Shown here in pieces: positions 1 through 64,000 of a stretch of DNA of 64,000 nt. The DNA lies in the NCBI RefSeq assembly GCF_001890765.1, contig NZ_KV878783.1:910098-974097 (forward strand), written 5' to 3'. Every line of letters begins with the position of its first letter. The stretch's first letter is position 1. Made by a program: the position numbers and the translations under genes. The stretch comes from Spirulina major PCC 6313 (lineage in GTDB: Bacteria > Cyanobacteriota > Cyanobacteriia > Cyanobacteriales > Spirulinaceae). A model generated the notes under the pieces. It was given only the letters and a program-made list of their open reading frames with translations, searched no databases and had not been told where the DNA came from.

Positions 1-3
1 AGT

Positions 4-1649
4 GTTTCAGTCCCCTTGGCGGGGATTTTGGGTTGGCGGGTGAGTGAACATCGAGTTTTAATGAGTAGAATTACTCTGTAGTTTCAGTCCCCTTGGCGGG
101 GATTTTGGGTTGGCGGGTCCCCATGGGGGTGATCATCACCGTGGTGAAATTTTTGTTTCAGTCCCCTTGGCGGGGATTTTGGGTTGGCGGGAACCGCATT
201 GGTTAAGTAAGTTGGTTTTAGGAGATAGGTGTTTCAGTCCCCTTGGCGGGGATTTTGGGTTGGCGGGTTTCATTTTTTAAATCCTCATATTCAGATAGAA
301 AGCGGTTTCAGTCCCCTTGGCGGGGATTTTGGGTTGGCGGGCTCCGCGCCCGGTAAGGCAACGGAGCAACTCAAAAAAAGTTTCAGTCCCCTTGGCGGGG
401 ATTTTGGGTTGGCGGGTGTCGGGATACACCCGCGCCCGCGCGATTGACTGCAGAGTTTCAGTCCCCTTGGCGGGGATTTTGGGTTGGCGGGAATGAGCCA
501 GAAGCAAATGAACCCGGCAACGAAAGTTTCAGTCCCCTTGGCGGGGATTTTGGGTTGGCGGGACGGAAAACCCACAGCAGCAGCCGCAAACCGGTTTCAG
601 TCCCCTTGGCGGGGATTTTGGGTTGGCGGGGCGGCACTGGGCAGAATAGACAAAAGGAAAACAAATGGTTTCAGTCCCCTTGGCGGGGATTTTGGGTTGG
701 CGGGTCTGGGGGGGGGAGTAACCGGGGCGGTGGTCATCATCGGTTTCAGTCCCCTTGGCGGGGATTTTGGGTTGGCGGGCCCCCATTCCGTAATCCAGAA
801 TCGGTGAAATTGCAGTTTCAGTCCCCTTGGCGGGGATTTTGGGTTGGCGGGTTGCTGGGGCTTCAGCTTTTAAAATTTTGATCAGGTTTCAGTCCCCTTG
901 GCGGGGATTTTGGGTTGGCGGGGGGCATCACCTTCAACGGCTCAGTAAGCGAAATCGCGTTTCAGTCCCCTTGGCGGGGATTTTGGGTTGGCGGGTTAAA
1001 GATCCATCGTGAATTGCAAAAGCTTGAAAGTTTCAGTCCCCTTGGCGGGGATTTTGGGTTGGCGGGAAGGAGAAGAAAACATTATTTAAAGCCCCCCAGA
1101 AAGTTTCAGTCCCCTTGGCGGGGATTTTGGGTTGGCGGGATGGTGACGATGACCCGGTAGAGTTGAGTGAAGAGTTTCAGTCCCCTTGGCGGGGATTTTG
1201 GGTTGGCGGGTCGGCTTCGGACTGGGTGTGGTCTATGACAGCGCTATGGGGTTTCAGTCCCCTTGGCGGGGATTTTGGGTTGGCGGGCCGATTTCCAGGG
1301 CTCGGTTGAAGTATATCTTGAAGTTTCAGTCCCCTTGGCGGGGATTTTGGGTTGGCGGGGTTGATCAGAAGGAATGCAACGAACTAAACCCAAATGTTTC
1401 AGTCCCCTTGGCGGGGATTTTGGGTTGGCGGGCACGATCCATAAATGATTGCCACCAGGGAAGAGGTTTCAGTCCCCTTGGCGGGGATTTTGGGTTGGCG
1501 GGTTCAAAAGGATTAGAGGCATAGAGCTTAAGGCCAGAATGTTTCAGTCCCCTTGGCGGGGATTTTGGGTTGGCGGGCTTAAGGGCTGCAAATTTAAGGC
1601 TTCTTACCATTGGTTTCAGTCCCCTTGGCGGGGATTTTGGGTTGGCGGG
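4..1649 (-). CRISPR. CRISPR array 1 (partial; 23 repeats visible)
   Basis: There are 23 copies of a 37-nt repeat, read on the plus strand as GTTTCAGTCCCCTTGG followed by CGGGGATTTTGGGTTGGCGGG without its last base counted twice; the first copy is at 4-40 and the last at 1613-1649. The 22 visible spacers are 31-40 nt long and all differ. The repeat carries an internal inverted repeat (CCCC...GGGG). On the minus strand the repeat ends in GACTGAAAC, the usual 3' handle of cyanobacterial crRNAs, and the conserved leader lies on the high-coordinate side, so transcription is leftward. Spacers near 1600 should be the newest. The array reaches the window edge and probably continues. Confidence 0.98.
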
Positions 1650-1857
1650 ACCGGCGGCTAGAAGCCGCTCTGGGCCTGGGTCGAGATTGCTGTTCGCGCG
1701 AACCTCATTTTTTGACCCGAATTGAAAGCGTGATTTCACACTGAAACTGAGCAAAATCACAAACGTTGAAAATTGAAACTATTGAATTGTCAAGGTTCTG
1801 GGCGTTTTGCGCGAACCCCCTAGGGATTTCGACCCCGCTTTAGGTTGGCGCAAAAAA
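1650..1857 (-). promoter_or_regulatory. Leader of array 1
   Basis: This 208-bp stretch without a gene is a near-identical inverted copy of the leader of array 2 (26022-26229). It holds a hairpin touching the first repeat (1654-1668), a conserved TTGACA -35-like element (complement of 1788-1793), and two copies of a GGTTCGYGC-type motif, one near the array and one distal. The distal end carries a GCGGGGTC...CCTAGGG block (about 1802-1840). The conservation between two arrays, and the position just upstream of cas2, support its role as promoter and spacer-integration site. The exact start of transcription cannot be read. Confidence 0.85.
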
Positions 1858-1906
1858 TAGTCGATGCAACGAGGATATCATAAACCCTCCGAATAAAACC
1901 ACGACG

Positions 1907-2200
1907 TTAAATGATGATCACATCCTCCTGACGCGGAACCTCCGAACCATAGGTAATCGTCCGCTGCACAGACCCCGCATCCAAGACATAGATACGCACA
2001 GAATCCTCCTGCGGCTTAATTAACTTCTCGATGCGGTGCTGAAGCGCGACAAACTGCTTCGCCGCGAGAAAACATTCAAACACACTAAATTGTGTCCACT
2101 GGCCGTAGCCCGATAGGAGCGCGTGTAGGCGGGTGCGTCGCTTGTTCGCCGCCTTCGTGCTGGGGAGGTCGTAGATGATTAGATAAAACAGCGTCGCCAT
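1907..2200 (-). CDS. cas2: CRISPR-associated endonuclease Cas2
   Basis: The 97-residue protein has the normal Cas2 length. It opens with a beta strand ending in IIYDLP, in which Asp11 is the family's metal-binding aspartate, followed by the basic helix of the ferredoxin-like fold and an SVFECFL strand. Cas2 dimers bridge two Cas1 dimers in the spacer-integration complex. The gene lies 6 bp downstream of cas1 and is last in the minus-strand cas operon, next to the leader of array 1. Family assignment is firm; subtype cannot be inferred from Cas2 alone. Confidence 0.95.
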   Translation of the reverse strand: MATLFYLIIYDLPSTKAANKRRTRLHALLSGYGQWTQFSVFECFLAAKQFVALQHRIEKLIKPQEDSVRIYVLDAGSVQRTITYGSEVPRQEDVIII

Positions 2201-2206
2201 AGAAAC

Positions 2207-3184
2207 TTAGCGGAGTTGTAACGGTTTATAGGGGATATCTTCTTGGAGATGCCGGGCAAAAAGTCGCGCTTGGAGTTCGATCGCACGGCGATAGGTACAT
2301 TGATAGTCAAAAACCGGGTGGGTAAAAGTTTCATTGAACTTTTGTTCGATCGCTTGGAGGAACCGACTCCGGGCCCGATCCGCCAGACGACAGGCTCCGA
2401 GGGTGGTGGTGAAATCATCGGGTTTGATTTCTTGGCGATTGATCACAGAGAGAACGAGGCGATCGCTCACCAAGGGCCGAAACTCCTCCATCAAATCCAA
2501 CACCAACGCCGGCTGACCATGGTGCACCGTGTGAAGATAGCCGATATAGGGATCAAGACCCACCAGATGCACCGCCGCCATCACCTGGACTTGGAGCAAA
2601 CTGTAGGCAAAACTGAGGAGCGCATTCACCGGATCTTGGGGCGGACGACGGTTGCGCCCGGTGAATTGCCAGACCGGATCAAGCATCGCTTGCCAACCGG
2701 CAAAATAATCGCGGGCGGCAATGCCTTCAATGCCCCGCACTTGGTCGATGCTGGCTTGGGACTTGATTTGGGCTTTGTGGTGACGGAGGCGATCGGCTGA
2801 GGTGGCGTGTTTGGCCAGGACAAGGGCTTGATTGTGGATTTTGGCGCGGACGATCGCTTGTACAGAGTGGAGCCGGGGAATGGGATCATGGTACAGGCCG
2901 TATTGGGCCAAACGCAGTTGGCCGTTGCGGGACTGTTGGGGCAACGCCGAGCCGAGATACTTACCAAAAGACGAAAGGTAGTGAACGGGAATCCCTAGAT
3001 CGAGGGCGGTGGTGAGGGCTTCGCCGGTAATGGTGGGGTGGCCCATGAGGATGATTTGTTCGATGGTTTGGGCGGCAACGCTGCGGTTGAGCCAGGTGTC
3101 ATCGGGTTGCTTGAGGGCGATCGCAAAGGCTTCGTGCTTTTTGCTGAGGATGGCATCGGGTTGCAATAGATAGAGGGTAGTCAT
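2207..3184 (-). CDS. cas1: CRISPR-associated integrase Cas1
   Basis: This 325-residue Cas1 catalyses insertion of new spacers at the leader-proximal repeat. The three family metal ligands are visible: Glu153 in GIEGIAARDYF, His218 in YIGYLHT, and Asp230 in LVLDLMEEFRP. The DPVNALLSFAYSLL helix is typical. It starts 6 bp after the cas4 stop and ends 6 bp before cas2, so the three adaptation genes are one transcript. It is the only cas1 in the window, so it presumably serves both flanking arrays and perhaps the V-K array (see findings). Confidence 0.97.
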   Translation of the reverse strand: MTTLYLLQPDAILSKKHEAFAIALKQPDDTWLNRSVAAQTIEQIILMGHPTITGEALTTALDLGIPVHYLSSFGKYLGSALPQQSRNGQLRLAQYGLYHDPIPRLHSVQAIVRAKIHNQALVLAKHATSADRLRHHKAQIKSQASIDQVRGIEGIAARDYFAGWQAMLDPVWQFTGRNRRPPQDPVNALLSFAYSLLQVQVMAAVHLVGLDPYIGYLHTVHHGQPALVLDLMEEFRPLVSDRLVLSVINRQEIKPDDFTTTLGACRLADRARSRFLQAIEQKFNETFTHPVFDYQCTYRRAIELQARLFARHLQEDIPYKPLQLR

Positions 3185-3190
3185 GGGGGG

Positions 3191-3763
3191 TTAAGCGGGG
3201 TGGAGGTGACGGACTTCGCGGGGCAAACAGAGGGGAACGAGGCTACAGGCTTGGCATTTTTTGGGGTGGTCGATGGGGGGTGGAATCGGGCGGGTGGTGG
3301 CGGTGAGGGCGGCGGCGATCGCCTCTTCCGTGGCCTGGCGGAGTTGGGGGGTAAAGTCTACCCGTTGGCGGCGGCGGTTGCCATGGTAGAAAATCTCGCC
3401 AGCAGGAATCGCCTGGCCCGTGCGTTCTTCTAAACAGAGCGCCGCAGCGCAGAGTTGAAAGTGATCATTGAGGTGGCGGGCCATTTTGCCCTTTTTGTAT
3501 TCGAGGGGGATCAGTTGGCCATGGCGGACTTCGACGGCATCGATGATCCCCCGAATTTGGAGGCGATCGCTCCACACCCAGGCCTGTTGGTGCACCACCG
3601 TTTCCCCCTCGCGGTGGTCTCCCGGCTCATTAATCGCCTCATGGAGGTATTGACCCAACAACAGATGCTCATTCTCTTGGCGTTCTCCCCAGACAAATTC
3701 GAGATAAAAACGGCGGGGGCAATATTCCCAGGCATTGAGGGCATAGAGTAACAGTTCAGCCAT
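3191..3763 (-). CDS. cas4: CRISPR-associated exonuclease Cas4
   Basis: A 190-residue PD-(D/E)XK nuclease of the Cas4 family, which trims and PAM-selects prespacers. An N-terminal cysteine lies in EYCPRRFYLEF and a C-terminal cluster in KCQACSLVPLC, together the four ligands expected for the Fe-S cluster. The nuclease core runs from the GIIDAVE aspartate to LEYKKGK (E-x-K). The ATG at 3763 was chosen because MAELLLYALNAWEYCPRR matches the usual start of the family; an upstream in-frame start at 3883 would add 40 unconserved residues overlapping cas6. Confidence 0.93.
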   Translation of the reverse strand: MAELLLYALNAWEYCPRRFYLEFVWGERQENEHLLLGQYLHEAINEPGDHREGETVVHQQAWVWSDRLQIRGIIDAVEVRHGQLIPLEYKKGKMARHLNDHFQLCAAALCLEERTGQAIPAGEIFYHGNRRRQRVDFTPQLRQATEEAIAAALTATTRPIPPPIDHPKKCQACSLVPLCLPREVRHLHPA

Positions 3764-3794
3764 TCTAAAAATCTCCAACAGAGCTAAGGCCGCC

Positions 3795-4796
3795 TTAGGG
3801 TTGGGTGGGAGGTTGCCAGGCCACATGACCCATGCCCCACGGGGTTTTCCGACCAATGCCGACGAGGGTGGCAAAGGACGCAAGGATGGAGGCGATCGCC
3901 GCCTGCTCCGGATCGCGAAACTGGTAAATAATCCAACCCGTCGCCCCGATCTCCGTCACCCCATTGAGATACAACGGCACCGTTTTCAAGTCATAGGCCG
4001 CCACCATCCCCGACCATTCCACCGCCGGCAACTGCACCGCCGCCGGAGCAAAGGCATTCCAGCGTTGCCACAACCCCCGAAACACCACATCCGGCAACGG
4101 AAACGGCTGCACCACCCCCCCTTGCTTAAAACTCGTCGGACTAAACAACTGAAACTTCAACGCCGCACTGGGTTCCGTCGCCGCTAACCCCTCCCACGTC
4201 CCCTGATACACCGACTTCACATGGGTATCGAGGCAACAGGGCAGCTTCGTCACTGTCAACCCCTGGCCCAACTGGGCCTGTAAACCCCACAACAACGGCG
4301 CTAAAAGTTCCCCTTGCCAGAGGGAAATATAGAGATACAGGTTGCGTTTTTGCCCATCCAAGCGGGTATTGAGGCGAAAGGGCGATCGCGCCCCATTATG
4401 CAACGCTGCCGACAGATCCGGATTCGCCTGCCGTACCCAATCCAGCACCAAGGCATGACACGCCCGATTCACATCCTTTGGGAATGGATCACGAGCGGTA
4501 ATCCGGATCGATAGGGTTTGCAACGGAGCCACAATCTGCTCAATCCCTCCCACCGTATAGGTTTGACCCCGCCATTGCACCGCTCCCCCCGCCAACACTT
4601 GCGCCATCATCTCTGGCAACAACAGGCCATAACCCACCGGATCAGGCAAGACCACCGCCACTTTCACCACCCCCTGGGGAGCCAGCCAAGGCAACAGGCG
4701 CGGAGTTACACCATGGGCGGGCAGCCAGTCCCCTAGGGATTGGGCGGCGGTGAGATGGGGCGCAGGCAGGAGGGTTAAATTGAGGCCGTACATCAT
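3795..4796 (-). CDS. cas6: crRNA-processing endoribonuclease Cas6
   Basis: A 333-residue RAMP protein with two ferredoxin-like domains. The C-terminal glycine-rich loop GIGRKTPWGMGH near residue 320 is the hallmark of Cas6, and TGWIIYQF in the second domain is also typical. Cas6 cuts the repeat transcript, here probably 5' of the GACTGAAAC handle. It sits between cas5 and cas4. It is the only cas6 in the window and so presumably supplies crRNA to both the type I complex and the type III-Dv-like complex. The start may be either of two adjacent ATG codons. Confidence 0.9.
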   Translation of the reverse strand: MMYGLNLTLLPAPHLTAAQSLGDWLPAHGVTPRLLPWLAPQGVVKVAVVLPDPVGYGLLLPEMMAQVLAGGAVQWRGQTYTVGGIEQIVAPLQTLSIRITARDPFPKDVNRACHALVLDWVRQANPDLSAALHNGARSPFRLNTRLDGQKRNLYLYISLWQGELLAPLLWGLQAQLGQGLTVTKLPCCLDTHVKSVYQGTWEGLAATEPSAALKFQLFSPTSFKQGGVVQPFPLPDVVFRGLWQRWNAFAPAAVQLPAVEWSGMVAAYDLKTVPLYLNGVTEIGATGWIIYQFRDPEQAAIASILASFATLVGIGRKTPWGMGHVAWQPPTQP

Positions 4797-4809
4797 ATCG
4801 TTTTAGGGG

Positions 4810-5529
4810 TTATGGTGTGGAGTCGTCCACTGTGCAGTGATAGAGATCGTACTGTGCGCTCGAAGCGGCTAGGCGTAGGGGTAAAAACTGGTTGGGAATG
4901 ATGCGATCGCGCCCCAACTGCGATCGTTGTCCACTAAATGGGTTAATCTTGGCAAACGTCGCCTGCGCCCCTAGATCATCCATCGGCTGCACCAACATAT
5001 CCTCCATCACCGCCTCAAACCACAGCGGCGGTGTGGTTAACTGCTGGGTTTGATCCGGCAAATACTGAAAAAAACAGCCCCGCTTACCAAAATAATTCAC
5101 CTGCATCAACAACGGCTCCAAAAACGCCACCGACTCCCCCTTAAAACAGATCGTCAAATCACCCGCGTAATGAATCCATTCCCGAAACACAAACCCCCCC
5201 AATAACGGCAAAATTTCGCGCTGTTTATCCGCTTTATCCGTCGTCTGATCGTAATATCGCAGCTTATACCCATTGCGATTCACCATGATTTGCTTCGGCG
5301 GTAACAGCACAATTTTCAAGGCTCGAATTTGGTTAAAAATCGGCCGAACTCCCGCCTCTAAATCATCGCAACACCCCAACCCCTCCTGTTCCAGCCAAAC
5401 CCGCAGCACCGCCATCTTAATCCCATAGGGAGTCGGCACTAAGTTGGATCGCGCCGCCATACTCGTCGCATCCGATCGCTTCAATGAAAACAAACTCACA
5501 GGACGAAACTTCACCCTCAAATATTGCAT
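4810..5529 (-). CDS. cas5: Cas5-family Cascade subunit
   Basis: The 239-residue protein begins with a beta strand followed by a stretch ending in LVPTPYGIKMAVLRVWLEQ. This resembles the N-terminal RAMP fold of Cas5, in which a P-P/T-x-x-G-x-x-x-A segment follows the first strand. Position between cas7 and cas6 fits the subunit that binds the crRNA 5' handle in type I complexes. Sequence divergence is high, so the call rests on context plus the N-terminal motif; the subtype is not resolved. Confidence 0.75.
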   Translation of the reverse strand: MQYLRVKFRPVSLFSLKRSDATSMAARSNLVPTPYGIKMAVLRVWLEQEGLGCCDDLEAGVRPIFNQIRALKIVLLPPKQIMVNRNGYKLRYYDQTTDKADKQREILPLLGGFVFREWIHYAGDLTICFKGESVAFLEPLLMQVNYFGKRGCFFQYLPDQTQQLTTPPLWFEAVMEDMLVQPMDDLGAQATFAKINPFSGQRSQLGRDRIIPNQFLPLRLAASSAQYDLYHCTVDDSTP

Positions 5530-5583
5530 AACTCACAATCCTTACTCTCTAATTACACCTGAAACAGATCACAAATAAAGTAA

Positions 5584-5683
5584 TATAGCAATCCTCAATC
5601 AAGCGTAAACTTGAGATCTCGATTCACAAGAAGCTTAAAGCTTAAGCCCTTTGCCTGTTCATGAATTAAATAGGATTGCTATA
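5584..5683. repeat. MITE-like element with 12-bp terminal inverted repeats
   Basis: A 100-bp stretch between cas5 and cas7 begins with TATAGCAATCCT and ends with its exact complement AGGATTGCTATA; the centre contains AAGCTTAAAGCTT. It has no coding capacity and is AT-rich compared with the flanking genes. This is the form of a small non-autonomous palindromic element. It separates cas5 from cas7 and could form a stem-loop affecting transcription between them. Family unknown. Confidence 0.5.
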
Positions 5684-5702
5684 GTTTACTATCTAAACTG
5701 TC

Positions 5703-6641
5703 TCATCCCTCCCAGGGTTCCACCTGCTCAATTAATGCTTTAATTTGTGACCCAAATTCTGCCATGGTCGCAAAGGGAAAGAGATGCACTGTCCCCGCAC
5801 CATTAATCTGATTTAACGTCGCCGCTAAGCTCTCAATTTGTTGTTCATAACTGGGTTCTAACGCACTGATCATCGGAGCCGGACACCGTTGGCTCGTCAC
5901 CGTCATCACTCCCGAAAACGCATCGGGATGGGGTAAGTGGGTATTCCGCTTCGCGCCATTGGGTTGCAGATAGGTATAGAGCAGGCTTTTGAGGAGAGCA
6001 TCTAGGCGTTGCTTTCGGGCCGTTTGATCAATGCTGTAGTCAAAACTATGGGGATTATATCCAATCCGAAACGCCTCTAAATGAGCCACCGTCGCATACA
6101 GTCCAGAACTCACCTGAACATTATAGGGAGTCGGATTTTCAACCCCATACTTAGCATGAAAATAACTTTGGGTTTTAACACTGTGGGGCACTCCCACCAC
6201 AGCCCCGAATTCAATCACAGAATCGCGCTTTAAAGTTTGGCCTTTCTTTTCTGTGACCATAAACCCTTCTAGATCACTCACGGTACAACGTTGTAAGATC
6301 GTGGCTGTTTTACTGACTAAATCCGCCTCTCCTTGGGTAAAAAATGGTTCGAGTTGATGCTTGACGTGATCCAAATCATAGCCAACGCGATCGGGGTTTA
6401 ACTGCCTTGCCCCTACGGATAACGGTAGATCTGCCGCCACGGCCGCCCGCTGTAAATGTTCGGCTTGAATATGTTTGAGCATATCTCCTGAAATACCGTT
6501 GACTAATTTGGGTTCAGGATCATCGTTTTGAACCACATAGTACCGTCGGGTTAGGGTTTGGTTCCCTTCATTTCCTTCATTATTGAGGGCGTGAAGCTGG
6601 AGCGAGAGTAGACCACTCAGGGAAATAGAATAGGTTTTCAT
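5703..6641 (-). CDS. cas7: Cas7, DevR/Csa2 family Cascade backbone
   Basis: A 312-residue protein of the DevR/Csa2 autoregulator family (COG1857). The N-terminus has the signature LSLQLHALNNEGNEGN, then the arginine-containing LTRRYYVV and the NGISGDMLKHIQAEHL helix, all characteristic of this Cas7 branch. It polymerises along crRNA as the backbone of the type I effector. DevR-type Cas7 points to subtype I-A or I-B relatives. The gene lies between cas8 and cas5, and the MITE-like element follows its stop codon. Confidence 0.92.
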   Translation of the reverse strand: MKTYSISLSGLLSLQLHALNNEGNEGNQTLTRRYYVVQNDDPEPKLVNGISGDMLKHIQAEHLQRAAVAADLPLSVGARQLNPDRVGYDLDHVKHQLEPFFTQGEADLVSKTATILQRCTVSDLEGFMVTEKKGQTLKRDSVIEFGAVVGVPHSVKTQSYFHAKYGVENPTPYNVQVSSGLYATVAHLEAFRIGYNPHSFDYSIDQTARKQRLDALLKSLLYTYLQPNGAKRNTHLPHPDAFSGVMTVTSQRCPAPMISALEPSYEQQIESLAATLNQINGAGTVHLFPFATMAEFGSQIKALIEQVEPWEG

Positions 6642-6742
6642 GGTGAATCCAGAAATAAATTAGTGCTGTAATGACCGGTCAGAAAATGTTTTGAAATTTG
6701 ATGCTTGGGTGATTTTTGATGTGATCCAGAATGATCAGTGCA

Positions 6743-8536
6743 TTAAGAATCAAGATCAGATTCTGGGTCGGAAGTCTCTAGAGAATCGAGATCTTTTTTC
6801 GTAGACCAACGTGCATAGCCGTAGGCAATGAGTAAGTTGGCGACGAGGGTTGTGTTGTGGGTTTCAAGAAGGTGAATGAGACCGTTCAGATCGTCGGTGG
6901 TGACTTGGATGCGCTTGAGCACTTGATCGGTGTTGAGATAGCGTTCTTGAAGACGCATATTTTCATGGGCATATTTGCTGATAAAATCTGCGATCGCACT
7001 CACAAATTCTGTTTTAGAACTGGCCTGACTGCTCAATAGTTGGGCTAACCCGTACTGCCGTTGCCAATCGAGTTCTAAGGTTCCAGCTTTGGTTTGAATT
7101 TTGCCAGCGTAAACCGTAGCTTGATTAATCGCTTTGGCAATGCGGAGAAAACTCGGATTTTCAACAATTGTCGTAATCTTAATATCTGCTTTGACCATGA
7201 GATTTAATCCAGAAATAGAAAATAGAGCAGGATTTCGAGCCTTGGGATTAGACCGGCGGCGGGTGTCGAAGCTGGCGAGTTGAGAGACTAAGTAGTCGGC
7301 ATACTGCACCATAAATGGAAAGAATTGCCGTAGGTCGCTACTGGTAATAAAGGTACGATAGGCGAGGAGTAATTCACTGTGGCCCTCTTCCACTTTCAAG
7401 CCTTGGACAATCTGTAAATGTTCCGCAATCACCGTGAGATACCCTTGGCAATCTTCCATTGTTTGGGGCTGCATCCAGTGGGGAAGACCAAGGGAAAATA
7501 ATTCTTTTACCCCATAAACTTGACCTTTACTATTAAAATGTGTGCCTTGTAATGTTCCGAGCAGTGCGGGGGGTGCAAGATGAAAGCTGAATAGTGTTGA
7601 GGTTTGGGAGAGGGTACAATATTCGAGTAATTCTTGGCAGAGTTTCAGGACTAATTCACTGTCAAAACGAGCCGAACCATGGCCCCCGCTGGGGGGATGG
7701 AGCGATCGCAGCGTTCTTAAAACTGAGCGATAGTAGGCGAGGGAAATGTCTTTGGGGGTTGCCGCTACGACCCGCCAATCATAAACCCCATCGGCGATTT
7801 TGACCCGTTCAGCGATCGCAAATTCAAAAAACCCGTTCGCAATTAACCACAGGATCAGCCAATCAGTTTTTTGGGAATCGACCTTGTTACTATCGGCTTT
7901 AATCCGGTTCACCCCTTGCACCGCATTGGGTAAATAAATCTTCACCGCGCCCACAGGCTTAGGTAGTGATTGGCCGGTGATTTTTTGATACTGTTGTGCA
8001 ATCGCTAGACTCGGAAATTGAGCGGCTGGTTGATCTAATGCGGTGAATAATGCTGTCATTAATGCGCCATAATGCTCTTGACGTTGCCAACTGTCGAGCC
8101 ACAGACTGTTATGGTTGCGATCGCACCGCTGCGAGGTCAGGAAAACACCATTTTGAGTCCGGGAATCAGGGGGGATCGGGTCAGATTCTGTTCCTTGCTT
8201 TGCAGATTTACGTTGGTATAATGCAGCTCGATAGATTTTTCGTTGTTCTGCTTGGGCGACAGTGTCAAAAATAACGACGGGATCTAACTCTGGCATTTTT
8301 GACCAATCCGTTTTTCCGCCACGTACTGTTAAAAATGGATGTTCATAGGGTAGGGTTTCAAGCTGATTGAGATCGAGGGGAGCGGCGAGTTTGAGTTGAA
8401 AATGAGTATGGCGATCGCAAATCTGAAGACTGCCATCACGATCGGGTAAATATCGCTCCAATAGCCGAGCAATGCCCAACATTAAAAATGTATCGGCATA
8501 GGTATTGAATTGCTTTGGGATAAAAACGTTATCCAT
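6743..8536 (-). CDS. cas8: Cas8-like large subunit of the type I complex
   Basis: A protein of about 597 residues at the position of the large subunit upstream of cas7. It opens MDNVFIPKQFNTYADTFLMLGIARLLER, resembling the start of cyanobacterial Cas8a/Cas8b-type proteins, with an all-alpha C-terminal third of the kind expected where the small subunit is fused. I see no nuclease or helicase motif. By analogy it recognises PAM and recruits Cas3. The assignment is by position, size and weak N-terminal resemblance; subtype is not resolved. An ATG two codons upstream (8542) is also possible. Confidence 0.7.
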   Translation of the reverse strand: MDNVFIPKQFNTYADTFLMLGIARLLERYLPDRDGSLQICDRHTHFQLKLAAPLDLNQLETLPYEHPFLTVRGGKTDWSKMPELDPVVIFDTVAQAEQRKIYRAALYQRKSAKQGTESDPIPPDSRTQNGVFLTSQRCDRNHNSLWLDSWQRQEHYGALMTALFTALDQPAAQFPSLAIAQQYQKITGQSLPKPVGAVKIYLPNAVQGVNRIKADSNKVDSQKTDWLILWLIANGFFEFAIAERVKIADGVYDWRVVAATPKDISLAYYRSVLRTLRSLHPPSGGHGSARFDSELVLKLCQELLEYCTLSQTSTLFSFHLAPPALLGTLQGTHFNSKGQVYGVKELFSLGLPHWMQPQTMEDCQGYLTVIAEHLQIVQGLKVEEGHSELLLAYRTFITSSDLRQFFPFMVQYADYLVSQLASFDTRRRSNPKARNPALFSISGLNLMVKADIKITTIVENPSFLRIAKAINQATVYAGKIQTKAGTLELDWQRQYGLAQLLSSQASSKTEFVSAIADFISKYAHENMRLQERYLNTDQVLKRIQVTTDDLNGLIHLLETHNTTLVANLLIAYGYARWSTKKDLDSLETSDPESDLDS

Positions 8537-8646
8537 GACCAACCTACAACGGAAAAAAGTTTGAGTTTAAACCGACAGGATTTAAACTCAATCACTGTCA
8601 TGTGAGTTAAACCAAACCAGACTTAAGCTCATGCTTGAGTATAGAA

Positions 8647-9225
8647 TTACTTGGAAGTAGGCATTTCCAATGCCAATTGTGCCACCACTTCCCTGAAGCC
8701 TTGGAGATGGATGCTGCGGCTGTGCTGTTGGTAAATCTGCAATAGCTCACGATAGAACCAAAGGGTTTCGCTGGGGGGTTGATGAAAATGCTGCCAGACC
8801 TGCAAACCATGGTGACGGAGTTGGCTCAGGAGCGATCGCCCATTGTGAAGTTTGTCGGCGAGGGATACTCGAATCACGGCAGCATCGCCCTGGTGGAGGT
8901 TGGCAAGATAGCGCAGTTTGCGATCGCGCCACGGTGGTTTCGGCAGGGTCATCGATTCGGTACACCCTTCGACGATCGCCGTCACCGTCGGGCCAAATCG
9001 CGCTAGGATGTCCTGCCTTGTGGCTTCTCCGCCTTGGTCTTCTAGGGCATCGTGAAGGAGGGCGGCGATCGCCTCCTGTTCTGTGCCGCCATCTTCAAGC
9101 ACCAACGCCGCCACACTGAGTAAATGGGCCACATAGGGGGTGCGATCGGCCTTGCGGACTTGGGCTTGATGGAGATTGCAAGTATAGATTAAAGCATCGT
9201 TAAATTGGTGCGTGAGTTGAGTCAT
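8647..9225 (-). CDS. SpoT/MESH1-like HD hydrolase in the cas operon
   Basis: A 192-residue HD-superfamily protein whose residue pattern is that of the (p)ppGpp hydrolase branch. His34 lies in TPYVAHLLSVA, His58-Asp59 and Glu62-Asp63 in LLHDALEDQGG, and Asp124 in LADKLHNGRSL. These correspond to the metal and EDxx motifs of SpoT and MESH1. There is no synthetase, TGS or ACT domain. It is not a Cas3'' nuclease by motif, and the Cas3 in this locus already has its own HD domain. It lies between cas8 and the WYL gene on the same strand. Substrate is unknown: alarmone, another nucleotide or a second messenger. Confidence 0.75.
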   Translation of the reverse strand: MTQLTHQFNDALIYTCNLHQAQVRKADRTPYVAHLLSVAALVLEDGGTEQEAIAALLHDALEDQGGEATRQDILARFGPTVTAIVEGCTESMTLPKPPWRDRKLRYLANLHQGDAAVIRVSLADKLHNGRSLLSQLRHHGLQVWQHFHQPPSETLWFYRELLQIYQQHSRSIHLQGFREVVAQLALEMPTSK

Positions 9226-9268
9226 GTGTCTTCAAAAAATAGGACTAAATGCAGCGGGATAGATGCGA

Positions 9269-10600
9269 TCACGATGAGGTGTAAATCTGGTATTCCGTTG
9301 CCACTTCTGCCGCCATAATGTGCCGGAGCGAAACGGGTAAAATCACTTCTAGATAGGGTCGCCACGCTCGCAAGCGTTGTTGAACGTTGGTGTCGTGGGT
9401 GTTCAGGTCAGAGCGGTATTCAGCGCGGTAATAGGCATCGTGGCGGGATTTTTGCGCCATGGCGGTTAACAGTGTTTCGACATTGTGGCCTGTGGCGTTT
9501 TGGTGAATTTGAGCGATCGCCTCCTCATAGGTAATCTGCGTAAAGGTGTCATGGCGCACCGTTCCGGCAATATAAGCATCATGAAACTTCCGTTCAAAGC
9601 GCAGTAACAAGCGTTGCGACGGCAAATAAAAATCAAATCCCCACGCTCGGCTCATTTGCTCTTCAACATACCCCGGCGTTGGAAGCGACCCATTCCGATG
9701 CTGGGCGTTGAGGGCTGCCGGAACCGTGGGATCTGACCAAGCCAACGGGGTGAAATCCTGAATTTTATCGAGCCGGTAATTGTACCAATGATGCTCTAGG
9801 TCGGGGTTAAAGCCGCAGAGATACACCGCCCGCCGCACATAATAGGCACAGACGGGATATACCACCGCCGTCACCGTTTGCCTAGCCCGCGCACTGCGAT
9901 ACGTCAGGTGAATGGGGGGGATCGGGTCATCTTGCCACACCTCCCGAAGATGCTCGTGCCATTGATCCACCGCATCCGTTGCCGCCTCAGGGACAACATA
10001 ATCGAGATGGAGAAAAAACCGCGCCCCGTCTTCGGTCTGTAAGGACAGGTTGTGCATGATGGTGGCGAGGTCGGGATGGAGTTGGTCGATGGCGGGGGTG
10101 GAGGATGAGGGGGCGATCGCCACTTTTGGCCACGTCTGAACCCGCCGATAGGTCGAGCCTTCAGCGGTCAACCCCCCCAACTGCACTAAAAGTTTCAGGT
10201 CATGGGCAAGGGATCGCCGCGTTACGGCAAAGGGCCGCCGCGCGAGCACCTGCGTTAATTTTTCAGCCTCGATATGGTGTTGGGCGATCGCCCGCCATTG
10301 TTGCACCTCCGCCGCCCTCGCCCCTTGAAACAAAAGCTGGCTCGCGGTTTGAGCACAGAGGCAATCGGGATCATGGCCGAGGGGCAGCGTATCATCGCGG
10401 GGGTGGGTCGCGGTCAACAGCAGATCACGACATTGGGCATAGGTAAACGGGTCAGACGGCGATCGCCCCTCCGTGCCATAAAAAAACCTGCCCCACACCC
10501 ACAACCGCACCGCCAGCAAAAAATTCTGCCGTAACGCCCCCTGGGCCAACCATTGCAACACCTCTAGCGGTGGTAATGTGTCAAAAAATATCTCAGACAT
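9269..10600 (-). CDS. TIGR03985-type CRISPR-associated WYL-like regulator
   Basis: A protein of about 443 residues. The N-terminal PPLEVLQWLAQGALRQNFLLAVRLW resembles the CRISPR-associated family TIGR03985, known from cyanobacterial cas loci. The middle contains a WYL-type domain (YPVCAYYVRRAVYLCGF, then the YNYRLDKIQDF strand), a fold that senses ligands in transcription factors. It is first in the minus-strand cas operon and divergent from csx3, the classic place for a local regulator. The ATG at 10600 (MSEIFFDTLPP) is preferred over one 12 codons upstream. Regulatory function is inferred. Confidence 0.75.
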   Translation of the reverse strand: MSEIFFDTLPPLEVLQWLAQGALRQNFLLAVRLWVWGRFFYGTEGRSPSDPFTYAQCRDLLLTATHPRDDTLPLGHDPDCLCAQTASQLLFQGARAAEVQQWRAIAQHHIEAEKLTQVLARRPFAVTRRSLAHDLKLLVQLGGLTAEGSTYRRVQTWPKVAIAPSSSTPAIDQLHPDLATIMHNLSLQTEDGARFFLHLDYVVPEAATDAVDQWHEHLREVWQDDPIPPIHLTYRSARARQTVTAVVYPVCAYYVRRAVYLCGFNPDLEHHWYNYRLDKIQDFTPLAWSDPTVPAALNAQHRNGSLPTPGYVEEQMSRAWGFDFYLPSQRLLLRFERKFHDAYIAGTVRHDTFTQITYEEAIAQIHQNATGHNVETLLTAMAQKSRHDAYYRAEYRSDLNTHDTNVQQRLRAWRPYLEVILPVSLRHIMAAEVATEYQIYTSS

Positions 10601-10636
10601 TAACAAAGCCCCCCAAACCGTCTTATCTCTTAACAT

Positions 10637-10654
10637 TGGAAGCTCATACTTCCA
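10637..10654. promoter_or_regulatory. Candidate operator in the divergent cas promoter region
   Basis: A perfect inverted repeat TGGAAG-CTCATA-CTTCCA lies in the 112-bp gap between the WYL regulator (leftward) and csx3 (rightward). It is the only obvious dyad there. A dimeric regulator bound here could control both cas directions. No footprint can be inferred. Confidence 0.4.
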
Positions 10655-10712
10655 GCCTCCTGCTACAGTAATAGCGTCTTGTCCGGTCTTGGATCACCCA
10701 ATATCGATTACT

Positions 10713-11051
10713 ATGCCGAACATCCACCTCAGCGTCATTTCCCACACCACCCAGAATGGCATTGCGTATCAACATTTACGCTTCCAGATCGCAACCGATG
10801 ATCACCTCATCGAACCCCCAGACCTGAAAGACCTCACCCTGCCCCCCGCCCTCGACTTCAGCCAAGGCGTTGTCATTGAAGGGAAAGGCCCCATTTGGCT
10901 TTACGGGCATCTTGTCCATGAATGCCATCCCGCCGCTTGGGTTGCTTGCTATGATCCACGCCTTGGAGCCGTGGTTGTGTCTGCCCATACCCGGCAAGTG
11001 CAGGTCGGACAAATCTTGGCCCTCACCTTACCCGTTGCCCCAGTTCCGTAA
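10713..11051 (+). CDS. csx3: Csx3 (Crn3-type ring nuclease)
   Basis: A 112-residue protein of normal Csx3 size. The family signature is present: GPIWLYGHLVHECHPAAW followed by YDPRLGAVVVSAH. His72, Asp81 and Arg83 match the residues reported to matter for cleavage of cyclic tetra-adenylate in archaeal Csx3. The family is known to bind and degrade cA4, which would switch off a type III response. The ATG at 10713 was chosen over an upstream in-frame start at 10578, which would overlap the divergent WYL gene. It is followed 57 bp later by a second, fused Csx3. Confidence 0.9.
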   Translation: MPNIHLSVISHTTQNGIAYQHLRFQIATDDHLIEPPDLKDLTLPPALDFSQGVVIEGKGPIWLYGHLVHECHPAAWVACYDPRLGAVVVSAHTRQVQVGQILALTLPVAPVP

Positions 11052-11108
11052 CCGATCGCTCCAGCGCATCCCTTCCTTGTTCGCCTCCAGAGTCTGGAGA
11101 CTGCACCC

Positions 11109-12020
11109 ATGCAACGTCGTAACATTGAACTTCAAGTCATTACCTTGCCCACAACCGCAGGGTTGCCCTGTCAAACCCTGGTGATCAACCTCTTGCGCCG
11201 GGCCAAACCTGAAGACCTCGAACCCCTCGCGTTACCTCCCAATCTCGATCTTACCCAAGGGGTGCTGATCTTTGGTGCAGCCCCGATCTGGCTCTATGGT
11301 TGTTTGATTGCTCTTTGTCGATCAGCCCCCTGGATCGCCACCTATCATGTGCGCAGACATGGCGGCATCGTTGTGGCCAGCCGCATCGCCGCCCATCCCG
11401 TCGGGGCGATAATCCCCATTGAGCACGCCCCCACCCAACACCCCGCGATCCTGATTGGTGGCCCCCCCAGCAGTGGAAAAAGTGTCCTTTCGTACAGCCT
11501 CAATCGCGCTCTGATTCAGCATATCCCCCACCTCAAAACGCATCTGTTTCGCGCCAATTGGGACGGAGAGGGCAACCACACCTACGAAAGTCTCAACACC
11601 ACCCGCTCTGAACAACTCCGCCGCCAGAATAATCCCAAGCTCCAACATCAACCCGATGCCCCTGAAAAAATCGCCCGCTTTTTCCAAGGACGCGGCGAAG
11701 AAGTCCCGAATCTTCGCTCGATGATGGATCTAACCCTGGTGGATATTGGCGGCCGCACGGATCGCGATCGCCTCCCCGTCGTCACCGCCTGCACCCACTC
11801 AATCATCATCAGCAGCGACCCCGAAAAAATTGGGGATTGGCGCGATCTCTGCGATCCCTATTTACAGCCCCTCGCGATTATCCACAGTGTCCAAGCATCA
11901 CGGGTGGAGGTTGTGCGATCTGATCCTTACCTTGAGGTGATTGCGGGGCCGTGGGAGCGGGGCCAAGATTGTCAGGTTCCGGAGGTGTTGCGCGATCGCG
12001 TTTTATCGGTTTTATCTTAA
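11109..12020 (+). CDS. Csx3-P-loop (Csx3-AAA) fusion with degenerate Csx3 site
   Basis: A 303-residue fusion. Residues 1-105 are a Csx3 domain (GAAPIWLYGCLIALCRSAPW), but the catalytic positions are altered: the His equivalent is Arg71 and the Asp equivalent is His80. From 112 onward there is a P-loop NTPase with Walker A GGPPSSGKS (117-125) and Walker B LTLVDIGGR. Csx3-AAA fusions are known in cyanobacterial type III loci. Here the Csx3 part may bind a cyclic nucleotide without cutting it, or act with the intact Csx3 next door. GC content is like the type I genes, not like the cas10 operon that follows. Confidence 0.88.
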   Translation: MQRRNIELQVITLPTTAGLPCQTLVINLLRRAKPEDLEPLALPPNLDLTQGVLIFGAAPIWLYGCLIALCRSAPWIATYHVRRHGGIVVASRIAAHPVGAIIPIEHAPTQHPAILIGGPPSSGKSVLSYSLNRALIQHIPHLKTHLFRANWDGEGNHTYESLNTTRSEQLRRQNNPKLQHQPDAPEKIARFFQGRGEEVPNLRSMMDLTLVDIGGRTDRDRLPVVTACTHSIIISSDPEKIGDWRDLCDPYLQPLAIIHSVQASRVEVVRSDPYLEVIAGPWERGQDCQVPEVLRDRVLSVLS

Positions 12021-12053
12021 GGTTAGTTACTCATTATTGATTGGATAATTGTT

Positions 12054-13742
12054 ATGTATCTTGTTCTCATTGAAACGTCTGGTAATCAGCACTACATTTT
12101 TTCCACGAACCGCCTTCGCGAAAATATCGGCGCGTCGGAGTTAACCTATCAGGCGGGAACTTTGTGGGTGATTGAAGCCGTTGCTATTCAAAATAAAGAG
12201 GTGTTATTCCCAGATTGGCGTACACCAGAAAAGCTAAGGGAAATGTTGCGTAAGGATAATCCTGCTCTTGAAAGTTCAAATCGTAAAGCGGAGATTATTG
12301 TAGCAGCATCTGGTAAAGCGTTAATTTTAACCAGAAATAAAAAAACTGCGAAAGCAATTATCTCTCATGTCACTAAAACTGCTTTGATAAAAGCACCAGG
12401 ACTTGACATTTCTGGCGTTTATGAAGAAATTGAAGATTGGGACAATGATTCTCTAGCGGATGCGATCAAGGCAGTTCATAAAAAGTTTGAAGAGGCGCGA
12501 TCGCGCCGTTCCTCCGCAGAAAACCGTTTTCTCCGCCTCCCCATAGTCGCCAGTTGTGCCGTTAGTGGTTTACCCGCTTCTGAAATTGACTATCTAGGGA
12601 AAGAACGAAAGTTGATTTCAAAAGTTAGTGCGGTTAAGTGTGATAAAGCTCCAGATGCTCAAACAAGGCTGACAAGTTTGGATGAAAAGCTTAAAAAGCA
12701 AATTGACCAAATACTTCGTGATGAGGAATCCACCGAAGAGAAACGCTCTTGGTTAGCAATTGTTCATGCAGATGGCAATGGTTTAGGTCAAATTTTCATA
12801 AAATTTGAAGATTATATCGGAGAAGATAAAAGCAATCGTAACTACATTAACCATTACCGAGAATTTTCTTTAGCCCTTGACGAGTGTACAGAAGCCGCTT
12901 TCAAAGAAGCGTTAAACATTTTTCCAGAAGAGCCAGATTTAAAAACTGAAAAAATGATTCCAATTGTTCCCTTGATCATTGGTGGTGATGACTTAACTGT
13001 TGTCTGTGATGGTCATTATGCCCTTGAATTCACCAGAGTATTCTTACAGAAATTTGAAGAACAAACTAAAAACAAACCTGCTATTTCTAAAATCGCCGAG
13101 GAAGCATTTGGTATAGGTCGTCTTTCTGCTTGTGCAGGGGTTGCTATTGTGAAACGTCACTTTCCGTTCTCTGTTGCTTATGAACTTGCAGAGAAGCTGA
13201 TTAAATCTGCCAAAGATGTCAAGCGAAAAGTCACTTGTGTTCCTATCCCAGATAAAATTCCTGAAAATCCCCCTACCCCCTTTCCTTGTTCAGCAATTGA
13301 TTTTCATATTCTCTATGATACAAGCGGTGTTGATTTAAGTGATATTCGCGCTCAACTTGAGCCAGAATCTAATACTCAACTTTATAATCGTCCCTATGTG
13401 GTAAGCGAAAATCTAGAACAAGCTAATGGAAAAGATTGGGCAAAACTACATCGTTGGGAATTGCTCAGTAATCGGGTTCATGCTCTTAAAGCTGGAAAAC
13501 TTCCCAGTAGCCAAAGTCATGCTTTTCGCACTACTTTATTTATCAACAAATCGGCGGCAGATTCTCAATACAAACTGATTGAACAACGTTACGACTTAAC
13601 CCCATTTACTGAATCAGAGAAATCTTTATTTTATCAAAGTCAAGATATTTATAGCACATCATTCCTTGATGCTCTAGATGCAATGAATTTTTTGAAATCG
13701 GCTCAACATGAACAAAACCAAACCGAGGAAGAAGCAGAATGA
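12054..13742 (+). CDS. cas10: Cas10, HD-less, GGDD-containing (type III-Dv-like)
   Basis: A 562-residue Cas10-like protein, short for the family because the N-terminal HD nuclease domain is missing. The first palm-like segment begins QHYIFSTNRLRENIGASEL. The catalytic palm has LAIVHADGNGLG (Asp240) and an intact GGDD at 310-313 (IIGGDDLTVV), which predicts cyclic oligoadenylate synthesis. Without HD it should lack ssDNase activity. NCBI-style names for close relatives are 'Cas10/Cmr2 second palm domain' proteins. It overlaps the next gene by 4 bp (ATGA). Composition is AT-rich relative to the upstream genes. Confidence 0.88.
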   Translation: MYLVLIETSGNQHYIFSTNRLRENIGASELTYQAGTLWVIEAVAIQNKEVLFPDWRTPEKLREMLRKDNPALESSNRKAEIIVAASGKALILTRNKKTAKAIISHVTKTALIKAPGLDISGVYEEIEDWDNDSLADAIKAVHKKFEEARSRRSSAENRFLRLPIVASCAVSGLPASEIDYLGKERKLISKVSAVKCDKAPDAQTRLTSLDEKLKKQIDQILRDEESTEEKRSWLAIVHADGNGLGQIFIKFEDYIGEDKSNRNYINHYREFSLALDECTEAAFKEALNIFPEEPDLKTEKMIPIVPLIIGGDDLTVVCDGHYALEFTRVFLQKFEEQTKNKPAISKIAEEAFGIGRLSACAGVAIVKRHFPFSVAYELAEKLIKSAKDVKRKVTCVPIPDKIPENPPTPFPCSAIDFHILYDTSGVDLSDIRAQLEPESNTQLYNRPYVVSENLEQANGKDWAKLHRWELLSNRVHALKAGKLPSSQSHAFRTTLFINKSAADSQYKLIEQRYDLTPFTESEKSLFYQSQDIYSTSFLDALDAMNFLKSAQHEQNQTEEEAE

Positions 13743-16195
13743 TTTTAACAGTTCCCGATACTTTTACCCTTCAAATCACAATGAACAGCGACTGGCATAT
13801 TGGTGCGGGTTCAGGTCGTGGTGAAATTGATAGCGAAGTTCAGCGTGATGCTGATGGCTTGCCCTATATTCCCGCGAAAACCTTAAACGGAATTTTACGA
13901 GATGGCTGTGAACAGGTCGCCCTGGCACTGGGGGGAGACTGGCAGCAGTGGATTGATTTCTTATTCGGCGACCAGCCTAATCGTGCTAAGAAGGAAACAG
14001 AAAAAGAGGCAGCAGAAACCGAGCCAAGGCCCGCAGCCCTTGCTATACATTCGGCTCATCTAGATCAAACCCTACGCGATGCACTCAAGGGCAAACGGGA
14101 ACTACAAAATGCAATTACCTTCATCAAACCCAGCGTTGCCATTGATCCTAAAAAAGGTTCAGCCGCTCCTCAAGCTCTCCGATTTGAAGAAGTGGCAAGA
14201 ATGGATGCAGTTCTTACAGCAGAAAACTGCACTCTCAATTTTGACAATTATTCAAGCATTACAGGTGATCAGAAAAAAATAGCTTTTGCCCTCTTGATTG
14301 CCGGAACAAAAATGATTGAGCGTTTAGGGGGGAAACGTCGCCGAGGAAATGGAAATTGTAAAATTACGGTAAATAATCAAGCCCATGACTGGTTGAAATG
14401 GCTGAAAAATAATCATCAAAAAACTAGCGATCCTCCACAATGGGAAAAACCGAAACTAGCAAGTCAAAATAAATCAGATGGTGTTCATAAATCCGATTCA
14501 ACTTGGTTTACTGTTCCTCTTACTATCACTACTCAATCTCCTATTGTTTTACCTAAACGAACAGTTGGGAACGTTGTGGAATGCTTGGACTATATCCCTG
14601 GTCGTTACTTTTTGGGTCACTTGCATAAAGTGTTAGGGAGTTTTATGGATGTGAGTGGTGCAATTAGTCGGGGTGAATTAGTGATAACGAATGCCACGAT
14701 TAAGATTGATGAGGTTGCAGGTCGTCCGACTCCATTTTGTATTTTCAGTAAAAAACTAGAGGGTGGTTTGAGTAAAACTAAGGTTGTTAAAGTTGGAGAA
14801 GTTTATAACCGTTTTCAAGAAGCAGAACCGAAAGATGAACAAGGAAAAGACATTCAAATAAAAGGTGAGCGAAGTGGGTATGTGGGTCAGTTTGATAGTT
14901 TTTACCTTCCCTCGTATAAGACTGTCAAACTAGAAGTCAATACTCATAACACGATTCATGATGAGTCTCAGCGTCCATCTTCTGAAACGGATGGGGCTGT
15001 TTATAGCTATCAAAATATTCCAGCCGATACAACGTTTAAGGCCGAGTTGCGACTACCTCAAAGTATTAAAGAATATTTGTCATCTAAAGATAAATCTAAA
15101 GACTGGTGGAAATTGCTTCATGGTGAAATCCGAATTGGTCAATCTAAAAAAGACCAATATGGCTTAGTTAAAGTTTCAGCTAAAAAGCCCAAACAGTTTA
15201 ATTCTTCTCACCAACTTCAAAACTTTTTATATGTTTGGTTTTTGTCGGATGTTTTAATGCGAGATAAGCGACTGAATCCAACAACTGATCCTGAAATTTT
15301 TCGAGAACGTTTAGAAACTGCATTAGATGTAAAGCTACACGAGCGACCACATGAGAAGCATGAGGATTTACTTTCGTTGATGATGAAACCACGCCGTACA
15401 GAGTCATGGCAGGTGCGTTGGGGTTTGCCACGTCCTTCGCTGCTGGGTTGGCAGGCGGGGAGTTGTGTTGTTTACGAAGTTGAGGGAGAGATTGATTCTA
15501 AAAAGTTGGCTGAGTTGGAAGCAAGGGGAATTGGCGATCGCCGCGCTGAAGGCTATGGACAAATCTGTTTCAATGATCCTCTTTTAATGGCAGAGCTTAA
15601 GGATAAAACTCGATCTGAGTCACCTAAGAAACTAGAGGATAAGCCTGATGTTGACTTCAAACCAATTCCTTACGATGTAACAATTTCTTACGATGAGCAA
15701 CCAGCCCTACCTAAATATGCTCGGACAATTGAGATCGCAGCATGGCGGGAGGCGATTGAGAATAAGGCGTTGGCTCTTGCTGCAAATATTTCAGATCGAG
15801 AAAGAATTTTAGGCATCAAAATTGATGGGAAAGACAGCCAACCACCGATGAGTCAATTGGGTGGACTGCGATCAGCCATGCGACACTTGACTCAACAAAT
15901 TTCACCCAACACAGTTACACAATGGATTGATGCGATTAAGCAAGTAGAAAACCGTAAGGATAAATGGCCTCAAGGAAGTCTTGAGACTATCCGCAGCTTA
16001 GTAAAAGACTTTGATCTGGTTTGGCGAGAGCTTGAAGATTACAATGACTTGACTATTACCGAAAATGGTAAAGCAAGGCTTGAATCTGACCTCTGGGCAG
16101 AAGCAGTGCGAACTTTAGTAGATGCTATGATTCGCGCCCACAAACGGGATTTAGAAAAAGTACAAAAAGACTCTAACAATGGGGAGGCAACATAA
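13739..16195 (+). CDS. Multi-domain RAMP, Cas7-5-11-like fusion
   Basis: An 818-residue fusion. A Cas7-like RAMP domain starts with DWHIGAGSGRGEID and LPYIPAKTLNGILRDG (residues 10-70). A second RAMP part opens near 260 (VPLTITTQSPIVLPKR, YIPGRYFLGHL), with a Cas5-like glycine-rich GIGDRRAEGYGQI near 600. The last 170 residues are all-helical and could be a fused Cas11. This order matches the Cas7-5-11 subunit of the Synechocystis type III-Dv complex. In that system it forms one end of the effector and contributes target-RNA cleavage. Domain boundaries are my estimates. Confidence 0.78.
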   Translation: MILTVPDTFTLQITMNSDWHIGAGSGRGEIDSEVQRDADGLPYIPAKTLNGILRDGCEQVALALGGDWQQWIDFLFGDQPNRAKKETEKEAAETEPRPAALAIHSAHLDQTLRDALKGKRELQNAITFIKPSVAIDPKKGSAAPQALRFEEVARMDAVLTAENCTLNFDNYSSITGDQKKIAFALLIAGTKMIERLGGKRRRGNGNCKITVNNQAHDWLKWLKNNHQKTSDPPQWEKPKLASQNKSDGVHKSDSTWFTVPLTITTQSPIVLPKRTVGNVVECLDYIPGRYFLGHLHKVLGSFMDVSGAISRGELVITNATIKIDEVAGRPTPFCIFSKKLEGGLSKTKVVKVGEVYNRFQEAEPKDEQGKDIQIKGERSGYVGQFDSFYLPSYKTVKLEVNTHNTIHDESQRPSSETDGAVYSYQNIPADTTFKAELRLPQSIKEYLSSKDKSKDWWKLLHGEIRIGQSKKDQYGLVKVSAKKPKQFNSSHQLQNFLYVWFLSDVLMRDKRLNPTTDPEIFRERLETALDVKLHERPHEKHEDLLSLMMKPRRTESWQVRWGLPRPSLLGWQAGSCVVYEVEGEIDSKKLAELEARGIGDRRAEGYGQICFNDPLLMAELKDKTRSESPKKLEDKPDVDFKPIPYDVTISYDEQPALPKYARTIEIAAWREAIENKALALAANISDRERILGIKIDGKDSQPPMSQLGGLRSAMRHLTQQISPNTVTQWIDAIKQVENRKDKWPQGSLETIRSLVKDFDLVWRELEDYNDLTITENGKARLESDLWAEAVRTLVDAMIRAHKRDLEKVQKDSNNGEAT

Positions 16196-16197
16196 TC

Positions 16198-17727
16198 ATG
16201 GCACGGGCAATACATACGCGCTGGAAAATTAGCGGCACACTAACGGCTGAAACACCCATTCATGTGGGGGGTATGGGAGGTGATGCGGATACGGATCTTG
16301 CCTTAGCGGTTAATGGTCGAGGTCACTACTACATTCCTGGTACGAGTTTGGCGGGGGCTTTGCGGGGTTGGATGAGTAAACCTTTTACTAACAATGATCT
16401 TGAAAAGTTAGAACACCCAGTTAATCAAATTTGGGGGTTTCAAGACAAACAAAGTAATGGTCATGCGAGTTTCATCATTATTGATGATGCTGAGGTTACA
16501 TTAACTCATAACATGACTATAGAAATTCGGGAAGGAGTAGGGATTGATCGCCACACCGGAGCCGCCGCCGATGGCTTTAAATATAGTCGTGCTATTCTTC
16601 CTAAAGGGGTTACTTTTCCTCTGAATATTACTCTCGATGGTCAAGCCAATAAAAATCCCGATGAACTCTGGAAAATTTTGCGTGCTCTAGAAGAAGGTGA
16701 TATTCGTATTGGAGCAGCAAAAACGCGAGGCTTGGGGAAAATAAAGCTGAGCATCACCAGTATTCATAAGCAAAAATTTGATGCTGAGAACATTTTTGAT
16801 GTTCTGCTCAGTGGTGGTCAACTGCGACAATGGGATGAGTTAAAACCTCAACAATATAATTCTCCAGATAAATTAACCTTAGATATTACTTGGAAGCCCA
16901 AAGATCCAGTTATGGTCAAAGCTGAAGGGGATGGGATTGCGGTGGATATTTTGCCTTTGGTGAGTCAGGCGACGGGAAAGACTCATTTTGTGATTCCAGG
17001 CAGTTCAATTAAAGGAGTGTTACGCGCCCATGCTGAACGCATTGTGCGAACAGTTTGTGAGTTAGAAACAAGCGATAAATTTCTTCATCAAGTCCAACTC
17101 AATCTAATTAATGAGGTATTTGGTGCTGCATCACGTAGCGAAAAAGACCCAGGAAAAATGGGTGCGCTATCGGTTGATGATTGTTATGCAACAATTGGGA
17201 TGAATCCTGAAAATTGGTCGGCTGTTGAGAATGCGACCAGTATGGCGGTGGGTGAGTTTAAACCGTTAGTGAATACTGCCATTAAGAAAAAGGATGAACG
17301 CTATCAAACTTTGCAGCCTGCGATGCACGTTGCTGTCGATCGCTGGACGGGAGGGGCGGCGGAGGGAATGCTGTACAGCGTTTTAGAACCGATTGGGGTT
17401 GACTGGGGACAGATTGGCATCCATCTAGATTTAGAACGGCTTAAGAAATATGGTGAGGGTAATGTGCAGCCTGCGATCGCGCTTCTTTTCCTCGTTCTCC
17501 GCGATTTTGCTAACCGAAAAATTCCTATCGGTTACGGTACAAATCGTGGTATGGGAACCGTTGAGGTGACAGAGATGAAGCTGAACTGTAGTCCAATTGA
17601 AGGATTGGCAGGAATTGATCAAGTTCAGGCGATCACGCCCGATTTATCCAGCCTGGGTAATGGTTTACTGCGCAACTTAACTAACGCTTGGCAAGATTGG
17701 ATTACTCAAAATCAGGAGGCAGCATGA
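16198..17727 (+). CDS. Tandem RAMP, Cas7-2x-like
   Basis: A 509-residue protein with two Cas7-type RAMP domains. The first has PIHVGGMGGDADTDLALA and YYIPGTSLAGALRGWM. The second, from about 225, has KAEGDGIAVDILPLV and FVIPGSSIKGVLRAHAERI. The paired aspartates before each IPG-S/T-S loop are where RNA-cleaving Cas7 subunits carry their catalytic residue. Two fused Cas7 units is the layout of Cas7-2x in type III-Dv. It starts 2 bp after the upstream gene, and csx19 begins inside its last codons (ATGA-type overlap). Confidence 0.82.
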   Translation: MARAIHTRWKISGTLTAETPIHVGGMGGDADTDLALAVNGRGHYYIPGTSLAGALRGWMSKPFTNNDLEKLEHPVNQIWGFQDKQSNGHASFIIIDDAEVTLTHNMTIEIREGVGIDRHTGAAADGFKYSRAILPKGVTFPLNITLDGQANKNPDELWKILRALEEGDIRIGAAKTRGLGKIKLSITSIHKQKFDAENIFDVLLSGGQLRQWDELKPQQYNSPDKLTLDITWKPKDPVMVKAEGDGIAVDILPLVSQATGKTHFVIPGSSIKGVLRAHAERIVRTVCELETSDKFLHQVQLNLINEVFGAASRSEKDPGKMGALSVDDCYATIGMNPENWSAVENATSMAVGEFKPLVNTAIKKKDERYQTLQPAMHVAVDRWTGGAAEGMLYSVLEPIGVDWGQIGIHLDLERLKKYGEGNVQPAIALLFLVLRDFANRKIPIGYGTNRGMGTVEVTEMKLNCSPIEGLAGIDQVQAITPDLSSLGNGLLRNLTNAWQDWITQNQEAA

Positions 17728-18311
17728 CTGAGACAACATCAACAATACTTTACAGTTATCGTAGCGATCAATTAGTGACGCTAGAGCAAGCAATTCAGCA
17801 TTGTGGTGATGTTTTAAAGGGGGCGATCGCCCTTCTTTATTCACCCACCGAGTGCTACTTTCTCAAAGTAACCAATGAAGAATTTTATGATTCTAGTGGA
17901 AAATTCGATAATTTGAATGATGTTTTTGAAGCCAGAATATTTACAGAACATAGCGAGTTACGTTGGTTAAATCGTGATAATGGTAAAGGAAATGCTGTTT
18001 TATTATCTGAATCAAAACAATCTCTTACAGACTTCCAAGAACTAGATTCAAAACCTTGTGAAGCCTTGAATCAAAAATATTTGCTTTGGGGTGAACCGGT
18101 CAAAAAATTAGATAATCCTCCAGGCTGGAAACGATTGGCAGAAGCCCGTATTGGCAAGCTCGATATTCCACTTGACACAGAAATAACAGGACGAGTTTAT
18201 CTCAAGACCTGTGAATATCTTGCTGAAGCGGATAATTATGGTAATGCTAAAGTGGATGATTATGGTAATTTTGGTGTGATTGAAGAACGATTAGTTGGGT
18301 TGGAGGTTTAG
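17724..18311 (+). CDS. csx19: Csx19 (TIGR03984-type), type III-D marker
   Basis: A 195-residue protein. The segment EARIFTEHSELRWLNRDNG, the tryptophan-containing KYLLWGE, then EARIGKLDIPL and the C-terminal GRVYLKTCEYLAE...ERLVGLEV match what I know of Csx19, a small subunit found in type III-D systems and part of the purified III-Dv complex. The ATG at 17724 overlaps the cas7-2x-like stop; an upstream in-frame start at 17688 would extend far into that gene. It supports subtype III-D for the operon. Confidence 0.8.
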   Translation: MTETTSTILYSYRSDQLVTLEQAIQHCGDVLKGAIALLYSPTECYFLKVTNEEFYDSSGKFDNLNDVFEARIFTEHSELRWLNRDNGKGNAVLLSESKQSLTDFQELDSKPCEALNQKYLLWGEPVKKLDNPPGWKRLAEARIGKLDIPLDTEITGRVYLKTCEYLAEADNYGNAKVDDYGNFGVIEERLVGLEV

Positions 18312-18317
18312 AGTACT

Positions 18318-18923
18318 ATGTCTTACAGTGCGTTTCGCCTTGATGATATCGAGCCTCAATTGGGTTTAACCATTAAAGAGTCTTCAACTTTATTCACTGA
18401 TGTACAGGTTCAGCCTGTGAGTGCTGCTCTGCAAGAGACTTTGGACTATAACTTGCCATTGGCTCTTGAAATTTCAACAGAAAAGGCGCGATCGGAGATG
18501 ATTTTAGTACCAATTTTGATTGAGCTTAAAAAGATATTCAACTCTAAAATTAGTTTGTTTTCCGGACGAGAGTTTAATATTGATCCAGAGCAAGGATTAG
18601 TGGGGTTTTGTGATTTTCTGATCAGTCAGTCTGCATCACAGTTAATTATTAAAGCACCCGTAGTTGTGATTGTTGAGGCGAAAAATGACAATATTCAATC
18701 AGGTTTGGGTCAATGTATCGCAGTGATGTACGCGGCACAGATTTTCAATCAACGTCAGGGTAACGGAGTGAAGGAGGTGTATGGCAGTGTCACGACGGGA
18801 ACAAACTGGAAGTTCTTACAGTTACTAGATCAAGTTGTTGAAGTTGATGTACGCGAGTACTTCTTGAATGACTTGAGTTTGATTTTGGGGGTCTTGAAGA
18901 AATTCATATCTGTCGAAAACTAG
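18318..18923 (+). CDS. PD-(D/E)XK nuclease-like protein embedded in the type III operon
   Basis: A 201-residue protein of no named family I recognise. It has the PD-(D/E)XK layout: Glu60 in EKARSEMILVPIL, Asp99 in GFCDFLI, and Glu120-Ala-Lys122 in VVVIVEAKND, followed by a GLGQCIAVMYAA helix with the accessory glutamine. Similar proteins are widespread in cyanobacteria without known function. Starting 6 bp after csx19 and on the same strand, it is co-transcribed with the effector. It could be an ancillary nuclease or a passenger. Confidence 0.65.
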   Translation: MSYSAFRLDDIEPQLGLTIKESSTLFTDVQVQPVSAALQETLDYNLPLALEISTEKARSEMILVPILIELKKIFNSKISLFSGREFNIDPEQGLVGFCDFLISQSASQLIIKAPVVVIVEAKNDNIQSGLGQCIAVMYAAQIFNQRQGNGVKEVYGSVTTGTNWKFLQLLDQVVEVDVREYFLNDLSLILGVLKKFISVEN

Positions 18924-18964
18924 AATTGCTTTTTGGTTATGTAGTGATTGTGGAGAATTGAATT

Positions 18965-21406
18965 ATGCCTACCGAAGTCGGACAACTTTTTATTCAGTTC
19001 AAGAAAAATAGGAAAGGAAACTTACAGAAAAAAAATGTCTCAGTTACTTTAAATGATGGTCAAATCTGCAAACTTGATAATGTTCCCGGCAAAAATCTGC
19101 CTGAAGAACAAATTTCGTGTGCTTTACTTGATCAAATTACCAATGTAGGAGAAGAAGGTAAAAAAACTTGGGCTATTGAGTGTGAATTTGACGAACAGGG
19201 GCAAATTCTCAAGCTGCGAGAGCAAGGGCAACCATGGGATCGTGAAGAGGTGGAAGTGGTAACAGTACCCCAACGCGATCGCCCCCAAGAGCGAGCTAGA
19301 CAAGTTTCCCAAGATCGCTTCCATAACCCCTATAACTTTGTCCCTGCTTTACCCCGCAAAACGGATGATCCGGAATTAGGCGATCGCGCTCCTGTCGGCC
19401 ATGGTTGCTACTTACCAGAGTATTGGTCAGGGCGAATTACCGTGAGGCTCACCACTGTTACGCCTCTGCTCATCCCCGATGCAGCAGAAATGACGGAAGA
19501 AAATGACCACAAGACCTATCCCGTGCGATTGGATGCGGATGGGAAGCCATATCTACCGCCAACTTCGATTAAAGGGATGTTGCGATCAGCCTATGAAGCA
19601 GTGACAAATTCTCGGTTATCGGTGTTTGAGAAACACAATGCACGATTAGCTTACCGGATGCCTGCTACGGAAGGAACTACTGCTAAACCTGCACGAGTTG
19701 AGCAACGAAAGGACGGGTTATATCTCAGAATATTAGAAGCATCGAGTTGTGTTGGAGGAGCCGCTAAACTCCCTCGATACGAACAAAGAGGACGCGCTCC
19801 AGATAAAGGAGAGCGGAGGGCTGCATTACAATATTCAGGAACAACATTGCCGCAGCATGGCGATCCCGTCCGAGTCAAACTTAATCAAGGTAAAGTAATT
19901 AATATTGAGCGTTGGGAGGATGAACACTTACTAGGTAGTGAGTGGAAACTAGGCTGGGTATGTGTCACAGGAGCAAATATTGGCGGTAAACAGAATGAAC
20001 GAGTGTTTATCCAGCATGATCGTGATCCTGCTGTCAAAGTTACTCCCGGTATTACGGAACTTTGGGAAAATCTCATTGCCGATTATCAAAAAACTCACGA
20101 AAAAGACTTGAAGGAACGTGAACGTCAAGGTCAAGCCCCCAGTGCTTATCTAGGACATAAACCAGGACAAACCGCCTGGTCACGTCATGTTTACGATCCC
20201 AATCAGTGCAAACTTAAAGAGGGAATACTCTGCTACGTTGAACTCGATCAGAATTACGATCTCAATCATCTAGAGCCAGAGCCAAATGATGTTATTGCTT
20301 TACAGCCTGTCACAATTTCTCGACGACTTTATGATAAGAAGCCAGCGGATCTACTGCAAGAATCTCTACACCCTGCGGTAGATATTTCTGAATTATCTCC
20401 GGCAGATCGCGTCTTTGGCTGGGTAAATCAAAAAAATCGAGAACCGAATCAAAAAACATCTAATACTAATGCTTATAAAGGACAATTAAGAATTCATAGT
20501 GTTGAATGTAAAACGCCCACTACGCAAGCTCTAAAATCGTTTGATGGCTCTGGACTCCCTCTTGCTATTCTTGGAGAACCTAAACCAGCTCAAACTCGCT
20601 TCTATACCGCAGAAGATAAACGTGGCACACCAATTGAGAGCGGGGAAGCGAAAGAGTACGGTTATGAAACGACAGACCGGGGATTACGCGGTCGTAAAGT
20701 TTATCCTCATCATGGCGAGTTGCCTGAAGGTTATTGGAATAACCCCACAGATGATCGTGATCGAACAAACCAAGAAGTAGACGGACGTTATCAAGAATAT
20801 CGCCGCCCCAGTGGTGAAAATGAGCGTAATTCTCAAAATAAATCAATCACCGGTTGGGTTGAGCCAAACACTGAATTTAACTTTGATATTGATATTATCA
20901 ATTTATCGCAGGTTGAGTTAGGCGCGTTATTGTGGTTATTGAGTTTACCAGAAGACTATCATCATCGTTTAGGAGGAGGAAAGCCGTTAGGTTTTGGGAG
21001 TGTACGTCTTGAGATCGATTGTAGTGATCTACGTGAAGGTAAAGACTGGCGAGAGTTTTATCGTTCACTAACTACAGTTGATCAACCCAGCATTGATTCA
21101 GAAGAAATTATTGCTGCTTATCGTAATGCCGTTGAGTCTGCTCATAATTCTTCTTTTGATAAAGTTGAATTTATTACTGCCTTCTGTCGTTGTGCAAAAG
21201 GCTTTGAGGATGGTTTTCCTGTTCATTACCCACGACTTAATCACCAAATTGATTCAGAAGGTAAAAACTATGAATGGTTTACGAATAATGAAGCAGGTGA
21301 AAAATTGAGCTTGCCTAGTCTAGTCACAGCGAAAAGCCTACCTATAGATCCACAACTTGATGATAAATCAGATAATTCAACAGTAGCTTGGGAACGACCA
21401 AAATAA
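18965..21406 (+). CDS. TIGR03986-type RAMP, Cas7-insertion-like
   Basis: An 813-residue RAMP of the TIGR03986 kind. After a 150-residue N-terminal part, the Cas7 core begins RITVRLTTVTPLLIPDAAEM and YLPPTSIKGMLRSAYEAVTNSRLSVF in the usual order. The C-terminal glycine-rich loop HHRLGGGKPLGFGSVRL is near residue 665. Between them lie several hundred residues of inserted sequence, matching the 'Cas7 with insertion' subunit of III-Dv. It is separated by 41 bp from the upstream nuclease-like gene and is the last structural effector gene. Confidence 0.82.
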   Translation: MPTEVGQLFIQFKKNRKGNLQKKNVSVTLNDGQICKLDNVPGKNLPEEQISCALLDQITNVGEEGKKTWAIECEFDEQGQILKLREQGQPWDREEVEVVTVPQRDRPQERARQVSQDRFHNPYNFVPALPRKTDDPELGDRAPVGHGCYLPEYWSGRITVRLTTVTPLLIPDAAEMTEENDHKTYPVRLDADGKPYLPPTSIKGMLRSAYEAVTNSRLSVFEKHNARLAYRMPATEGTTAKPARVEQRKDGLYLRILEASSCVGGAAKLPRYEQRGRAPDKGERRAALQYSGTTLPQHGDPVRVKLNQGKVINIERWEDEHLLGSEWKLGWVCVTGANIGGKQNERVFIQHDRDPAVKVTPGITELWENLIADYQKTHEKDLKERERQGQAPSAYLGHKPGQTAWSRHVYDPNQCKLKEGILCYVELDQNYDLNHLEPEPNDVIALQPVTISRRLYDKKPADLLQESLHPAVDISELSPADRVFGWVNQKNREPNQKTSNTNAYKGQLRIHSVECKTPTTQALKSFDGSGLPLAILGEPKPAQTRFYTAEDKRGTPIESGEAKEYGYETTDRGLRGRKVYPHHGELPEGYWNNPTDDRDRTNQEVDGRYQEYRRPSGENERNSQNKSITGWVEPNTEFNFDIDIINLSQVELGALLWLLSLPEDYHHRLGGGKPLGFGSVRLEIDCSDLREGKDWREFYRSLTTVDQPSIDSEEIIAAYRNAVESAHNSSFDKVEFITAFCRCAKGFEDGFPVHYPRLNHQIDSEGKNYEWFTNNEAGEKLSLPSLVTAKSLPIDPQLDDKSDNSTVAWERPK

Positions 21407-21473
21407 TTTTCTAGCTTGTATAAAGCTACTTTTTCAAAATATTTAAAAACAAATTTTTTGGAGCATACTAACG

Positions 21474-22733
21474 ATGATCAAAATCATTACTTTTTTAGGA
21501 GATCGTGGTCCTTTAGAAACCACTTACTTTTTTAATGGGAAGCTGTACACTGGAGGCGTATTTGCTGAAGCTCTACATAAGTTTTGCTTGTACGATACTA
21601 TGCTGGTCTGTGTTACAGAAGAGGCAAAAGAAAATACTTGGCCACATCTAGAAAAATTAAATGATTCACGGATTAAGCCTATCGATATACCGATAGGAAG
21701 AAATAATGAAGAAATGTGGGAAACATTTAAGATAATTACAGAACATATTAATGAAAAAGATACTGTAATTTTTGATATCACTCATGGTTTACGGTCATTG
21801 CCCTTTCTCTCATTTTTGTTTGCAGCTTATTTAAAGACAGCCAAAAATGTAACTATCGATGCAATTTATTATGGTGCTCTAGACCTACGTGATCGAGCAA
21901 CAAAGGGCCCTGCTCCTGTAATTGATCTTTCCGAATTTATTTCTATGATTGATTGGATTACAGCAACAGATCAGTTTTTACAAACAGGTGACGCTCGTAA
22001 GTTAGCTGGACTATTAAATCCCACCCATCAGTCTTCCAATGTAACTAAGAAAGCGGCAAACACACTTTCGGATATTTCTTTGGCAACCCTGTTATGTCAA
22101 CCTTTTGAACTTTCTAAAACAGCCAAAAATCTTGAAAAATCTTTGTTGAAAGCTCAAAATGACTTAGAAAATAGTGTGCCACCATTTGAAATGCTAAGAC
22201 AAAAAATAACAAATACATTCAATGACTTTGTTTCTGATCCAGAATCAGACATCAAAAAATCTCTGAAGTCACAATTCAAGCTTATAAAATGGTATCAAGA
22301 AAATAATCGTATTCGAGAGGCAATAACACTTTCAAGAGAATGGCTAATCACCATGGTTTCATATCGACTAAGTGTTCCCTTCACTCTTAATGTGCGTAAA
22401 CGTGAGTTGATTACTAAGGCTATTTCTGGTATCGAAATGGTTGATCGTGGTGCTTTATTACCGGAAGAGTTAAATGAATATGGAAGAATAATCTTTGATT
22501 CTTGGAATAAACAAGACAAAAAAAATATCATTCAATTATGGAATGTTTTACAACCTGTACGAAATACTCTTGATCATGCAGGTCATCAAGAAGGGGCTAT
22601 GTCATTAAAAACAATTGTTAAGAAAGCCGAAGATAATATCACTCCCTTACTAGATGATCTTGCCAAATCTTGGGATATAGCACTTTCTAGTTCTGAAAAT
22701 AATGTTAACCCCAAACACGATCGCACTTCCTAA
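21474..22733 (+). CDS. CARF-HEPN ribonuclease (Csx1/Csx2-like, DxTHG protein)
   Basis: A 419-residue ancillary effector. The N-terminal CARF domain starts IITFLGDRG and carries the DxTHG motif as DITHG (101-105), typical of TIGR02221/Csx2-type proteins. The C-terminal domain ends with the HEPN RNase motif R-x4-H as RNTLDH (363-368). Such proteins are activated by cyclic oligoadenylate made by Cas10 and then cut RNA non-specifically. It closes the type III operon 67 bp after the last RAMP gene, and its stop overlaps the convergent Uma2 gene by 4 bp. It makes biological sense with the GGDD Cas10 and with Csx3. Confidence 0.85.
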   Translation: MIKIITFLGDRGPLETTYFFNGKLYTGGVFAEALHKFCLYDTMLVCVTEEAKENTWPHLEKLNDSRIKPIDIPIGRNNEEMWETFKIITEHINEKDTVIFDITHGLRSLPFLSFLFAAYLKTAKNVTIDAIYYGALDLRDRATKGPAPVIDLSEFISMIDWITATDQFLQTGDARKLAGLLNPTHQSSNVTKKAANTLSDISLATLLCQPFELSKTAKNLEKSLLKAQNDLENSVPPFEMLRQKITNTFNDFVSDPESDIKKSLKSQFKLIKWYQENNRIREAITLSREWLITMVSYRLSVPFTLNVRKRELITKAISGIEMVDRGALLPEELNEYGRIIFDSWNKQDKKNIIQLWNVLQPVRNTLDHAGHQEGAMSLKTIVKKAEDNITPLLDDLAKSWDIALSSSENNVNPKHDRTS

Positions 22734-23356
22734 AGCTGTGATCGCACCCACTCCCGCACCGATCGCCGCAACGCCCGCCGACCTTGGGTGCGGTGGGATT
22801 CAATTAACTGCGGTAACTCCCGAAGGGGTAACATCGGAAAAATGGGACTACGTTCCACTTCGCCATATTGCCCGGACTGTAAGGTGTACAGCCTGAGTTC
22901 CTGCTGTTCATAACACCAAATTTCGGGAACTCCTAAGCGGGCGTAAATCGGGAAACGGGCTAAGGATTTATGGGTGAGATCGATTTCAAGAGCGAGGTCG
23001 GGAGGCGGGTCTTGATTGAGATCAAAGGTGAGTTTGCCCCGCACCAGGGCCTCATTTTGAAAGTAAAAACAGTTGTCCGGTTCAAGACCGGCTTGTTTAA
23101 TTTCTCGCCGCCAAGTGGTCGAGCCATAACTTTCGTAGTCTAAATCGAGTTCATCCGCAATGTCTTTAATCGCATCTCCGATCGCATCTCGATAATATTC
23201 GTGCTCAGGGAGTGGGGTCATAATTTCTAGGGTTTCGGCACTGTACGCAATCCGGCTGGCCCGATGATCGCCTAAACAATCGAGTAAGGCTTCAAATTGT
23301 GGCCAGGTGATGGGGTGGAGGAGGACGCGATCGGCGCGGGGTTGGGTGAGCGTCAT
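22730..23356 (-). CDS. Uma2 family (DUF820) putative endonuclease
   Basis: A 208-residue Uma2/DUF820 protein: LHPITWPQFEALLDCLG near the start, IMTPLPEHEYYRDAIGDAI, the PPPDLALEIDLTH core of the PD-(D/E)XK fold, and GVPEIWCYEQQELRLY. The family is highly expanded in cyanobacteria and usually unrelated to CRISPR. It lies convergent to the CARF-HEPN gene and divergent from cas3, so it is probably a passenger separating cas3 from the effector genes. The ATG at 23356 was chosen because the 14 upstream residues are not family-like. Confidence 0.85.
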   Translation of the reverse strand: MTLTQPRADRVLLHPITWPQFEALLDCLGDHRASRIAYSAETLEIMTPLPEHEYYRDAIGDAIKDIADELDLDYESYGSTTWRREIKQAGLEPDNCFYFQNEALVRGKLTFDLNQDPPPDLALEIDLTHKSLARFPIYARLGVPEIWCYEQQELRLYTLQSGQYGEVERSPIFPMLPLRELPQLIESHRTQGRRALRRSVREWVRSQL

Positions 23357-23390
23357 GGCGGTATTTTCGTGACCTTGGATCAGTAATAGT

Positions 23391-25967
23391 ATGACCAATC
23401 TTGAGCAACAGTTTCAGACCCTGACGGGATTTCAACCCCGGCCCTTTCAAGCCAAAACGATCGCACATCTCCTCAAAAATACCAGCGTCATCCTCCGATC
23501 GCCCACCGGATCGGGAAAAACGGAAACCGCGATCGCCCCGTTTTTAATCGCCCAAACCGGCTCGCATCCCTTTCCCCGTCGCTTAATTTATGGGGTTCCC
23601 CTCCGGACTTTGGCTCAAAGTCTTTGCCAACGGGCCGAAGACTTGGTGGATCGCTGGTATGCTCAGCAACCGCCCGGCCGTCGTCGCCCGGTGGTGACGC
23701 TGCAAACGGGGGAAAACCCCGATGATCCTCGCTTTGAGGGGGACATTATTTTTTGCACCATTGATCAACTGTTGAGCAGTTATCTGAATATTCCCTACAG
23801 CGTTGGGCGGGGCAGTGGCAATGTCAATGCTGGCGCGATTTTAGCCGCCTATGTGGTGTTTGATGAGGTGCATTTGCTTGAACCCCAGCGATCGCTCACC
23901 ACAATGATCAAACTCTTACAAGAGCGCGGCCCCGATCAGCCATTTTTGATCATGACAGCGACCATGACCCAAACCCTAATCACGACCCTCCGCCAAACGA
24001 TTCAGCCCCACGATCCGGGACGGATTGTCTCGGTGGAGCCGACCCCGGCGGAATTGGTGGCGTTAACGGCGGGGCGATCGCGCACCGTTGCCCCCCTAGA
24101 TTCGCCCCTCACCGCCGCCCAAATTTGGCACGATTACCAGCATCAACCTTGCCCCCGCACGCTGATTATCTGCAACACGATCGCCCTCGCCCAAACCCTC
24201 TATCAACAGTTGTGCGATCGCCAACCCGTAGCGGCGGTGACAATTACCCTGCTCCATTCGCGGTTTTTACCGGGCGATCGCACCGCCAAAGCTGCCCACC
24301 TCGAAACCCAATTTGGCCCCCACCCCACCCAGCCCCACATCCTGATCGCCACTCAAGTGATCGAAGTGGGCCTCAATATCAGTTGTGAACGCCTCTACAC
24401 CCAGCTTGCCCCGATCAATACCCTGGTGCAACGGTTCGGCCGCTGTGCGCGGTTTGCCCAGGAAACGGGCCAGGTGTGGGTGTTTCGGCAGGTGGCGGCG
24501 GAGGATGTGGCCCCTGACCCTCCCAGTTTTGCCCCCTACGATCGCGATCGCTGTGAAGCCACCTGGGCCATCCTCCAAGCCCATCACCCCGATCAACCCG
24601 TGGATTTTCCCCAGGAACTCCGCTGGTTAGAGGCGGTGCATCAAACCGAAGATCACCAAGCTGCCCAAGTGCGTCAACAGAATGCCGGTGAGTTTGAGCG
24701 GCAATTTTGCCAAGCCACCCAGCAGGGCGATCGCAGCGTCATCCCCCACCTGATCCGTGCCACCGATAGCCGCCCCCTCTACAGTCTCCACGATCAACCC
24801 CTCTTTTTTGACGACATCGCTCCCACCTCCCTTAACCCCGACGAATACCACTCCTTTACCCTGCCGATCCGCACCTTGCACGGCCTCTTTGCCCAGGCCC
24901 AAGCCACCCTCACGCCCCAGGACTGGCTATTTAAGGCCATTGAACGCCCCCGTCGTTCGGAAACCTACGCCCAGCCGAGTTTAATCCCGATTCACTCCCA
25001 TGACGGCCTCGCTCAGGCGGCGGCGATCGTGATTAATCCCCGCTATGTCAGTTACAGCGATGCGATCGGCCTGCGTATTGATCTCGACGGCGGCGCGGGC
25101 TACGAATCCCCCCGCCGCCCCGCTGCCCCCATCCGTGATGACTACACCTACCGGATGGATACCTATGTGGCCCATCTGGCCTGTCTAGGGCGGGCATGGC
25201 GGGAGCCGTTTGCTGTGCCGCCGGTGGTGTATGGTTCGGTGCGATCGGCGGTGTTGGGGTTGGGGGGACGGGTGGTGCAGCGGTTTTGGTTGCCGAGGGT
25301 GGATGGGGCGATCGCGGCTGAGGTGTTTGAAAGTTTGGTGTATCTGGCGATTTGGGGCCATGATTTGGGCAAGTTACAAACAAGCTGGCAGCACGTGATG
25401 CGAGGTTGGCAAACCCAAGCCCATCAAGAGTTTCAGGGGCGATCGCCCCGCGATCATCTTTTGGCCCACACGGATTATGATCCCCAGGTTCCGGGTCAAC
25501 GGCAGGCGCTGCGGGACTATGAACGCCGTCACAAGCGGCCTAATCATGCGGTGGAAAGTGCGTTTTTGTTTGCGATCGCGTTTTCGGCGGCGATCGCGCC
25601 CCGGTTTTCGGCTCAGTTCGGGATGACTGCCGCGACGCTACAGGATTTGGGTCAGGTGGTGTTGTTGGCGATCGCGCGTCATCATTCGGCCTGGGCCCAA
25701 GGATGGCGGTTAAAGGATTGCCCGCCGGGGTCGTCGTTACAACTCCACCCCAGGGCACAGGCTGCGATCGCGCGTAGTTGGCAGATTCAAGAACCATTTC
25801 TCCCGGTGTGGTTGCGGGGTGCTGCCCCCCAATTGGCCGCAGTGTATCCCCGGCAGCCGTTGCCGTTGGCTCAATTCCCGTTGGCGCGATCGGAGTTTCG
25901 TCTCCTGTACGCTTTGGTGGTGCGGGGGTTACGGCTTGCGGATTCGCGATCGGTTCAGCTTTTTTAA
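23391..25967 (+). CDS. cas3: Cas3 helicase-nuclease with C-terminal HD domain
   Basis: An 858-residue protein in helicase-then-HD order. Walker A SPTGSGKT is at 37-44, the DEVH box is in VVFDEVHLLEP near 160, SAT-type motif III is MTATM, and VQRFGRCAR is motif VI. The HD domain follows, with its central GHDLGK near 656. Cas3 unwinds and shreds DNA marked by the type I complex. The HD domain is C-terminal rather than the usual N-terminal. The gene stands apart from the other type I genes, with the whole type III operon between, and is GC-rich like them. Confidence 0.9.
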   Translation: MTNLEQQFQTLTGFQPRPFQAKTIAHLLKNTSVILRSPTGSGKTETAIAPFLIAQTGSHPFPRRLIYGVPLRTLAQSLCQRAEDLVDRWYAQQPPGRRRPVVTLQTGENPDDPRFEGDIIFCTIDQLLSSYLNIPYSVGRGSGNVNAGAILAAYVVFDEVHLLEPQRSLTTMIKLLQERGPDQPFLIMTATMTQTLITTLRQTIQPHDPGRIVSVEPTPAELVALTAGRSRTVAPLDSPLTAAQIWHDYQHQPCPRTLIICNTIALAQTLYQQLCDRQPVAAVTITLLHSRFLPGDRTAKAAHLETQFGPHPTQPHILIATQVIEVGLNISCERLYTQLAPINTLVQRFGRCARFAQETGQVWVFRQVAAEDVAPDPPSFAPYDRDRCEATWAILQAHHPDQPVDFPQELRWLEAVHQTEDHQAAQVRQQNAGEFERQFCQATQQGDRSVIPHLIRATDSRPLYSLHDQPLFFDDIAPTSLNPDEYHSFTLPIRTLHGLFAQAQATLTPQDWLFKAIERPRRSETYAQPSLIPIHSHDGLAQAAAIVINPRYVSYSDAIGLRIDLDGGAGYESPRRPAAPIRDDYTYRMDTYVAHLACLGRAWREPFAVPPVVYGSVRSAVLGLGGRVVQRFWLPRVDGAIAAEVFESLVYLAIWGHDLGKLQTSWQHVMRGWQTQAHQEFQGRSPRDHLLAHTDYDPQVPGQRQALRDYERRHKRPNHAVESAFLFAIAFSAAIAPRFSAQFGMTAATLQDLGQVVLLAIARHHSAWAQGWRLKDCPPGSSLQLHPRAQAAIARSWQIQEPFLPVWLRGAAPQLAAVYPRQPLPLAQFPLARSEFRLLYALVVRGLRLADSRSVQLF

Positions 25968-26021
25968 TTCAATTGCTCTGGACAGGTGGGGGGTGGTCTT
26001 CTATGATGGGTGCATCACCAG

Positions 26022-26229
26022 TTTTTTGCGCCAACCTAAAGCGGGGTCGAAAACCCTAGGGGGTTCGTGCAAAACGCCCAGAACCTTGACAATTCAATAG
26101 TTTCAATTTTCAACGTTTGTGATTTTGCTCAGTTTCAGTGTGAAATCACGTTCTCAAATCGGGTCAAAAAATGAGGTTCGCGCAAACAGCGATCTCGACC
26201 CAGGCCCAGAGCGGCTTCTAGCCGCCGGA
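26022..26229 (+). promoter_or_regulatory. Leader of array 2
   Basis: A 208-bp gene-free region nearly identical, in inverted orientation, to the leader of array 1. It has a distal GCGGGGTC...CCCTAGG block (26041-26060), the motif GGTTCGTGCAAA at 26062-26073 and again as GGTTCGCGCAAA at 26175-26186, a TTGACA -35-like element at 26086-26091, and a hairpin GCGGCTTCTAGCCGC (26211-26225) 5 bp before the first repeat. It should contain the array promoter and the integration signals. Confidence 0.88.
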
Positions 26230-29200
26230 CCCGCCAACCCAAAATCCCCGCCAAGGGGACTGAAACATGCGATTAGTGAGGGTTTAGACGGGCAAAACCA
26301 ACCCGCCAACCCAAAATCCCCGCCAAGGGGACTGAAACCAGTTTTGCCGGTTCCCATTGGGGCATCTAACACGACCCGCCAACCCAAAATCCCCGCCAAG
26401 GGGACTGAAACCAGGGCGGGGCGGTTCCGCCGGGGTCGTTTGCCTGCGACCCGCCAACCCAAAATCCCCGCCAAGGGGACTGAAACCATTGATGAAGTAG
26501 CCCGTCGGTTTAAGATTCTGGCCCGCCAACCCAAAATCCCCGCCAAGGGGACTGAAACCAATGATGGTGACTCGAATCCCATCTTTATCTTCAACCCGCC
26601 AACCCAAAATCCCCGCCAAGGGGACTGAAACTTACCTCATAGGGACAGTCTGCATTATGGTTAAGACCCGCCAACCCAAAATCCCCGCCAAGGGGACTGA
26701 AACGTTTTTTGGCTAATGAGATTGAATCGTTCACTCAGGCCCGCCAACCCAAAATCCCCGCCAAGGGGACTGAAACATCAAAGGTCGGGAAAGCGAAGGT
26801 CCTCAGTTTACCCGCCAACCCAAAATCCCCGCCAAGGGGACTGAAACAAAGCAATCAAGCGTGAATCGCAAGGTAAACGCGATACCCGCCAACCCAAAAT
26901 CCCCGCCAAGGGGACTGAAACCACCCCATCGCTTAGTTGCACTGTTGCATAGGGAGTCCCGCCAACCCAAAATCCCCGCCAAGGGGACTGAAACACAACA
27001 GCACATCACGCAAGCCCTGAACTCAGCCCCCCCGCCAACCCAAAATCCCCGCCAAGGGGACTGAAACGCTTGATGAAGGATGTGAACCCGACGAAGCCGC
27101 CGATGCCCGCCAACCCAAAATCCCCGCCAAGGGGACTGAAACACTTTTTGGCGGCTTTCGAGGCATAGGATGAGGCAACCACCCGCCAACCCAAAATCCC
27201 CGCCAAGGGGACTGAAACTACTTGTCGGGAGAATCTGAGGAGACCTTTCACCCCCACCCCGCCAACCCAAAATCCCCGCCAAGGGGACTGAAACTACCGC
27301 TCCTAATTCCCTGTGCATCAACTCCGTTAGGCCCGCCAACCCAAAATCCCCGCCAAGGGGACTGAAACCATTCTTCAATCAATTGCTTTAGGTTCGTTTT
27401 GAACCCGCCAACCCAAAATCCCCGCCAAGGGGACTGAAACTCCGTTCCTCTAAATCCTTTTTCATCTCGTAGGTACTGTCCCGCCAACCCAAAATCCCCG
27501 CCAAGGGGACTGAAACTCCAGACTCGGATGTACTCCGCCACTTTCCTCGCGCAACCCGCCAACCCAAAATCCCCGCCAAGGGGACTGAAACTTGTTCCAC
27601 TCGTCAAGCACGAGCAAAATTCGGTGGGGTACCCGCCAACCCAAAATCCCCGCCAAGGGGACTGAAACGTCCCATGGATTTAGCCAAATCAAACGCGGTT
27701 TCTTTCCCGCCAACCCAAAATCCCCGCCAAGGGGACTGAAACGCTTAAGGAGAGTTGGAGTATGTTTACTAACTCAACCCGCCAACCCAAAATCCCCGCC
27801 AAGGGGACTGAAACGTCGCTACGGCTGTCGTCCCGATAAAGATATCGACCCCCGCCAACCCAAAATCCCCGCCAAGGGGACTGAAACACAGGAGAAAGCC
27901 AACGGCTTCCGGCTGGAAAGCAACCCGCCAACCCAAAATCCCCGCCAAGGGGACTGAAACAAAATCAAGAATAAGAAATTGAACATGGATATTAATCCCG
28001 CCAACCCAAAATCCCCGCCAAGGGGACTGAAACCACCGGCCCGGCGATCATCCCCACGGCAGGAGATTACCCGCCAACCCAAAATCCCCGCCAAGGGGAC
28101 TGAAACCATACCCCCTGTCCCTTTTGCTAGTCTTTCAATGTCCCGCCAACCCAAAATCCCCGCCAAGGGGACTGAAACCATTAAATGCGGTGATTGTGAT
28201 TTGGCAGTCAATACCCCCGCCAACCCAAAATCCCCGCCAAGGGGACTGAAACGCCGCTGATCCAAGCGGAGACACGCCCCCCGATATTGACCCGCCAACC
28301 CAAAATCCCCGCCAAGGGGACTGAAACCGTTATCGTCCGCAATTTGGGAGAGGTAGAAGAGGTCCCGCCAACCCAAAATCCCCGCCAAGGGGACTGAAAC
28401 GTCTTGGGGGGCTGGGCCATCCTGAAGATGATCCGACCCGCCAACCCAAAATCCCCGCCAAGGGGACTGAAACCCACGGGACGGAAGTTAAGGCCATGGG
28501 TCTAGAGGCCCGCCAACCCAAAATCCCCGCCAAGGGGACTGAAACTTTTGGGTTAGCGTCATTCGGCGTTAGCCTTTTTTTGACCCGCCAACCCAAAATC
28601 CCCGCCAAGGGGACTGAAACGTCATTGAGATTTATTCTGCAATAGGAATCGGGGGCCCGCCAACCCAAAATCCCCGCCAAGGGGACTGAAACTTATCGAT
28701 GAAGTTAGCGATCGCACTTTCCACCGTCCCCGCCAACCCAAAATCCCCGCCAAGGGGACTGAAACACGTCTTTTGGAACGAGATGATCGGGATTGGTCAC
28801 CCCCGCCAACCCAAAATCCCCGCCAAGGGGACTGAAACGACAAAGACCGCCCGCAAAGACCGGGAAATCAAGCCGCCCGCCAACCCAAAATCCCCGCCAA
28901 GGGGACTGAAACCTTCGCTGAGATTCAAGACAGCTAGTGGGGTGAGTCCCGCCAACCCAAAATCCCCGCCAAGGGGACTGAAACTTGAACTGACTCAAAC
29001 TCCATTGGAAGGTGTGCGATGCCCGCCAACCCAAAATCCCCGCCAAGGGGACTGAAACATCAAACTGCGCCGCCCAGATTAGATCGGTACCATCCTCCCG
29101 CCAACCCAAAATCCCCGCCAAGGGGACTGAAACTCATAATTTTTCTTAGACTCTTTCAAATAGTTTGCCCGCCAACCCAAAATCCCCGCCAAGGGGACTG

Positions 29201-29352
29201 AAACATAATTATGATCATTGACGGTCGGATAGGCTACGCTCGCCCGCCAACCCAAAATCCCCGCCAAGGGGACTGAAACATCATGACGGTCGTAAAATTC
29301 TTGACCACGCCCAACCTCGCCAACCCAAAATCCCCGCCAAGGGGACTGAAAC
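26230..29352 (+). CRISPR. CRISPR array 2 (43 repeats)
   Basis: There are 43 copies of the same 37-nt repeat as array 1, here in crRNA orientation, beginning CCCGCCAACCC and ending GGGGACTGAAAC, with 42 spacers of roughly 33-40 nt. The first copy is 26230-26266 and the last 29316-29352. The last repeat starts CTCGCC instead of CCCGCC, the decay expected at the leader-distal end, which agrees with rightward transcription. Repeats are otherwise uniform. No cas gene follows; the next gene is chromosomal and convergent. Confidence 0.98.
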
Positions 29353-29447
29353 TTGGAATATGGCGATCGCCCCACAGCGAAAAACGCATCCTGCGGGGTG
29401 GCTCGTGGTTCTTCATGTCCCCGGTCATCTGATATCACCAGATTGAG

Positions 29448-30365
29448 TTAACGATTTGTCGTGTTGCGGGCGCTGACCCATTGAATATTTTCCTCAAGGT
29501 CTGTGGCGGCCTGCATCTCACCCAAGGCCCGGTAGACGGTTTGGGCCTGTTGCCAGGAGACGATCGCGCCCTCGTCATCCTGTTTCACGACCGCCAGATG
29601 CCCCAATTGCGCCAACGCCACCGCCCTGGCCAGAGTAGGCGCGGCCTCGGTGGATTCTAATGCTGCTCGGTAGTAGGTTTCGCTGGGTTCGACAAGTAAT
29701 AACCACCCAAAGTAGAGATTGCCTAAACGCACCGCTAATTCTGGGCTGGGGTCGTGTTGCCAAAGGTCTTCGAGGAGGGCGATACCGGCGGTGATGAATC
29801 CCTGCTCAATGTAGAGATCGGCTTGTTGCTGTTGTCGGGTTCGGGGATCGGCGATCGCCTGATTCAGGTCAGCCATTGCAGTCGCGATCGCCGCCTGCTC
29901 ATCCCCGGTCACAACGGTAAACCCCATACCGCCAGAGTGGGCCGGTTCATCCCAGGAAACGGCTCCGGTCTCTGCTTCAACAAAAAACTGATAGGACTGA
30001 CCGGGTTCTAAGGGTACGTCGCCAGTGTATTGAATCTCAGTCGCGGTAATCTCGTCCACTTGCCAACTAATCCCCGGCCCTTCGAGAATCACGGTGTAAT
30101 GGGTTGCGCCCTCGACAGGTCGCCACCGCAGGACGGGCTGAGTTGTGAGGATGTTACTCCGGCGGGGACTGAGGACGTAGGGAATCGGTTTGTTCAGCCA
30201 GGTGAAATAGTCGCCGCGCACAGGACAACCGGCCAGATCTGGGGGGCATTCGGGTTCGGTGGCTTGGATTTGGAATTGTGCGGCGGGAGCGAGGGGCTGC
30301 GCGAGGCTTGATGTGGGAGCGAAGAGGGTAAGGGTGAGAATCAGAGCAGGGGTAAATTTCAACAT
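29448..30365 (-). CDS. Secreted TPR protein of the CHAT module
   Basis: A 305-residue protein with a clear signal peptide (hydrophobic LTPALILTLTLFAP-like stretch ending in SSLAQP). A fibronectin-III-like part (VLRWRPVEGATHYTVIL...QSYQFFVEAE) is followed by helical TPR-like repeats from about 150. It is last in a four-gene minus-strand operon, 5 bp after the CHAT gene. It is probably periplasmic or surface-associated. No enzymatic motif is visible. Related proteins accompany CHAT/DUF1822 genes in other cyanobacteria, but function is unknown. Confidence 0.75.
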   Translation of the reverse strand: MLKFTPALILTLTLFAPTSSLAQPLAPAAQFQIQATEPECPPDLAGCPVRGDYFTWLNKPIPYVLSPRRSNILTTQPVLRWRPVEGATHYTVILEGPGISWQVDEITATEIQYTGDVPLEPGQSYQFFVEAETGAVSWDEPAHSGGMGFTVVTGDEQAAIATAMADLNQAIADPRTRQQQQADLYIEQGFITAGIALLEDLWQHDPSPELAVRLGNLYFGWLLLVEPSETYYRAALESTEAAPTLARAVALAQLGHLAVVKQDDEGAIVSWQQAQTVYRALGEMQAATDLEENIQWVSARNTTNR

Positions 30366-30370
30366 GGGGG

Positions 30371-32287
30371 TTAGTCAGGGCTTGGGGTGTGTAGATAGGG
30401 GGGCGATGCATCCTGATTGAACGTGAGCAAGCGAGTTGCGGCGATACCGAGACAGCGATCGTGTTCGTCGATTTCTTCTCGACCGAGTTCTAAGGTTTTT
30501 TGCCAATGGGGGAGAGCTTGGGCGGTTTGGCCTTGGGCTTCGAGGGTTTGGGCGAGGAGACAATGGGTATGGGCAGACTGGTCGAGCAGGGCGATCGCCG
30601 CCGTTAACTCTGTCTCGGCCCACGTCCAGCGCTGCTGACGAACGCGAATCCAGCCTTTATTTTTGAGACAACTGACCCGAATGCTGGGATACTCGGCGCG
30701 GTCTAGGCAGCGTTTGATCAGGGTGAGCATAGGGCCGTAGTCGGTATCACCATTGAGCAGTTTAAAGCGGATATATTCAGCGATCGCCGCCGGATGGTCG
30801 AGATAGGCCGCTGCTTCGTAATGGGCGATCGCCTCCTCCCGGCGGCCCCAGCGTTGATCGTAAAGAAAGCCCAAATTATAGCGGGGTTGCGGATAGCGCG
30901 GATCGAGACGGCGGGCGATTTCAAAATAGCGTTGGGCGGTGAGGAGGTGATCCTGGCGACTGGCCTGCACCCCTTGATCATTCAGCCACTGCGCCACGGA
31001 ACTGCGCCCCCCGACAAAAATCAGCAGTCCTGCACCCAAGAGGCCACAGGTGATCAGGATGGATTGGGGCCAATGCGATCGCAGGGTGGGAGGCGCGATC
31101 GCTCGCTGATCCTTCATGGTCTGATTTGATCCATGCTTCCCGGCGTTCTGATTGACCCCCAATCCCAACGGCAACGCATAGGGATTTTGCCAAATGACCG
31201 GCAACCACGTCGCACAGGGGTATTGGGGTTCAAGGGCTTGGAGGCGTTCCCGCGCTCGGTTCGCCGCCACGGGAATCGGTTCACCGGCCACGAAATCTTG
31301 AAGGAAATAGTTTAAAAAGGCTTGAGCGATCGCATCAGGAACCAGATCCCGCATCACGATCATGTGAGGGATTTGGGCATCATCCTGAAGATTTTGGGCC
31401 AGCAGCCCTAAGCCGAAACAGGAATTAAACAGGGCCAACTGTAACCCACTGCGCACCGCCTTCCGCAGCCCATACCAAATCTCATTAAATCGCAGCAATT
31501 CGCCATCATCATTTAACGCTAGAAACCCTTGCCCCGCCGCGTCGGTATCCCCATGCCCCGCAAACACAATCATGTCCCAGGCCTGTTCCCACAGTTGATC
31601 CGTGAGTTCGTAGAGGCGGGGCTGATGGAGTACCTGCACCTCGACGAGGGTGGGGGGTAACGCTTCGAGCAGGGCGCGATCGGATGCGGTATCGAGGCGA
31701 TCGCTCGCGCCGACGATACCGAGAATGCGCAGCCGTGGGGCGATGTGTGGGGGCGAGGTGATGGGTTTGGCCTGGGGGCTGGTGGTGTCAATCGAGGCGT
31801 TGGGATAGCGGCGAAAAAGATCCCAAGCGGGCCAGGGCAATTGCTGCACGCCGAGATCATCGCTTTGAATCAGGAATTGGATCTGGTCGTTTTTGTCGAG
31901 GCGATCGATCAAGGTTTCGCGCAGATCTCGAAATTCGGGGCCGTGCAGCCAACTGTTAAACAGGGTACTGAGGGCTTGGGCAGAATCATCGCAGGTTTGG
32001 CGGGTGGGGCGGGTGAAGTTGATGTCTTTCATGACGATCGCTCGTCCGCCCTTGCAATAGTGGCGATAGTTCGTTTCCCAATGGTGCTGCACTTGCGACG
32101 CAAGCTGTGGCGGTACGGGAATCGTGGCGGCGACAATGCCAGAGGTGCGATTGCGATCGCCCCCCTCCAGAATCTCCAGTTCCACCGCCATCACCGCTGC
32201 CCGCAAGCTGCCATTCAGCCTGAGGAACACTTGTTTATCCGGATGATGGGAAATGAAGCCAGTCATAGTCTGCCAGGAGCGTTGCAC
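30371..32287 (-). CDS. CHAT-domain protease with membrane anchor and TPRs
   Basis: A 638-residue protein. The CHAT (caspase-like) domain spans about 180-370, with the catalytic dyad visible as His245 in VFAGHGDTD and Cys290 in LFNSCFG. A single transmembrane helix (about 409-427, ILITCGLLGAGLLIFVGG) is followed by TPR repeats to residue 600. The N-terminal 170 residues are an unassigned domain. It is co-transcribed with a DUF1822 protein and a sigma factor, a combination recurrent in cyanobacteria. Substrate unknown. The ATG at 32266 (MTGFISHHPDK) is an alternative start. Confidence 0.85.
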   Translation of the reverse strand: MQRSWQTMTGFISHHPDKQVFLRLNGSLRAAVMAVELEILEGGDRNRTSGIVAATIPVPPQLASQVQHHWETNYRHYCKGGRAIVMKDINFTRPTRQTCDDSAQALSTLFNSWLHGPEFRDLRETLIDRLDKNDQIQFLIQSDDLGVQQLPWPAWDLFRRYPNASIDTTSPQAKPITSPPHIAPRLRILGIVGASDRLDTASDRALLEALPPTLVEVQVLHQPRLYELTDQLWEQAWDMIVFAGHGDTDAAGQGFLALNDDGELLRFNEIWYGLRKAVRSGLQLALFNSCFGLGLLAQNLQDDAQIPHMIVMRDLVPDAIAQAFLNYFLQDFVAGEPIPVAANRARERLQALEPQYPCATWLPVIWQNPYALPLGLGVNQNAGKHGSNQTMKDQRAIAPPTLRSHWPQSILITCGLLGAGLLIFVGGRSSVAQWLNDQGVQASRQDHLLTAQRYFEIARRLDPRYPQPRYNLGFLYDQRWGRREEAIAHYEAAAYLDHPAAIAEYIRFKLLNGDTDYGPMLTLIKRCLDRAEYPSIRVSCLKNKGWIRVRQQRWTWAETELTAAIALLDQSAHTHCLLAQTLEAQGQTAQALPHWQKTLELGREEIDEHDRCLGIAATRLLTFNQDASPPYLHTPSPD

Positions 32288-32292
32288 TCCCC

Positions 32293-33240
32293 CTAGATCA
32301 CAAACGATTCTACGAGGATGCGGGTTTTATGGGTGATTTTCACATCAAAGCGATCGCCCGGTTCACCCGTAAACCGAAACTGGAGCCGCTCACTGCCGCC
32401 GCCTTGGGCCTGAGCCATCAACTGTTCCGCATCGGGATCAAGCAGCATCAATTGCACCTCCGGCGGCAGGCGATGTTCCGGGTTAATCGGCCAGAGTTCC
32501 ACCGCCACATCCAATTCCGCATTGGGGTCTTGTTCCACCCACACCACCAACGCCACCGGGTCGGCCCCTTCATCGAGGGCGAACACCTTGCCCCGTTCCA
32601 CCGCATGAGAGCGCGATCGCATCGCAAAAGCCGGTTTCGGCACAGTCAGGATGCGATCGATCGCCTCCCACGTCGTCGCGATCTCCCCCTGGAGCCAATC
32701 CGTCAGGGAATGAATCGCCGCCGCCCCCCTTGGGCCCGCCGTCTCCAGCGTCGGCAATTGGTCATAAAGCACCGTTAGATCCTGCAAGGCCGTCAACGGC
32801 ACATCCATCACACTGTCCGGCTCCACCGCACAGTAACCCAGCAACGTCGCCACCTGAAACTCAGCATCCAACTGCACCACCACACAGCCCACCTGATCCG
32901 TCGTCGGCAGATAACACTGGGTTTCCCCCGCCAACACCGGACGACAGGCCAAATGACCAAACCCCGGAATATACAGATCCGCCACATCCTGAAGGGCGCG
33001 GGCTGTGGGTTGCCACGCCCGACTTCCCGGCAGATCGGTGGCAATGCCGAAACCGTTGAGATGTTGATTCACCATCCACACCGCCAAGGTATTGCAATAA
33101 ATCTGTTGACGTTTGCGATCGCCGCGATGGGGCGCGGCGAAGCCTAAAGCCGTTTGATGGGCGATGGGGGGAATACCGAGTTCCAGGGCAGGGAGTGGGG
33201 CCTCTAGCATCATGCTTTGGGAATAGTTGGGTAGGTTCAT
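32293..33240 (-). CDS. DUF1822 family protein
   Basis: A 315-residue member of DUF1822, a cyanobacterial family without assigned function: the QQIYCNTLAVWMVNQHLNGFGI helix, a VADLYIPGFGHLACRPV region, and a central part with VVVQLDAEFQVATLLGY. No signal peptide or catalytic motif is seen. It overlaps the sigma-factor gene by 4 bp upstream and lies 5 bp before the CHAT gene, so the three are translationally linked. A role in the regulation of the CHAT protein is a guess from context. Confidence 0.85.
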   Translation of the reverse strand: MNLPNYSQSMMLEAPLPALELGIPPIAHQTALGFAAPHRGDRKRQQIYCNTLAVWMVNQHLNGFGIATDLPGSRAWQPTARALQDVADLYIPGFGHLACRPVLAGETQCYLPTTDQVGCVVVQLDAEFQVATLLGYCAVEPDSVMDVPLTALQDLTVLYDQLPTLETAGPRGAAAIHSLTDWLQGEIATTWEAIDRILTVPKPAFAMRSRSHAVERGKVFALDEGADPVALVVWVEQDPNAELDVAVELWPINPEHRLPPEVQLMLLDPDAEQLMAQAQGGGSERLQFRFTGEPGDRFDVKITHKTRILVESFVI

Positions 33241-33878
33241 GGTTCAAGATAGGTTGTGAGTTGTGGATTCAGCTTGTCGAGGCCGCGCCGATAAAAGCGG
33301 TAAATTGTACCCCAAGACACTGCAAACTCGGTCGCAATTTCATGCCAGCGATAGCCATCCAAAACACGCAACCCCAAGACTTGGAGGGTAATTTCTGGTC
33401 GCCCCTGGACATGAAGCGTTCCTAAACAATTGTCGGGATCGGTCTCAAAATAGGTGCGAATATCCGCCTCTGGCGTGGAGACATGATCTTGGGAAACGGG
33501 GTCAGGAGGAACCATGAGTAGATCTTCCACATTGCACCACGGAGCGCGACCGCTGCCCGGTTTGTAATGGGGAATCACTTCTTGCCGAGCTTCGTAAAAA
33601 AAGCGACGACGAAAGATGTAATTCACCCATTGCATCACTTCGTATTCAGGGCGATAGTCTTCAATTTTGCGGTAGATATGGGTATGCAGTCGCTGTTTTG
33701 CTTCTTCATAAATTTGGTCATATAAATGGACAAACTCGCCTCGATAGGGACGACTGAGCCGACCCGATGCTTGAATGGCTCGCAATAACCGATTTACCAG
33801 GGCTTGGCGTTTGGGGCCAATGGGGTGTTTTTGGGCTTCGAGAGCCAGTTTTTTCAGGTGCTGATCTAGATCATCCAT
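33237..33878 (-). CDS. Sigma-70-like RNA polymerase sigma factor
   Basis: A 213-residue protein with an N-terminal region-2-like helical part (IYRKIEDYRPEYEVMQWVNYIFRRRFFYEARQE) and a C-terminal region-4 helix-turn-helix (ITLQVLGLRVLDGYRWHEIATEFAVSWGTIYRFYRRGL). It is first gene of the operon with DUF1822, CHAT and TPR proteins and divergent from the large TPS-CHAT gene across 170 bp. It is a good candidate for local control of both transcripts. No anti-sigma factor is evident, unless the DUF1822 protein plays that part. Confidence 0.8.
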   Translation of the reverse strand: MDDLDQHLKKLALEAQKHPIGPKRQALVNRLLRAIQASGRLSRPYRGEFVHLYDQIYEEAKQRLHTHIYRKIEDYRPEYEVMQWVNYIFRRRFFYEARQEVIPHYKPGSGRAPWCNVEDLLMVPPDPVSQDHVSTPEADIRTYFETDPDNCLGTLHVQGRPEITLQVLGLRVLDGYRWHEIATEFAVSWGTIYRFYRRGLDKLNPQLTTYLEP

Positions 33879-34048
33879 AGGTTCGGAACTGGATTTACCG
33901 ATTGCGATCGCAAGGTCTTCATTACTAGGGTCTGGTGTAAATCTATATTTTTGTACACCCTGCGGAAAAATTTAGAACCTCTGCATAAACTTCACGATAC
34001 TATCCAGACAAAGAGATACGTTCAATTCTCCCTGGATGGCCCTGTCTT

Positions 34049-37000
34049 ATGTCGCTTCTGCGCCTTGCCCTGTGTTCTGGTTCACTTGTCTTCAGTGGTG
34101 CGATCGCCGCCCATCCCGCCCTCGCCCAATCGATCACCCCCGCTCCCGACGGCACAGGAACCGTGATTAATCATAACGGTAACGTTTACGACATCACGGG
34201 CGGCACCACAGCGGGGACAAATCTATTTCACTCCTTTGATCGGTTGGGGTTGAGTGTGGGTGAGGTGGCCAATTTCCTCAGCCATCCTGCGATCGTTAAC
34301 ATTTTCGGTCGGGTCATCGGCGGCAATCCCTCGATCATCGATGGCCTGATCCAGGCGAACCCCAACCTCTACCTGATGAACCCCGCCGGTATCATCTTCG
34401 GCCCCAACGCCTCCCTCAACATCGGCGGCGATTTCGTCGCTACCACTGCCAACCAGATCGGTTTTGCGGGCGATCAATGGCTCAATGCGTTGGGCACGAC
34501 GGACTACAGCACGCTTTTGGGCGCTCCGGTGTCGTTTGTGTTCACGGCAAATAACGGGGTGATCATCAATCAGGGCAATTTGGAGGTGGGGAAGAGTAAG
34601 GCGATCGCGTTTCTGGGCAGTGGTGCGATCGCAGTGGGTTCCTTGACAGCCCCGGATGGAGTGATTGCGATCGCATCTGTCCCCGGCACTGGCTTAGTGC
34701 GTCTATCGCAACCGGGCAGCCTCTTGAGTTATGAGTTTGTGCCGCAACCGGGTCAATTGATTGGCACGCATGATGTAGGGACGTTGGTATCGGGGGCGGT
34801 GGGTTTGCCGCAGGAGTTACCGTCAGGGTCTACGGTGGTGTCGGGTTCGGTGACGGCGGGAACGTCTGAGGCGCGGGGTTTGGATATCACAATACGCGAT
34901 CTAACGGCGGCGGGTGGCATTACGGCAGCGGCGGATAGGAATGTGGTGGTGGATGGGGATATCTCTGCAACGGGGGATGTGCGGTTATGGGGCGATTCGG
35001 ATGGCATTGACGGCGGCAGTTTAACCATCACAAATGCAGAGATTCGGACAGGTGGGGGTGATTTTGAAGGTTTTGGACGAGGAAGTGAGACCGAACCGCA
35101 TGGAGTTTCAATTAGTGGATCTGTGATTGATGGGGAAGGGGGAAATATTGATTTAGATGGTGTAGGAGGAAGTGATACAAGTGTTATTGATCATTATGGA
35201 GTCAATATTGACAATAATTCATCAATTGTGTCAGTTGATTTTGGTCAAATCAAGATTGTCGGTATAGGGGGTGATGGTTTATTTGAACTCAGTCCGGGGA
35301 GATTTAGAGGACATACATATGGAGTGAATATTGATCACAGCTCACTAAATACAGAAAATGGCGTTATATCTTTAGATGGAGCAGCTGGATCAGAAGGACA
35401 TAAATTTTATGGAATTCATCTTAGTGATACCAATATAACAACACAACAAGGTAATATATTATTAATTGGAGAAGGAAAGGAGAACCTAAGAACCCGTCCG
35501 AACTTTGGAATTTATTGTGTAAATTGTAATTTACAAACATCAAGATTTCACAGAGGAAGAGTAGACATTTCTGCTTCCAATAGTATTGTTTATTCTTCTG
35601 GTACTATTAGTTCTGGAGGTGGAGGAGTTAATTTTTCCACTGTAGGCTCTGGTAACATTAGCATCTCTGCTGAAGTACAAACTATCACAGATGGAAATAT
35701 CAATATTATGTCTGTTAGTGGTGCTAGTGTAAGCAACTTGATTCAGGCAGAAGACGGTAATATCAATATAACTTCATTTGGTTCATCTATTGGTGTCAAT
35801 GCCGATATTTTTGCAAGAGGTGATGGGAATTTGAATTTTTTCTCAGCCGGAACGATACGTGGTTCTGGTTTTTTTGACTCAGGTAATGGAACAATGTCTT
35901 TTGAATCAAAATCAGGCTCATCATCACAATCATTTCTTCTTGAAGATTTAGATTTAAAAACTCATGGGCAAAACATTGAATTCATAGGGCATGGATTGTC
36001 TATAGGAGATGTGGATTTATCTTCCAACACTGGAAATGGCGGTAGCTTAATCAACCGAGGCACAGGGATAATAAGAATCGGCAGCATTAATACCTCTGGA
36101 CTAATTGATGGAGGAGATGTTTTCCTAACAACTGGAGCAAGTAATGCAGCCCCCGTAGAGTGGAATGCAATAGAAATAGGAAGTATTAATACTTCAGGGG
36201 GGAGGGATGCTGGAGATATTACTCTATACGCCCGAAATGATTCTATTCTTATTTCTGATGCGTTCAATGCTTCTGGTGGTAGGGATGGAGGAGATCTTTC
36301 TATTACTGGGGCTGGTCGTGTTATAACTCAGGGTATAAACTCTAACTCGCAACGTAATGCTGGTGATATATATCTAGAAGTTCGCCGAGATCATGAATAT
36401 TGGGATGCTGGCTGGGTTGGAGAAATTGATACTACTGCTGGGATAATTAGCGCAGCCGGAGGCTTGAATGGTGGAACAGTCACCTTGAGAGCATACACTG
36501 ACATCAAAACAGGGACAATTACCATGTTCAATCCCGGATTTAATGGTGATGGTGGTGGAATTGATATCCGTAGTTTTGAAGGTAAAATTGATACAACCCA
36601 AGGGGATTTAATCAGTGCTTCAGGATCAGGGGTAGGCGGAAATGTAAGCTTAGAAGCAAGTCGTGGTATTTCAGTTGGTGATGTTAGTTCAGAATCAATC
36701 AGTACTAACGGTGGTGAAATTCGGTTTAAGAGTTCACGAATTTATACACATGGTGATATCGCAACTAATGACAACACTATTATTTTTGCTGGAAGTACTA
36801 ATCTACAAGATGATGGAATGTTCAGAGTTTTAGATGATCCAAATATTTTGGGTGAAAGTAATATTACTTTTGAGCAATTCCTAGATGGTAACCATAACCT
36901 CATTTTAGAAGCAACCACAATTGACCTGAGCAAAGCTGTCGGCAATACTGATCCTCTCAATCAACTCACAGTCAACGGAACTTTAATAAATACTACTATC

Positions 37001-39235
37001 AACCCTACCCAAATCACTACCCACGAAACGATTCAAGCGGGTGATATTAACTCTCAAGAAACGATTCATCTTCGCAGTCTTAACGCAGACATCCAAACAG
37101 GCAACCTCACAACACCCCAAGAGGTTGTTTTAGAGGGTCAACATATCCAAACCGGAAACATTGAAACCGATACCCGCCTCAGCATCACCACCCCGCAAAC
37201 CCTCACCACGGGCAACATTACCGCCCCCACCATTGACGCAATCCAAACCCAAGGCGACTTAACCACCGGCCACATCACCACTCAAAACGACCTCACCCTC
37301 ACCAGTAATCAAGGCGATCTGACCACCGGAAATATCACCGCGTCCGGTCAAGACGTGAACCTCACAGCCCCCCAAAATATTGCAACCGGATTTATTGACA
37401 CCAGCCACCCCACCACCGGCGGCAACGTTCAGATTGATGGCGGTCATAACGTCAGGATTGACGGCACATTCACCGATCGCAACAACACCAACGCCAGCAT
37501 CTCCACCGCAGGCGCAGACAGCAGCGGCACAATTGAAATTCGCCATGGGGGTGATGGGGTGGTTCCGTTTCGGGTCGGGGATGCCAGCGTCAACGGTTCT
37601 AGCGGCGCGATCGCACGCGGAACCCATGATGAAGGCGCGATCGCACCCGGTAACGACTATCTCTACACCCACCGCCAAGACCAAATCGCGATTATCTCCC
37701 GACCCGCACCGCCCCCAATCCCCAACACCCAAGCCCCAACCCCTCGCCAACCCCTGAACACCACGACACCCGCCCCCCTTGCGGGTCAAAATCCCCTCGA
37801 AAACCTCGCCTATCTGATCGGGAGTATTCTCAATGCCGAAACCGTCATTACTCGCGATCGCAACAACAGCTATAACTTCACCTGGGAAGTTCCCGATGCA
37901 AATTCTGAAAACGACAGCACGATCCTCAACGCCAGTGCCGCCGATCCGGGTTTTAGCCTCAGCTCCTTGCCGTCCCTGGGCATTAGTCTCAACCCTGAAA
38001 TTGGTCTAACCTCTTTTGCTAATAATCTGAATTCCAATGACCTCGTTTCGGACATTGATCAATTTTTAGAAGAACAATATGAAGAGTATTTTGACGATGA
38101 AGATAAAGTTCCCGTTACGGCTGCCAGCGTTCGTCAGATGCTCCAAACCATTGAACAACAAACAAACAAGCGTTCCGTTGTGCTTTACGCCCTAAATCGG
38201 CCCAACTTTTTGCAACTGTTGCTCATCGTCCCGGATGGGCCACCCATTTCTAGAACAGTGCCCCTCGTCGCATCGAGCACCCTCCAGCGCACCCTCAGCC
38301 GTTTTCGAGATACGGTCAACAGCACGACGCAATCAACGTCCTATCTTCAACCTGCTCAACAACTCTATGACTGGTTAATCCGTCCCTATAGAGACACACT
38401 CAACAACCTTAATATTGATACGCTGATTTTCAGTATGGATGCGGGGCTACGGAGCATTCCCCTGGCGGCGTTGCATGATGGTGAACAGTTTCTGATTGAA
38501 CAATACAGCCTCGGCATGATTCCGAGCGTTAGCCTCACCAATAGTCAGTATGAGCCGCTACATGATGCGCAAGTTTTGGCAATGGGAGCCTCGGAATTTA
38601 GGAACTTAACGCCATTACCGGCTGTTCCTCTCGAACTGGAAACCATCACTCAGGCTCGCAATTCTGGCGCTCCATTCCTGAATGAGGCGTTTACCCTGGA
38701 TGCCTTGAGGGTGAATAGTCGCGATCGCAACCGTAGCATTATCCATCTCGCCACCCATGCCCAGTTTCTCCCGATTCAAGCCAACGGGGTCAACAACTCC
38801 TACATCCAATTTTGGGATCAAGCGGCGAATTTTCGGGATTTGCGATCGCTCGGTTGGCACAACGAACCCCAAGTGGAATTGTTGGTGTTGAGTGCCTGCG
38901 AAACCGCCCTCGGCGACCCCAACGCGGAACTGGGGTTTGCGGGGTTAGCCGTGCAAACCGGGGTGAAATCTGCCCTCGCGAGTCTTTGGAAAGTGTCCGA
39001 TGTGGGCACATTGGGGTTGATGGCATCCTTTTATGAGCATCTCAACGACCCAGAGATCACGATCAAAGCCGAAGCCCTCCGCCAGGCTCAACTGGCATTG
39101 CTGCGCGGTGAAGTGAGCATTGACAATGGCCGGATCGGCGATCTTCCCTTACCCCCAGCATTGGTCAACACCCAAGGCGATCTCAGTCATCCATTTTTCT
39201 GGAGTGGCTTTACCTTGGTGGGCAGCCCATGGTGA
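34049..39235 (+). CDS. Two-partner-secretion haemagglutinin-like protein ending in a CHAT protease
   Basis: A 1728-residue protein. It has a signal peptide (LALCSGSLVFSGAIAAHPALA) and an N-terminal TPS domain with NPNLYLMNPAGIIFGPNASL, the motif recognised by outer-membrane TpsB transporters. A long glycine- and asparagine-rich beta-helical region with many GNI/GDI turns follows. From about 1340 there is a CHAT domain with HLATHAQF (His near 1570) and LVLSACETALGD (Cys near 1615). It should be exported to the cell surface. No TpsB is in this window. The central 35040-37000 part is AT-rich compared with both ends. Confidence 0.88.
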   Translation: MSLLRLALCSGSLVFSGAIAAHPALAQSITPAPDGTGTVINHNGNVYDITGGTTAGTNLFHSFDRLGLSVGEVANFLSHPAIVNIFGRVIGGNPSIIDGLIQANPNLYLMNPAGIIFGPNASLNIGGDFVATTANQIGFAGDQWLNALGTTDYSTLLGAPVSFVFTANNGVIINQGNLEVGKSKAIAFLGSGAIAVGSLTAPDGVIAIASVPGTGLVRLSQPGSLLSYEFVPQPGQLIGTHDVGTLVSGAVGLPQELPSGSTVVSGSVTAGTSEARGLDITIRDLTAAGGITAAADRNVVVDGDISATGDVRLWGDSDGIDGGSLTITNAEIRTGGGDFEGFGRGSETEPHGVSISGSVIDGEGGNIDLDGVGGSDTSVIDHYGVNIDNNSSIVSVDFGQIKIVGIGGDGLFELSPGRFRGHTYGVNIDHSSLNTENGVISLDGAAGSEGHKFYGIHLSDTNITTQQGNILLIGEGKENLRTRPNFGIYCVNCNLQTSRFHRGRVDISASNSIVYSSGTISSGGGGVNFSTVGSGNISISAEVQTITDGNINIMSVSGASVSNLIQAEDGNINITSFGSSIGVNADIFARGDGNLNFFSAGTIRGSGFFDSGNGTMSFESKSGSSSQSFLLEDLDLKTHGQNIEFIGHGLSIGDVDLSSNTGNGGSLINRGTGIIRIGSINTSGLIDGGDVFLTTGASNAAPVEWNAIEIGSINTSGGRDAGDITLYARNDSILISDAFNASGGRDGGDLSITGAGRVITQGINSNSQRNAGDIYLEVRRDHEYWDAGWVGEIDTTAGIISAAGGLNGGTVTLRAYTDIKTGTITMFNPGFNGDGGGIDIRSFEGKIDTTQGDLISASGSGVGGNVSLEASRGISVGDVSSESISTNGGEIRFKSSRIYTHGDIATNDNTIIFAGSTNLQDDGMFRVLDDPNILGESNITFEQFLDGNHNLILEATTIDLSKAVGNTDPLNQLTVNGTLINTTINPTQITTHETIQAGDINSQETIHLRSLNADIQTGNLTTPQEVVLEGQHIQTGNIETDTRLSITTPQTLTTGNITAPTIDAIQTQGDLTTGHITTQNDLTLTSNQGDLTTGNITASGQDVNLTAPQNIATGFIDTSHPTTGGNVQIDGGHNVRIDGTFTDRNNTNASISTAGADSSGTIEIRHGGDGVVPFRVGDASVNGSSGAIARGTHDEGAIAPGNDYLYTHRQDQIAIISRPAPPPIPNTQAPTPRQPLNTTTPAPLAGQNPLENLAYLIGSILNAETVITRDRNNSYNFTWEVPDANSENDSTILNASAADPGFSLSSLPSLGISLNPEIGLTSFANNLNSNDLVSDIDQFLEEQYEEYFDDEDKVPVTAASVRQMLQTIEQQTNKRSVVLYALNRPNFLQLLLIVPDGPPISRTVPLVASSTLQRTLSRFRDTVNSTTQSTSYLQPAQQLYDWLIRPYRDTLNNLNIDTLIFSMDAGLRSIPLAALHDGEQFLIEQYSLGMIPSVSLTNSQYEPLHDAQVLAMGASEFRNLTPLPAVPLELETITQARNSGAPFLNEAFTLDALRVNSRDRNRSIIHLATHAQFLPIQANGVNNSYIQFWDQAANFRDLRSLGWHNEPQVELLVLSACETALGDPNAELGFAGLAVQTGVKSALASLWKVSDVGTLGLMASFYEHLNDPEITIKAEALRQAQLALLRGEVSIDNGRIGDLPLPPALVNTQGDLSHPFFWSGFTLVGSPW

Positions 39236-39775
39236 TCTCAATCCACGCCAAGCAAAACCGGCAAATTGACACTCCCCGCGAAGACAGCGACGGGGATTCT
39301 GGGTGCATCGACCGGACTTAACCGAGCCGGATGGCTCCAACCCCGCCAGAAGTCTAATCTCCCCAAGCGGATAACTTCCCCTGTGCCCCACGGTAGTTAG
39401 TTCAAGGCGCAGGATACAAACCCGCTTCACTATCGACTCAGCCCGATGCCGCTCCCAGACTAACCCGTTCACCTTCAAGTCTTCCGAGGCGACCAAATCA
39501 TTAGATTGGATGACGTAGTAGGCAATCCGCCCACTCGTTCCGCTGCCTGCTTATTTCGTAAGTATTCATGTCATGAAAATTTGGCTGTAAGCACTGCTCA
39601 GTATGAGTTTCAGCTATTGCGGGCTATTTTGTTATTCTCAATAAACAAGGCTGTAACCCCTAGTCTTGCGTACTTATTGAGAATGAACTGTTAGTTTAGA
39701 TCTCACCTCGATCTTGAAAGCCTTGCTGTGACTGCGTTTCAAGTACCTGAATCCTTACGAATGTAAAGCGTAAAG
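39236..39775. other. Intergenic region without recognised genes
   Basis: The 540 bp between the TPS-CHAT stop codon and the TnpB-associated hairpin contain only short open frames with no recognisable products. I see no tRNA, no long inverted repeat and no clear terminator. Confidence 0.6.
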
Positions 39776-39796
39776 CCCCCGTTTTCCAAACGGGGG
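39776..39796. repeat. Left hairpin of the TnpB element
   Basis: CCCCCGTTT...AAACGGGGG forms a perfect 9-bp stem 5' of the TnpB pseudogene. A nearly identical hairpin is at 40989-41009, on the other side of the gene. IS605-type elements carry such subterminal hairpins rather than inverted-repeat termini. A second hairpin (GGCTGAA...TTCAGCC, 39809-39826) follows. Confidence 0.6.
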
Positions 39797-39851
39797 ATAT
39801 AAGCGAAGGGCTGAATTTATTCAGCCGTGATACCGAGGTATCATAGCAACC

Positions 39852-40979
39852 ATGAAAGCGCTCAAGTTCAAGCTCTACCAACACAAGCGAAATCGATACC
39901 TCAAGCGGACAATCAATGCCGCAGGGCGTATCTACAACCATTGTGTTGCCCTCCACAAACGGTACTACCGAATGTGGGGCAAGCACTTGAACTGCGCCCG
40001 ACTGCAAAAACACATCGCCAAGCTTCGGAAACGGAACCCCTGGTCGGTTGCAGGTGGGTTCTCAAGCCGTACAGGATATCTGCCAACGAATTGAGAAAGC
40101 CTATCAACTGTTCTTCAAACACAAAGATAGAAGCGTTCGACCGCCCAACTTCAAGAAAACCCGGAAAATACAAATCCTTCACCCTCAAGCAAGCTGGGTA
40201 CAAATTCCTCGGTGGCAACCGGGTCAGGATTGGGAACAAAGTCTATCAATATTGGAACTCTCGCCCCATTGAGGGCGAAGGTCAAGACCGTGACGATTAA
40301 ACGAACTCCCTTGGGAGAACTGTTCATGATTGTCACGGTAGATACCCTGTCAGAACCCCAAGTCAAAACCGAGACAGGTAACATTGCTGGTTTTGATTTT
40401 GGACTCAAGACGTTTCTGACCTGTTCTGAGGGATTCAAGATTGATGCCCCCTTGTTCTTCAAGCAGTCACTCAATGCAGTTCGCAAAGCAAGTCGAGAAT
40501 TATCTCGCAAGCAAAAGGGTTCAGCGAATCGAGAACGTGCCCGATTGAACTTAGCCCGCAAGCATGAAGATATTGCCCATCGACGGCGGGACTGGTTCTG
40601 GAAGTTGGCTCACCGCCTGACGAATCAGTTTGATGTGCTGTGTTTTGAAACCTTGAACCTCAAGGCGATGCAGCGGCTTTGGGGGCGTAAGGTGAGTGAT
40701 TTGGCGTTTCGGGAGTTTCTGCAAATCCTGGAGTGGGTGGCGACGAAGAAGGGGAAGCGGGTGGTCTATGTTGAGCGCTGGTTCCCTTCGAGCAAGACCT
40801 GTTCAAGTTGTGGTCATATTTTGGAGCATCTGGATTTAGAGACTCGCCATTGGCGGTGTCCCAGTTGCTCGACAGAGAATGACCGGGATGAGAATGCGGC
40901 GATGAATATTAAAGTGGCTGGGGCTTCAGCCATTGGGTTAGGTGATGTCAGACAGGCGTTGCCTGCTATTGCTGTTTGA
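39852..40979 (+). pseudogene. tnpB: TnpB (IS200/IS605-type) broken by frameshifts
   Basis: An RNA-guided TnpB-family nuclease gene split over three frames. The start MKALKFKLYQHKRNRYLKRTI-like frame runs to about 40060. The reading then continues in a second frame (QAVQDICQRIEKAYQLFFKHK) to about 40165, a third (KQAGYKFLGGNRVRIGNKVYQ) to about 40275, and returns to the first to 40979. The last part keeps the RuvC residues (GFDFGLKTF, FETLNLKAM, NDRDENAAMNI) and the zinc finger CSSCGH...CPSC. Three shifts in 450 bp mean the full protein cannot be made. No TnpA is present. Confidence 0.85.
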
Positions 40980-40988
40980 TCCCAGAAT

Positions 40989-41009
40989 CCCCCGTTTTCT
41001 AAACGGGGG
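40989..41009. repeat. Right hairpin of the TnpB element
   Basis: CCCCCGTTTTCTAAACGGGGG, one base different from the left hairpin at 39776-39796, lies 10 bp after the TnpB stop codon. The 3' end of tnpB and this region are where an omega-RNA would be encoded in an intact element. Confidence 0.6.
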
Positions 41010-41135
41010 AGTAAGTCAAAGGGTTCTTAACGTTGTACAGTCCCTCGTTGGCGTGGTCGATCAGTTCTGAACTGTCTGCCCCCACACTGCCCCCAAAATC
41101 TTGATTTTAATGACATTTTTTTTCCAATTTTAGGG

Positions 41136-41141
41136 TGTGGG
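41136..41141. repeat. Target-site duplication copy, tnsB side
   Basis: TGTGGG abuts the tnsB-side transposon tip and is repeated directly after the other tip (58229-58234). Tn7-like elements make 5-bp duplications; the sixth base is probably chance or reflects a one-base ambiguity in the tip. Confidence 0.75.
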
Positions 41142-41360
41142 TGTCGATTGACTCATTAACTGACATCTTGACAAATTATTTGTCATTGCTATAGACAAGC
41201 CTGCAACCCTTACTATACATAAGGTTGTGGGCTTTTTGCATTGGAAATTTACTCAAAAGCAAAATTGACAAATTAGGTGTCGTATATTAGGAGTTTGCCA
41301 AAATATGTGTCGCTTTTCATTTAGTCCAGATTTTCTGGCTTTTTGACACATTCTGTGTCG
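41142..41360. promoter_or_regulatory. tnsB-side transposon end with five TnsB-like sites
   Basis: Five imperfect palindromes of the form TGAC-AAATTATTT-GTCA lie at 41149-41165, 41169-41185, 41266-41282, 41296-41312 and 41344-41360. The first two are 20 bp apart; the others are spread over the following 180 bp. The array-side end has three sites at strict 20-bp spacing, so the ends are asymmetric, as in other Tn7-like elements. Confidence 0.85.
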
Positions 41361-41367
41361 CTCAGGG

Positions 41368-41398
41368 TAAAATAACAACATGTTTGTATTAAACACAT
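41368..41398 (+). promoter_or_regulatory. tnsB promoter with CvkR-type operator
   Basis: A -10-like TAAAAT (41368-41373) is followed 4 bp later by a 21-bp sequence (41378-41398, starting ACATGTTTGTATT) that is identical to the one in the cas12k promoter (55286-55306). The element overlaps the expected transcription start of tnsB. The divergent MerR protein beside cas12k is the obvious ligand. Confidence 0.7.
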
Positions 41399-41407
41399 TT
41401 GTTGTAA

Positions 41408-43075
41408 ATGAATACAGGTAATCAAGAAGCTCATGCAGTTATCACTGACTTCTCTGAGGAGGAGAGGTTAAAACTAGAAGTTATCCAGAGTTTGATGGAA
41501 CCCTGTGATCACGCTACCTATGGACAAAAGTTAAAAGATGCGGCTCAGAAGCTAGGCAAGTCAAAGCGGACAGTGCAGCGATTAGTTCAGCAGTGGGAGG
41601 AGATGGGACTTGCAGCAGTTACTTCAAAGGCGAGGGCTGATAAGGGTAAACATCGTATTTCGCAAGAGTGGCAAGATTTTATTGTTAAGACCTATCGCTT
41701 AGGAAACAAGGGCAGTAAGCGGATGTCTCGAAAGCAGGTTGCTTTGAGAGTGCAAGCGAGGGCTGCTGAATTGGGAGAAAAAATGTATCCAAACGAGCGA
41801 ACGGTTTATCGGGTTCTCCAGCCCATTATCGAAGCACAGGAACAGAAGAAGAGTGTACGTTCGGCTGGGTGGCGGGGAGATCGCTTGTCGGTTAAAACTC
41901 GAACTGGTAATGATTTAGTAGTGGAATATACTAATCAGGTGTGGCAATGCGATCATACCTGGGTTGATGTTTTGGTAGTTGATGTCGAGGGAAACATTAT
42001 TGGTCGTCCTTGGCTGACAACTGTGATTGATACCTATTCACGCTGTATTCTGGGTATCCGGTTAGGGTTTGATGCGCCAAGTTCTCAGGTTGTTGCTTTG
42101 GCGTTACGTCATGCGATGCTACCGAAGCAGTATCCGCCTACGTTTGGTTTGCAGTGTGAGTGGGGAACCTACGGGAAGCCCGAATATTTCTACACGGATG
42201 GTGGGAAGGACTTTCGATCAGAGCATCTCAGACAAATTGGTATACAGTTAGGCTTTACTTGTGAGTTGCGCGATCGCCCATCTGAAGGTGGTGCCGTTGA
42301 GCGTCCTTTCGGGACATTAAATACAGAGCTATTTTCGACACTCCCTGGATATACGGGATCAAATATACAGGAACGTCCAGAGGATGCGGAGAAGGATGCT
42401 CGGATGACGTTACGGGACTTGGAACAGTTGATTGTTCGCTATCTTGTGGACAACTATAATCAACGTCTGGATAAGCGAATGGGCGACCAAACTCGCTATC
42501 AGCGGTGGGAATCAGGCTTATTAGCAACACCCGCTTTGCTGAGTGAGAGAGAGCTTGATATTTGCTTAATGAAGCAAACTAATCGCTCGATTTACCGTGA
42601 GGGCTATATTCGCTTTGAAAATTTGATGTATAAGGGCGAGTATCTGGCGGGTTATGTGGGAGAACGGGTAGTGTTGCGGTATGACCCTAGAGATATTACG
42701 ACTGTCCTAGTGTATCGGCGGGAGAAGAGTCAAGAGGTATTTCTAGCAAGGGCTTATGCTCAAGACTTAGAAACAGAGCAGTTGACCCTAGAAGATGCAA
42801 AGGCGATCAATAAAAAGATTCGAGAGAAAGGTAAGACGATTAGTAATCGTAGCATTCTTGATGAAGTGCGCGATCGCGATCTCTTTGTGTCTAAAAAGAA
42901 AACGAAGAAGGAACGGCAGAAGGAAGAACAAACGAGGTTATTTACCCCGGTAACAACTCCTAATTCCAAACAGGAGACAGAAGAGGAAGAGATTGAGCCT
43001 GTGGAAAAAATAGATGAGTTACCTCAAGTTGAGATCCTGGATTACGACGAACTAAATGACGATTACGGGTGGTAA
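41408..43075 (+). CDS. tnsB: Transposase TnsB of the V-K CAST
   Basis: A 555-residue DDE transposase closely similar in layout to ShCAST TnsB. An N-terminal helix-turn-helix part (AAQKLGKSKRTVQRLVQQWEE) is followed by an RNase H-like core with Asp182 in WQCDHTWVDV, Asp264 in YTDGGKDF and Glu298 in GGAVERPFG, then a C-terminal beta barrel and an acidic tail that would contact TnsC. It binds the end sites and performs strand transfer. The start is ATG 41408, 10 bp after the operator. Its stop codon overlaps the tnsC start. Confidence 0.96.
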   Translation: MNTGNQEAHAVITDFSEEERLKLEVIQSLMEPCDHATYGQKLKDAAQKLGKSKRTVQRLVQQWEEMGLAAVTSKARADKGKHRISQEWQDFIVKTYRLGNKGSKRMSRKQVALRVQARAAELGEKMYPNERTVYRVLQPIIEAQEQKKSVRSAGWRGDRLSVKTRTGNDLVVEYTNQVWQCDHTWVDVLVVDVEGNIIGRPWLTTVIDTYSRCILGIRLGFDAPSSQVVALALRHAMLPKQYPPTFGLQCEWGTYGKPEYFYTDGGKDFRSEHLRQIGIQLGFTCELRDRPSEGGAVERPFGTLNTELFSTLPGYTGSNIQERPEDAEKDARMTLRDLEQLIVRYLVDNYNQRLDKRMGDQTRYQRWESGLLATPALLSERELDICLMKQTNRSIYREGYIRFENLMYKGEYLAGYVGERVVLRYDPRDITTVLVYRREKSQEVFLARAYAQDLETEQLTLEDAKAINKKIREKGKTISNRSILDEVRDRDLFVSKKKTKKERQKEEQTRLFTPVTTPNSKQETEEEEIEPVEKIDELPQVEILDYDELNDDYGW

Positions 43076-43929
43076 TGATGGCAAGTGCAGAATCGAAAGC
43101 AAAAGCTGAAGCAGTCGCTCAACAGTTAGGAAATTTCGAGAAGACCGAGGAGGATCTAGCGAAAGAGATTCAACGTTTAAGACGTAGAAATGTTGTGCAG
43201 TTAGAGCAAGTCAAGCAGTTGCATAATTGGCTGGAGGGAAAGCGCAGGTCACGCCAATGTTGCCGAGTCGTGGGGGAATCTCGTACTGGCAAAACCATTG
43301 GTTGCAATGCTTACCGTTTAAGGCATAAGCCAATTCAGGAAACGGGTAAACCACCCATTGTTCCTGTAGTGTACATCGAACCGCCCCAGGATTGTGGTTC
43401 AATTGATTTATTTCGGGCAATTATTGAGTATCTAAAGTACAAGGTTCAGAGTCGAGAAAAAGTTCGAGAGCTTCGTAGTCGTGCAATGAAAGTATTAGAA
43501 CGGTGTCAGGTGGAGACACTAATTATTGATGAAGCCGATCGTTTGAAGCCCAAGACTTTTGCAGATGTTCGAGATATTTTTGATAAGCGGAATATCTCAG
43601 TGGTATTGGTGGGAACAGATCGCTTAGATAATGTCATTAAGCGAGATGAGCAAGTTCATAATCGCTTTCGAGCTTGCTATCGCTTTGGGAAGTTGACAGG
43701 GACGGAATTTGAGCAAGTGGTGAAGATTTGGGAGCGAGATATCTTACGCTTACCTATTCCCTCGAATTTACATGCGAAGAACATGTTGAAGATTCTTGGA
43801 CAGGCAACAGGAGGTTATATCGGCTTGTTGGATATGATTTTGCGGGAGACAGCGGTTCGAGCGTTGGAGAAGGGATTAGGGAAGATTAACTTGGAAACGT
43901 TGAAGGAAGTCGCAGAAGAGTACAGCTAA
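43075..43929 (+). CDS. tnsC: AAA+ regulator TnsC of the V-K CAST
   Basis: A protein of about 284 residues and the short form typical of V-K systems. Walker A is VVGESRTGKT and Walker B is TLIIDEADRLKP, followed by VVLVGTDRLD. TnsC filaments on DNA link the Cas12k-TniQ target complex to TnsB. The ATG at 43075 overlaps the tnsB stop; another ATG follows directly at 43078. The tniQ start overlaps the stop of tnsC, so the three genes are one translationally coupled unit. Confidence 0.95.
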   Translation: MMASAESKAKAEAVAQQLGNFEKTEEDLAKEIQRLRRRNVVQLEQVKQLHNWLEGKRRSRQCCRVVGESRTGKTIGCNAYRLRHKPIQETGKPPIVPVVYIEPPQDCGSIDLFRAIIEYLKYKVQSREKVRELRSRAMKVLERCQVETLIIDEADRLKPKTFADVRDIFDKRNISVVLVGTDRLDNVIKRDEQVHNRFRACYRFGKLTGTEFEQVVKIWERDILRLPIPSNLHAKNMLKILGQATGGYIGLLDMILRETAVRALEKGLGKINLETLKEVAEEYS

Positions 43930-44432
43930 TGAATGATTGGGAAATTCAGCCTTGGTTGTTTGTGGTTGAACCTTATGAGGGGGAAAGCCTGAGTCATTTT
44001 CTGGGGCGGTTTCGTCGAGAGAATGACCTTACTCCTGCGGGGTTGGGACGGGAGGCGGAAATAGGGGCGGTTGTATCTCGGTGGGAGAAGTTTCGCCTAA
44101 TTCCGTTTCCGTCGCAACGGGAGTTGGAGAAGTTAGCGCAGGTAGTACAGGTGGATGCTGCACGATTACGGGTGATGTTGCCGCCCGATGGGGTGGGAAT
44201 GAAAATGACTCCGATTCGCCTCTGTGGAGCTTGTTATAGAGAAGTTCGTTGTCATCGGATGGAATGGCAGTATAAGACGAGCGATCGCTGTGACAAGCAT
44301 CCGTTGCGGTTGTTGTCGGAATGCCCTAACTGTGGGGCACGGTTTCCCATTCCATCGCTATGGCAGGATGGTTGGTGTACTCGGTGTTTTACAACATTTG
44401 GAGAGATGGCAGAGAGTCAGAAACCGCTCTAA
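43929..44432 (+). CDS. tniQ: Target-selection protein TniQ of the V-K CAST
   Basis: A 167-residue short TniQ, the size found in V-K elements. The N-terminus has EGESLSHFLGRFRRENDLTP. A C-terminal zinc-finger region has CGACYRE, HPLRLLSECPNCGARFPIP and WCTRCF. In V-K transposition TniQ bridges the tracrRNA-Cas12k complex and the TnsC filament. The start codon overlaps the tnsC stop (TAATG). The cargo genes begin right after it on the opposite strand. Confidence 0.95.
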   Translation: MNDWEIQPWLFVVEPYEGESLSHFLGRFRRENDLTPAGLGREAEIGAVVSRWEKFRLIPFPSQRELEKLAQVVQVDAARLRVMLPPDGVGMKMTPIRLCGACYREVRCHRMEWQYKTSDRCDKHPLRLLSECPNCGARFPIPSLWQDGWCTRCFTTFGEMAESQKPL

Positions 44433-44461
44433 CAGCTCAGGTTAGTAGTAGTCTAAGTTGA

Positions 44462-45169
44462 CTACACTGTCAAACTGGCACCATTTTTTCTGAGCCAATC
44501 TTTTCTCTCACGGTAGTCTGGCAGCACTTTATCGACTTCGTTCCAGAAGGCATTGCTATGGTTACGGTAGTGGAAGTGGCAGAGTTCGTGGACGACGATG
44601 TAGTCAATGATTTTGGGTGGTGCCATCATGCACTTCCAGTGGAAATTGAGCCAGCCATTAGTGCCACAGCTAGCCCAGCGATAGCCCAGGTCTTTGACTT
44701 TGATTCCTGTAGCGTGGACACCAACTTTTGGGGCAAAGTAGCTAACTCGATCACGAAACCGTTGTTGTCCCTTCTCAGTGAAATAATTGGCAAAGGCTTG
44801 TTTAGCGGCTTGAGTCCCGTCCTTCTCGATCGCCGATCGATCTAAAAAAAAGCGACCGTTTTTCAACTTCAGGGGATGGTTCTGACTGGAGACGAGAGAC
44901 AAGCGATAGGTGCGGCCCAGATACAAGAAGGTTTCACCGTTGACCCATTCACGAACTATAGTACTGGCGTTAAGGTCTTTCCACTCAGCCAGGTTGCGGT
45001 AAATCCACATGCGCTTGGATTCGACAATTGCATCGACTTGTTCTGGAGTGTATTCGGCGGGTGGACGTACAGTAACTCTGCCATCGCGCTCAATCACAAT
45101 ATCGGTAGTTCTACGCGAGCTGCCAGATAGTAATTGGTATTCGATATCTCTGACACAGCGAACATTCAT
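44462..45169 (-). CDS. YgjP/M48-type metallopeptidase linked to the R-M system
   Basis: A 235-residue DUF45/YgjP-family protein with the zinc motif HELCH at 194-198 (IVVHELCHFHYRNHSNAFW) and the conserved RWASCGTNGWLNFHW segment before it. The start overlaps the hsdR stop (ATGA type), so it is co-translated with the restriction subunit. This pairing is common in type I R-M loci. It may control HsdR turnover, but that is inference. Confidence 0.88.
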   Translation of the reverse strand: MNVRCVRDIEYQLLSGSSRRTTDIVIERDGRVTVRPPAEYTPEQVDAIVESKRMWIYRNLAEWKDLNASTIVREWVNGETFLYLGRTYRLSLVSSQNHPLKLKNGRFFLDRSAIEKDGTQAAKQAFANYFTEKGQQRFRDRVSYFAPKVGVHATGIKVKDLGYRWASCGTNGWLNFHWKCMMAPPKIIDYIVVHELCHFHYRNHSNAFWNEVDKVLPDYRERKDWLRKNGASLTV

Positions 45170-48100
45170 GACTGATTAGTCTTGCCTTTCAATAATTCGG
45201 TGTGGCGGTTTTTGGCGAGTTTCATGATTTCGATCGCGATTCGTTCACGGTTGGCTTTCAACTCGGCAATACCCGTCAGGGTCAGCGCGGTCTTGATTTC
45301 ACTGCGAGTGCGCTTTTGTTTGTCGCTATTATTCCAGAAATCGATACTGCTAATACTAGCCTGTAAGGTTTCGACAACTGCTTCCATTAGCACCTTCATT
45401 TTAGGTTTGGCATCTGGCGGCACATCACTATCTGGGAAAGCCTGGTTGGCAATGTGTTCGTAGAACGTTGTTGCTTCCTTGCTCATGCCCTCTTCACCCC
45501 GCTGACGACCCGCGATCGCCTCAGCCCGGATTTTTTCTAGTTCGATAGCGAGCTGATCCCAGCGGTCTTGATATTCCTCGATCAGGTGCTCGACTTTCTC
45601 GGACAAACTTTTGTAGAAGGCGGGGTCTTCGTCGTGGTGGACTGTGCAGTGTTTGCGGATGGCGTGCTCCATTTCGCTAGCTTTCGCTTCGTCGTTATCC
45701 CCTGAATGCTGGTTGAGTTGCTCCATGAAATCGGCGGAGAGCAGCTCAACTGGGGGGACTTTGGGATTAATACCCAGGCTAATCAAATGCTCGTTGATTA
45801 AATCTCGGACTTTTTTCCCAGCATCACCTAAGTCGAGGCTGGTGTCTTTGTAACGCTCTTTGGTAACTCGAAGGATATAGCCTAGACGCTTGGCAGGGAC
45901 ACGATAACTCTGGCCAAGGGGGTTAGGCAAAATAATATCCAGGCTGGCCAGGAATTTTTTCAGATAGACCTCAAAGTCTGCCCGAATTTTCTCGTCTTTG
46001 AGCAGCTTAACGGCTTCGTGGACTACGGCAGCATCAGCTTCGACCGTCTCTAGGTTTCCTTCAGCATAATCGCGTATTTTTGCAACTTTGTGTCTTGTGA
46101 ACAGTTGCAGCAGACGTTGATAACGCTCTTCTAACATTGGCATCTCTGAGGCGATGCTCTTTAAGCCCTGGGCGAGTTCTTGCTGTTCATGGGTGGCGGC
46201 GTATAGGGTCAAAGCCTCGGTGAGATTTTCGGTTAGGCCGATGTAATCGACAATATAGCCTCGCTGTTTCCCTTGCTTGACCCGGTTGGTGCGAGCGATC
46301 GCTTGCAGCAGTGTATGCTCTTTGATTTTCTTGTCGAGATACATAACCTGCTCAATGGGGGCATCAAAGCCGGTAAGCAGCATGTCACACACCACCAAAA
46401 AGGCAATGCCAGTGTGGGGCTTATCAGGATCGTCGAAGTCGAAGGGGCGGCAAAAGTTATCAACGGCGTTCCAGGCGCGGGCCTGCTTGCGGGCTTCTGA
46501 GACATAAGCGGGTTCGTTGGTGCCGCTACCAGAGATCACCACCGCTGCCTTGAGGAAGCGCAATCTGCGGATACGTTCGGGATCATGGGTCTCTAACTGG
46601 GCGATGGTGTCCGCTAAAGCTTGATGGATAGCTTTTTGATAGCGCACGGCGGCAAGCTTGGAATGGCAGACGACTTGAGCCTTGAAGCCGTTGGGAAAAA
46701 TGTGCTCTAGATAATGTTTCACCAAGTCCTTGGCGATCGCGCTAATCCGTTGCTCAGCTTCTAGTAGGTCGCCGGTCGCCCCATACTTCTTTTTGATGGC
46801 GAGCAGTTCTTCATCGGTGCGATCGCGAAAGAGGTTTGCAAAGCGGGTTTCAAAGCCATGTTTATCCTGAAGGGCATCGTCGGAGGTGCGGCCCTCATAC
46901 AAAATTTGCAGGGTGGTGCCGTCGGCCACGGCATCCATGAGACGGTAGGTATCGATATAGTCGCCAAAACGGTTCTGGGTTTTCTTTTCGCCGTGGCGAT
47001 CGGTAATGAGGGGAGTGCCGGTAAAGGCGATGCGGGCGGCATGGGGGAAGGCTTCAAAGACGTTTTCACCCAGGTCGGAGCTTTGGGTGCGGTGGGCCTC
47101 GTCAATCATCAGCACAATGCGGTCGGAGTTATTGACCACCCCAAAGGTCTGGTCGCTGGGAATGGCGCGATAGGTGCCCAGGGCTTCGGCCACTTTCAGC
47201 GGCATGGCTGGGTCGCGCTGCTGAAACTTATGCACCATCACCATGTTGATGTCGGAGGTGTCGGTAGACAGGCGATCGCGCAGGGATTGGGTACTGTCGA
47301 TAGTGTGAACTCGTCCCCCAATGAGCGTGGCGGTTTTAGAAAGCTGATCTTCAAGATCGACGCGATCGTTAATTAACACAATTTTGTAGTCGCTCAGATC
47401 TGGGGTCGTCCGTAGCATTCGTGCCACAAACACCATGGTTAAGCTTTTGCCTGATCCCTGGGTGTGCCAAACGACACCACTTCTCTCTGTAGCGTTTTGG
47501 CCTTGGCGCAGGCGATCGATAATTTTGTGGGCGGCGCGAAATTGCTGGTAACGGCATACCACCTTAATGCGCGGGCCACTGTCGGTGTCCATAAAGACGC
47601 TAGAGGTGCGCAGGATGCTCAACAGGTTAGTTTTGTTGAGCATACCGTTGATGAGCTGTTGTTGTTGATTCAGTCCCTCGGCGGCGCTCTCCGGTTTGGG
47701 CCACTGAGTTTTCCAGGGATAGAAATGCTCTAGACCGGAGGTAATGGTGCCGTAGTCGGCCTCGATGCCCGTGCTGCGCATGACAAACAGGTTAGTGTGA
47801 AACAGGCGCGGCTCTCCTTCCCGTAAACCATGGCGGGTCGTCTCTTCCCGCTGGTTCATGTAGCGCTGGAGCTGCTCAAAGGCTTCAGCCATGGGGTTGG
47901 CGCAGGTGGTACTGCCTTTCTTACATTCGACCACCACCAAAGGGATGCCGTTCACGAACAGCACAAGGTCGGGAATGATGAACTGCTTGACGCAACCGGG
48001 CGTATCAATGCGGAACTGGTTGATGGCGTGAAACTGGTTGCGTTCAGGATTGGCAAAGTCAATGAGCTTGACTACCGGATCTTCTTCCCCGGTTTGCTCG

Positions 48101-48417
48101 TTGACATCCACCTGGGCTTTGAACAGCAGTTTTTGAATGGCTTCGTTGGCTTCGAGGAGGGTGCGGTTGGGCTGCCGCAGGATGTCGTCTTGCAGGTCTT
48201 GGAGCTGCTTGGTCGTGAGCCAGGGAGTACCGTCGGCGGTGGTGTTGAGGGCGGCGACGGCTTGGGTAAACACATTGGGCAGCAGCCATTGGCGAAAGTT
48301 GGTTCGCAGGCTTTGGGTCGGGTCGCTGGGGATTTGTGAACCTTGATCGATAACCTGCCAGCCCAGGGTTTGGATCTGCTGGAGAAAGGGCTGTTCGACT
48401 TCGGTATATTCGCTCAT
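45166..48417 (-). CDS. hsdR: Type I restriction enzyme, R subunit
   Basis: A 1083-residue HsdR. The N-terminal PD-(D/E)XK nuclease has Asp150 in IIPDLVLF and Glu164-Cys-Lys166 in VVVECKKG. The translocase follows with Walker A TQGSGKS (about 319-325), the DEAH box LMIDEAHRTQ and a FTGTPL motif. The C-terminal helical part would bind the methylase. It cuts DNA lacking the host methylation. It is separated from hsdM and hsdS by a two-gene unit on the other strand. As transposon cargo it confers phage defence on the host. Confidence 0.95.
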   Translation of the reverse strand: MSEYTEVEQPFLQQIQTLGWQVIDQGSQIPSDPTQSLRTNFRQWLLPNVFTQAVAALNTTADGTPWLTTKQLQDLQDDILRQPNRTLLEANEAIQKLLFKAQVDVNEQTGEEDPVVKLIDFANPERNQFHAINQFRIDTPGCVKQFIIPDLVLFVNGIPLVVVECKKGSTTCANPMAEAFEQLQRYMNQREETTRHGLREGEPRLFHTNLFVMRSTGIEADYGTITSGLEHFYPWKTQWPKPESAAEGLNQQQQLINGMLNKTNLLSILRTSSVFMDTDSGPRIKVVCRYQQFRAAHKIIDRLRQGQNATERSGVVWHTQGSGKSLTMVFVARMLRTTPDLSDYKIVLINDRVDLEDQLSKTATLIGGRVHTIDSTQSLRDRLSTDTSDINMVMVHKFQQRDPAMPLKVAEALGTYRAIPSDQTFGVVNNSDRIVLMIDEAHRTQSSDLGENVFEAFPHAARIAFTGTPLITDRHGEKKTQNRFGDYIDTYRLMDAVADGTTLQILYEGRTSDDALQDKHGFETRFANLFRDRTDEELLAIKKKYGATGDLLEAEQRISAIAKDLVKHYLEHIFPNGFKAQVVCHSKLAAVRYQKAIHQALADTIAQLETHDPERIRRLRFLKAAVVISGSGTNEPAYVSEARKQARAWNAVDNFCRPFDFDDPDKPHTGIAFLVVCDMLLTGFDAPIEQVMYLDKKIKEHTLLQAIARTNRVKQGKQRGYIVDYIGLTENLTEALTLYAATHEQQELAQGLKSIASEMPMLEERYQRLLQLFTRHKVAKIRDYAEGNLETVEADAAVVHEAVKLLKDEKIRADFEVYLKKFLASLDIILPNPLGQSYRVPAKRLGYILRVTKERYKDTSLDLGDAGKKVRDLINEHLISLGINPKVPPVELLSADFMEQLNQHSGDNDEAKASEMEHAIRKHCTVHHDEDPAFYKSLSEKVEHLIEEYQDRWDQLAIELEKIRAEAIAGRQRGEEGMSKEATTFYEHIANQAFPDSDVPPDAKPKMKVLMEAVVETLQASISSIDFWNNSDKQKRTRSEIKTALTLTGIAELKANRERIAIEIMKLAKNRHTELLKGKTNQS

Positions 48418-48627
48418 GATTTAGAAATACGGAATACAGCGAATGGTTTGGAGGATGCAGTTTTTTTGGTATAATCGTACTAATTCGATGAGATCGCCTA
48501 TACACAACTTCATCTTGATGTAATGAGCGCGATCGCAGCGACTAGAGACAGACAGAACTAATACACCTTAAAGGGGTTGCGATCGCTAAGCTATAATGAA
48601 ACGTCTTTAAAGATTTTGCTCTAAACG
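48418..48627. promoter_or_regulatory. Divergent promoter region between hsdR and the inserted pair
   Basis: A 210-bp non-coding stretch lies between divergent starts of hsdR and the hypothetical gene at 48628. It must hold both promoters. No dyad or strong sigma-70 consensus stands out. Confidence 0.4.
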
Positions 48628-49344
48628 GTGGTGTTAAAACGTCTCTCCCCACAGGAAGCCCGCACAAGGCTTGGGATTCTAACTCAGCAAGCAAGCAACA
48701 CTCAACCCAATCTAGCGCAAAAGCTAACTGCACTATCGAAGTGGATCAAAGATAAAAAAGACGGTCTATTAACGAGCAAGCCTTACGTCCTAGATCTACT
48801 CACCGAGATCATCCTGGATGTTGAGCTTTGGCTAATACTCAGTGCTTTCAGTCCTGAGGATAGGCAGGAATTGTATGCTAGCGAGAATTTTTCAGTTACA
48901 GAACAGTACTGGTTTGACGTTTTATTTCCACGCTGGATCAATGATCAAGACCCAAAGTTTCCGACTTGGAAGCGGGAGGTGATGAACGGTAACTTCAAGC
49001 GAGAGGATGAGTCAATCTTGAGAGACCTTACCCGCGAAATTGAGGGGCGTGGGGGAAGCTATCTGTGGAAGCATCTACTTGATTTGTCTATGGCAACGGA
49101 TCTGTTGGCCTCTGGGCAGCAGGAGGCAACGCTGTGCGTCCAGCTAACGACGCTTTCAGAGCCGTATCTGACCGAGAAGCGACAGTCATGGGAGGCAACC
49201 CTACAATATTGGGATATTTTGTGGGGACTGCTCGTCAGTTACAACCCGATGGGCGATGCACTTACCCTTCGGCTTGCTGAAGATATTTTGCGCTGTAGCG
49301 ATGCGCCAACGGCTAACGGTTACAATCTTGTTACGAACCTTTAA
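48628..49344 (+). CDS. Hypothetical protein upstream of HEXXH peptidase
   Basis: A 238-residue protein with a likely GTG start (VVLKRLSPQEARTRLG). I recognise no family. It is rich in predicted helices and aromatic residues (WLILSAFSPEDRQELY, QYWFDVLFPRWIND) and ends with another helical stretch. It is 21 bp upstream of the peptidase gene and co-directional, so the two form a unit. This pair interrupts the R-M operon in the opposite orientation. It could be an antitoxin- or sensor-like partner of the peptidase; nothing in the sequence decides this. Confidence 0.6.
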   Translation: MVLKRLSPQEARTRLGILTQQASNTQPNLAQKLTALSKWIKDKKDGLLTSKPYVLDLLTEIILDVELWLILSAFSPEDRQELYASENFSVTEQYWFDVLFPRWINDQDPKFPTWKREVMNGNFKREDESILRDLTREIEGRGGSYLWKHLLDLSMATDLLASGQQEATLCVQLTTLSEPYLTEKRQSWEATLQYWDILWGLLVSYNPMGDALTLRLAEDILRCSDAPTANGYNLVTNL

Positions 49345-49365
49345 GGCAATTGCCCGGTATCGGTC

Positions 49366-50559
49366 ATGACTAGCGAAAACAACATTTTTAGTTTTAGCGA
49401 AAGCACTGACCCTCTAGAAAAAGCTAGGGCGGCTTTGCGTGCCGTGCGCCAATATCAGCAGGATTGGCAAGAGCACGGGGTTGATCGAGTTCACAAGTAT
49501 TTTGATGATGTCGAGGGAGATTGGCTTGAGAATTTTGATGAGATACCAGCGGAAGTTTCGCTAGCTCAAATTTCAAAAGTCAATTTTTCTGATATCGTCA
49601 CTCAGCTAAAATCATTAGGATTATCCAAATCTTTTATTGAACGTGTGGCTTTCCCCTCTTGGTGGAGAGGTGATTTTGAAAATGATGCAGAAGCACAATT
49701 CAAACTTTTGACTGCTTTGGCAAAACGCCTTCGCTTAGAAATTAACGTTCAAGGTTCATTAGACCTTTCTTTAAGTTTTTTGCTAATACCAGCGGCAAAG
49801 TTTAAATTGCAGAAAAAGCAAGAAAAGCCAGAGCTTTTTAGCTATCTAGCATCAAGTGTTGCCAACATCGTTCTTGGGGCTGTTGATCTGCCTTATCTAC
49901 CTATTCCTGCTAATCCATCAGTGATCAGGAAATCAATACTTCAAAAGGGTTCTTGTGTAAGCTTAGAAAGCTTATTAGATTTTTGTTGGAGTTGTGGGCT
50001 TCCAGTTATTCAGTTTGATTTGTCTACTCTTTTTGGAAAAGGCAATAACGGACTTACCAAGTCTGACGGCTTGGTGTTTATGACCGATAATCGACCTACT
50101 ATTATCATCGGTTCTTCTCATAAGTATTCCGCTTGGCTACTTTTTATTCTGGCTCATGAGTTAGGGCATATCGCTTGTAGCCATCTACAAGAGGGGATTT
50201 TGTCGGATGAATCCTTTAAGGGTGGTGTAAATGACGAAGAAGAAGAAGAAGCTAACCAGTTTGCGACACAGCTTTTGTTTGGGGATTTTTCTCCTCGCTG
50301 GGCGAGAACTCTCAACCAGAAAACTCTCTTCAACAAAGCTCAACGCTTAGGCAAGGAACAGAATCTTGATCCGGGTGCGCTGATTCTTAACTATGGTTGG
50401 CAAACCGGCAATTGGGGATGTGCTATGGCGGCATTGAAGCGTCTAGAACCTAATGCTAATGCTCCAACGCAGATTAATGCCTATTATCAAAGTCATCTGA
50501 TCAACCTTGATGATGATAGTCGAGAGTATCTTGAGCAGGTGAAGGTTTTGGCTACTTGA
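49366..50559 (+). CDS. ImmA/IrrE-like metallopeptidase (HEXXH)
   Basis: A 397-residue protein. The C-terminal half has a zinc-peptidase site HELGH at 264-268 (FILAHELGHIACSH) and a downstream glutamate-rich EEEEEANQFATQLLF helix that supplies the third ligand, as in ImmA/IrrE. The N-terminal half has an EKARAALRAVRQYQQDWQEHG helix and a LTALAKRLRLEI segment without a known DNA-binding motif. Peptidases of this type cleave repressors or antitoxins in mobile elements. Its partner is presumably the gene before it. Confidence 0.78.
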   Translation: MTSENNIFSFSESTDPLEKARAALRAVRQYQQDWQEHGVDRVHKYFDDVEGDWLENFDEIPAEVSLAQISKVNFSDIVTQLKSLGLSKSFIERVAFPSWWRGDFENDAEAQFKLLTALAKRLRLEINVQGSLDLSLSFLLIPAAKFKLQKKQEKPELFSYLASSVANIVLGAVDLPYLPIPANPSVIRKSILQKGSCVSLESLLDFCWSCGLPVIQFDLSTLFGKGNNGLTKSDGLVFMTDNRPTIIIGSSHKYSAWLLFILAHELGHIACSHLQEGILSDESFKGGVNDEEEEEANQFATQLLFGDFSPRWARTLNQKTLFNKAQRLGKEQNLDPGALILNYGWQTGNWGCAMAALKRLEPNANAPTQINAYYQSHLINLDDDSREYLEQVKVLAT

Positions 50560-50619
50560 GGAAACTTGACAGATTTCTTCTTTTATCGAAAGTCATCAAG
50601 TTCTTGCAGATCGGTGTGT

Positions 50620-51933
50620 TCAGCCATGATCCTCCTCATCAGCGTCAACGTTGACCGGAACTTTGCCAGTGAGCAAATCGTTCATTAAGCCAGCTTTTGC
50701 TTTGTGAAGCTTATTGAGGGTTGTCTTCTCCGTTTGTAGCTTAAGTTCAATGCCATCGATTCTTATTACTATCCTTCGTTGCTCTTCAAGATCGTGGGGA
50801 CACGATATCAGAATCTTTTGTAAATTTGTAGGATTAATGTTGACCTGCTGAACGCCGGGTGTTGCATAGCGCCTCAAAGCATTTTGGGATGATACTTGAC
50901 TCATCCAATATGAGAAGAAATGTGGAAGAATCATGTCATCATGCAAATTTATGCGAACTAAGTAAGAAGCAAAAGAACATTCGGAAAGTTCGCCTCGCCA
51001 AATGGCTGTTTTCCCTACATGCTCTATTGAATTTGTGCGGTTATAAAGTACATCTCCATTTTTAATCTTTAGATTGTCAGCATCTAGGTTACTTGTGTAT
51101 TTGATGTCAGAAACATCAAATGAATTTTCCTGAATATTATTCATTCTCAGAACAGGTATTCCTACCTCTTCATCACTTAAACTTGTTGAGATTCCATATT
51201 GTGCCGATTTAACATATTGTTTAATTGGCATACAATTCCAATCCTTGGGAATCCAACCGATCGCGCTCTCCTGATACAACTCTGGTGCTTCTTCACGGGG
51301 CGATCGCAGCTTACCATCTGCACCAATGCCACGGGTAAACAGGTCGTGCATCAGCCCTGACTTAATCTGCTGATATTTCTCGATCAGGGCTTCTGTGTGG
51401 GCGATCGCGCGATCGATTGTTTGAAGAGTGGCGGCAATAGATTGCTGCTGATTAATTGGAGGTAGCTGTAAAGGAATGCTAGCTAGATGCTCAGCAGAGA
51501 TGTGTATTACAGAGCTACCCTGACCTAACCTCGCTTTGTTCTTGTTGGCATAATCACTATTGACGGCATAGCCTGCAAAGTAAGGATCAAGGCTTGAGCT
51601 TGGACGGAAAATGAGTGTATCGCCTCCTGCATAAGCCTTCTCTTGACCACAATAGGCTGCTGCCTTGCCTATTTCTTCAAATGTTTCTCCAGACCCAGCA
51701 AAGATAACATCACCAGTTTGGAGTGGTGTGTATGAAGATGCTCTATCAGGTTCGATGGCAGAACAAAAGTTTTTGACTATGCAATCATGATGCGTGTAAA
51801 TATCACCATAGCGAATACAAGGAAGACCGTTATCACTTTCATCAGAACGAGTCCCACCTTGTCCTCGGAAAAATCTACCGAGAGATCCTAAAGAAACTGT
51901 TTTCCAATTATCTGGCAAAGTCACATTACTCAT
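50620..51933 (-). CDS. hsdS: Type I restriction-modification specificity subunit S
   Basis: A 437-residue HsdS with two target-recognition domains. The first starts [19 protein letters not shown] and is followed by the conserved spacer [37 protein letters not shown]-type coiled coil near 190. The second starts [14 protein letters not shown] and ends in a similar coiled coil with [15 protein letters not shown]. The ATG at 51933 overlaps the end of hsdM by 8 bp; an upstream in-frame start at 51978 is less likely. The two domains dictate a bipartite methylation site that cannot be read from sequence. Confidence 0.92.
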
Positions 51934-54655
51934 ACCCCAACTCCACCAAAAACGCATGTAACTCCCGTGCCGCCTCATCCCGCTGCGCCTCGATCTCCTT
52001 CGCCGTCACCGCATACTTCTCCCAAAGGTTCTCAATTGCCCGTACACAAGCCCGCTGATCTGCCCGTAAATAGCGTTCATAGGTTTCCATCAGCCATTTC
52101 CGTAGCCGCTCAATAATCACCGTCCGCGCCTCATCCGTTGAGATTTTTTCTCGCGCACTTTGCACCAATTCATCGCGGCTACTCTCCGTCGCCTTGATGC
52201 TGGCCCGCAGCGTTTTGACTTCCTCCTCCAAAACCCTATGGTGTTCCAAACTTGCGGCAATGCTTGCGGCCCGGTGGTAAGCCTGCTGCCCCTGCGCGAT
52301 CGCCTCCTTTAACGGAATAGCATACTCACTGATCTGCCCCACCTCCATCGCCAACCCCAAAATGCGATTTCCATTGGCAAATTGCGCCTCTTTCTGAGAC
52401 AAACCTGCCGTACAGTAAAAACCTTTCTTTGCGCCAGAGGGTAACAGTCCCACCGCCTTGATTTCGGTGAAAATATTACCCGCTAAAGCCTTCACCTGCT
52501 TGAGTTGCGCCTTCCATGCCGCAGTCTGGAGCCTCAGCTCCTCCTTCTGGCTTTTCACCTCGTCACTGGGCAAAACCCCCGTATCGTCCGTATCCTCAAA
52601 ATCCTCCTCATCCGCCGCCGCAAACAGCGATCGCAACTCCGCCAGTCGCGTCTGGGCCTGCTCCAGCTCCGCCAACACCTCCGGGAACTGGCTCTGCAAA
52701 AGATCCTCATCCGGAATCAGTTCCGGCCCCCAACCGCTGGCCGCGATCGATTTAAAGTCTGCCTTCAGCACGTCCACATAGTTGGCAAACGCCCCCCGCA
52801 CCTGGAACGCCGTCAGCAACTGCTGATCCACCAACGCCGCCTCAATGCTCCCCAGCAGACCGCTGCGCAGGGTGTAGACATTCCGGGGCCGCGCCTCCTG
52901 ATTCGCCGCATCGGGTGCCAGCGCCTCCACGATCGGCAGGTTCGCCTGCCACCACTCCGCCAGGGTTTGCATAAACTGCTGGTGACGGGTCGTGACGCTC
53001 TGATGCGTCGCCACAAAATCGGCAATATCGCGCTTACTCGTTAGCACTGGGGCAAAGTCCAGATAAGTCTCATCGCGGGGCACAAAGGCATCCTCACGCA
53101 GTTGCCCATAGTTTTGCCAAAAGTGCGCCAGGCTATCGACCTCCACCTTCGGCACGCCCCCATGCAGATGCGCCCGCACATCGTGGGGTTCCGGCGGCGG
53201 GGCATTGTCCACATAGCGGCGAATGTTGCAGTTGTACTCCTCACCGACAATCTCCGACCGGGGCACCATCCGCGCATAGGCTGGAATGTCTGCCTTCGTG
53301 CGATAAGCGTAGACAATTTTGTCGATGTCTTCAGGCCTCAAAAAGTTTTGCGCCTTGCCCTCCCGGTACTCGCGATCGGCATTGATAAACAGCACCTCGT
53401 CACGCTCCTGCGCTCCCACCTTGTTCATCACCAACAGGCAGGCCGGAATGCCCGTGCCATAAAACAAGTTACTGGGCAGGCCAATAACCGCCTCTAGATA
53501 GCCGTGGTCGATGAAGTACTTGCGGGCCTCCCGCTCCTCGCCGCCGCGAAACAGCACCCCATGGGGCATCACCGTCGCCATGCGGCCATCATGCTTCAGC
53601 ACCGCCAGCATGTGCTGCACAAACATTAGGTCAGCCTTCTTGCCCTTTGCCGGCATCATCACCGGAAACCGACCATCAAATTTCAAGCCTTTCTTGATGT
53701 AGTTCTGGCTAAACGGCGGATTAGCAAGGACGCGATCGAACCGTTTCAACTCGTTGTTCTCATCCAAATGCTGGGGTTCACGAATCGTGTCCTCCTGCCG
53801 AATATCCGCATGGGAAATGCCGTGCAGCAGCATATTCATCTTGCAAATCGACCAGGTGGTTCCCATCTTTTCCTGACCAAACAGCGCCAGCTCATCGGCA
53901 CTGCCTCCCTTTTCCCGCAGGTAGTCCCGCATCTGAATCAGCATACCGCCCGACCCTACCGTAGGGTCATAGACCCGCATCCCCTCTTTGGGGTCACAAA
54001 TTTCCACACAAATTCGCACCACTTCAGCCGGTGTGTAAAATTCGCCTGCCTTTTTCCCCGCCGAGTCCGCAAAATACTTGATCAGGTACTCATAGGCCGC
54101 CCCCAGCAGATCTGGAAACTCAAAGTCGCTATCTTTCAGGGGGATCTTCTCAAAATTCAGCAAAAAATCAGACAGCGTGTCGTCATCTAATGTTCGTTGC
54201 CCAATCTTGCGGTTGAAGTTAATCCCTTTGAGCACATCCTCCAGAACATCGACGTTGGCTTCTTCAATGGCCTCCAGAGCTTTATTGAGCGTCGTACCAA
54301 CGTTTTCCTTGACGTGCTTCAACGCTGGATGGTGAATGATCTTGGTCGTCCCGTCGTCTTCAGTGACGGTTTCTTCCCAAGGTTCATTCCACCGAGCACT
54401 ACAGGGAATGTAAAAGTATTTTCCAGAATAATTATCGTGATCCGCTAACGCTTCTTCAATATCTGCGATCGCCATGCCCTGGGACGCGAACTCTGCACGC
54501 AACTCAGCCCGTCGCTGATCAAAGAGGTCACTCGCCCGCTTTAAGAACAACATGCCAAAGATGTACTCTTTGAACTCGCTGGCATCCATGCTGCCGCGTA
54601 GATCATCGCAGGCCGTCAACAGCAGATTGTATAAGCGGGAAAGCGTTAGTTTCAT
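51926..54655 (-). CDS. hsdM: Type I restriction-modification methylase subunit M
   Basis: A 909-residue N6-adenine methyltransferase. SAM motif I appears as [11 protein letters not shown] (about 232) and the catalytic motif IV as [10 protein letters not shown] (about 315), with an N-terminal helical HsdM domain and [10 protein letters not shown] before it. It is much longer than typical 500-residue HsdM because of an extended, largely helical and coiled-coil C-terminus from about 560. It starts the hsdM-hsdS operon, 165 bp from the CvkR-like gene. Confidence 0.92.
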
Positions 54656-54819
54656 TGATTAAGCAAAATTGATTTGATTCTAAGGCAAAAGTTGTTACAG
54701 TCTGCTTCCGAAACTATGCAGCATACAAGAACACTAGATTGACCTAGATAGAGAGACGCGATGTTCCTGAAGTCCTTATATAGCGAAGGTTTTTACTCTC
54801 TGCGATAAGGTTTATTAAT

Positions 54820-55251
54820 TTAATTAGGGCTAATTTTATTTGATAATTTTGAATAAATTTGCTCTAACCAGACAGGAATGACAGGTTGACCGGCATCGAG
54901 AGACGCGATCGCACCTTCACGATCGAACTCCACTAATTCTAATTTTCCTCTCATTTCCTCCCACTTCAACATAAACCGCCTTGCAATGGGCGGTTCAACA
55001 AACCGAGGTTCAATTGCCCGTAGCTTCATCAAGCTCTCATGCGCCACCTCAAACGTCAATCCCAGCGAGAGCCAATAGGCCATCACCGACAACTCCACCA
55101 GATTTGCCTGGGAGTAGTAGATACTGCGTCCTGTCCCCGTCGCATTAATCGTCGGAATGACCACCTCCTTCTCCCGCCAATACTGCAACTGGCGCAACGT
55201 ACAGCCTGTAATGTCCGCAGCCTCGCGACTGCTAAAAAATGGTTGTTCCAT
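54820..55251 (-). CDS. cvkR: MerR-type repressor of the V-K system (CvkR-like)
   Basis: A 143-residue MerR-family regulator: FFSSREAADITGCTLRQLQYWREKEVV is the winged HTH, followed by a SIYYSQANLVELSVMAYWLSLGL helix. It lacks a metal-binding C-terminus. It is divergent from cas12k across 67 bp, the arrangement described for CvkR, the repressor of cyanobacterial V-K systems. The operator-like sequence between the genes recurs before tnsB, so it may govern both guide-complex and transposase production. Confidence 0.88.
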   Translation of the reverse strand: MEQPFFSSREAADITGCTLRQLQYWREKEVVIPTINATGTGRSIYYSQANLVELSVMAYWLSLGLTFEVAHESLMKLRAIEPRFVEPPIARRFMLKWEEMRGKLELVEFDREGAIASLDAGQPVIPVWLEQIYSKLSNKISPN

Positions 55252-55275
55252 GGGTTCAATTTTAGAAGAACCCGC

Positions 55276-55306
55276 TATAATACATACATGTTTGTATTAA
55301 ACACAT
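55276..55306 (+). promoter_or_regulatory. cas12k promoter with CvkR-type operator
   Basis: A consensus -10 TATAAT lies at 55276-55281, and 4 bp later begins a 21-bp element (55286-55306, starting ACATGTTTGTATT) identical to that before tnsB. Here it is part of a wider near-palindrome, AATACA...TGTATT (55279-55298). It covers the expected transcription start, so binding should block initiation. Confidence 0.75.
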
Positions 55307-55318
55307 ACGTTGGTTGTC

Positions 55319-57202
55319 ATGAGCCAGATTACAATCCAGTGTCGCCTCGTTGCCAGTGAAGCTACTCGCCAAGTCCTGTGGACACTTATGGCAGAGCGCA
55401 ACACACCTCTCATCAACGAACTGCTGGCACAAATGGCACAGCATCCTGACCTAGAGGAGTGGCGACAAAAGGGAAAACCTACCCCTGGCGTAGTCAAGAA
55501 GCTCTGTGACCCCCTGCGACAAGACCCCCGCTTCATGGGTCAACCTGGGCGTTTTTATTCAAGCGCGATCGCGCTCGTTGAATACATCTACAAATCTTGG
55601 CTCAAACTCCAGCAACGGCTACAACGCAAACTCGAAGGGCAACAACGTTGGCTCGGAATGCTCAAGAGTGACCCAGAACTTTGTGAAGAAAACCACTGTA
55701 CCCTCGATACTCTCCGCGACAAGGCAGCCGAAATCTTAGCGTCTCTTGAATCCCCTCAGCCGAAGCAGGGTAAGGTAAAGACGAAAAAAGCAAAAGCTCA
55801 ATCAAGTCCTCGTCAGAGCCTCTTTGAAATGCACGATGGTGCTGAAGATGGGTTTGTGAAAAGCGCGATCGCCTACCTCCTCAAAAACGGTGGCAAACTT
55901 CCCACCCACGAAGAAGACCCCAAGAAATTTGCCAAACGCAGACGCAAAGCAGAAGTCAAGGTTGAGCGACTGATCCATCAAATCACCGCCAGCCTCCCCA
56001 AAGGGCGAGACTTAACCGGAGAACGATGGCTCGAAACTCTTCTTACCGCCTCCTATACCGCCCCAAAGGATGCACAACAAACGAAGGTATGGCAAAGCAT
56101 CCTCTTGACCAAAACCAAGGCAGTTCCCTACCCCATCAACTACGAAACCAACGAAGATCTCACTTGGAGTAAAAACGAAAAAGGTCGTCTCTGTGTCCGT
56201 TTCAACGGCTTGAGTGAACATACCTTCCAAATTTACTGTGATCAACGCCAGCTCAAATGGTTCCAACGCTTCTATGAAGACCAAGAAGTTAAACGCACCA
56301 GCAAGAATCAACACTCCACTAGCCTCTTTACTCTACGCTCAGGACGCATTGTTTGGCAGGAAAGCGATCGCAACGATAAACCCTGGACAGCCAATCACAT
56401 CACCCTCTGCTGTACTCTCGACACACGCCTCTGGTCAGCCGAAGGAACAGAGGAAGTTCGCACCGAAAAAGCAATAGACATCGCCAAAACCTTAACTAAC
56501 ATGAACGAAAAAGGCGATCTCAATGACAAACAACAAGCCTTCATCAAACGAAAAACTGCTACTCTCGACCGCATCAATAACCCCTACCCTCGTCCTAGCA
56601 AGCCCCTCTATCACGGTCAATCGCATATTCTAGTTGGGGTTGCTCTCGGACTCGACAAGCCTGCAACCGTCGCTGTCGTAGATGGTACAACGGGCAAAGC
56701 AATCACCTACCGCAATCTCAAGCAACTTTTGGGTGAAAACTACAAACTCGTCAACCGTCAACGTCAACAGAAACAAGCCCAATCTCACCAACGCCACAAA
56801 GCCCAAAAACGCTCTGGTACTGATCAGTTTGGTGATTCTGAGTTAGGACAACATATTGACCGCCTGTTAGCAAAAGCCATTGTGGCCTTCGCTCACAGTC
56901 AAAGTGCAGGAAGTATCGTCGTTCCCAAGCTCGAAGATATACGGGAAATTGTCCAAAGCGAAATCCAAGCCAGAGCTGAGGAAAAAGTGCCAGGCTACAT
57001 CGAAGGACAAAAGCAATACGCCAAACGGTATCGTGTGCAAGTCCATCAGTGGAGCTACGGTAGATTGATCGACAGCATCAAGTCGAAAGCAACCCAGCAA
57101 CAAGTCGTGATTGAAGAGGGGAAACAACCTGTACGGGGCAGTCCAGAAGCGCAAGCGACGGAGCTAGCCATATCAACCTATCATCTTCGCGCAAGTTCTT
57201 AA
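55319..57202 (+). CDS. cas12k: Cas12k, RNA-guided targeting protein of the CAST
   Basis: A 627-residue protein, close to the length of ShCas12k. It begins MSQITIQCRL, and INELLAQMAQHPDLEEW, FMGQPGRFYSSAI and YIYKSWLKLQQRLQ follow the Cas12k pattern. The C-terminal RuvC-like part has ILVGVALGLDKPATVAVVD, in which the usual catalytic aspartates are not conserved, so it binds but does not cut DNA, as known for the family. The ATG at 55319 matches the family start; an in-frame TTG lies 9 bp upstream. It acts with tracrRNA, TniQ and TnsC to choose insertion sites. Confidence 0.96.
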   Translation: MSQITIQCRLVASEATRQVLWTLMAERNTPLINELLAQMAQHPDLEEWRQKGKPTPGVVKKLCDPLRQDPRFMGQPGRFYSSAIALVEYIYKSWLKLQQRLQRKLEGQQRWLGMLKSDPELCEENHCTLDTLRDKAAEILASLESPQPKQGKVKTKKAKAQSSPRQSLFEMHDGAEDGFVKSAIAYLLKNGGKLPTHEEDPKKFAKRRRKAEVKVERLIHQITASLPKGRDLTGERWLETLLTASYTAPKDAQQTKVWQSILLTKTKAVPYPINYETNEDLTWSKNEKGRLCVRFNGLSEHTFQIYCDQRQLKWFQRFYEDQEVKRTSKNQHSTSLFTLRSGRIVWQESDRNDKPWTANHITLCCTLDTRLWSAEGTEEVRTEKAIDIAKTLTNMNEKGDLNDKQQAFIKRKTATLDRINNPYPRPSKPLYHGQSHILVGVALGLDKPATVAVVDGTTGKAITYRNLKQLLGENYKLVNRQRQQKQAQSHQRHKAQKRSGTDQFGDSELGQHIDRLLAKAIVAFAHSQSAGSIVVPKLEDIREIVQSEIQARAEEKVPGYIEGQKQYAKRYRVQVHQWSYGRLIDSIKSKATQQQVVIEEGKQPVRGSPEAQATELAISTYHLRASS

Positions 57203-57245
57203 GAAAGAAATCCGCCACTTTCCGTACCTTGACAATAGAATAGAG

Positions 57246-57520
57246 ATAATCGCGCCGTAGGTCATGTTCTTTCAGAACCGCTGAACTACGAAAAATATGG
57301 GCTAGTTTGCTTGTTTGACAGCAAGTGTGCTTTCTGGCCCTGGTAGCTGTCCGCCCTGATGCTGATTTCTGCACACCTTAATAGCAGAAATGATTAACTT
57401 GAGAAATGAAACGCTTGTGCCTTCATTTTACGAGGTCGGTGCGCTCCCAGCAATAAGAGTGTGGGTTTACCACAGTGATGGCTACCGAATCACCCCCGAC
57501 CAAGGGGGAATCCACCCCAA
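57246..57520 (+). ncRNA. tracrRNA of the V-K CAST
   Basis: This region after cas12k matches the ShCAST tracrRNA block by block as I recall it: CGCGCCG near the start, CCTGGTAGCTG, CGCCCTGATGCTG, GGTGCGCTCCCAGCAATAA (about 57437-57455), GGCTACCGAATCACCCCCGA and CAAGGGGGAA. The anti-repeat AATCCACCCC (57509-57518) pairs with the 3' end of the array repeats (one mismatch in ten) and gives nine contiguous pairs with the homing repeat. Ends are approximate. Confidence 0.88.
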
Positions 57521-57543
57521 TCTTCTCATTTCTGGCGTATACG

Positions 57544-57580
57544 AAGCGGGGTCAAAATCCCCAAGAGGTTCGCCAAAATG
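57544..57580 (+). promoter_or_regulatory. Leader motif shared with arrays 1 and 2
   Basis: AAGCGGGGTC, then a short variable part with CCCC, then AGGTTCGCC and AAAA, reproduces the distal block of the 208-bp leaders of arrays 1 and 2 (for example 26039-26075) with few substitutions. It lies 179 bp before the first V-K repeat, against 191 bp in the other two leaders. The rest of the V-K leader is not obviously similar. Confidence 0.7.
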
Positions 57581-57722
57581 GGAAACCCCTTTCTCAATCT
57601 GCTTTCTAGGCTTTTGATCTGGTCTTTCAGGGCAGTTAACCCAAAGCCAACAGCGACGTTTCCGGCAGATCTGCCAAAACTGAGGTGGGAAAGCAGTCTG
57701 GATAAGGCTTCACCAGGGAGCG

Positions 57723-57977
57723 GTTTCAATGACCATCCCACGTTGGGATGGATTGAAAGAGGCACTCCTTTTCCGGGAACACTCCCTTCCTGAGTTTCAA
57801 TGACCATCCCACGTTGGGATGGATTGAAAGATTTCCATACTGATACCCTCTCTCCACCGAAATATCGTTTCAATGACCATCCCACGTTGGGATGGATTGA
57901 AAGAGACAGCATCTTGCGTGTTCACGATATCTTCTGGAGAGTTTCAATGACCATCCCACGTTGGGATGGATTGAAAG
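57723..57977 (+). CRISPR. V-K CRISPR array (4 intact repeats)
   Basis: Four identical 37-nt repeats start at 57723, 57794, 57867 and 57941. They begin GTTTCAATGACCATCCCACG and end TTGGGATGGATTGAAAG, with internal dyad CATCCCA...TGGGATG. Spacers are 34, 36 and 37 nt, and 36 nt separates the last repeat from the degenerate one. Repeat length and 3' TTGAAAG agree with V-K arrays. The repeat is unrelated to that of arrays 1 and 2. Spacers show no match I can see within the window. Confidence 0.95.
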
Positions 57978-58013
57978 AGGTTTGCCTCGGAGATGTTTGC
58001 CCTAGTGAGATTG

Positions 58014-58097
58014 GTTGCTGAAACCATCCCAAGGTGGGATTAGGTTGAAAGAGTAATACAAGAATTGGGTGGATTGAAAGCAAGTCCCACCGTCCCC
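58014..58097 (+). CRISPR. Degenerate repeat and delocalised homing guide
   Basis: A decayed repeat (58014-58051, CATCCCAAGGTGGGATTAGG then TTGAAAG) is followed after 15 bp by a truncated repeat GGGTGGATTGAAAG (58067-58080). The 17 nt after it, CAAGTCCCACCGTCCCC (58081-58097), match the 3' end of the neighbouring tRNA-Leu gene at 15 positions, the first 11 without interruption. This is the delocalised crRNA layout by which V-K transposons home to tRNA genes. Confidence 0.88.
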
Positions 58098-58164
58098 TAC
58101 TTTAGTGCAATGCAAGATTACACAACAAACTTGCTCTGAATGTATGGAAGGTTCGTAAAAGTGG

Positions 58165-58228
58165 TGACAAATAATTTGTCAAGATGACATCAATTTGACA
58201 ACGATGACAAATAATTAGTCAATCGACA
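58165..58228. promoter_or_regulatory. Array-side transposon end with three TnsB-like sites
   Basis: Three 16- to 17-bp imperfect palindromes start at 58165 (TGACAAATAATTTGTCA), 58185 and 58205, exactly 20 bp apart, and the tip ...TCAATCGACA ends at 58228. The tip is 7 bp beyond the last site, the same as at the other end. Confidence 0.88.
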
Positions 58229-58234
58229 TGTGGG
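58229..58234. repeat. Target-site duplication copy, array side
   Basis: TGTGGG follows the array-side tip directly and is the direct repeat of 41136-41141. Confidence 0.75.
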
Positions 58235-58271
58235 CAACACCGTCAGAACAACTCAGAAAACTCTGAAACGA

Positions 58272-58356
58272 TGGGGGTGGTGGGACTTGAACCCACACGT
58301 CTTTTTACGGACAACGGATTTTAAGTCCGCAGCGTCTACCATTCCGCCACACCCCC
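58272..58356 (-). tRNA. tRNA-Leu (UAA), without intron
   Basis: Read on the minus strand, it is an 85-nt class II tRNA. The acceptor arm GGGGGTG pairs with CACCCCC and the discriminator is A. GGCGGAATGGTAGACGC forms the D-arm region, CGGACTTAAAATCCG is the anticodon arm with TAA, a long variable arm follows, and GGGTTCAAGTCCC forms the T arm. CCA is not encoded. Many cyanobacteria carry a group I intron between U34 and A35 of this gene; here the loop is uninterrupted. Its 3' end is the homing target of the CAST. Confidence 0.95.
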
Positions 58357-58442
58357 AAGAGCAGTGACAGGGTTCTAGTTTAGCAGCAAATGGCGGCCAC
58401 TGCATGGAACAGAACCCTCAGAAAATCTAATCAATCTGCCTC

Positions 58443-58473
58443 TTGCGCTCCGATGGGTTGAATTGTTTATGAT
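58443..58473 (+). promoter_or_regulatory. Promoter of the probable 6S RNA
   Basis: TTGCGC (58443-58448) and TATGAT (58468-58473) are spaced by 19 bp. This predicts a transcription start near 58480, at the 5' end of the structured RNA. Confidence 0.5.
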
Positions 58474-58479
58474 GGGAGG

Positions 58480-58670
58480 GCGTTTGCTACTGCGTTGGTG
58501 ACTGCCAATATCGTTTATTTGATCTATGCTTGCACTACTTGGGAGTCTATGCGCTCGCGTTGCAGTAAACCGGGCTTGTACCCGGAAACTTAAAAGACGC
58601 TGAGCTTCGACACCCACCTGGAATTTTCCAGGTCAAAAGCTGAGGTAAAACGGCGCAGCGGTGAATGACT
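58480..58670 (+). ncRNA. ssaA: Probable 6S RNA
   Basis: A structured, non-coding segment of about 185 nt. The apical hairpin ACCGGGCTTGTACCCGG, then CTTAAAAGACGC, CGACACCCACCTGG and a second hairpin CCTGGAATTTTCCAGG follow the order of the 3' half of E. coli 6S RNA (apical hairpin, CTTAAAAC, CGACACATTCACC, hairpin). CTGCGT (58490) and GCGCAG (58653) can close the long stem. With a good promoter and a terminator at either side, 6S RNA, which traps RNA polymerase, is the best explanation. I could not fold it by computation. Confidence 0.6.
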
Positions 58671-58680
58671 TGATGTGAGA

Positions 58681-58705
58681 AGTCCCTGTAATAGGGACTT
58701 TTTCA
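58681..58705 (+). terminator. Rho-independent terminator after the 6S RNA
   Basis: AGTCCCTGTAATAGGGACT folds into a 7-bp stem followed by TTTTT. It faces rightward and ends the probable 6S RNA transcript. Confidence 0.7.
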
Positions 58706-59052
58706 CGTTCTGAGGGTAGATCGGAGTGGCATCAAGCATGAGGGTAAAGCTGAGGAGAGGGTGACATAATTAGACCTGTTGCGCAGACTTGATTATGTCC
58801 TCTGGTTTGGTGCCATGGAGTCAGTGGTCGGCTGTGTGGACTCATGACTTGAAGGTGGGGCGATCGCCTTGGTTTTCCGTCGCATCAATGCTCACGATGA
58901 CGGAAAACATGGATTGCTATTTATGCGGTACAGATGCAGGGGGCTTAAGCCCCTTGTTCATGGGTTTAAATCTTCTGATGTGTATCTCATCTCAGCAGAA
59001 ATCGCTATATAATTTCGATGTAAACAGCTCATATGAAGAGGATATTTTAATT
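58706..59052. other. Intergenic region
   Basis: About 350 bp without a convincing gene. An open frame from 58789 runs in frame into the next gene, but its first 88 codons are not gene-like. A GGGGCTTAAGCCCC dyad near 58940 could be a weak terminator. Confidence 0.5.
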
Positions 59053-59481
59053 ATGGATAATCTCCTTGAGGTAATCTTTGAATCCACAGGAAGTAAGTCA
59101 TCTCCACCTGTAGAAATTCAGACAGTGTACCTAGCCGCCGATGCGATTAGAAAAGAGGGAATCTTTGATGGCAACACTTGTAGTGTACCTGTTCTATTTA
59201 AGGCTAATCTCAATTCAGCACGGATGACTTTGATCTTAGCAGAACCGTTATCCTATACTCCCAAAGATGGTGATGTTCAAACGTATTGGGAGCCGGATGG
59301 GGGAGGTTCGCTACAGTATGAAGCAACTAATGTTCAGGCATCAGGGAATCAACTGTCTTTTGATTTGCCATTAGGTGAACTACCGACTCACAGTTTTGTT
59401 ATTGCAGTTTTGATCTATATTGATCCAAATTCTAGTGATGATTTTGGTGTGAAGATTGAGGCAAACATTACCCGCTCCTGA
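59053..59481 (+). CDS. Small hypothetical protein
   Basis: A 142-residue acidic protein starting MDNLLEVIFESTGSKSS. I recognise no family. It looks beta-rich (VPVLFKANLNSARMTLILAE, QLSFDLPLGELPTHSFVIAV) and ends with VKIEANITRS, and could be a small jelly-roll or Ig-like domain. No signal peptide or catalytic motif is visible. The ATG at 59053 follows a purine-rich GAAGAGGA at suitable distance and was preferred to upstream in-frame starts. It stands alone between the 6S RNA and the convergent SLH gene. Confidence 0.55.
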   Translation: MDNLLEVIFESTGSKSSPPVEIQTVYLAADAIRKEGIFDGNTCSVPVLFKANLNSARMTLILAEPLSYTPKDGDVQTYWEPDGGGSLQYEATNVQASGNQLSFDLPLGELPTHSFVIAVLIYIDPNSSDDFGVKIEANITRS

Positions 59482-59800
59482 TGGACTGACAAAAGGGTGA
59501 ATCCCAGTTATGCAATCCCTCACACAAGTCACCACTTCTGCCAGGCGTTGTTGCTGCACCCACTCAATTAGGGCTTCATTCTCTATGGAAATACGCACTA
59601 CATACCGAGTCGTGGAGACTCACTGCCTTATCGTCTCGCCACTCACAGGCTCCTGGCTCTGGGGTTCTTAACCTCACCTTTCCCCATCCACCCTTAATCC
59701 ATCTGCCGGCTTCTCCCTTTCGGGTGAGGGTATCTCGCTGCGTTGCACTAACTGGTGTTTATGGTAGGCGATCGCTCCCCTAAGTGTGAGGGTTGAGGGG
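59482..59800. other. Intergenic region between convergent genes
   Basis: About 320 bp between convergent genes. There is no coding signal I trust. Near 59715 a CCCTTTCGGGTGAGGG dyad could serve as a terminator. Confidence 0.4.
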
Positions 59801-61876
59801 TTAGGGGATGATGTGGGGGGAGGGGATGGCGGCCATGGTTCCTTGGTGGATGAGGCCTTGGTAGAGCATGACGGCGGTTTCGGCGCGGGTGGCATCTTGT
59901 TTGGGGGCGAGGGTTTGGGTGTGGGGGTCACGGACGATGAGGCGGGCGGCGGTGGCACTGGCGACGGCGGCGCGGGCGTAGGTGGGGATGTCGGCGGTGT
60001 CGGGGTAGCGATCGCACTCCGTTTCCTCCACCGTTGGCAACCGTAAGCCGCTGGCGAGGGAGACGATCACATGGATGCGGTGGAGGCGTTGGTCGGGGTG
60101 AAATGTGCCGTCGGGGAAGCCGGTGAGAAACCCGGCGCGATAGGCTTGCTGGATGGCGGCATGGCCCCAAAAGTCATCGGGGACATCGAGAAATTGGGTG
60201 ACGGGGCGGATCGGGGTGGGGTTGAAGAGTTTGACGAGGAGGGCGGCGTATTGGGCGCGGTTGATCGGGGCATCGGGGCGAAAACTGCCGTCGCTGAAGC
60301 CGCTGATCAGTTCCAAGCTGGTGAGGCGACGGAGGAAGGGTTCGGCCCAATGGCCAGTGATGTCGATGAAGGTGGGGAGATAGGGGTCTGGATCAACGAG
60401 GTAGGAGGAGAAGAGGGGCGGGGCTTGGCCGATGGTGACGAGGGATTGATAGAGAAAGGCGGCGATTTCGGCGCGGTTGATTTCGCGCATCGGGTGGAGT
60501 TCGCGGGGGTCGGGATGGGTGGCGATCAGGCGTTTTTCGGTGGCGATCGCCACTGCTGCCGTGGCATAGCTGGGGATGAGGGCGCGATCGCGATAGGCCA
60601 TTAAGCTATCTAAATTCGCCCCGGCTAATCCCAAACCATTCACCAACGACACGATCGCCTGCACCCGCGTCAAATTCTGTTGCGGTCGAAACGTGCCATC
60701 TTCATAGCCAGCGATAAAACCCATCTGGGCGGCTTTAGCGATCGCCTCTGCCCCCCAAAAACTCTCTTCCACATCCCGAAAACTGCGCCGCGTTCCCAAC
60801 TGACGGGGCAGATCAAAGGATTTCGCAATCAAGGCGGCATATTCAGCGCGGGTTAATGCCCCATCGGGCCGAAACGTGCCATCGGGAAAGCCCCGCAACA
60901 GGTCTTTGCGGATTAAGGCTTCAATGAAGGGGGCGGCCCAATGGTCGGCAATATCCCGAAACAGGGACGGGCCTAAGCTGCCCTGTTGGACTTGGATCGG
61001 GGGTAAGTCGGCGGGGCCTTGGATGCGATCGCGCTCCACCTGATTACCGGATAACACCAAAGCTTGATCCGTGTCGTTCTGCACATCGGCCCGGCCATTG
61101 TTGCGGAAGATGTTGCGGGCGGGGTCTTGGGGATGTCCTAAATCCGGGCGGGCTAATTCCTTCACCATCAGCCCAACGGTGGTATTGTCTTCGATGCGAT
61201 TGCGGCGCAACACCGGTTGCACCCGATGGGAAAGATACACCCCCACTTGATTTTTGGTGCAGGTGTTGTCTGCGACTAGGGGCGCACTGTCATCGCTGAG
61301 GGTGATGCCGTAGCCGGTGGCGTGGCAACGGTTGCGGGTTAGTTCGCCCTTGGCGTTGCGGCGGAGAAAAATTCCGGCCGAGCCGTTGTTGAGGATGTAG
61401 TTGTCTTGAATTTTCGGTTTGCTCGTGCCGGTGACGGCAACTCCGGCAAGACGGCAACGGGTGATGGTGGTGTTGGTGATGATTGGGGCGCTGGATTCGA
61501 TCCAAATGCCGATGCCTTTGGGGTTGGGGTTGCTGACGGTGATGCCCCGGAGTTGCGCGGGGGGGGAGGGGCGATCGCTGAATAAAATCGTGATGTTTTG
61601 CTGGCGGAAGGTGGGGCTGTCGTAGAGGTTGCCGCCTTGGATTTCGATGTTTTCGCCGTGGTTGCGCTCTTGGCCGACGACGATCACCCCGGCGGGGATG
61701 GCGATGGGGAAGGATTCGCCGCTGGCGGGGCTGTAGAGACCGGGCAAGAGGGTGACAATATCATTGTGCTGGGTTTGCCGCAGGCTGTAGGTGAGGGTGC
61801 GAAAGGGATGGGTGCGATCGCCTTTGTTGCGATCGCTGCCGTGAACCGGATCAACATAAAACGTAGTCATGGGCAT
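59801..61876 (-). CDS. DUF1565 beta-helix protein with SLH domains
   Basis: A 691-residue protein. Residues 1-290 form a DUF1565/right-handed beta-helix part (FYVDPVHGSDRNKGDRTHPF, then repeated INN/ITN turns). Two triplets of S-layer-homology units follow: FRDIADHWAAPFIEALIRK and LLRGFPDGTFRPD, then DVEESFWGAEAIAKAAQMGF, a third weaker unit, and the set again from FIDITGHWAEPFL. SLH domains bind cell-wall polymers. Oddly, no signal peptide precedes the first beta strand. The ATG at 61870 is an alternative start. Confidence 0.85.
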   Translation of the reverse strand: MPMTTFYVDPVHGSDRNKGDRTHPFRTLTYSLRQTQHNDIVTLLPGLYSPASGESFPIAIPAGVIVVGQERNHGENIEIQGGNLYDSPTFRQQNITILFSDRPSPPAQLRGITVSNPNPKGIGIWIESSAPIITNTTITRCRLAGVAVTGTSKPKIQDNYILNNGSAGIFLRRNAKGELTRNRCHATGYGITLSDDSAPLVADNTCTKNQVGVYLSHRVQPVLRRNRIEDNTTVGLMVKELARPDLGHPQDPARNIFRNNGRADVQNDTDQALVLSGNQVERDRIQGPADLPPIQVQQGSLGPSLFRDIADHWAAPFIEALIRKDLLRGFPDGTFRPDGALTRAEYAALIAKSFDLPRQLGTRRSFRDVEESFWGAEAIAKAAQMGFIAGYEDGTFRPQQNLTRVQAIVSLVNGLGLAGANLDSLMAYRDRALIPSYATAAVAIATEKRLIATHPDPRELHPMREINRAEIAAFLYQSLVTIGQAPPLFSSYLVDPDPYLPTFIDITGHWAEPFLRRLTSLELISGFSDGSFRPDAPINRAQYAALLVKLFNPTPIRPVTQFLDVPDDFWGHAAIQQAYRAGFLTGFPDGTFHPDQRLHRIHVIVSLASGLRLPTVEETECDRYPDTADIPTYARAAVASATAARLIVRDPHTQTLAPKQDATRAETAVMLYQGLIHQGTMAAIPSPHIIP

Positions 61877-62261
61877 TCTTCAGCACAACATCACAAGACA
61901 CAGTATCCCCTAGGATGTCGCCCCCATCGCAAATCAAACCTAAGAAAATACCGTTCAGGAACGGCCAAAGGGACAGGGTATTTTCGGGCTTTGACGCTCA
62001 TCCAGCTAACACTGCTTGGATAACTGGAGATTCCCCATTCACAGACACGTAGGAGTGAAAAAATGGGGCGATCGCCTCGAAAATCCCTCCGATTCCTAGG
62101 ATTAGACCGCTGCAACTCCAACCCTCGAACTAAATTTTCCAATGTAGCGTCCTAGACGCACAAATGACCCTAAAAATTGTTATCGTAACCGTCAGTCACT
62201 AAGATTAAGCTGTGCTGCTGCGTGCGCGTCCTGTTTACGAACTCTCAAGCTAAGATTATCA
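61877..62261. other. Intergenic region between divergent SLH and TolC genes
   Basis: A 385-bp gap between divergent starts. It should hold promoters for both genes. It includes a HIP1 site (GCGATCGCC near 62070) but no dyad or RNA structure that I can name. Confidence 0.4.
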
Positions 62262-64000
62262 ATGCTCAAGTTTCGTCCTCTCGTTGTTGTTAGTGCCGGG
62301 GCTGTTATTGCACTGGGCTATGGTTTACCGGCTTCGGCTCAAGCGGTCTTTCCGTTTCGGTCGTCAGCATCTGCTCCGAATCCCGATGCTGCCATAGTTC
62401 CGCCTGCCGTAGAGGTTGATACTGCTCCGGACTCGCCCTTGTCTTCGACCCCAGATGAACCGAATATAGACAAACTCGCGAAAGCACCGAGTCCGGTGTT
62501 ACCGGATGACGAAAGGCGCGATCGCATCACGTCCCCCACCCCGGACATGACCCCACTGCCGTCACAGTTGGCCACAAGCTGGCAGGCTGATGATACCGCT
62601 TGGGGCGATTCTGTGGTGGTTCGCAAACAGAATAAGCCGGGCGATCTCGACGCGATCGCCCTCACGCCCCCCGCAGAACCAGAGTCATCAGTGCTCATCC
62701 CCCGCCGCGCCATGAGTGAGATCGGGATTGCGATCGCTGATCCCCTCCGAGCAGCGGATAATGGGGCGATCGCCCCAATCACGACACCAGACGCGATCGC
62801 CCCCACCCAAACCCCGGATGATCTCGCCCTGTCCACCGCTACCCCCATCGCCCAGAGCGATCCCACCATTGACCCTGCCGATGATCCGGCCGAAGCGGTT
62901 CCCCCCAGCGATACATTTGAGTTCCCCCCCCCAGAAGCTCCTTTCGACGAGGACGCTCCCTTCGGGACAACGGACGACATTCTTCTTGAGCCAGCCGAAG
63001 ATCCGGCTGAAGCCCCGGCTGTGGCCCCCGAACCCGTGCAGACCCTCCCCGATCCGGGCGCATCCGCCCAATTGATCGGCCCTGACAATCTTCAGGCTGT
63101 CTCGACCCCTGACTACCTCAACCCCAGCCAAAACCCGCTCCTCTTTCCCACCGAAGCCGATGAAGTCACCATCGACATCACCCAGCCGATTACGCTTCAG
63201 GAAGCGATCGCCCTCGCCCGACGCAACAACACCGACCTCCAAACCGCCCGCCTCAACCTCGATCGCGCCTACACCACCCTCGAAGAAGCCAAAGCCGGAC
63301 GCTTACCCACCGTTGACGGCAGCTTGAACCTCACCCGCACCAGTTCCGCATCCGGTGAACTGCAACGGGAAGCCGCCGGAGCCTTGAGCCAAGCCCTAGG
63401 CAATAACGACTCCACCAGCGACAGCCTCAACGCCGATGTAGAAGTCAACTACAACCTCTTCGACGGCGGCCGCACCACCGCCCTGATTCGCGAGGCCGAA
63501 CACCGCATTCGCATCAACCAACTCGAAGTCGAGCGACTCACCGAACAGATCCACCTCGACACCACCAACGCCTACTATCAACTCCAAGAGCGCGATCAAC
63601 GGGTTGGCATTGAAGAACAAGCCGTCGATCAAGCCCTGCAAACCCTCCGCGATGCTGAACTGTTGCAGCAAGCCGGATTAGGGACGCGCTTTGATGTAAT
63701 TCGCGCCCAGGTGGATTTAGCCAATAGTCAGCAGGCGCTCACCCAAGCTAACGCCGAGCAAAAGATCGCCCAACGGCAACTCGTTCAGGTGCTGGCCCTG
63801 GGTCAGCAGGTCAACGTCACCATTGCCGACGAAATCGACACCGTTCAACCCTGGGAACTGTCCCTCGAAGAAACCATCGTTTTGGCCTATCGCAATCGGG
63901 CTGAACTCGAACAACAACTGATTCAACGGGAAATCAACGAAGCCCAGCGCACCGTTGCCCTCGCGGCCGTGCGTCCCCAGGTGAGTCTGTTTGCCAACTA
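62262..64000 (+). CDS. TolC-family outer membrane efflux protein (5' part)
   Basis: An open frame from ATG 62262 to the right edge, at least 579 residues and unfinished. It has a signal peptide (VVVSAGAVIALGYGLPASAQA), then about 270 residues of proline- and acid-rich low-complexity linker. The outer-membrane efflux domain starts with ITLQEAIALARRNNTDLQTARLNLDRA; YYQLQERDQRV and the second helical repeat LSLEETIVLAYRNRAELEQQL follow. It would form the outer-membrane channel of type I secretion or RND export. The long linker is unusual for TolC and contains many HIP1-derived DAIA/RIA steps. Confidence 0.9.
   Translation, partial: MLKFRPLVVVSAGAVIALGYGLPASAQAVFPFRSSASAPNPDAAIVPPAVEVDTAPDSPLSSTPDEPNIDKLAKAPSPVLPDDERRDRITSPTPDMTPLPSQLATSWQADDTAWGDSVVVRKQNKPGDLDAIALTPPAEPESSVLIPRRAMSEIGIAIADPLRAADNGAIAPITTPDAIAPTQTPDDLALSTATPIAQSDPTIDPADDPAEAVPPSDTFEFPPPEAPFDEDAPFGTTDDILLEPAEDPAEAPAVAPEPVQTLPDPGASAQLIGPDNLQAVSTPDYLNPSQNPLLFPTEADEVTIDITQPITLQEAIALARRNNTDLQTARLNLDRAYTTLEEAKAGRLPTVDGSLNLTRTSSASGELQREAAGALSQALGNNDSTSDSLNADVEVNYNLFDGGRTTALIREAEHRIRINQLEVERLTEQIHLDTTNAYYQLQERDQRVGIEEQAVDQALQTLRDAELLQQAGLGTRFDVIRAQVDLANSQQALTQANAEQKIAQRQLVQVLALGQQVNVTIADEIDTVQPWELSLEETIVLAYRNRAELEQQLIQREINEAQRTVALAAVRPQVSLFAN

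Follow-up and report, generated by a model that had tools for sequence, protein, structure and literature searches.

The 64,000-nt stretch of Spirulina major PCC 6313 DNA analysed here (the window), which belongs to a 5.05-Mb genome in two contigs, contains what we consider with high confidence (probability about 0.94) to be an intact-looking type V-K CAST inserted downstream of tRNA-Leu(UAA) at a distance of 61 bp from the PAM, with its own short delocalised crRNA as the guide. Such an element, with a delocalised guide to this tRNA, had been proposed from the sequence alone (the sequence-only reading), and its genes, guide, PAM, spacing and tips support the proposal. Cas12k, the combination of tnsB, tnsC and tniQ, and, downstream of cas12k, a CRISPR array with 37-nt repeats were all found, identifying the element as a V-K CAST (Table 1). 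To our knowledge, V-K elements are without tnsA. The Cas12k protein matched PDB Cas12k chains with a best E value of 2.9e-255; its top PADLOC match was a model labelled Cas12j (V-J), barely above the Cas12k models, which is probably a labelling issue. The cargo is a type I restriction-modification system, in which HsdR exceeds its NCBIfam cutoff, while HsdM (236.6 versus a cutoff of 242.75) and HsdS fall under theirs and both rest on PADLOC type I matches. The sole PDB match of the MerR-type regulator was Alr3614 (7xn2), which is given as CvkR of Anabaena in the excerpted text of PMC9938897.

Table 1. Features of the V-K element and its insertion site (window positions)
Feature	Position	Strand	Basis
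TGTGGG, duplication copy, tnsB end	41136..41141		identical to 58229-58234; adjoins terminal repeat
V-K CAST between its two tips; terminal inverted repeats TGTCGATTGACT..., agreeing at 15/16	41142..58228		terminal repeat comparison
tnsB transposase, 555 aa	41408..43075	+	Pfam Mu-transpos_C, rve
tnsC AAA+ regulator, 286 aa	43069..43929	+	Pfam TniB, AAA_22
tniQ, 167 aa	43929..44432	+	Pfam TniQ
Cargo: YgjP-like metallopeptidase, HsdR, family-less ORF, M78-peptidase protein, HsdS, HsdM	44462..54655		NCBIfam, PADLOC, Pfam
MerR-type regulator, CvkR homologue	54820..55251	-	Pfam MerR_1; PDB 7xn2 Alr3614, E 2.5e-33
cas12k, 630 aa	55310..57202	+	NCBIfam V_Cas12k, 952 bits (cutoff 150); PDB Cas12k chains
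Putative tracrRNA region	57203..57720	+	inverted repeat; lies between cas12k and array, as in the excerpted PMC9938897
CRISPR array, four identical 37-nt repeats	57723..57977	+	repeat search
Truncated repeat R* (GGGTGGATTGAAAG), 14 nt	58067..58080	+	R* as in the excerpted PMC9938897
Homing (anchor) guide, 17 nt	58081..58097	+	match to tRNA-Leu(UAA)
TGTGGG, duplication copy, array end	58229..58234		identical to 41136-41141
tRNA-Leu(UAA), intronless	58270..58357	-	ARAGORN, Leu(taa); Rfam RF00005
Protospacer, 3' end of tRNA-Leu(UAA), 15/17 identical to guide	58273..58289	-	guide comparison
PAM GTT	58290..58292	-	adjoins protospacer

The guide CAAGTCCCACCGTCCCC agrees with the protospacer CAAGTCCCACCACCCCC, read on the minus strand from 58289 to 58273, at 15 of 17 positions; positions 1-11 and the last four are identical, and positions 12 and 13 are mismatched. 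The sequence-only reading had claimed precisely this match to the minus-strand 3' end of the tRNA, including its perfect first 11 positions, and was equally right about the PAM, which is the complement of 58290-58292 and fits GTN. The guide follows R*, and its GTN-PAM protospacer lies just beyond the left end, as in V-K anchor (delocalised) guides. Behind the array (58017-58080) there is a fifth, diverged repeat with its end near 58051, then a short stretch and R*. An inverted-repeat search found 57509-57524 to be complementary to 58060-58075 (88% over 16 nt). By eye, R* (GGGTGGATT) is the exact complement of the presumed tracrRNA anti-repeat, and the array repeat has one mismatch. A 6S RNA gene (58481-58668) lies directly upstream of the tRNA in divergent orientation, and similar DNA is present at the corresponding loci of two congeners (L019 and L022).

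T-arm sequence is shared among tRNAs, and a spacer might resemble it by chance. Such a coincidence is contradicted by an identity of 15/17 combined with a correctly spaced PAM, and we regard it as vanishingly improbable. The runner-up 17-mer in the window matched the guide at 14/17 and lacked a GTN PAM. When the whole genome was scanned with GTN plus guide, the tRNA site was the sole place within two mismatches, the guide itself aside, and three further places had three mismatches. Across the 152 guide-bearing loci of the survey described below, reversed or complemented guides never exceeded 13/17, as against 15-17 for the real guides; a same-strand control reached at least 13 in 11 of the 152 loci and at least 15 in five. 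Chance similarity was rejected on these grounds.

We surveyed the homing guides of other V-K CASTs, starting from the best 80 of 137 relatives' V-K loci (GTDB records), 160 further stretches hand-picked from places of Cas12k matches, mostly with a long match, and the window (241 in total). After removal of 10 loci with fewer than 700 bases beyond cas12k and 56 that repeated another locus's first 600 downstream bases, 175 were left. A guide was called where an R*-like motif was followed by a sequence matching an opposite-strand, GTN-PAM protospacer at 13/17 or better. By this rule the arrangement of the window recurs in 152 of the 175 loci, and none was called in 23, which shows how regular the homing rule is. 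The best match per locus was 17/17 in 95, 16/17 in 46 and 15/17 in 11, the window among them. The sequence-only reading had termed the site "very clean", which is too strong, since 15/17 is the lowest match class. A tRNA was recognised at the target in 133 of the 152 loci by ARAGORN without introns, and, with protospacers searched on one strand only and tRNAs on both, all 133 point at the element, as in the window. The other 19 targets (e.g., L070, L081, L083 and L108) have no tRNA by intron-free ARAGORN; when 17 of them were rerun with introns allowed, a tRNA appeared only in L096 and L162, and some of the others resemble coding sequence. tRNA-Leu(UAA) is a rare site, accounting for one of the 152 loci by ARAGORN without introns and for three when L096 and L162 are counted. 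As regards V-K elements on plasmids, two records matched at E 1e-50.

The last base of the element is 58228, and 61 bases (58229-58289) separate this tip from the PAM, in keeping with a left end about 60 bp away. The 61-bp distance to the array-side tip had thus been read correctly beforehand, and it is typical: one tip candidate lies 50-70 bp from the PAM in 130 of the 152 loci, and the commonest distances are 59 and 61 (21 each). The TGTGGG copies that were said to flank both ends are present as well, but they are 6 bp long and not 5 bp, the length stated in the excerpted texts of PMC11406308, for Tn7 and all related elements, and PMC9527255, for CASTs. When only the five bases next to each tip are compared, they disagree (GTGGG versus TGTGG).

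To see the flanking repeat of the window among others, far ends were fetched for 40 elements and loci containing both ends were added. Of 103 guide-bearing entries, 38 had a TnsB match and 25 had tips alike at 13/16 or better, the best tip pair being picked by its inverted repeat alone and not by the flanking repeat; two of the 25 were second copies (L337/L078 and L324/L080), leaving 23 elements. The flanking repeat was 5 bp in nine of these, and single cases had 4 bp (L097), 6 bp (the window) and 8 bp (L062); L112 also has a 6-bp repeat, but its ends are of unlike type (11/16). By these counts the repeat of the window appears slightly unusual. Eleven of the 23 (e.g., L314, L317, L320 and L338) have no flanking duplication of 4-9 bp, which suggests frequent rearrangement after insertion. 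Whether the window's repeat arose from a 5-bp duplication extended by one base through chance or slippage, or by a 6-bp staggered insertion, we judge to be evenly balanced. A 5-bp event in which one base slipped would give the identical sequence and would conform both to the published length, as far as the two excerpts state it, and to that of the nine elements; the copies agree only as 6 bp, however, and an 8-bp repeat was also found once.

Several observations speak against self-guided insertion: no empty site was found in the relatives examined (see below), the flanking repeat has 6 bp, the guide matches at 15/17, 23 of the 175 surveyed loci gave no guide by our rule, five of the 152 also have a same-strand match of at least 15, and this guide fits better to the tRNA of the congeners L019 and L022, which both have G at position 12 and so match at 16/17. 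The last of these could be accommodated if the element had reached the tRNA through an array guide, by untargeted insertion or by recombination with a resident element, the anchor guide being left over from an earlier host site. The 11 duplication-less elements, which imply that ends can be reshuffled after insertion, would also leave room for such a history. The PAM, the 61-bp spacing and the flanking repeat, however, all agree with this guide having directed the insertion here, and the tRNA site is unique within two mismatches genome-wide; we therefore consider any of these other routes quite unlikely and retain insertion by the element's own guide.

By analogy with characterised V-K systems, from which we infer the transcription, binding and transposition of this copy (its layout, PAM, spacing, tips and flanking repeat being read from the DNA), insertion may have proceeded as follows: (i) a complex of Cas12k, tracrRNA and R*-guide crRNA would bind the tRNA gene in its 3' end, at the GTT PAM; (ii) TniQ and TnsC would then assemble; and (iii) TnsB would join the ends at a distance of some 60 bp, the array end being the one closest to the PAM and the tRNA being left whole. 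The imperfect guide is probably still functional, since it matches perfectly over the first 11 positions and both of its mismatches would be capable of G-U wobble. The window offers a good worked example of a V-K transposon finding a safe chromosomal site.

Insertion of this kind predicts an empty allele beside tRNA-Leu(UAA) reading TTAGGGTGTGGGCAACAC, with the junction TTAGGG-TGTGGG-CAACAC. No such allele was found: none of the relatives examined could be aligned with the flank past the tRNA on one side, or past the end of an IS605-type insertion in the left flank on the other. A search for tRNA-Leu loci matched 96 of 99 genomes and returned 30 loci, the window's own included in both counts, and the left flank aligned to none of the 29 relatives' loci (L003-L031). 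The joined flanks were also compared by Smith-Waterman alignment with the DNA downstream of the relatives' tRNAs, where the congeners L019 and L022 did not score above shuffled sequence; L012 alone exceeded its 30 shuffles (40 versus 38), which was taken as noise. In a comparison of 30000-41141 with 12 relatives, the matches listed reach only to about 41021, near the end of the IS605-type insertion, and about 115 bp of flank are unmatched. The TnpB gene of this insertion (39827-41020) has apparently broken frames and stops about 120 bp short of the element's tnsB end. The relatives' IS605-type copies end near the same base as that of the window.

Short delocalised crRNAs reportedly direct V-K elements to tRNA genes (Saito et al., Cell, 2021), and Hsieh and Peters (bioRxiv, 2021) are likewise said to have described such homing. 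The short delocalised guide of the window, directed to a tRNA gene, resembles those systems. The arrangement is already described, and the window is an ordinary member of the group: the excerpted text of Ziemann et al. 2023 (PMC9938897) reports a 17-nt anchor spacer by a truncated repeat, a GTN PAM, a tRNA towards the left end, and a left end 46-82 nt from the PAM with one exception, a range that includes the 61 bp of the window. CvkR beside cas12k and transposase genes at the opposite end are further shared features, and we see no structural difference from the V-K CASTs of that excerpt, apart from the choice of tRNA-Leu(UAA) as a rare site. The window also resembles ShCAST (Tn7747, Scytonema hofmannii), with a Cas12k homologous to solved structures and a tip at the same distance as in the transpososome substrate of that system, whose LE is 61 bp from the PAM according to the excerpted PMC9876797. 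It differs from ShCAST in having a direct repeat of 6 bp rather than 5 bp, and in its cargo and host.

Three V-K loci of other cyanobacteria, L096, L162 and the decayed L354, sit at tRNA-Leu(UAA) with guides in the identical register. The guide match is thus kept at this tRNA in related elements, where its absence had been named in the sequence-only reading as grounds for abandoning the interpretation. In L096 (Nostocales cyanobacterium LEGE 12452) and L162 (genome G434), a group I intron (Rfam RF00028) interrupts the tRNA. With introns allowed, ARAGORN reported Leu(taa) for L162 and Ser(aga) for L096; because of the latter call, the L096 site was assigned to Leu(UAA) from its exon sequence, read by eye. 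Their guide starts at the same T-arm base as that of the window, and, as one guide is common to both, the two may represent a single lineage. L354 (genome G025), from a different taxonomic family within the same order, lies next to a tRNA-Leu(UAA) that has no intron and retains a fragment of Cas12k; its left end is 48 bp from the PAM, and its guide matches at 15/17.

The two mismatches of the window have a feature in common: guide G12 and U13 face T and G of the target strand, and both are wobble compatible, so that the guide is pairable at 17/17. At position 12, the 30 tRNA loci (29 relatives and the window's own) have A in 22 cases and G in 8; at position 13 all of them have C. From this we developed the tentative idea, which we think possible but on balance doubtful, that V-K homing guides maintain pairing with the target rather than identity to it, their mismatches being biased towards G-U type wobbles (C to U and A to G). 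The mismatches of 92 unique guide/target pairs (44 perfect) were clustered into 54 events, a procedure that corrects for relatedness incompletely, and among these wobble-compatible transitions outnumber the reverse ones by 25 to 9 (p 0.009, or 0.015 with target base composition). As the hypothesis originated from the window, the count was repeated without it, giving 23 versus 9 (p=0.02), with 8 versus 1 at positions 1-9 and 15 versus 8 at positions 10-17. The excess is driven by C to T (19) versus G to A (4), target to guide; taken by itself, A to G (6) versus T to C (5) is unbiased. Among the 57 imperfect loci, 21 become fully pairable once wobbles are allowed, including 5 of the 11 at 15/17. 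Neither mismatch of the decayed L354 guide is wobble compatible, one being a reverse transition and the other a transversion. A further sample of 67 loci, 47 of them with a guide, gave three new pairs (one perfect, one with a wobble-compatible C13 to T, and one with a transversion); these and L354 were left out of the wobble counts. Strand-specific mutation acting on the transcribed guide would produce the same pattern as a wobble bias.

Among the matches listed in a literature search there was no report of wobble in Cas12k or CAST homing to tRNA, and in the excerpt of one CAST paper the word refers to codon positions in I-F3 targets. If true, pairability would allow one guide to serve many hosts whose tRNA genes differ slightly. 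Should the bias hold, homing guides would be tuned for host range besides a single site, and the result would bear on the specificity of Cas12k-guided insertion and on guide design. Of the 54 clustered events, only three fall at positions 1-6, which is what a seed would lead one to expect, and 12 fall at position 15; this natural variation outlines a seed and, distal to the PAM, a permissive position.

The tRNA-Ala(CGC) target contains the palindrome GCGATCGC, which the guide nearly always breaks. Ten of the 11 survey loci at this tRNA (L119, L129, L167, L191, L193, L194, L196, L202, L230, L260 and L310) have a mismatch at guide position 14 or 15 (G14 to A; C15 to A, T or G), L310 alone being perfect. 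In L377 and L389, their tRNA being assigned from an identical target, the changes are C13 to T and G14 to T. Outside the tRNA-Ala(CGC) loci, perfect guides make up 94 of 141. Selection may act against guides whose RNA pairs with itself.
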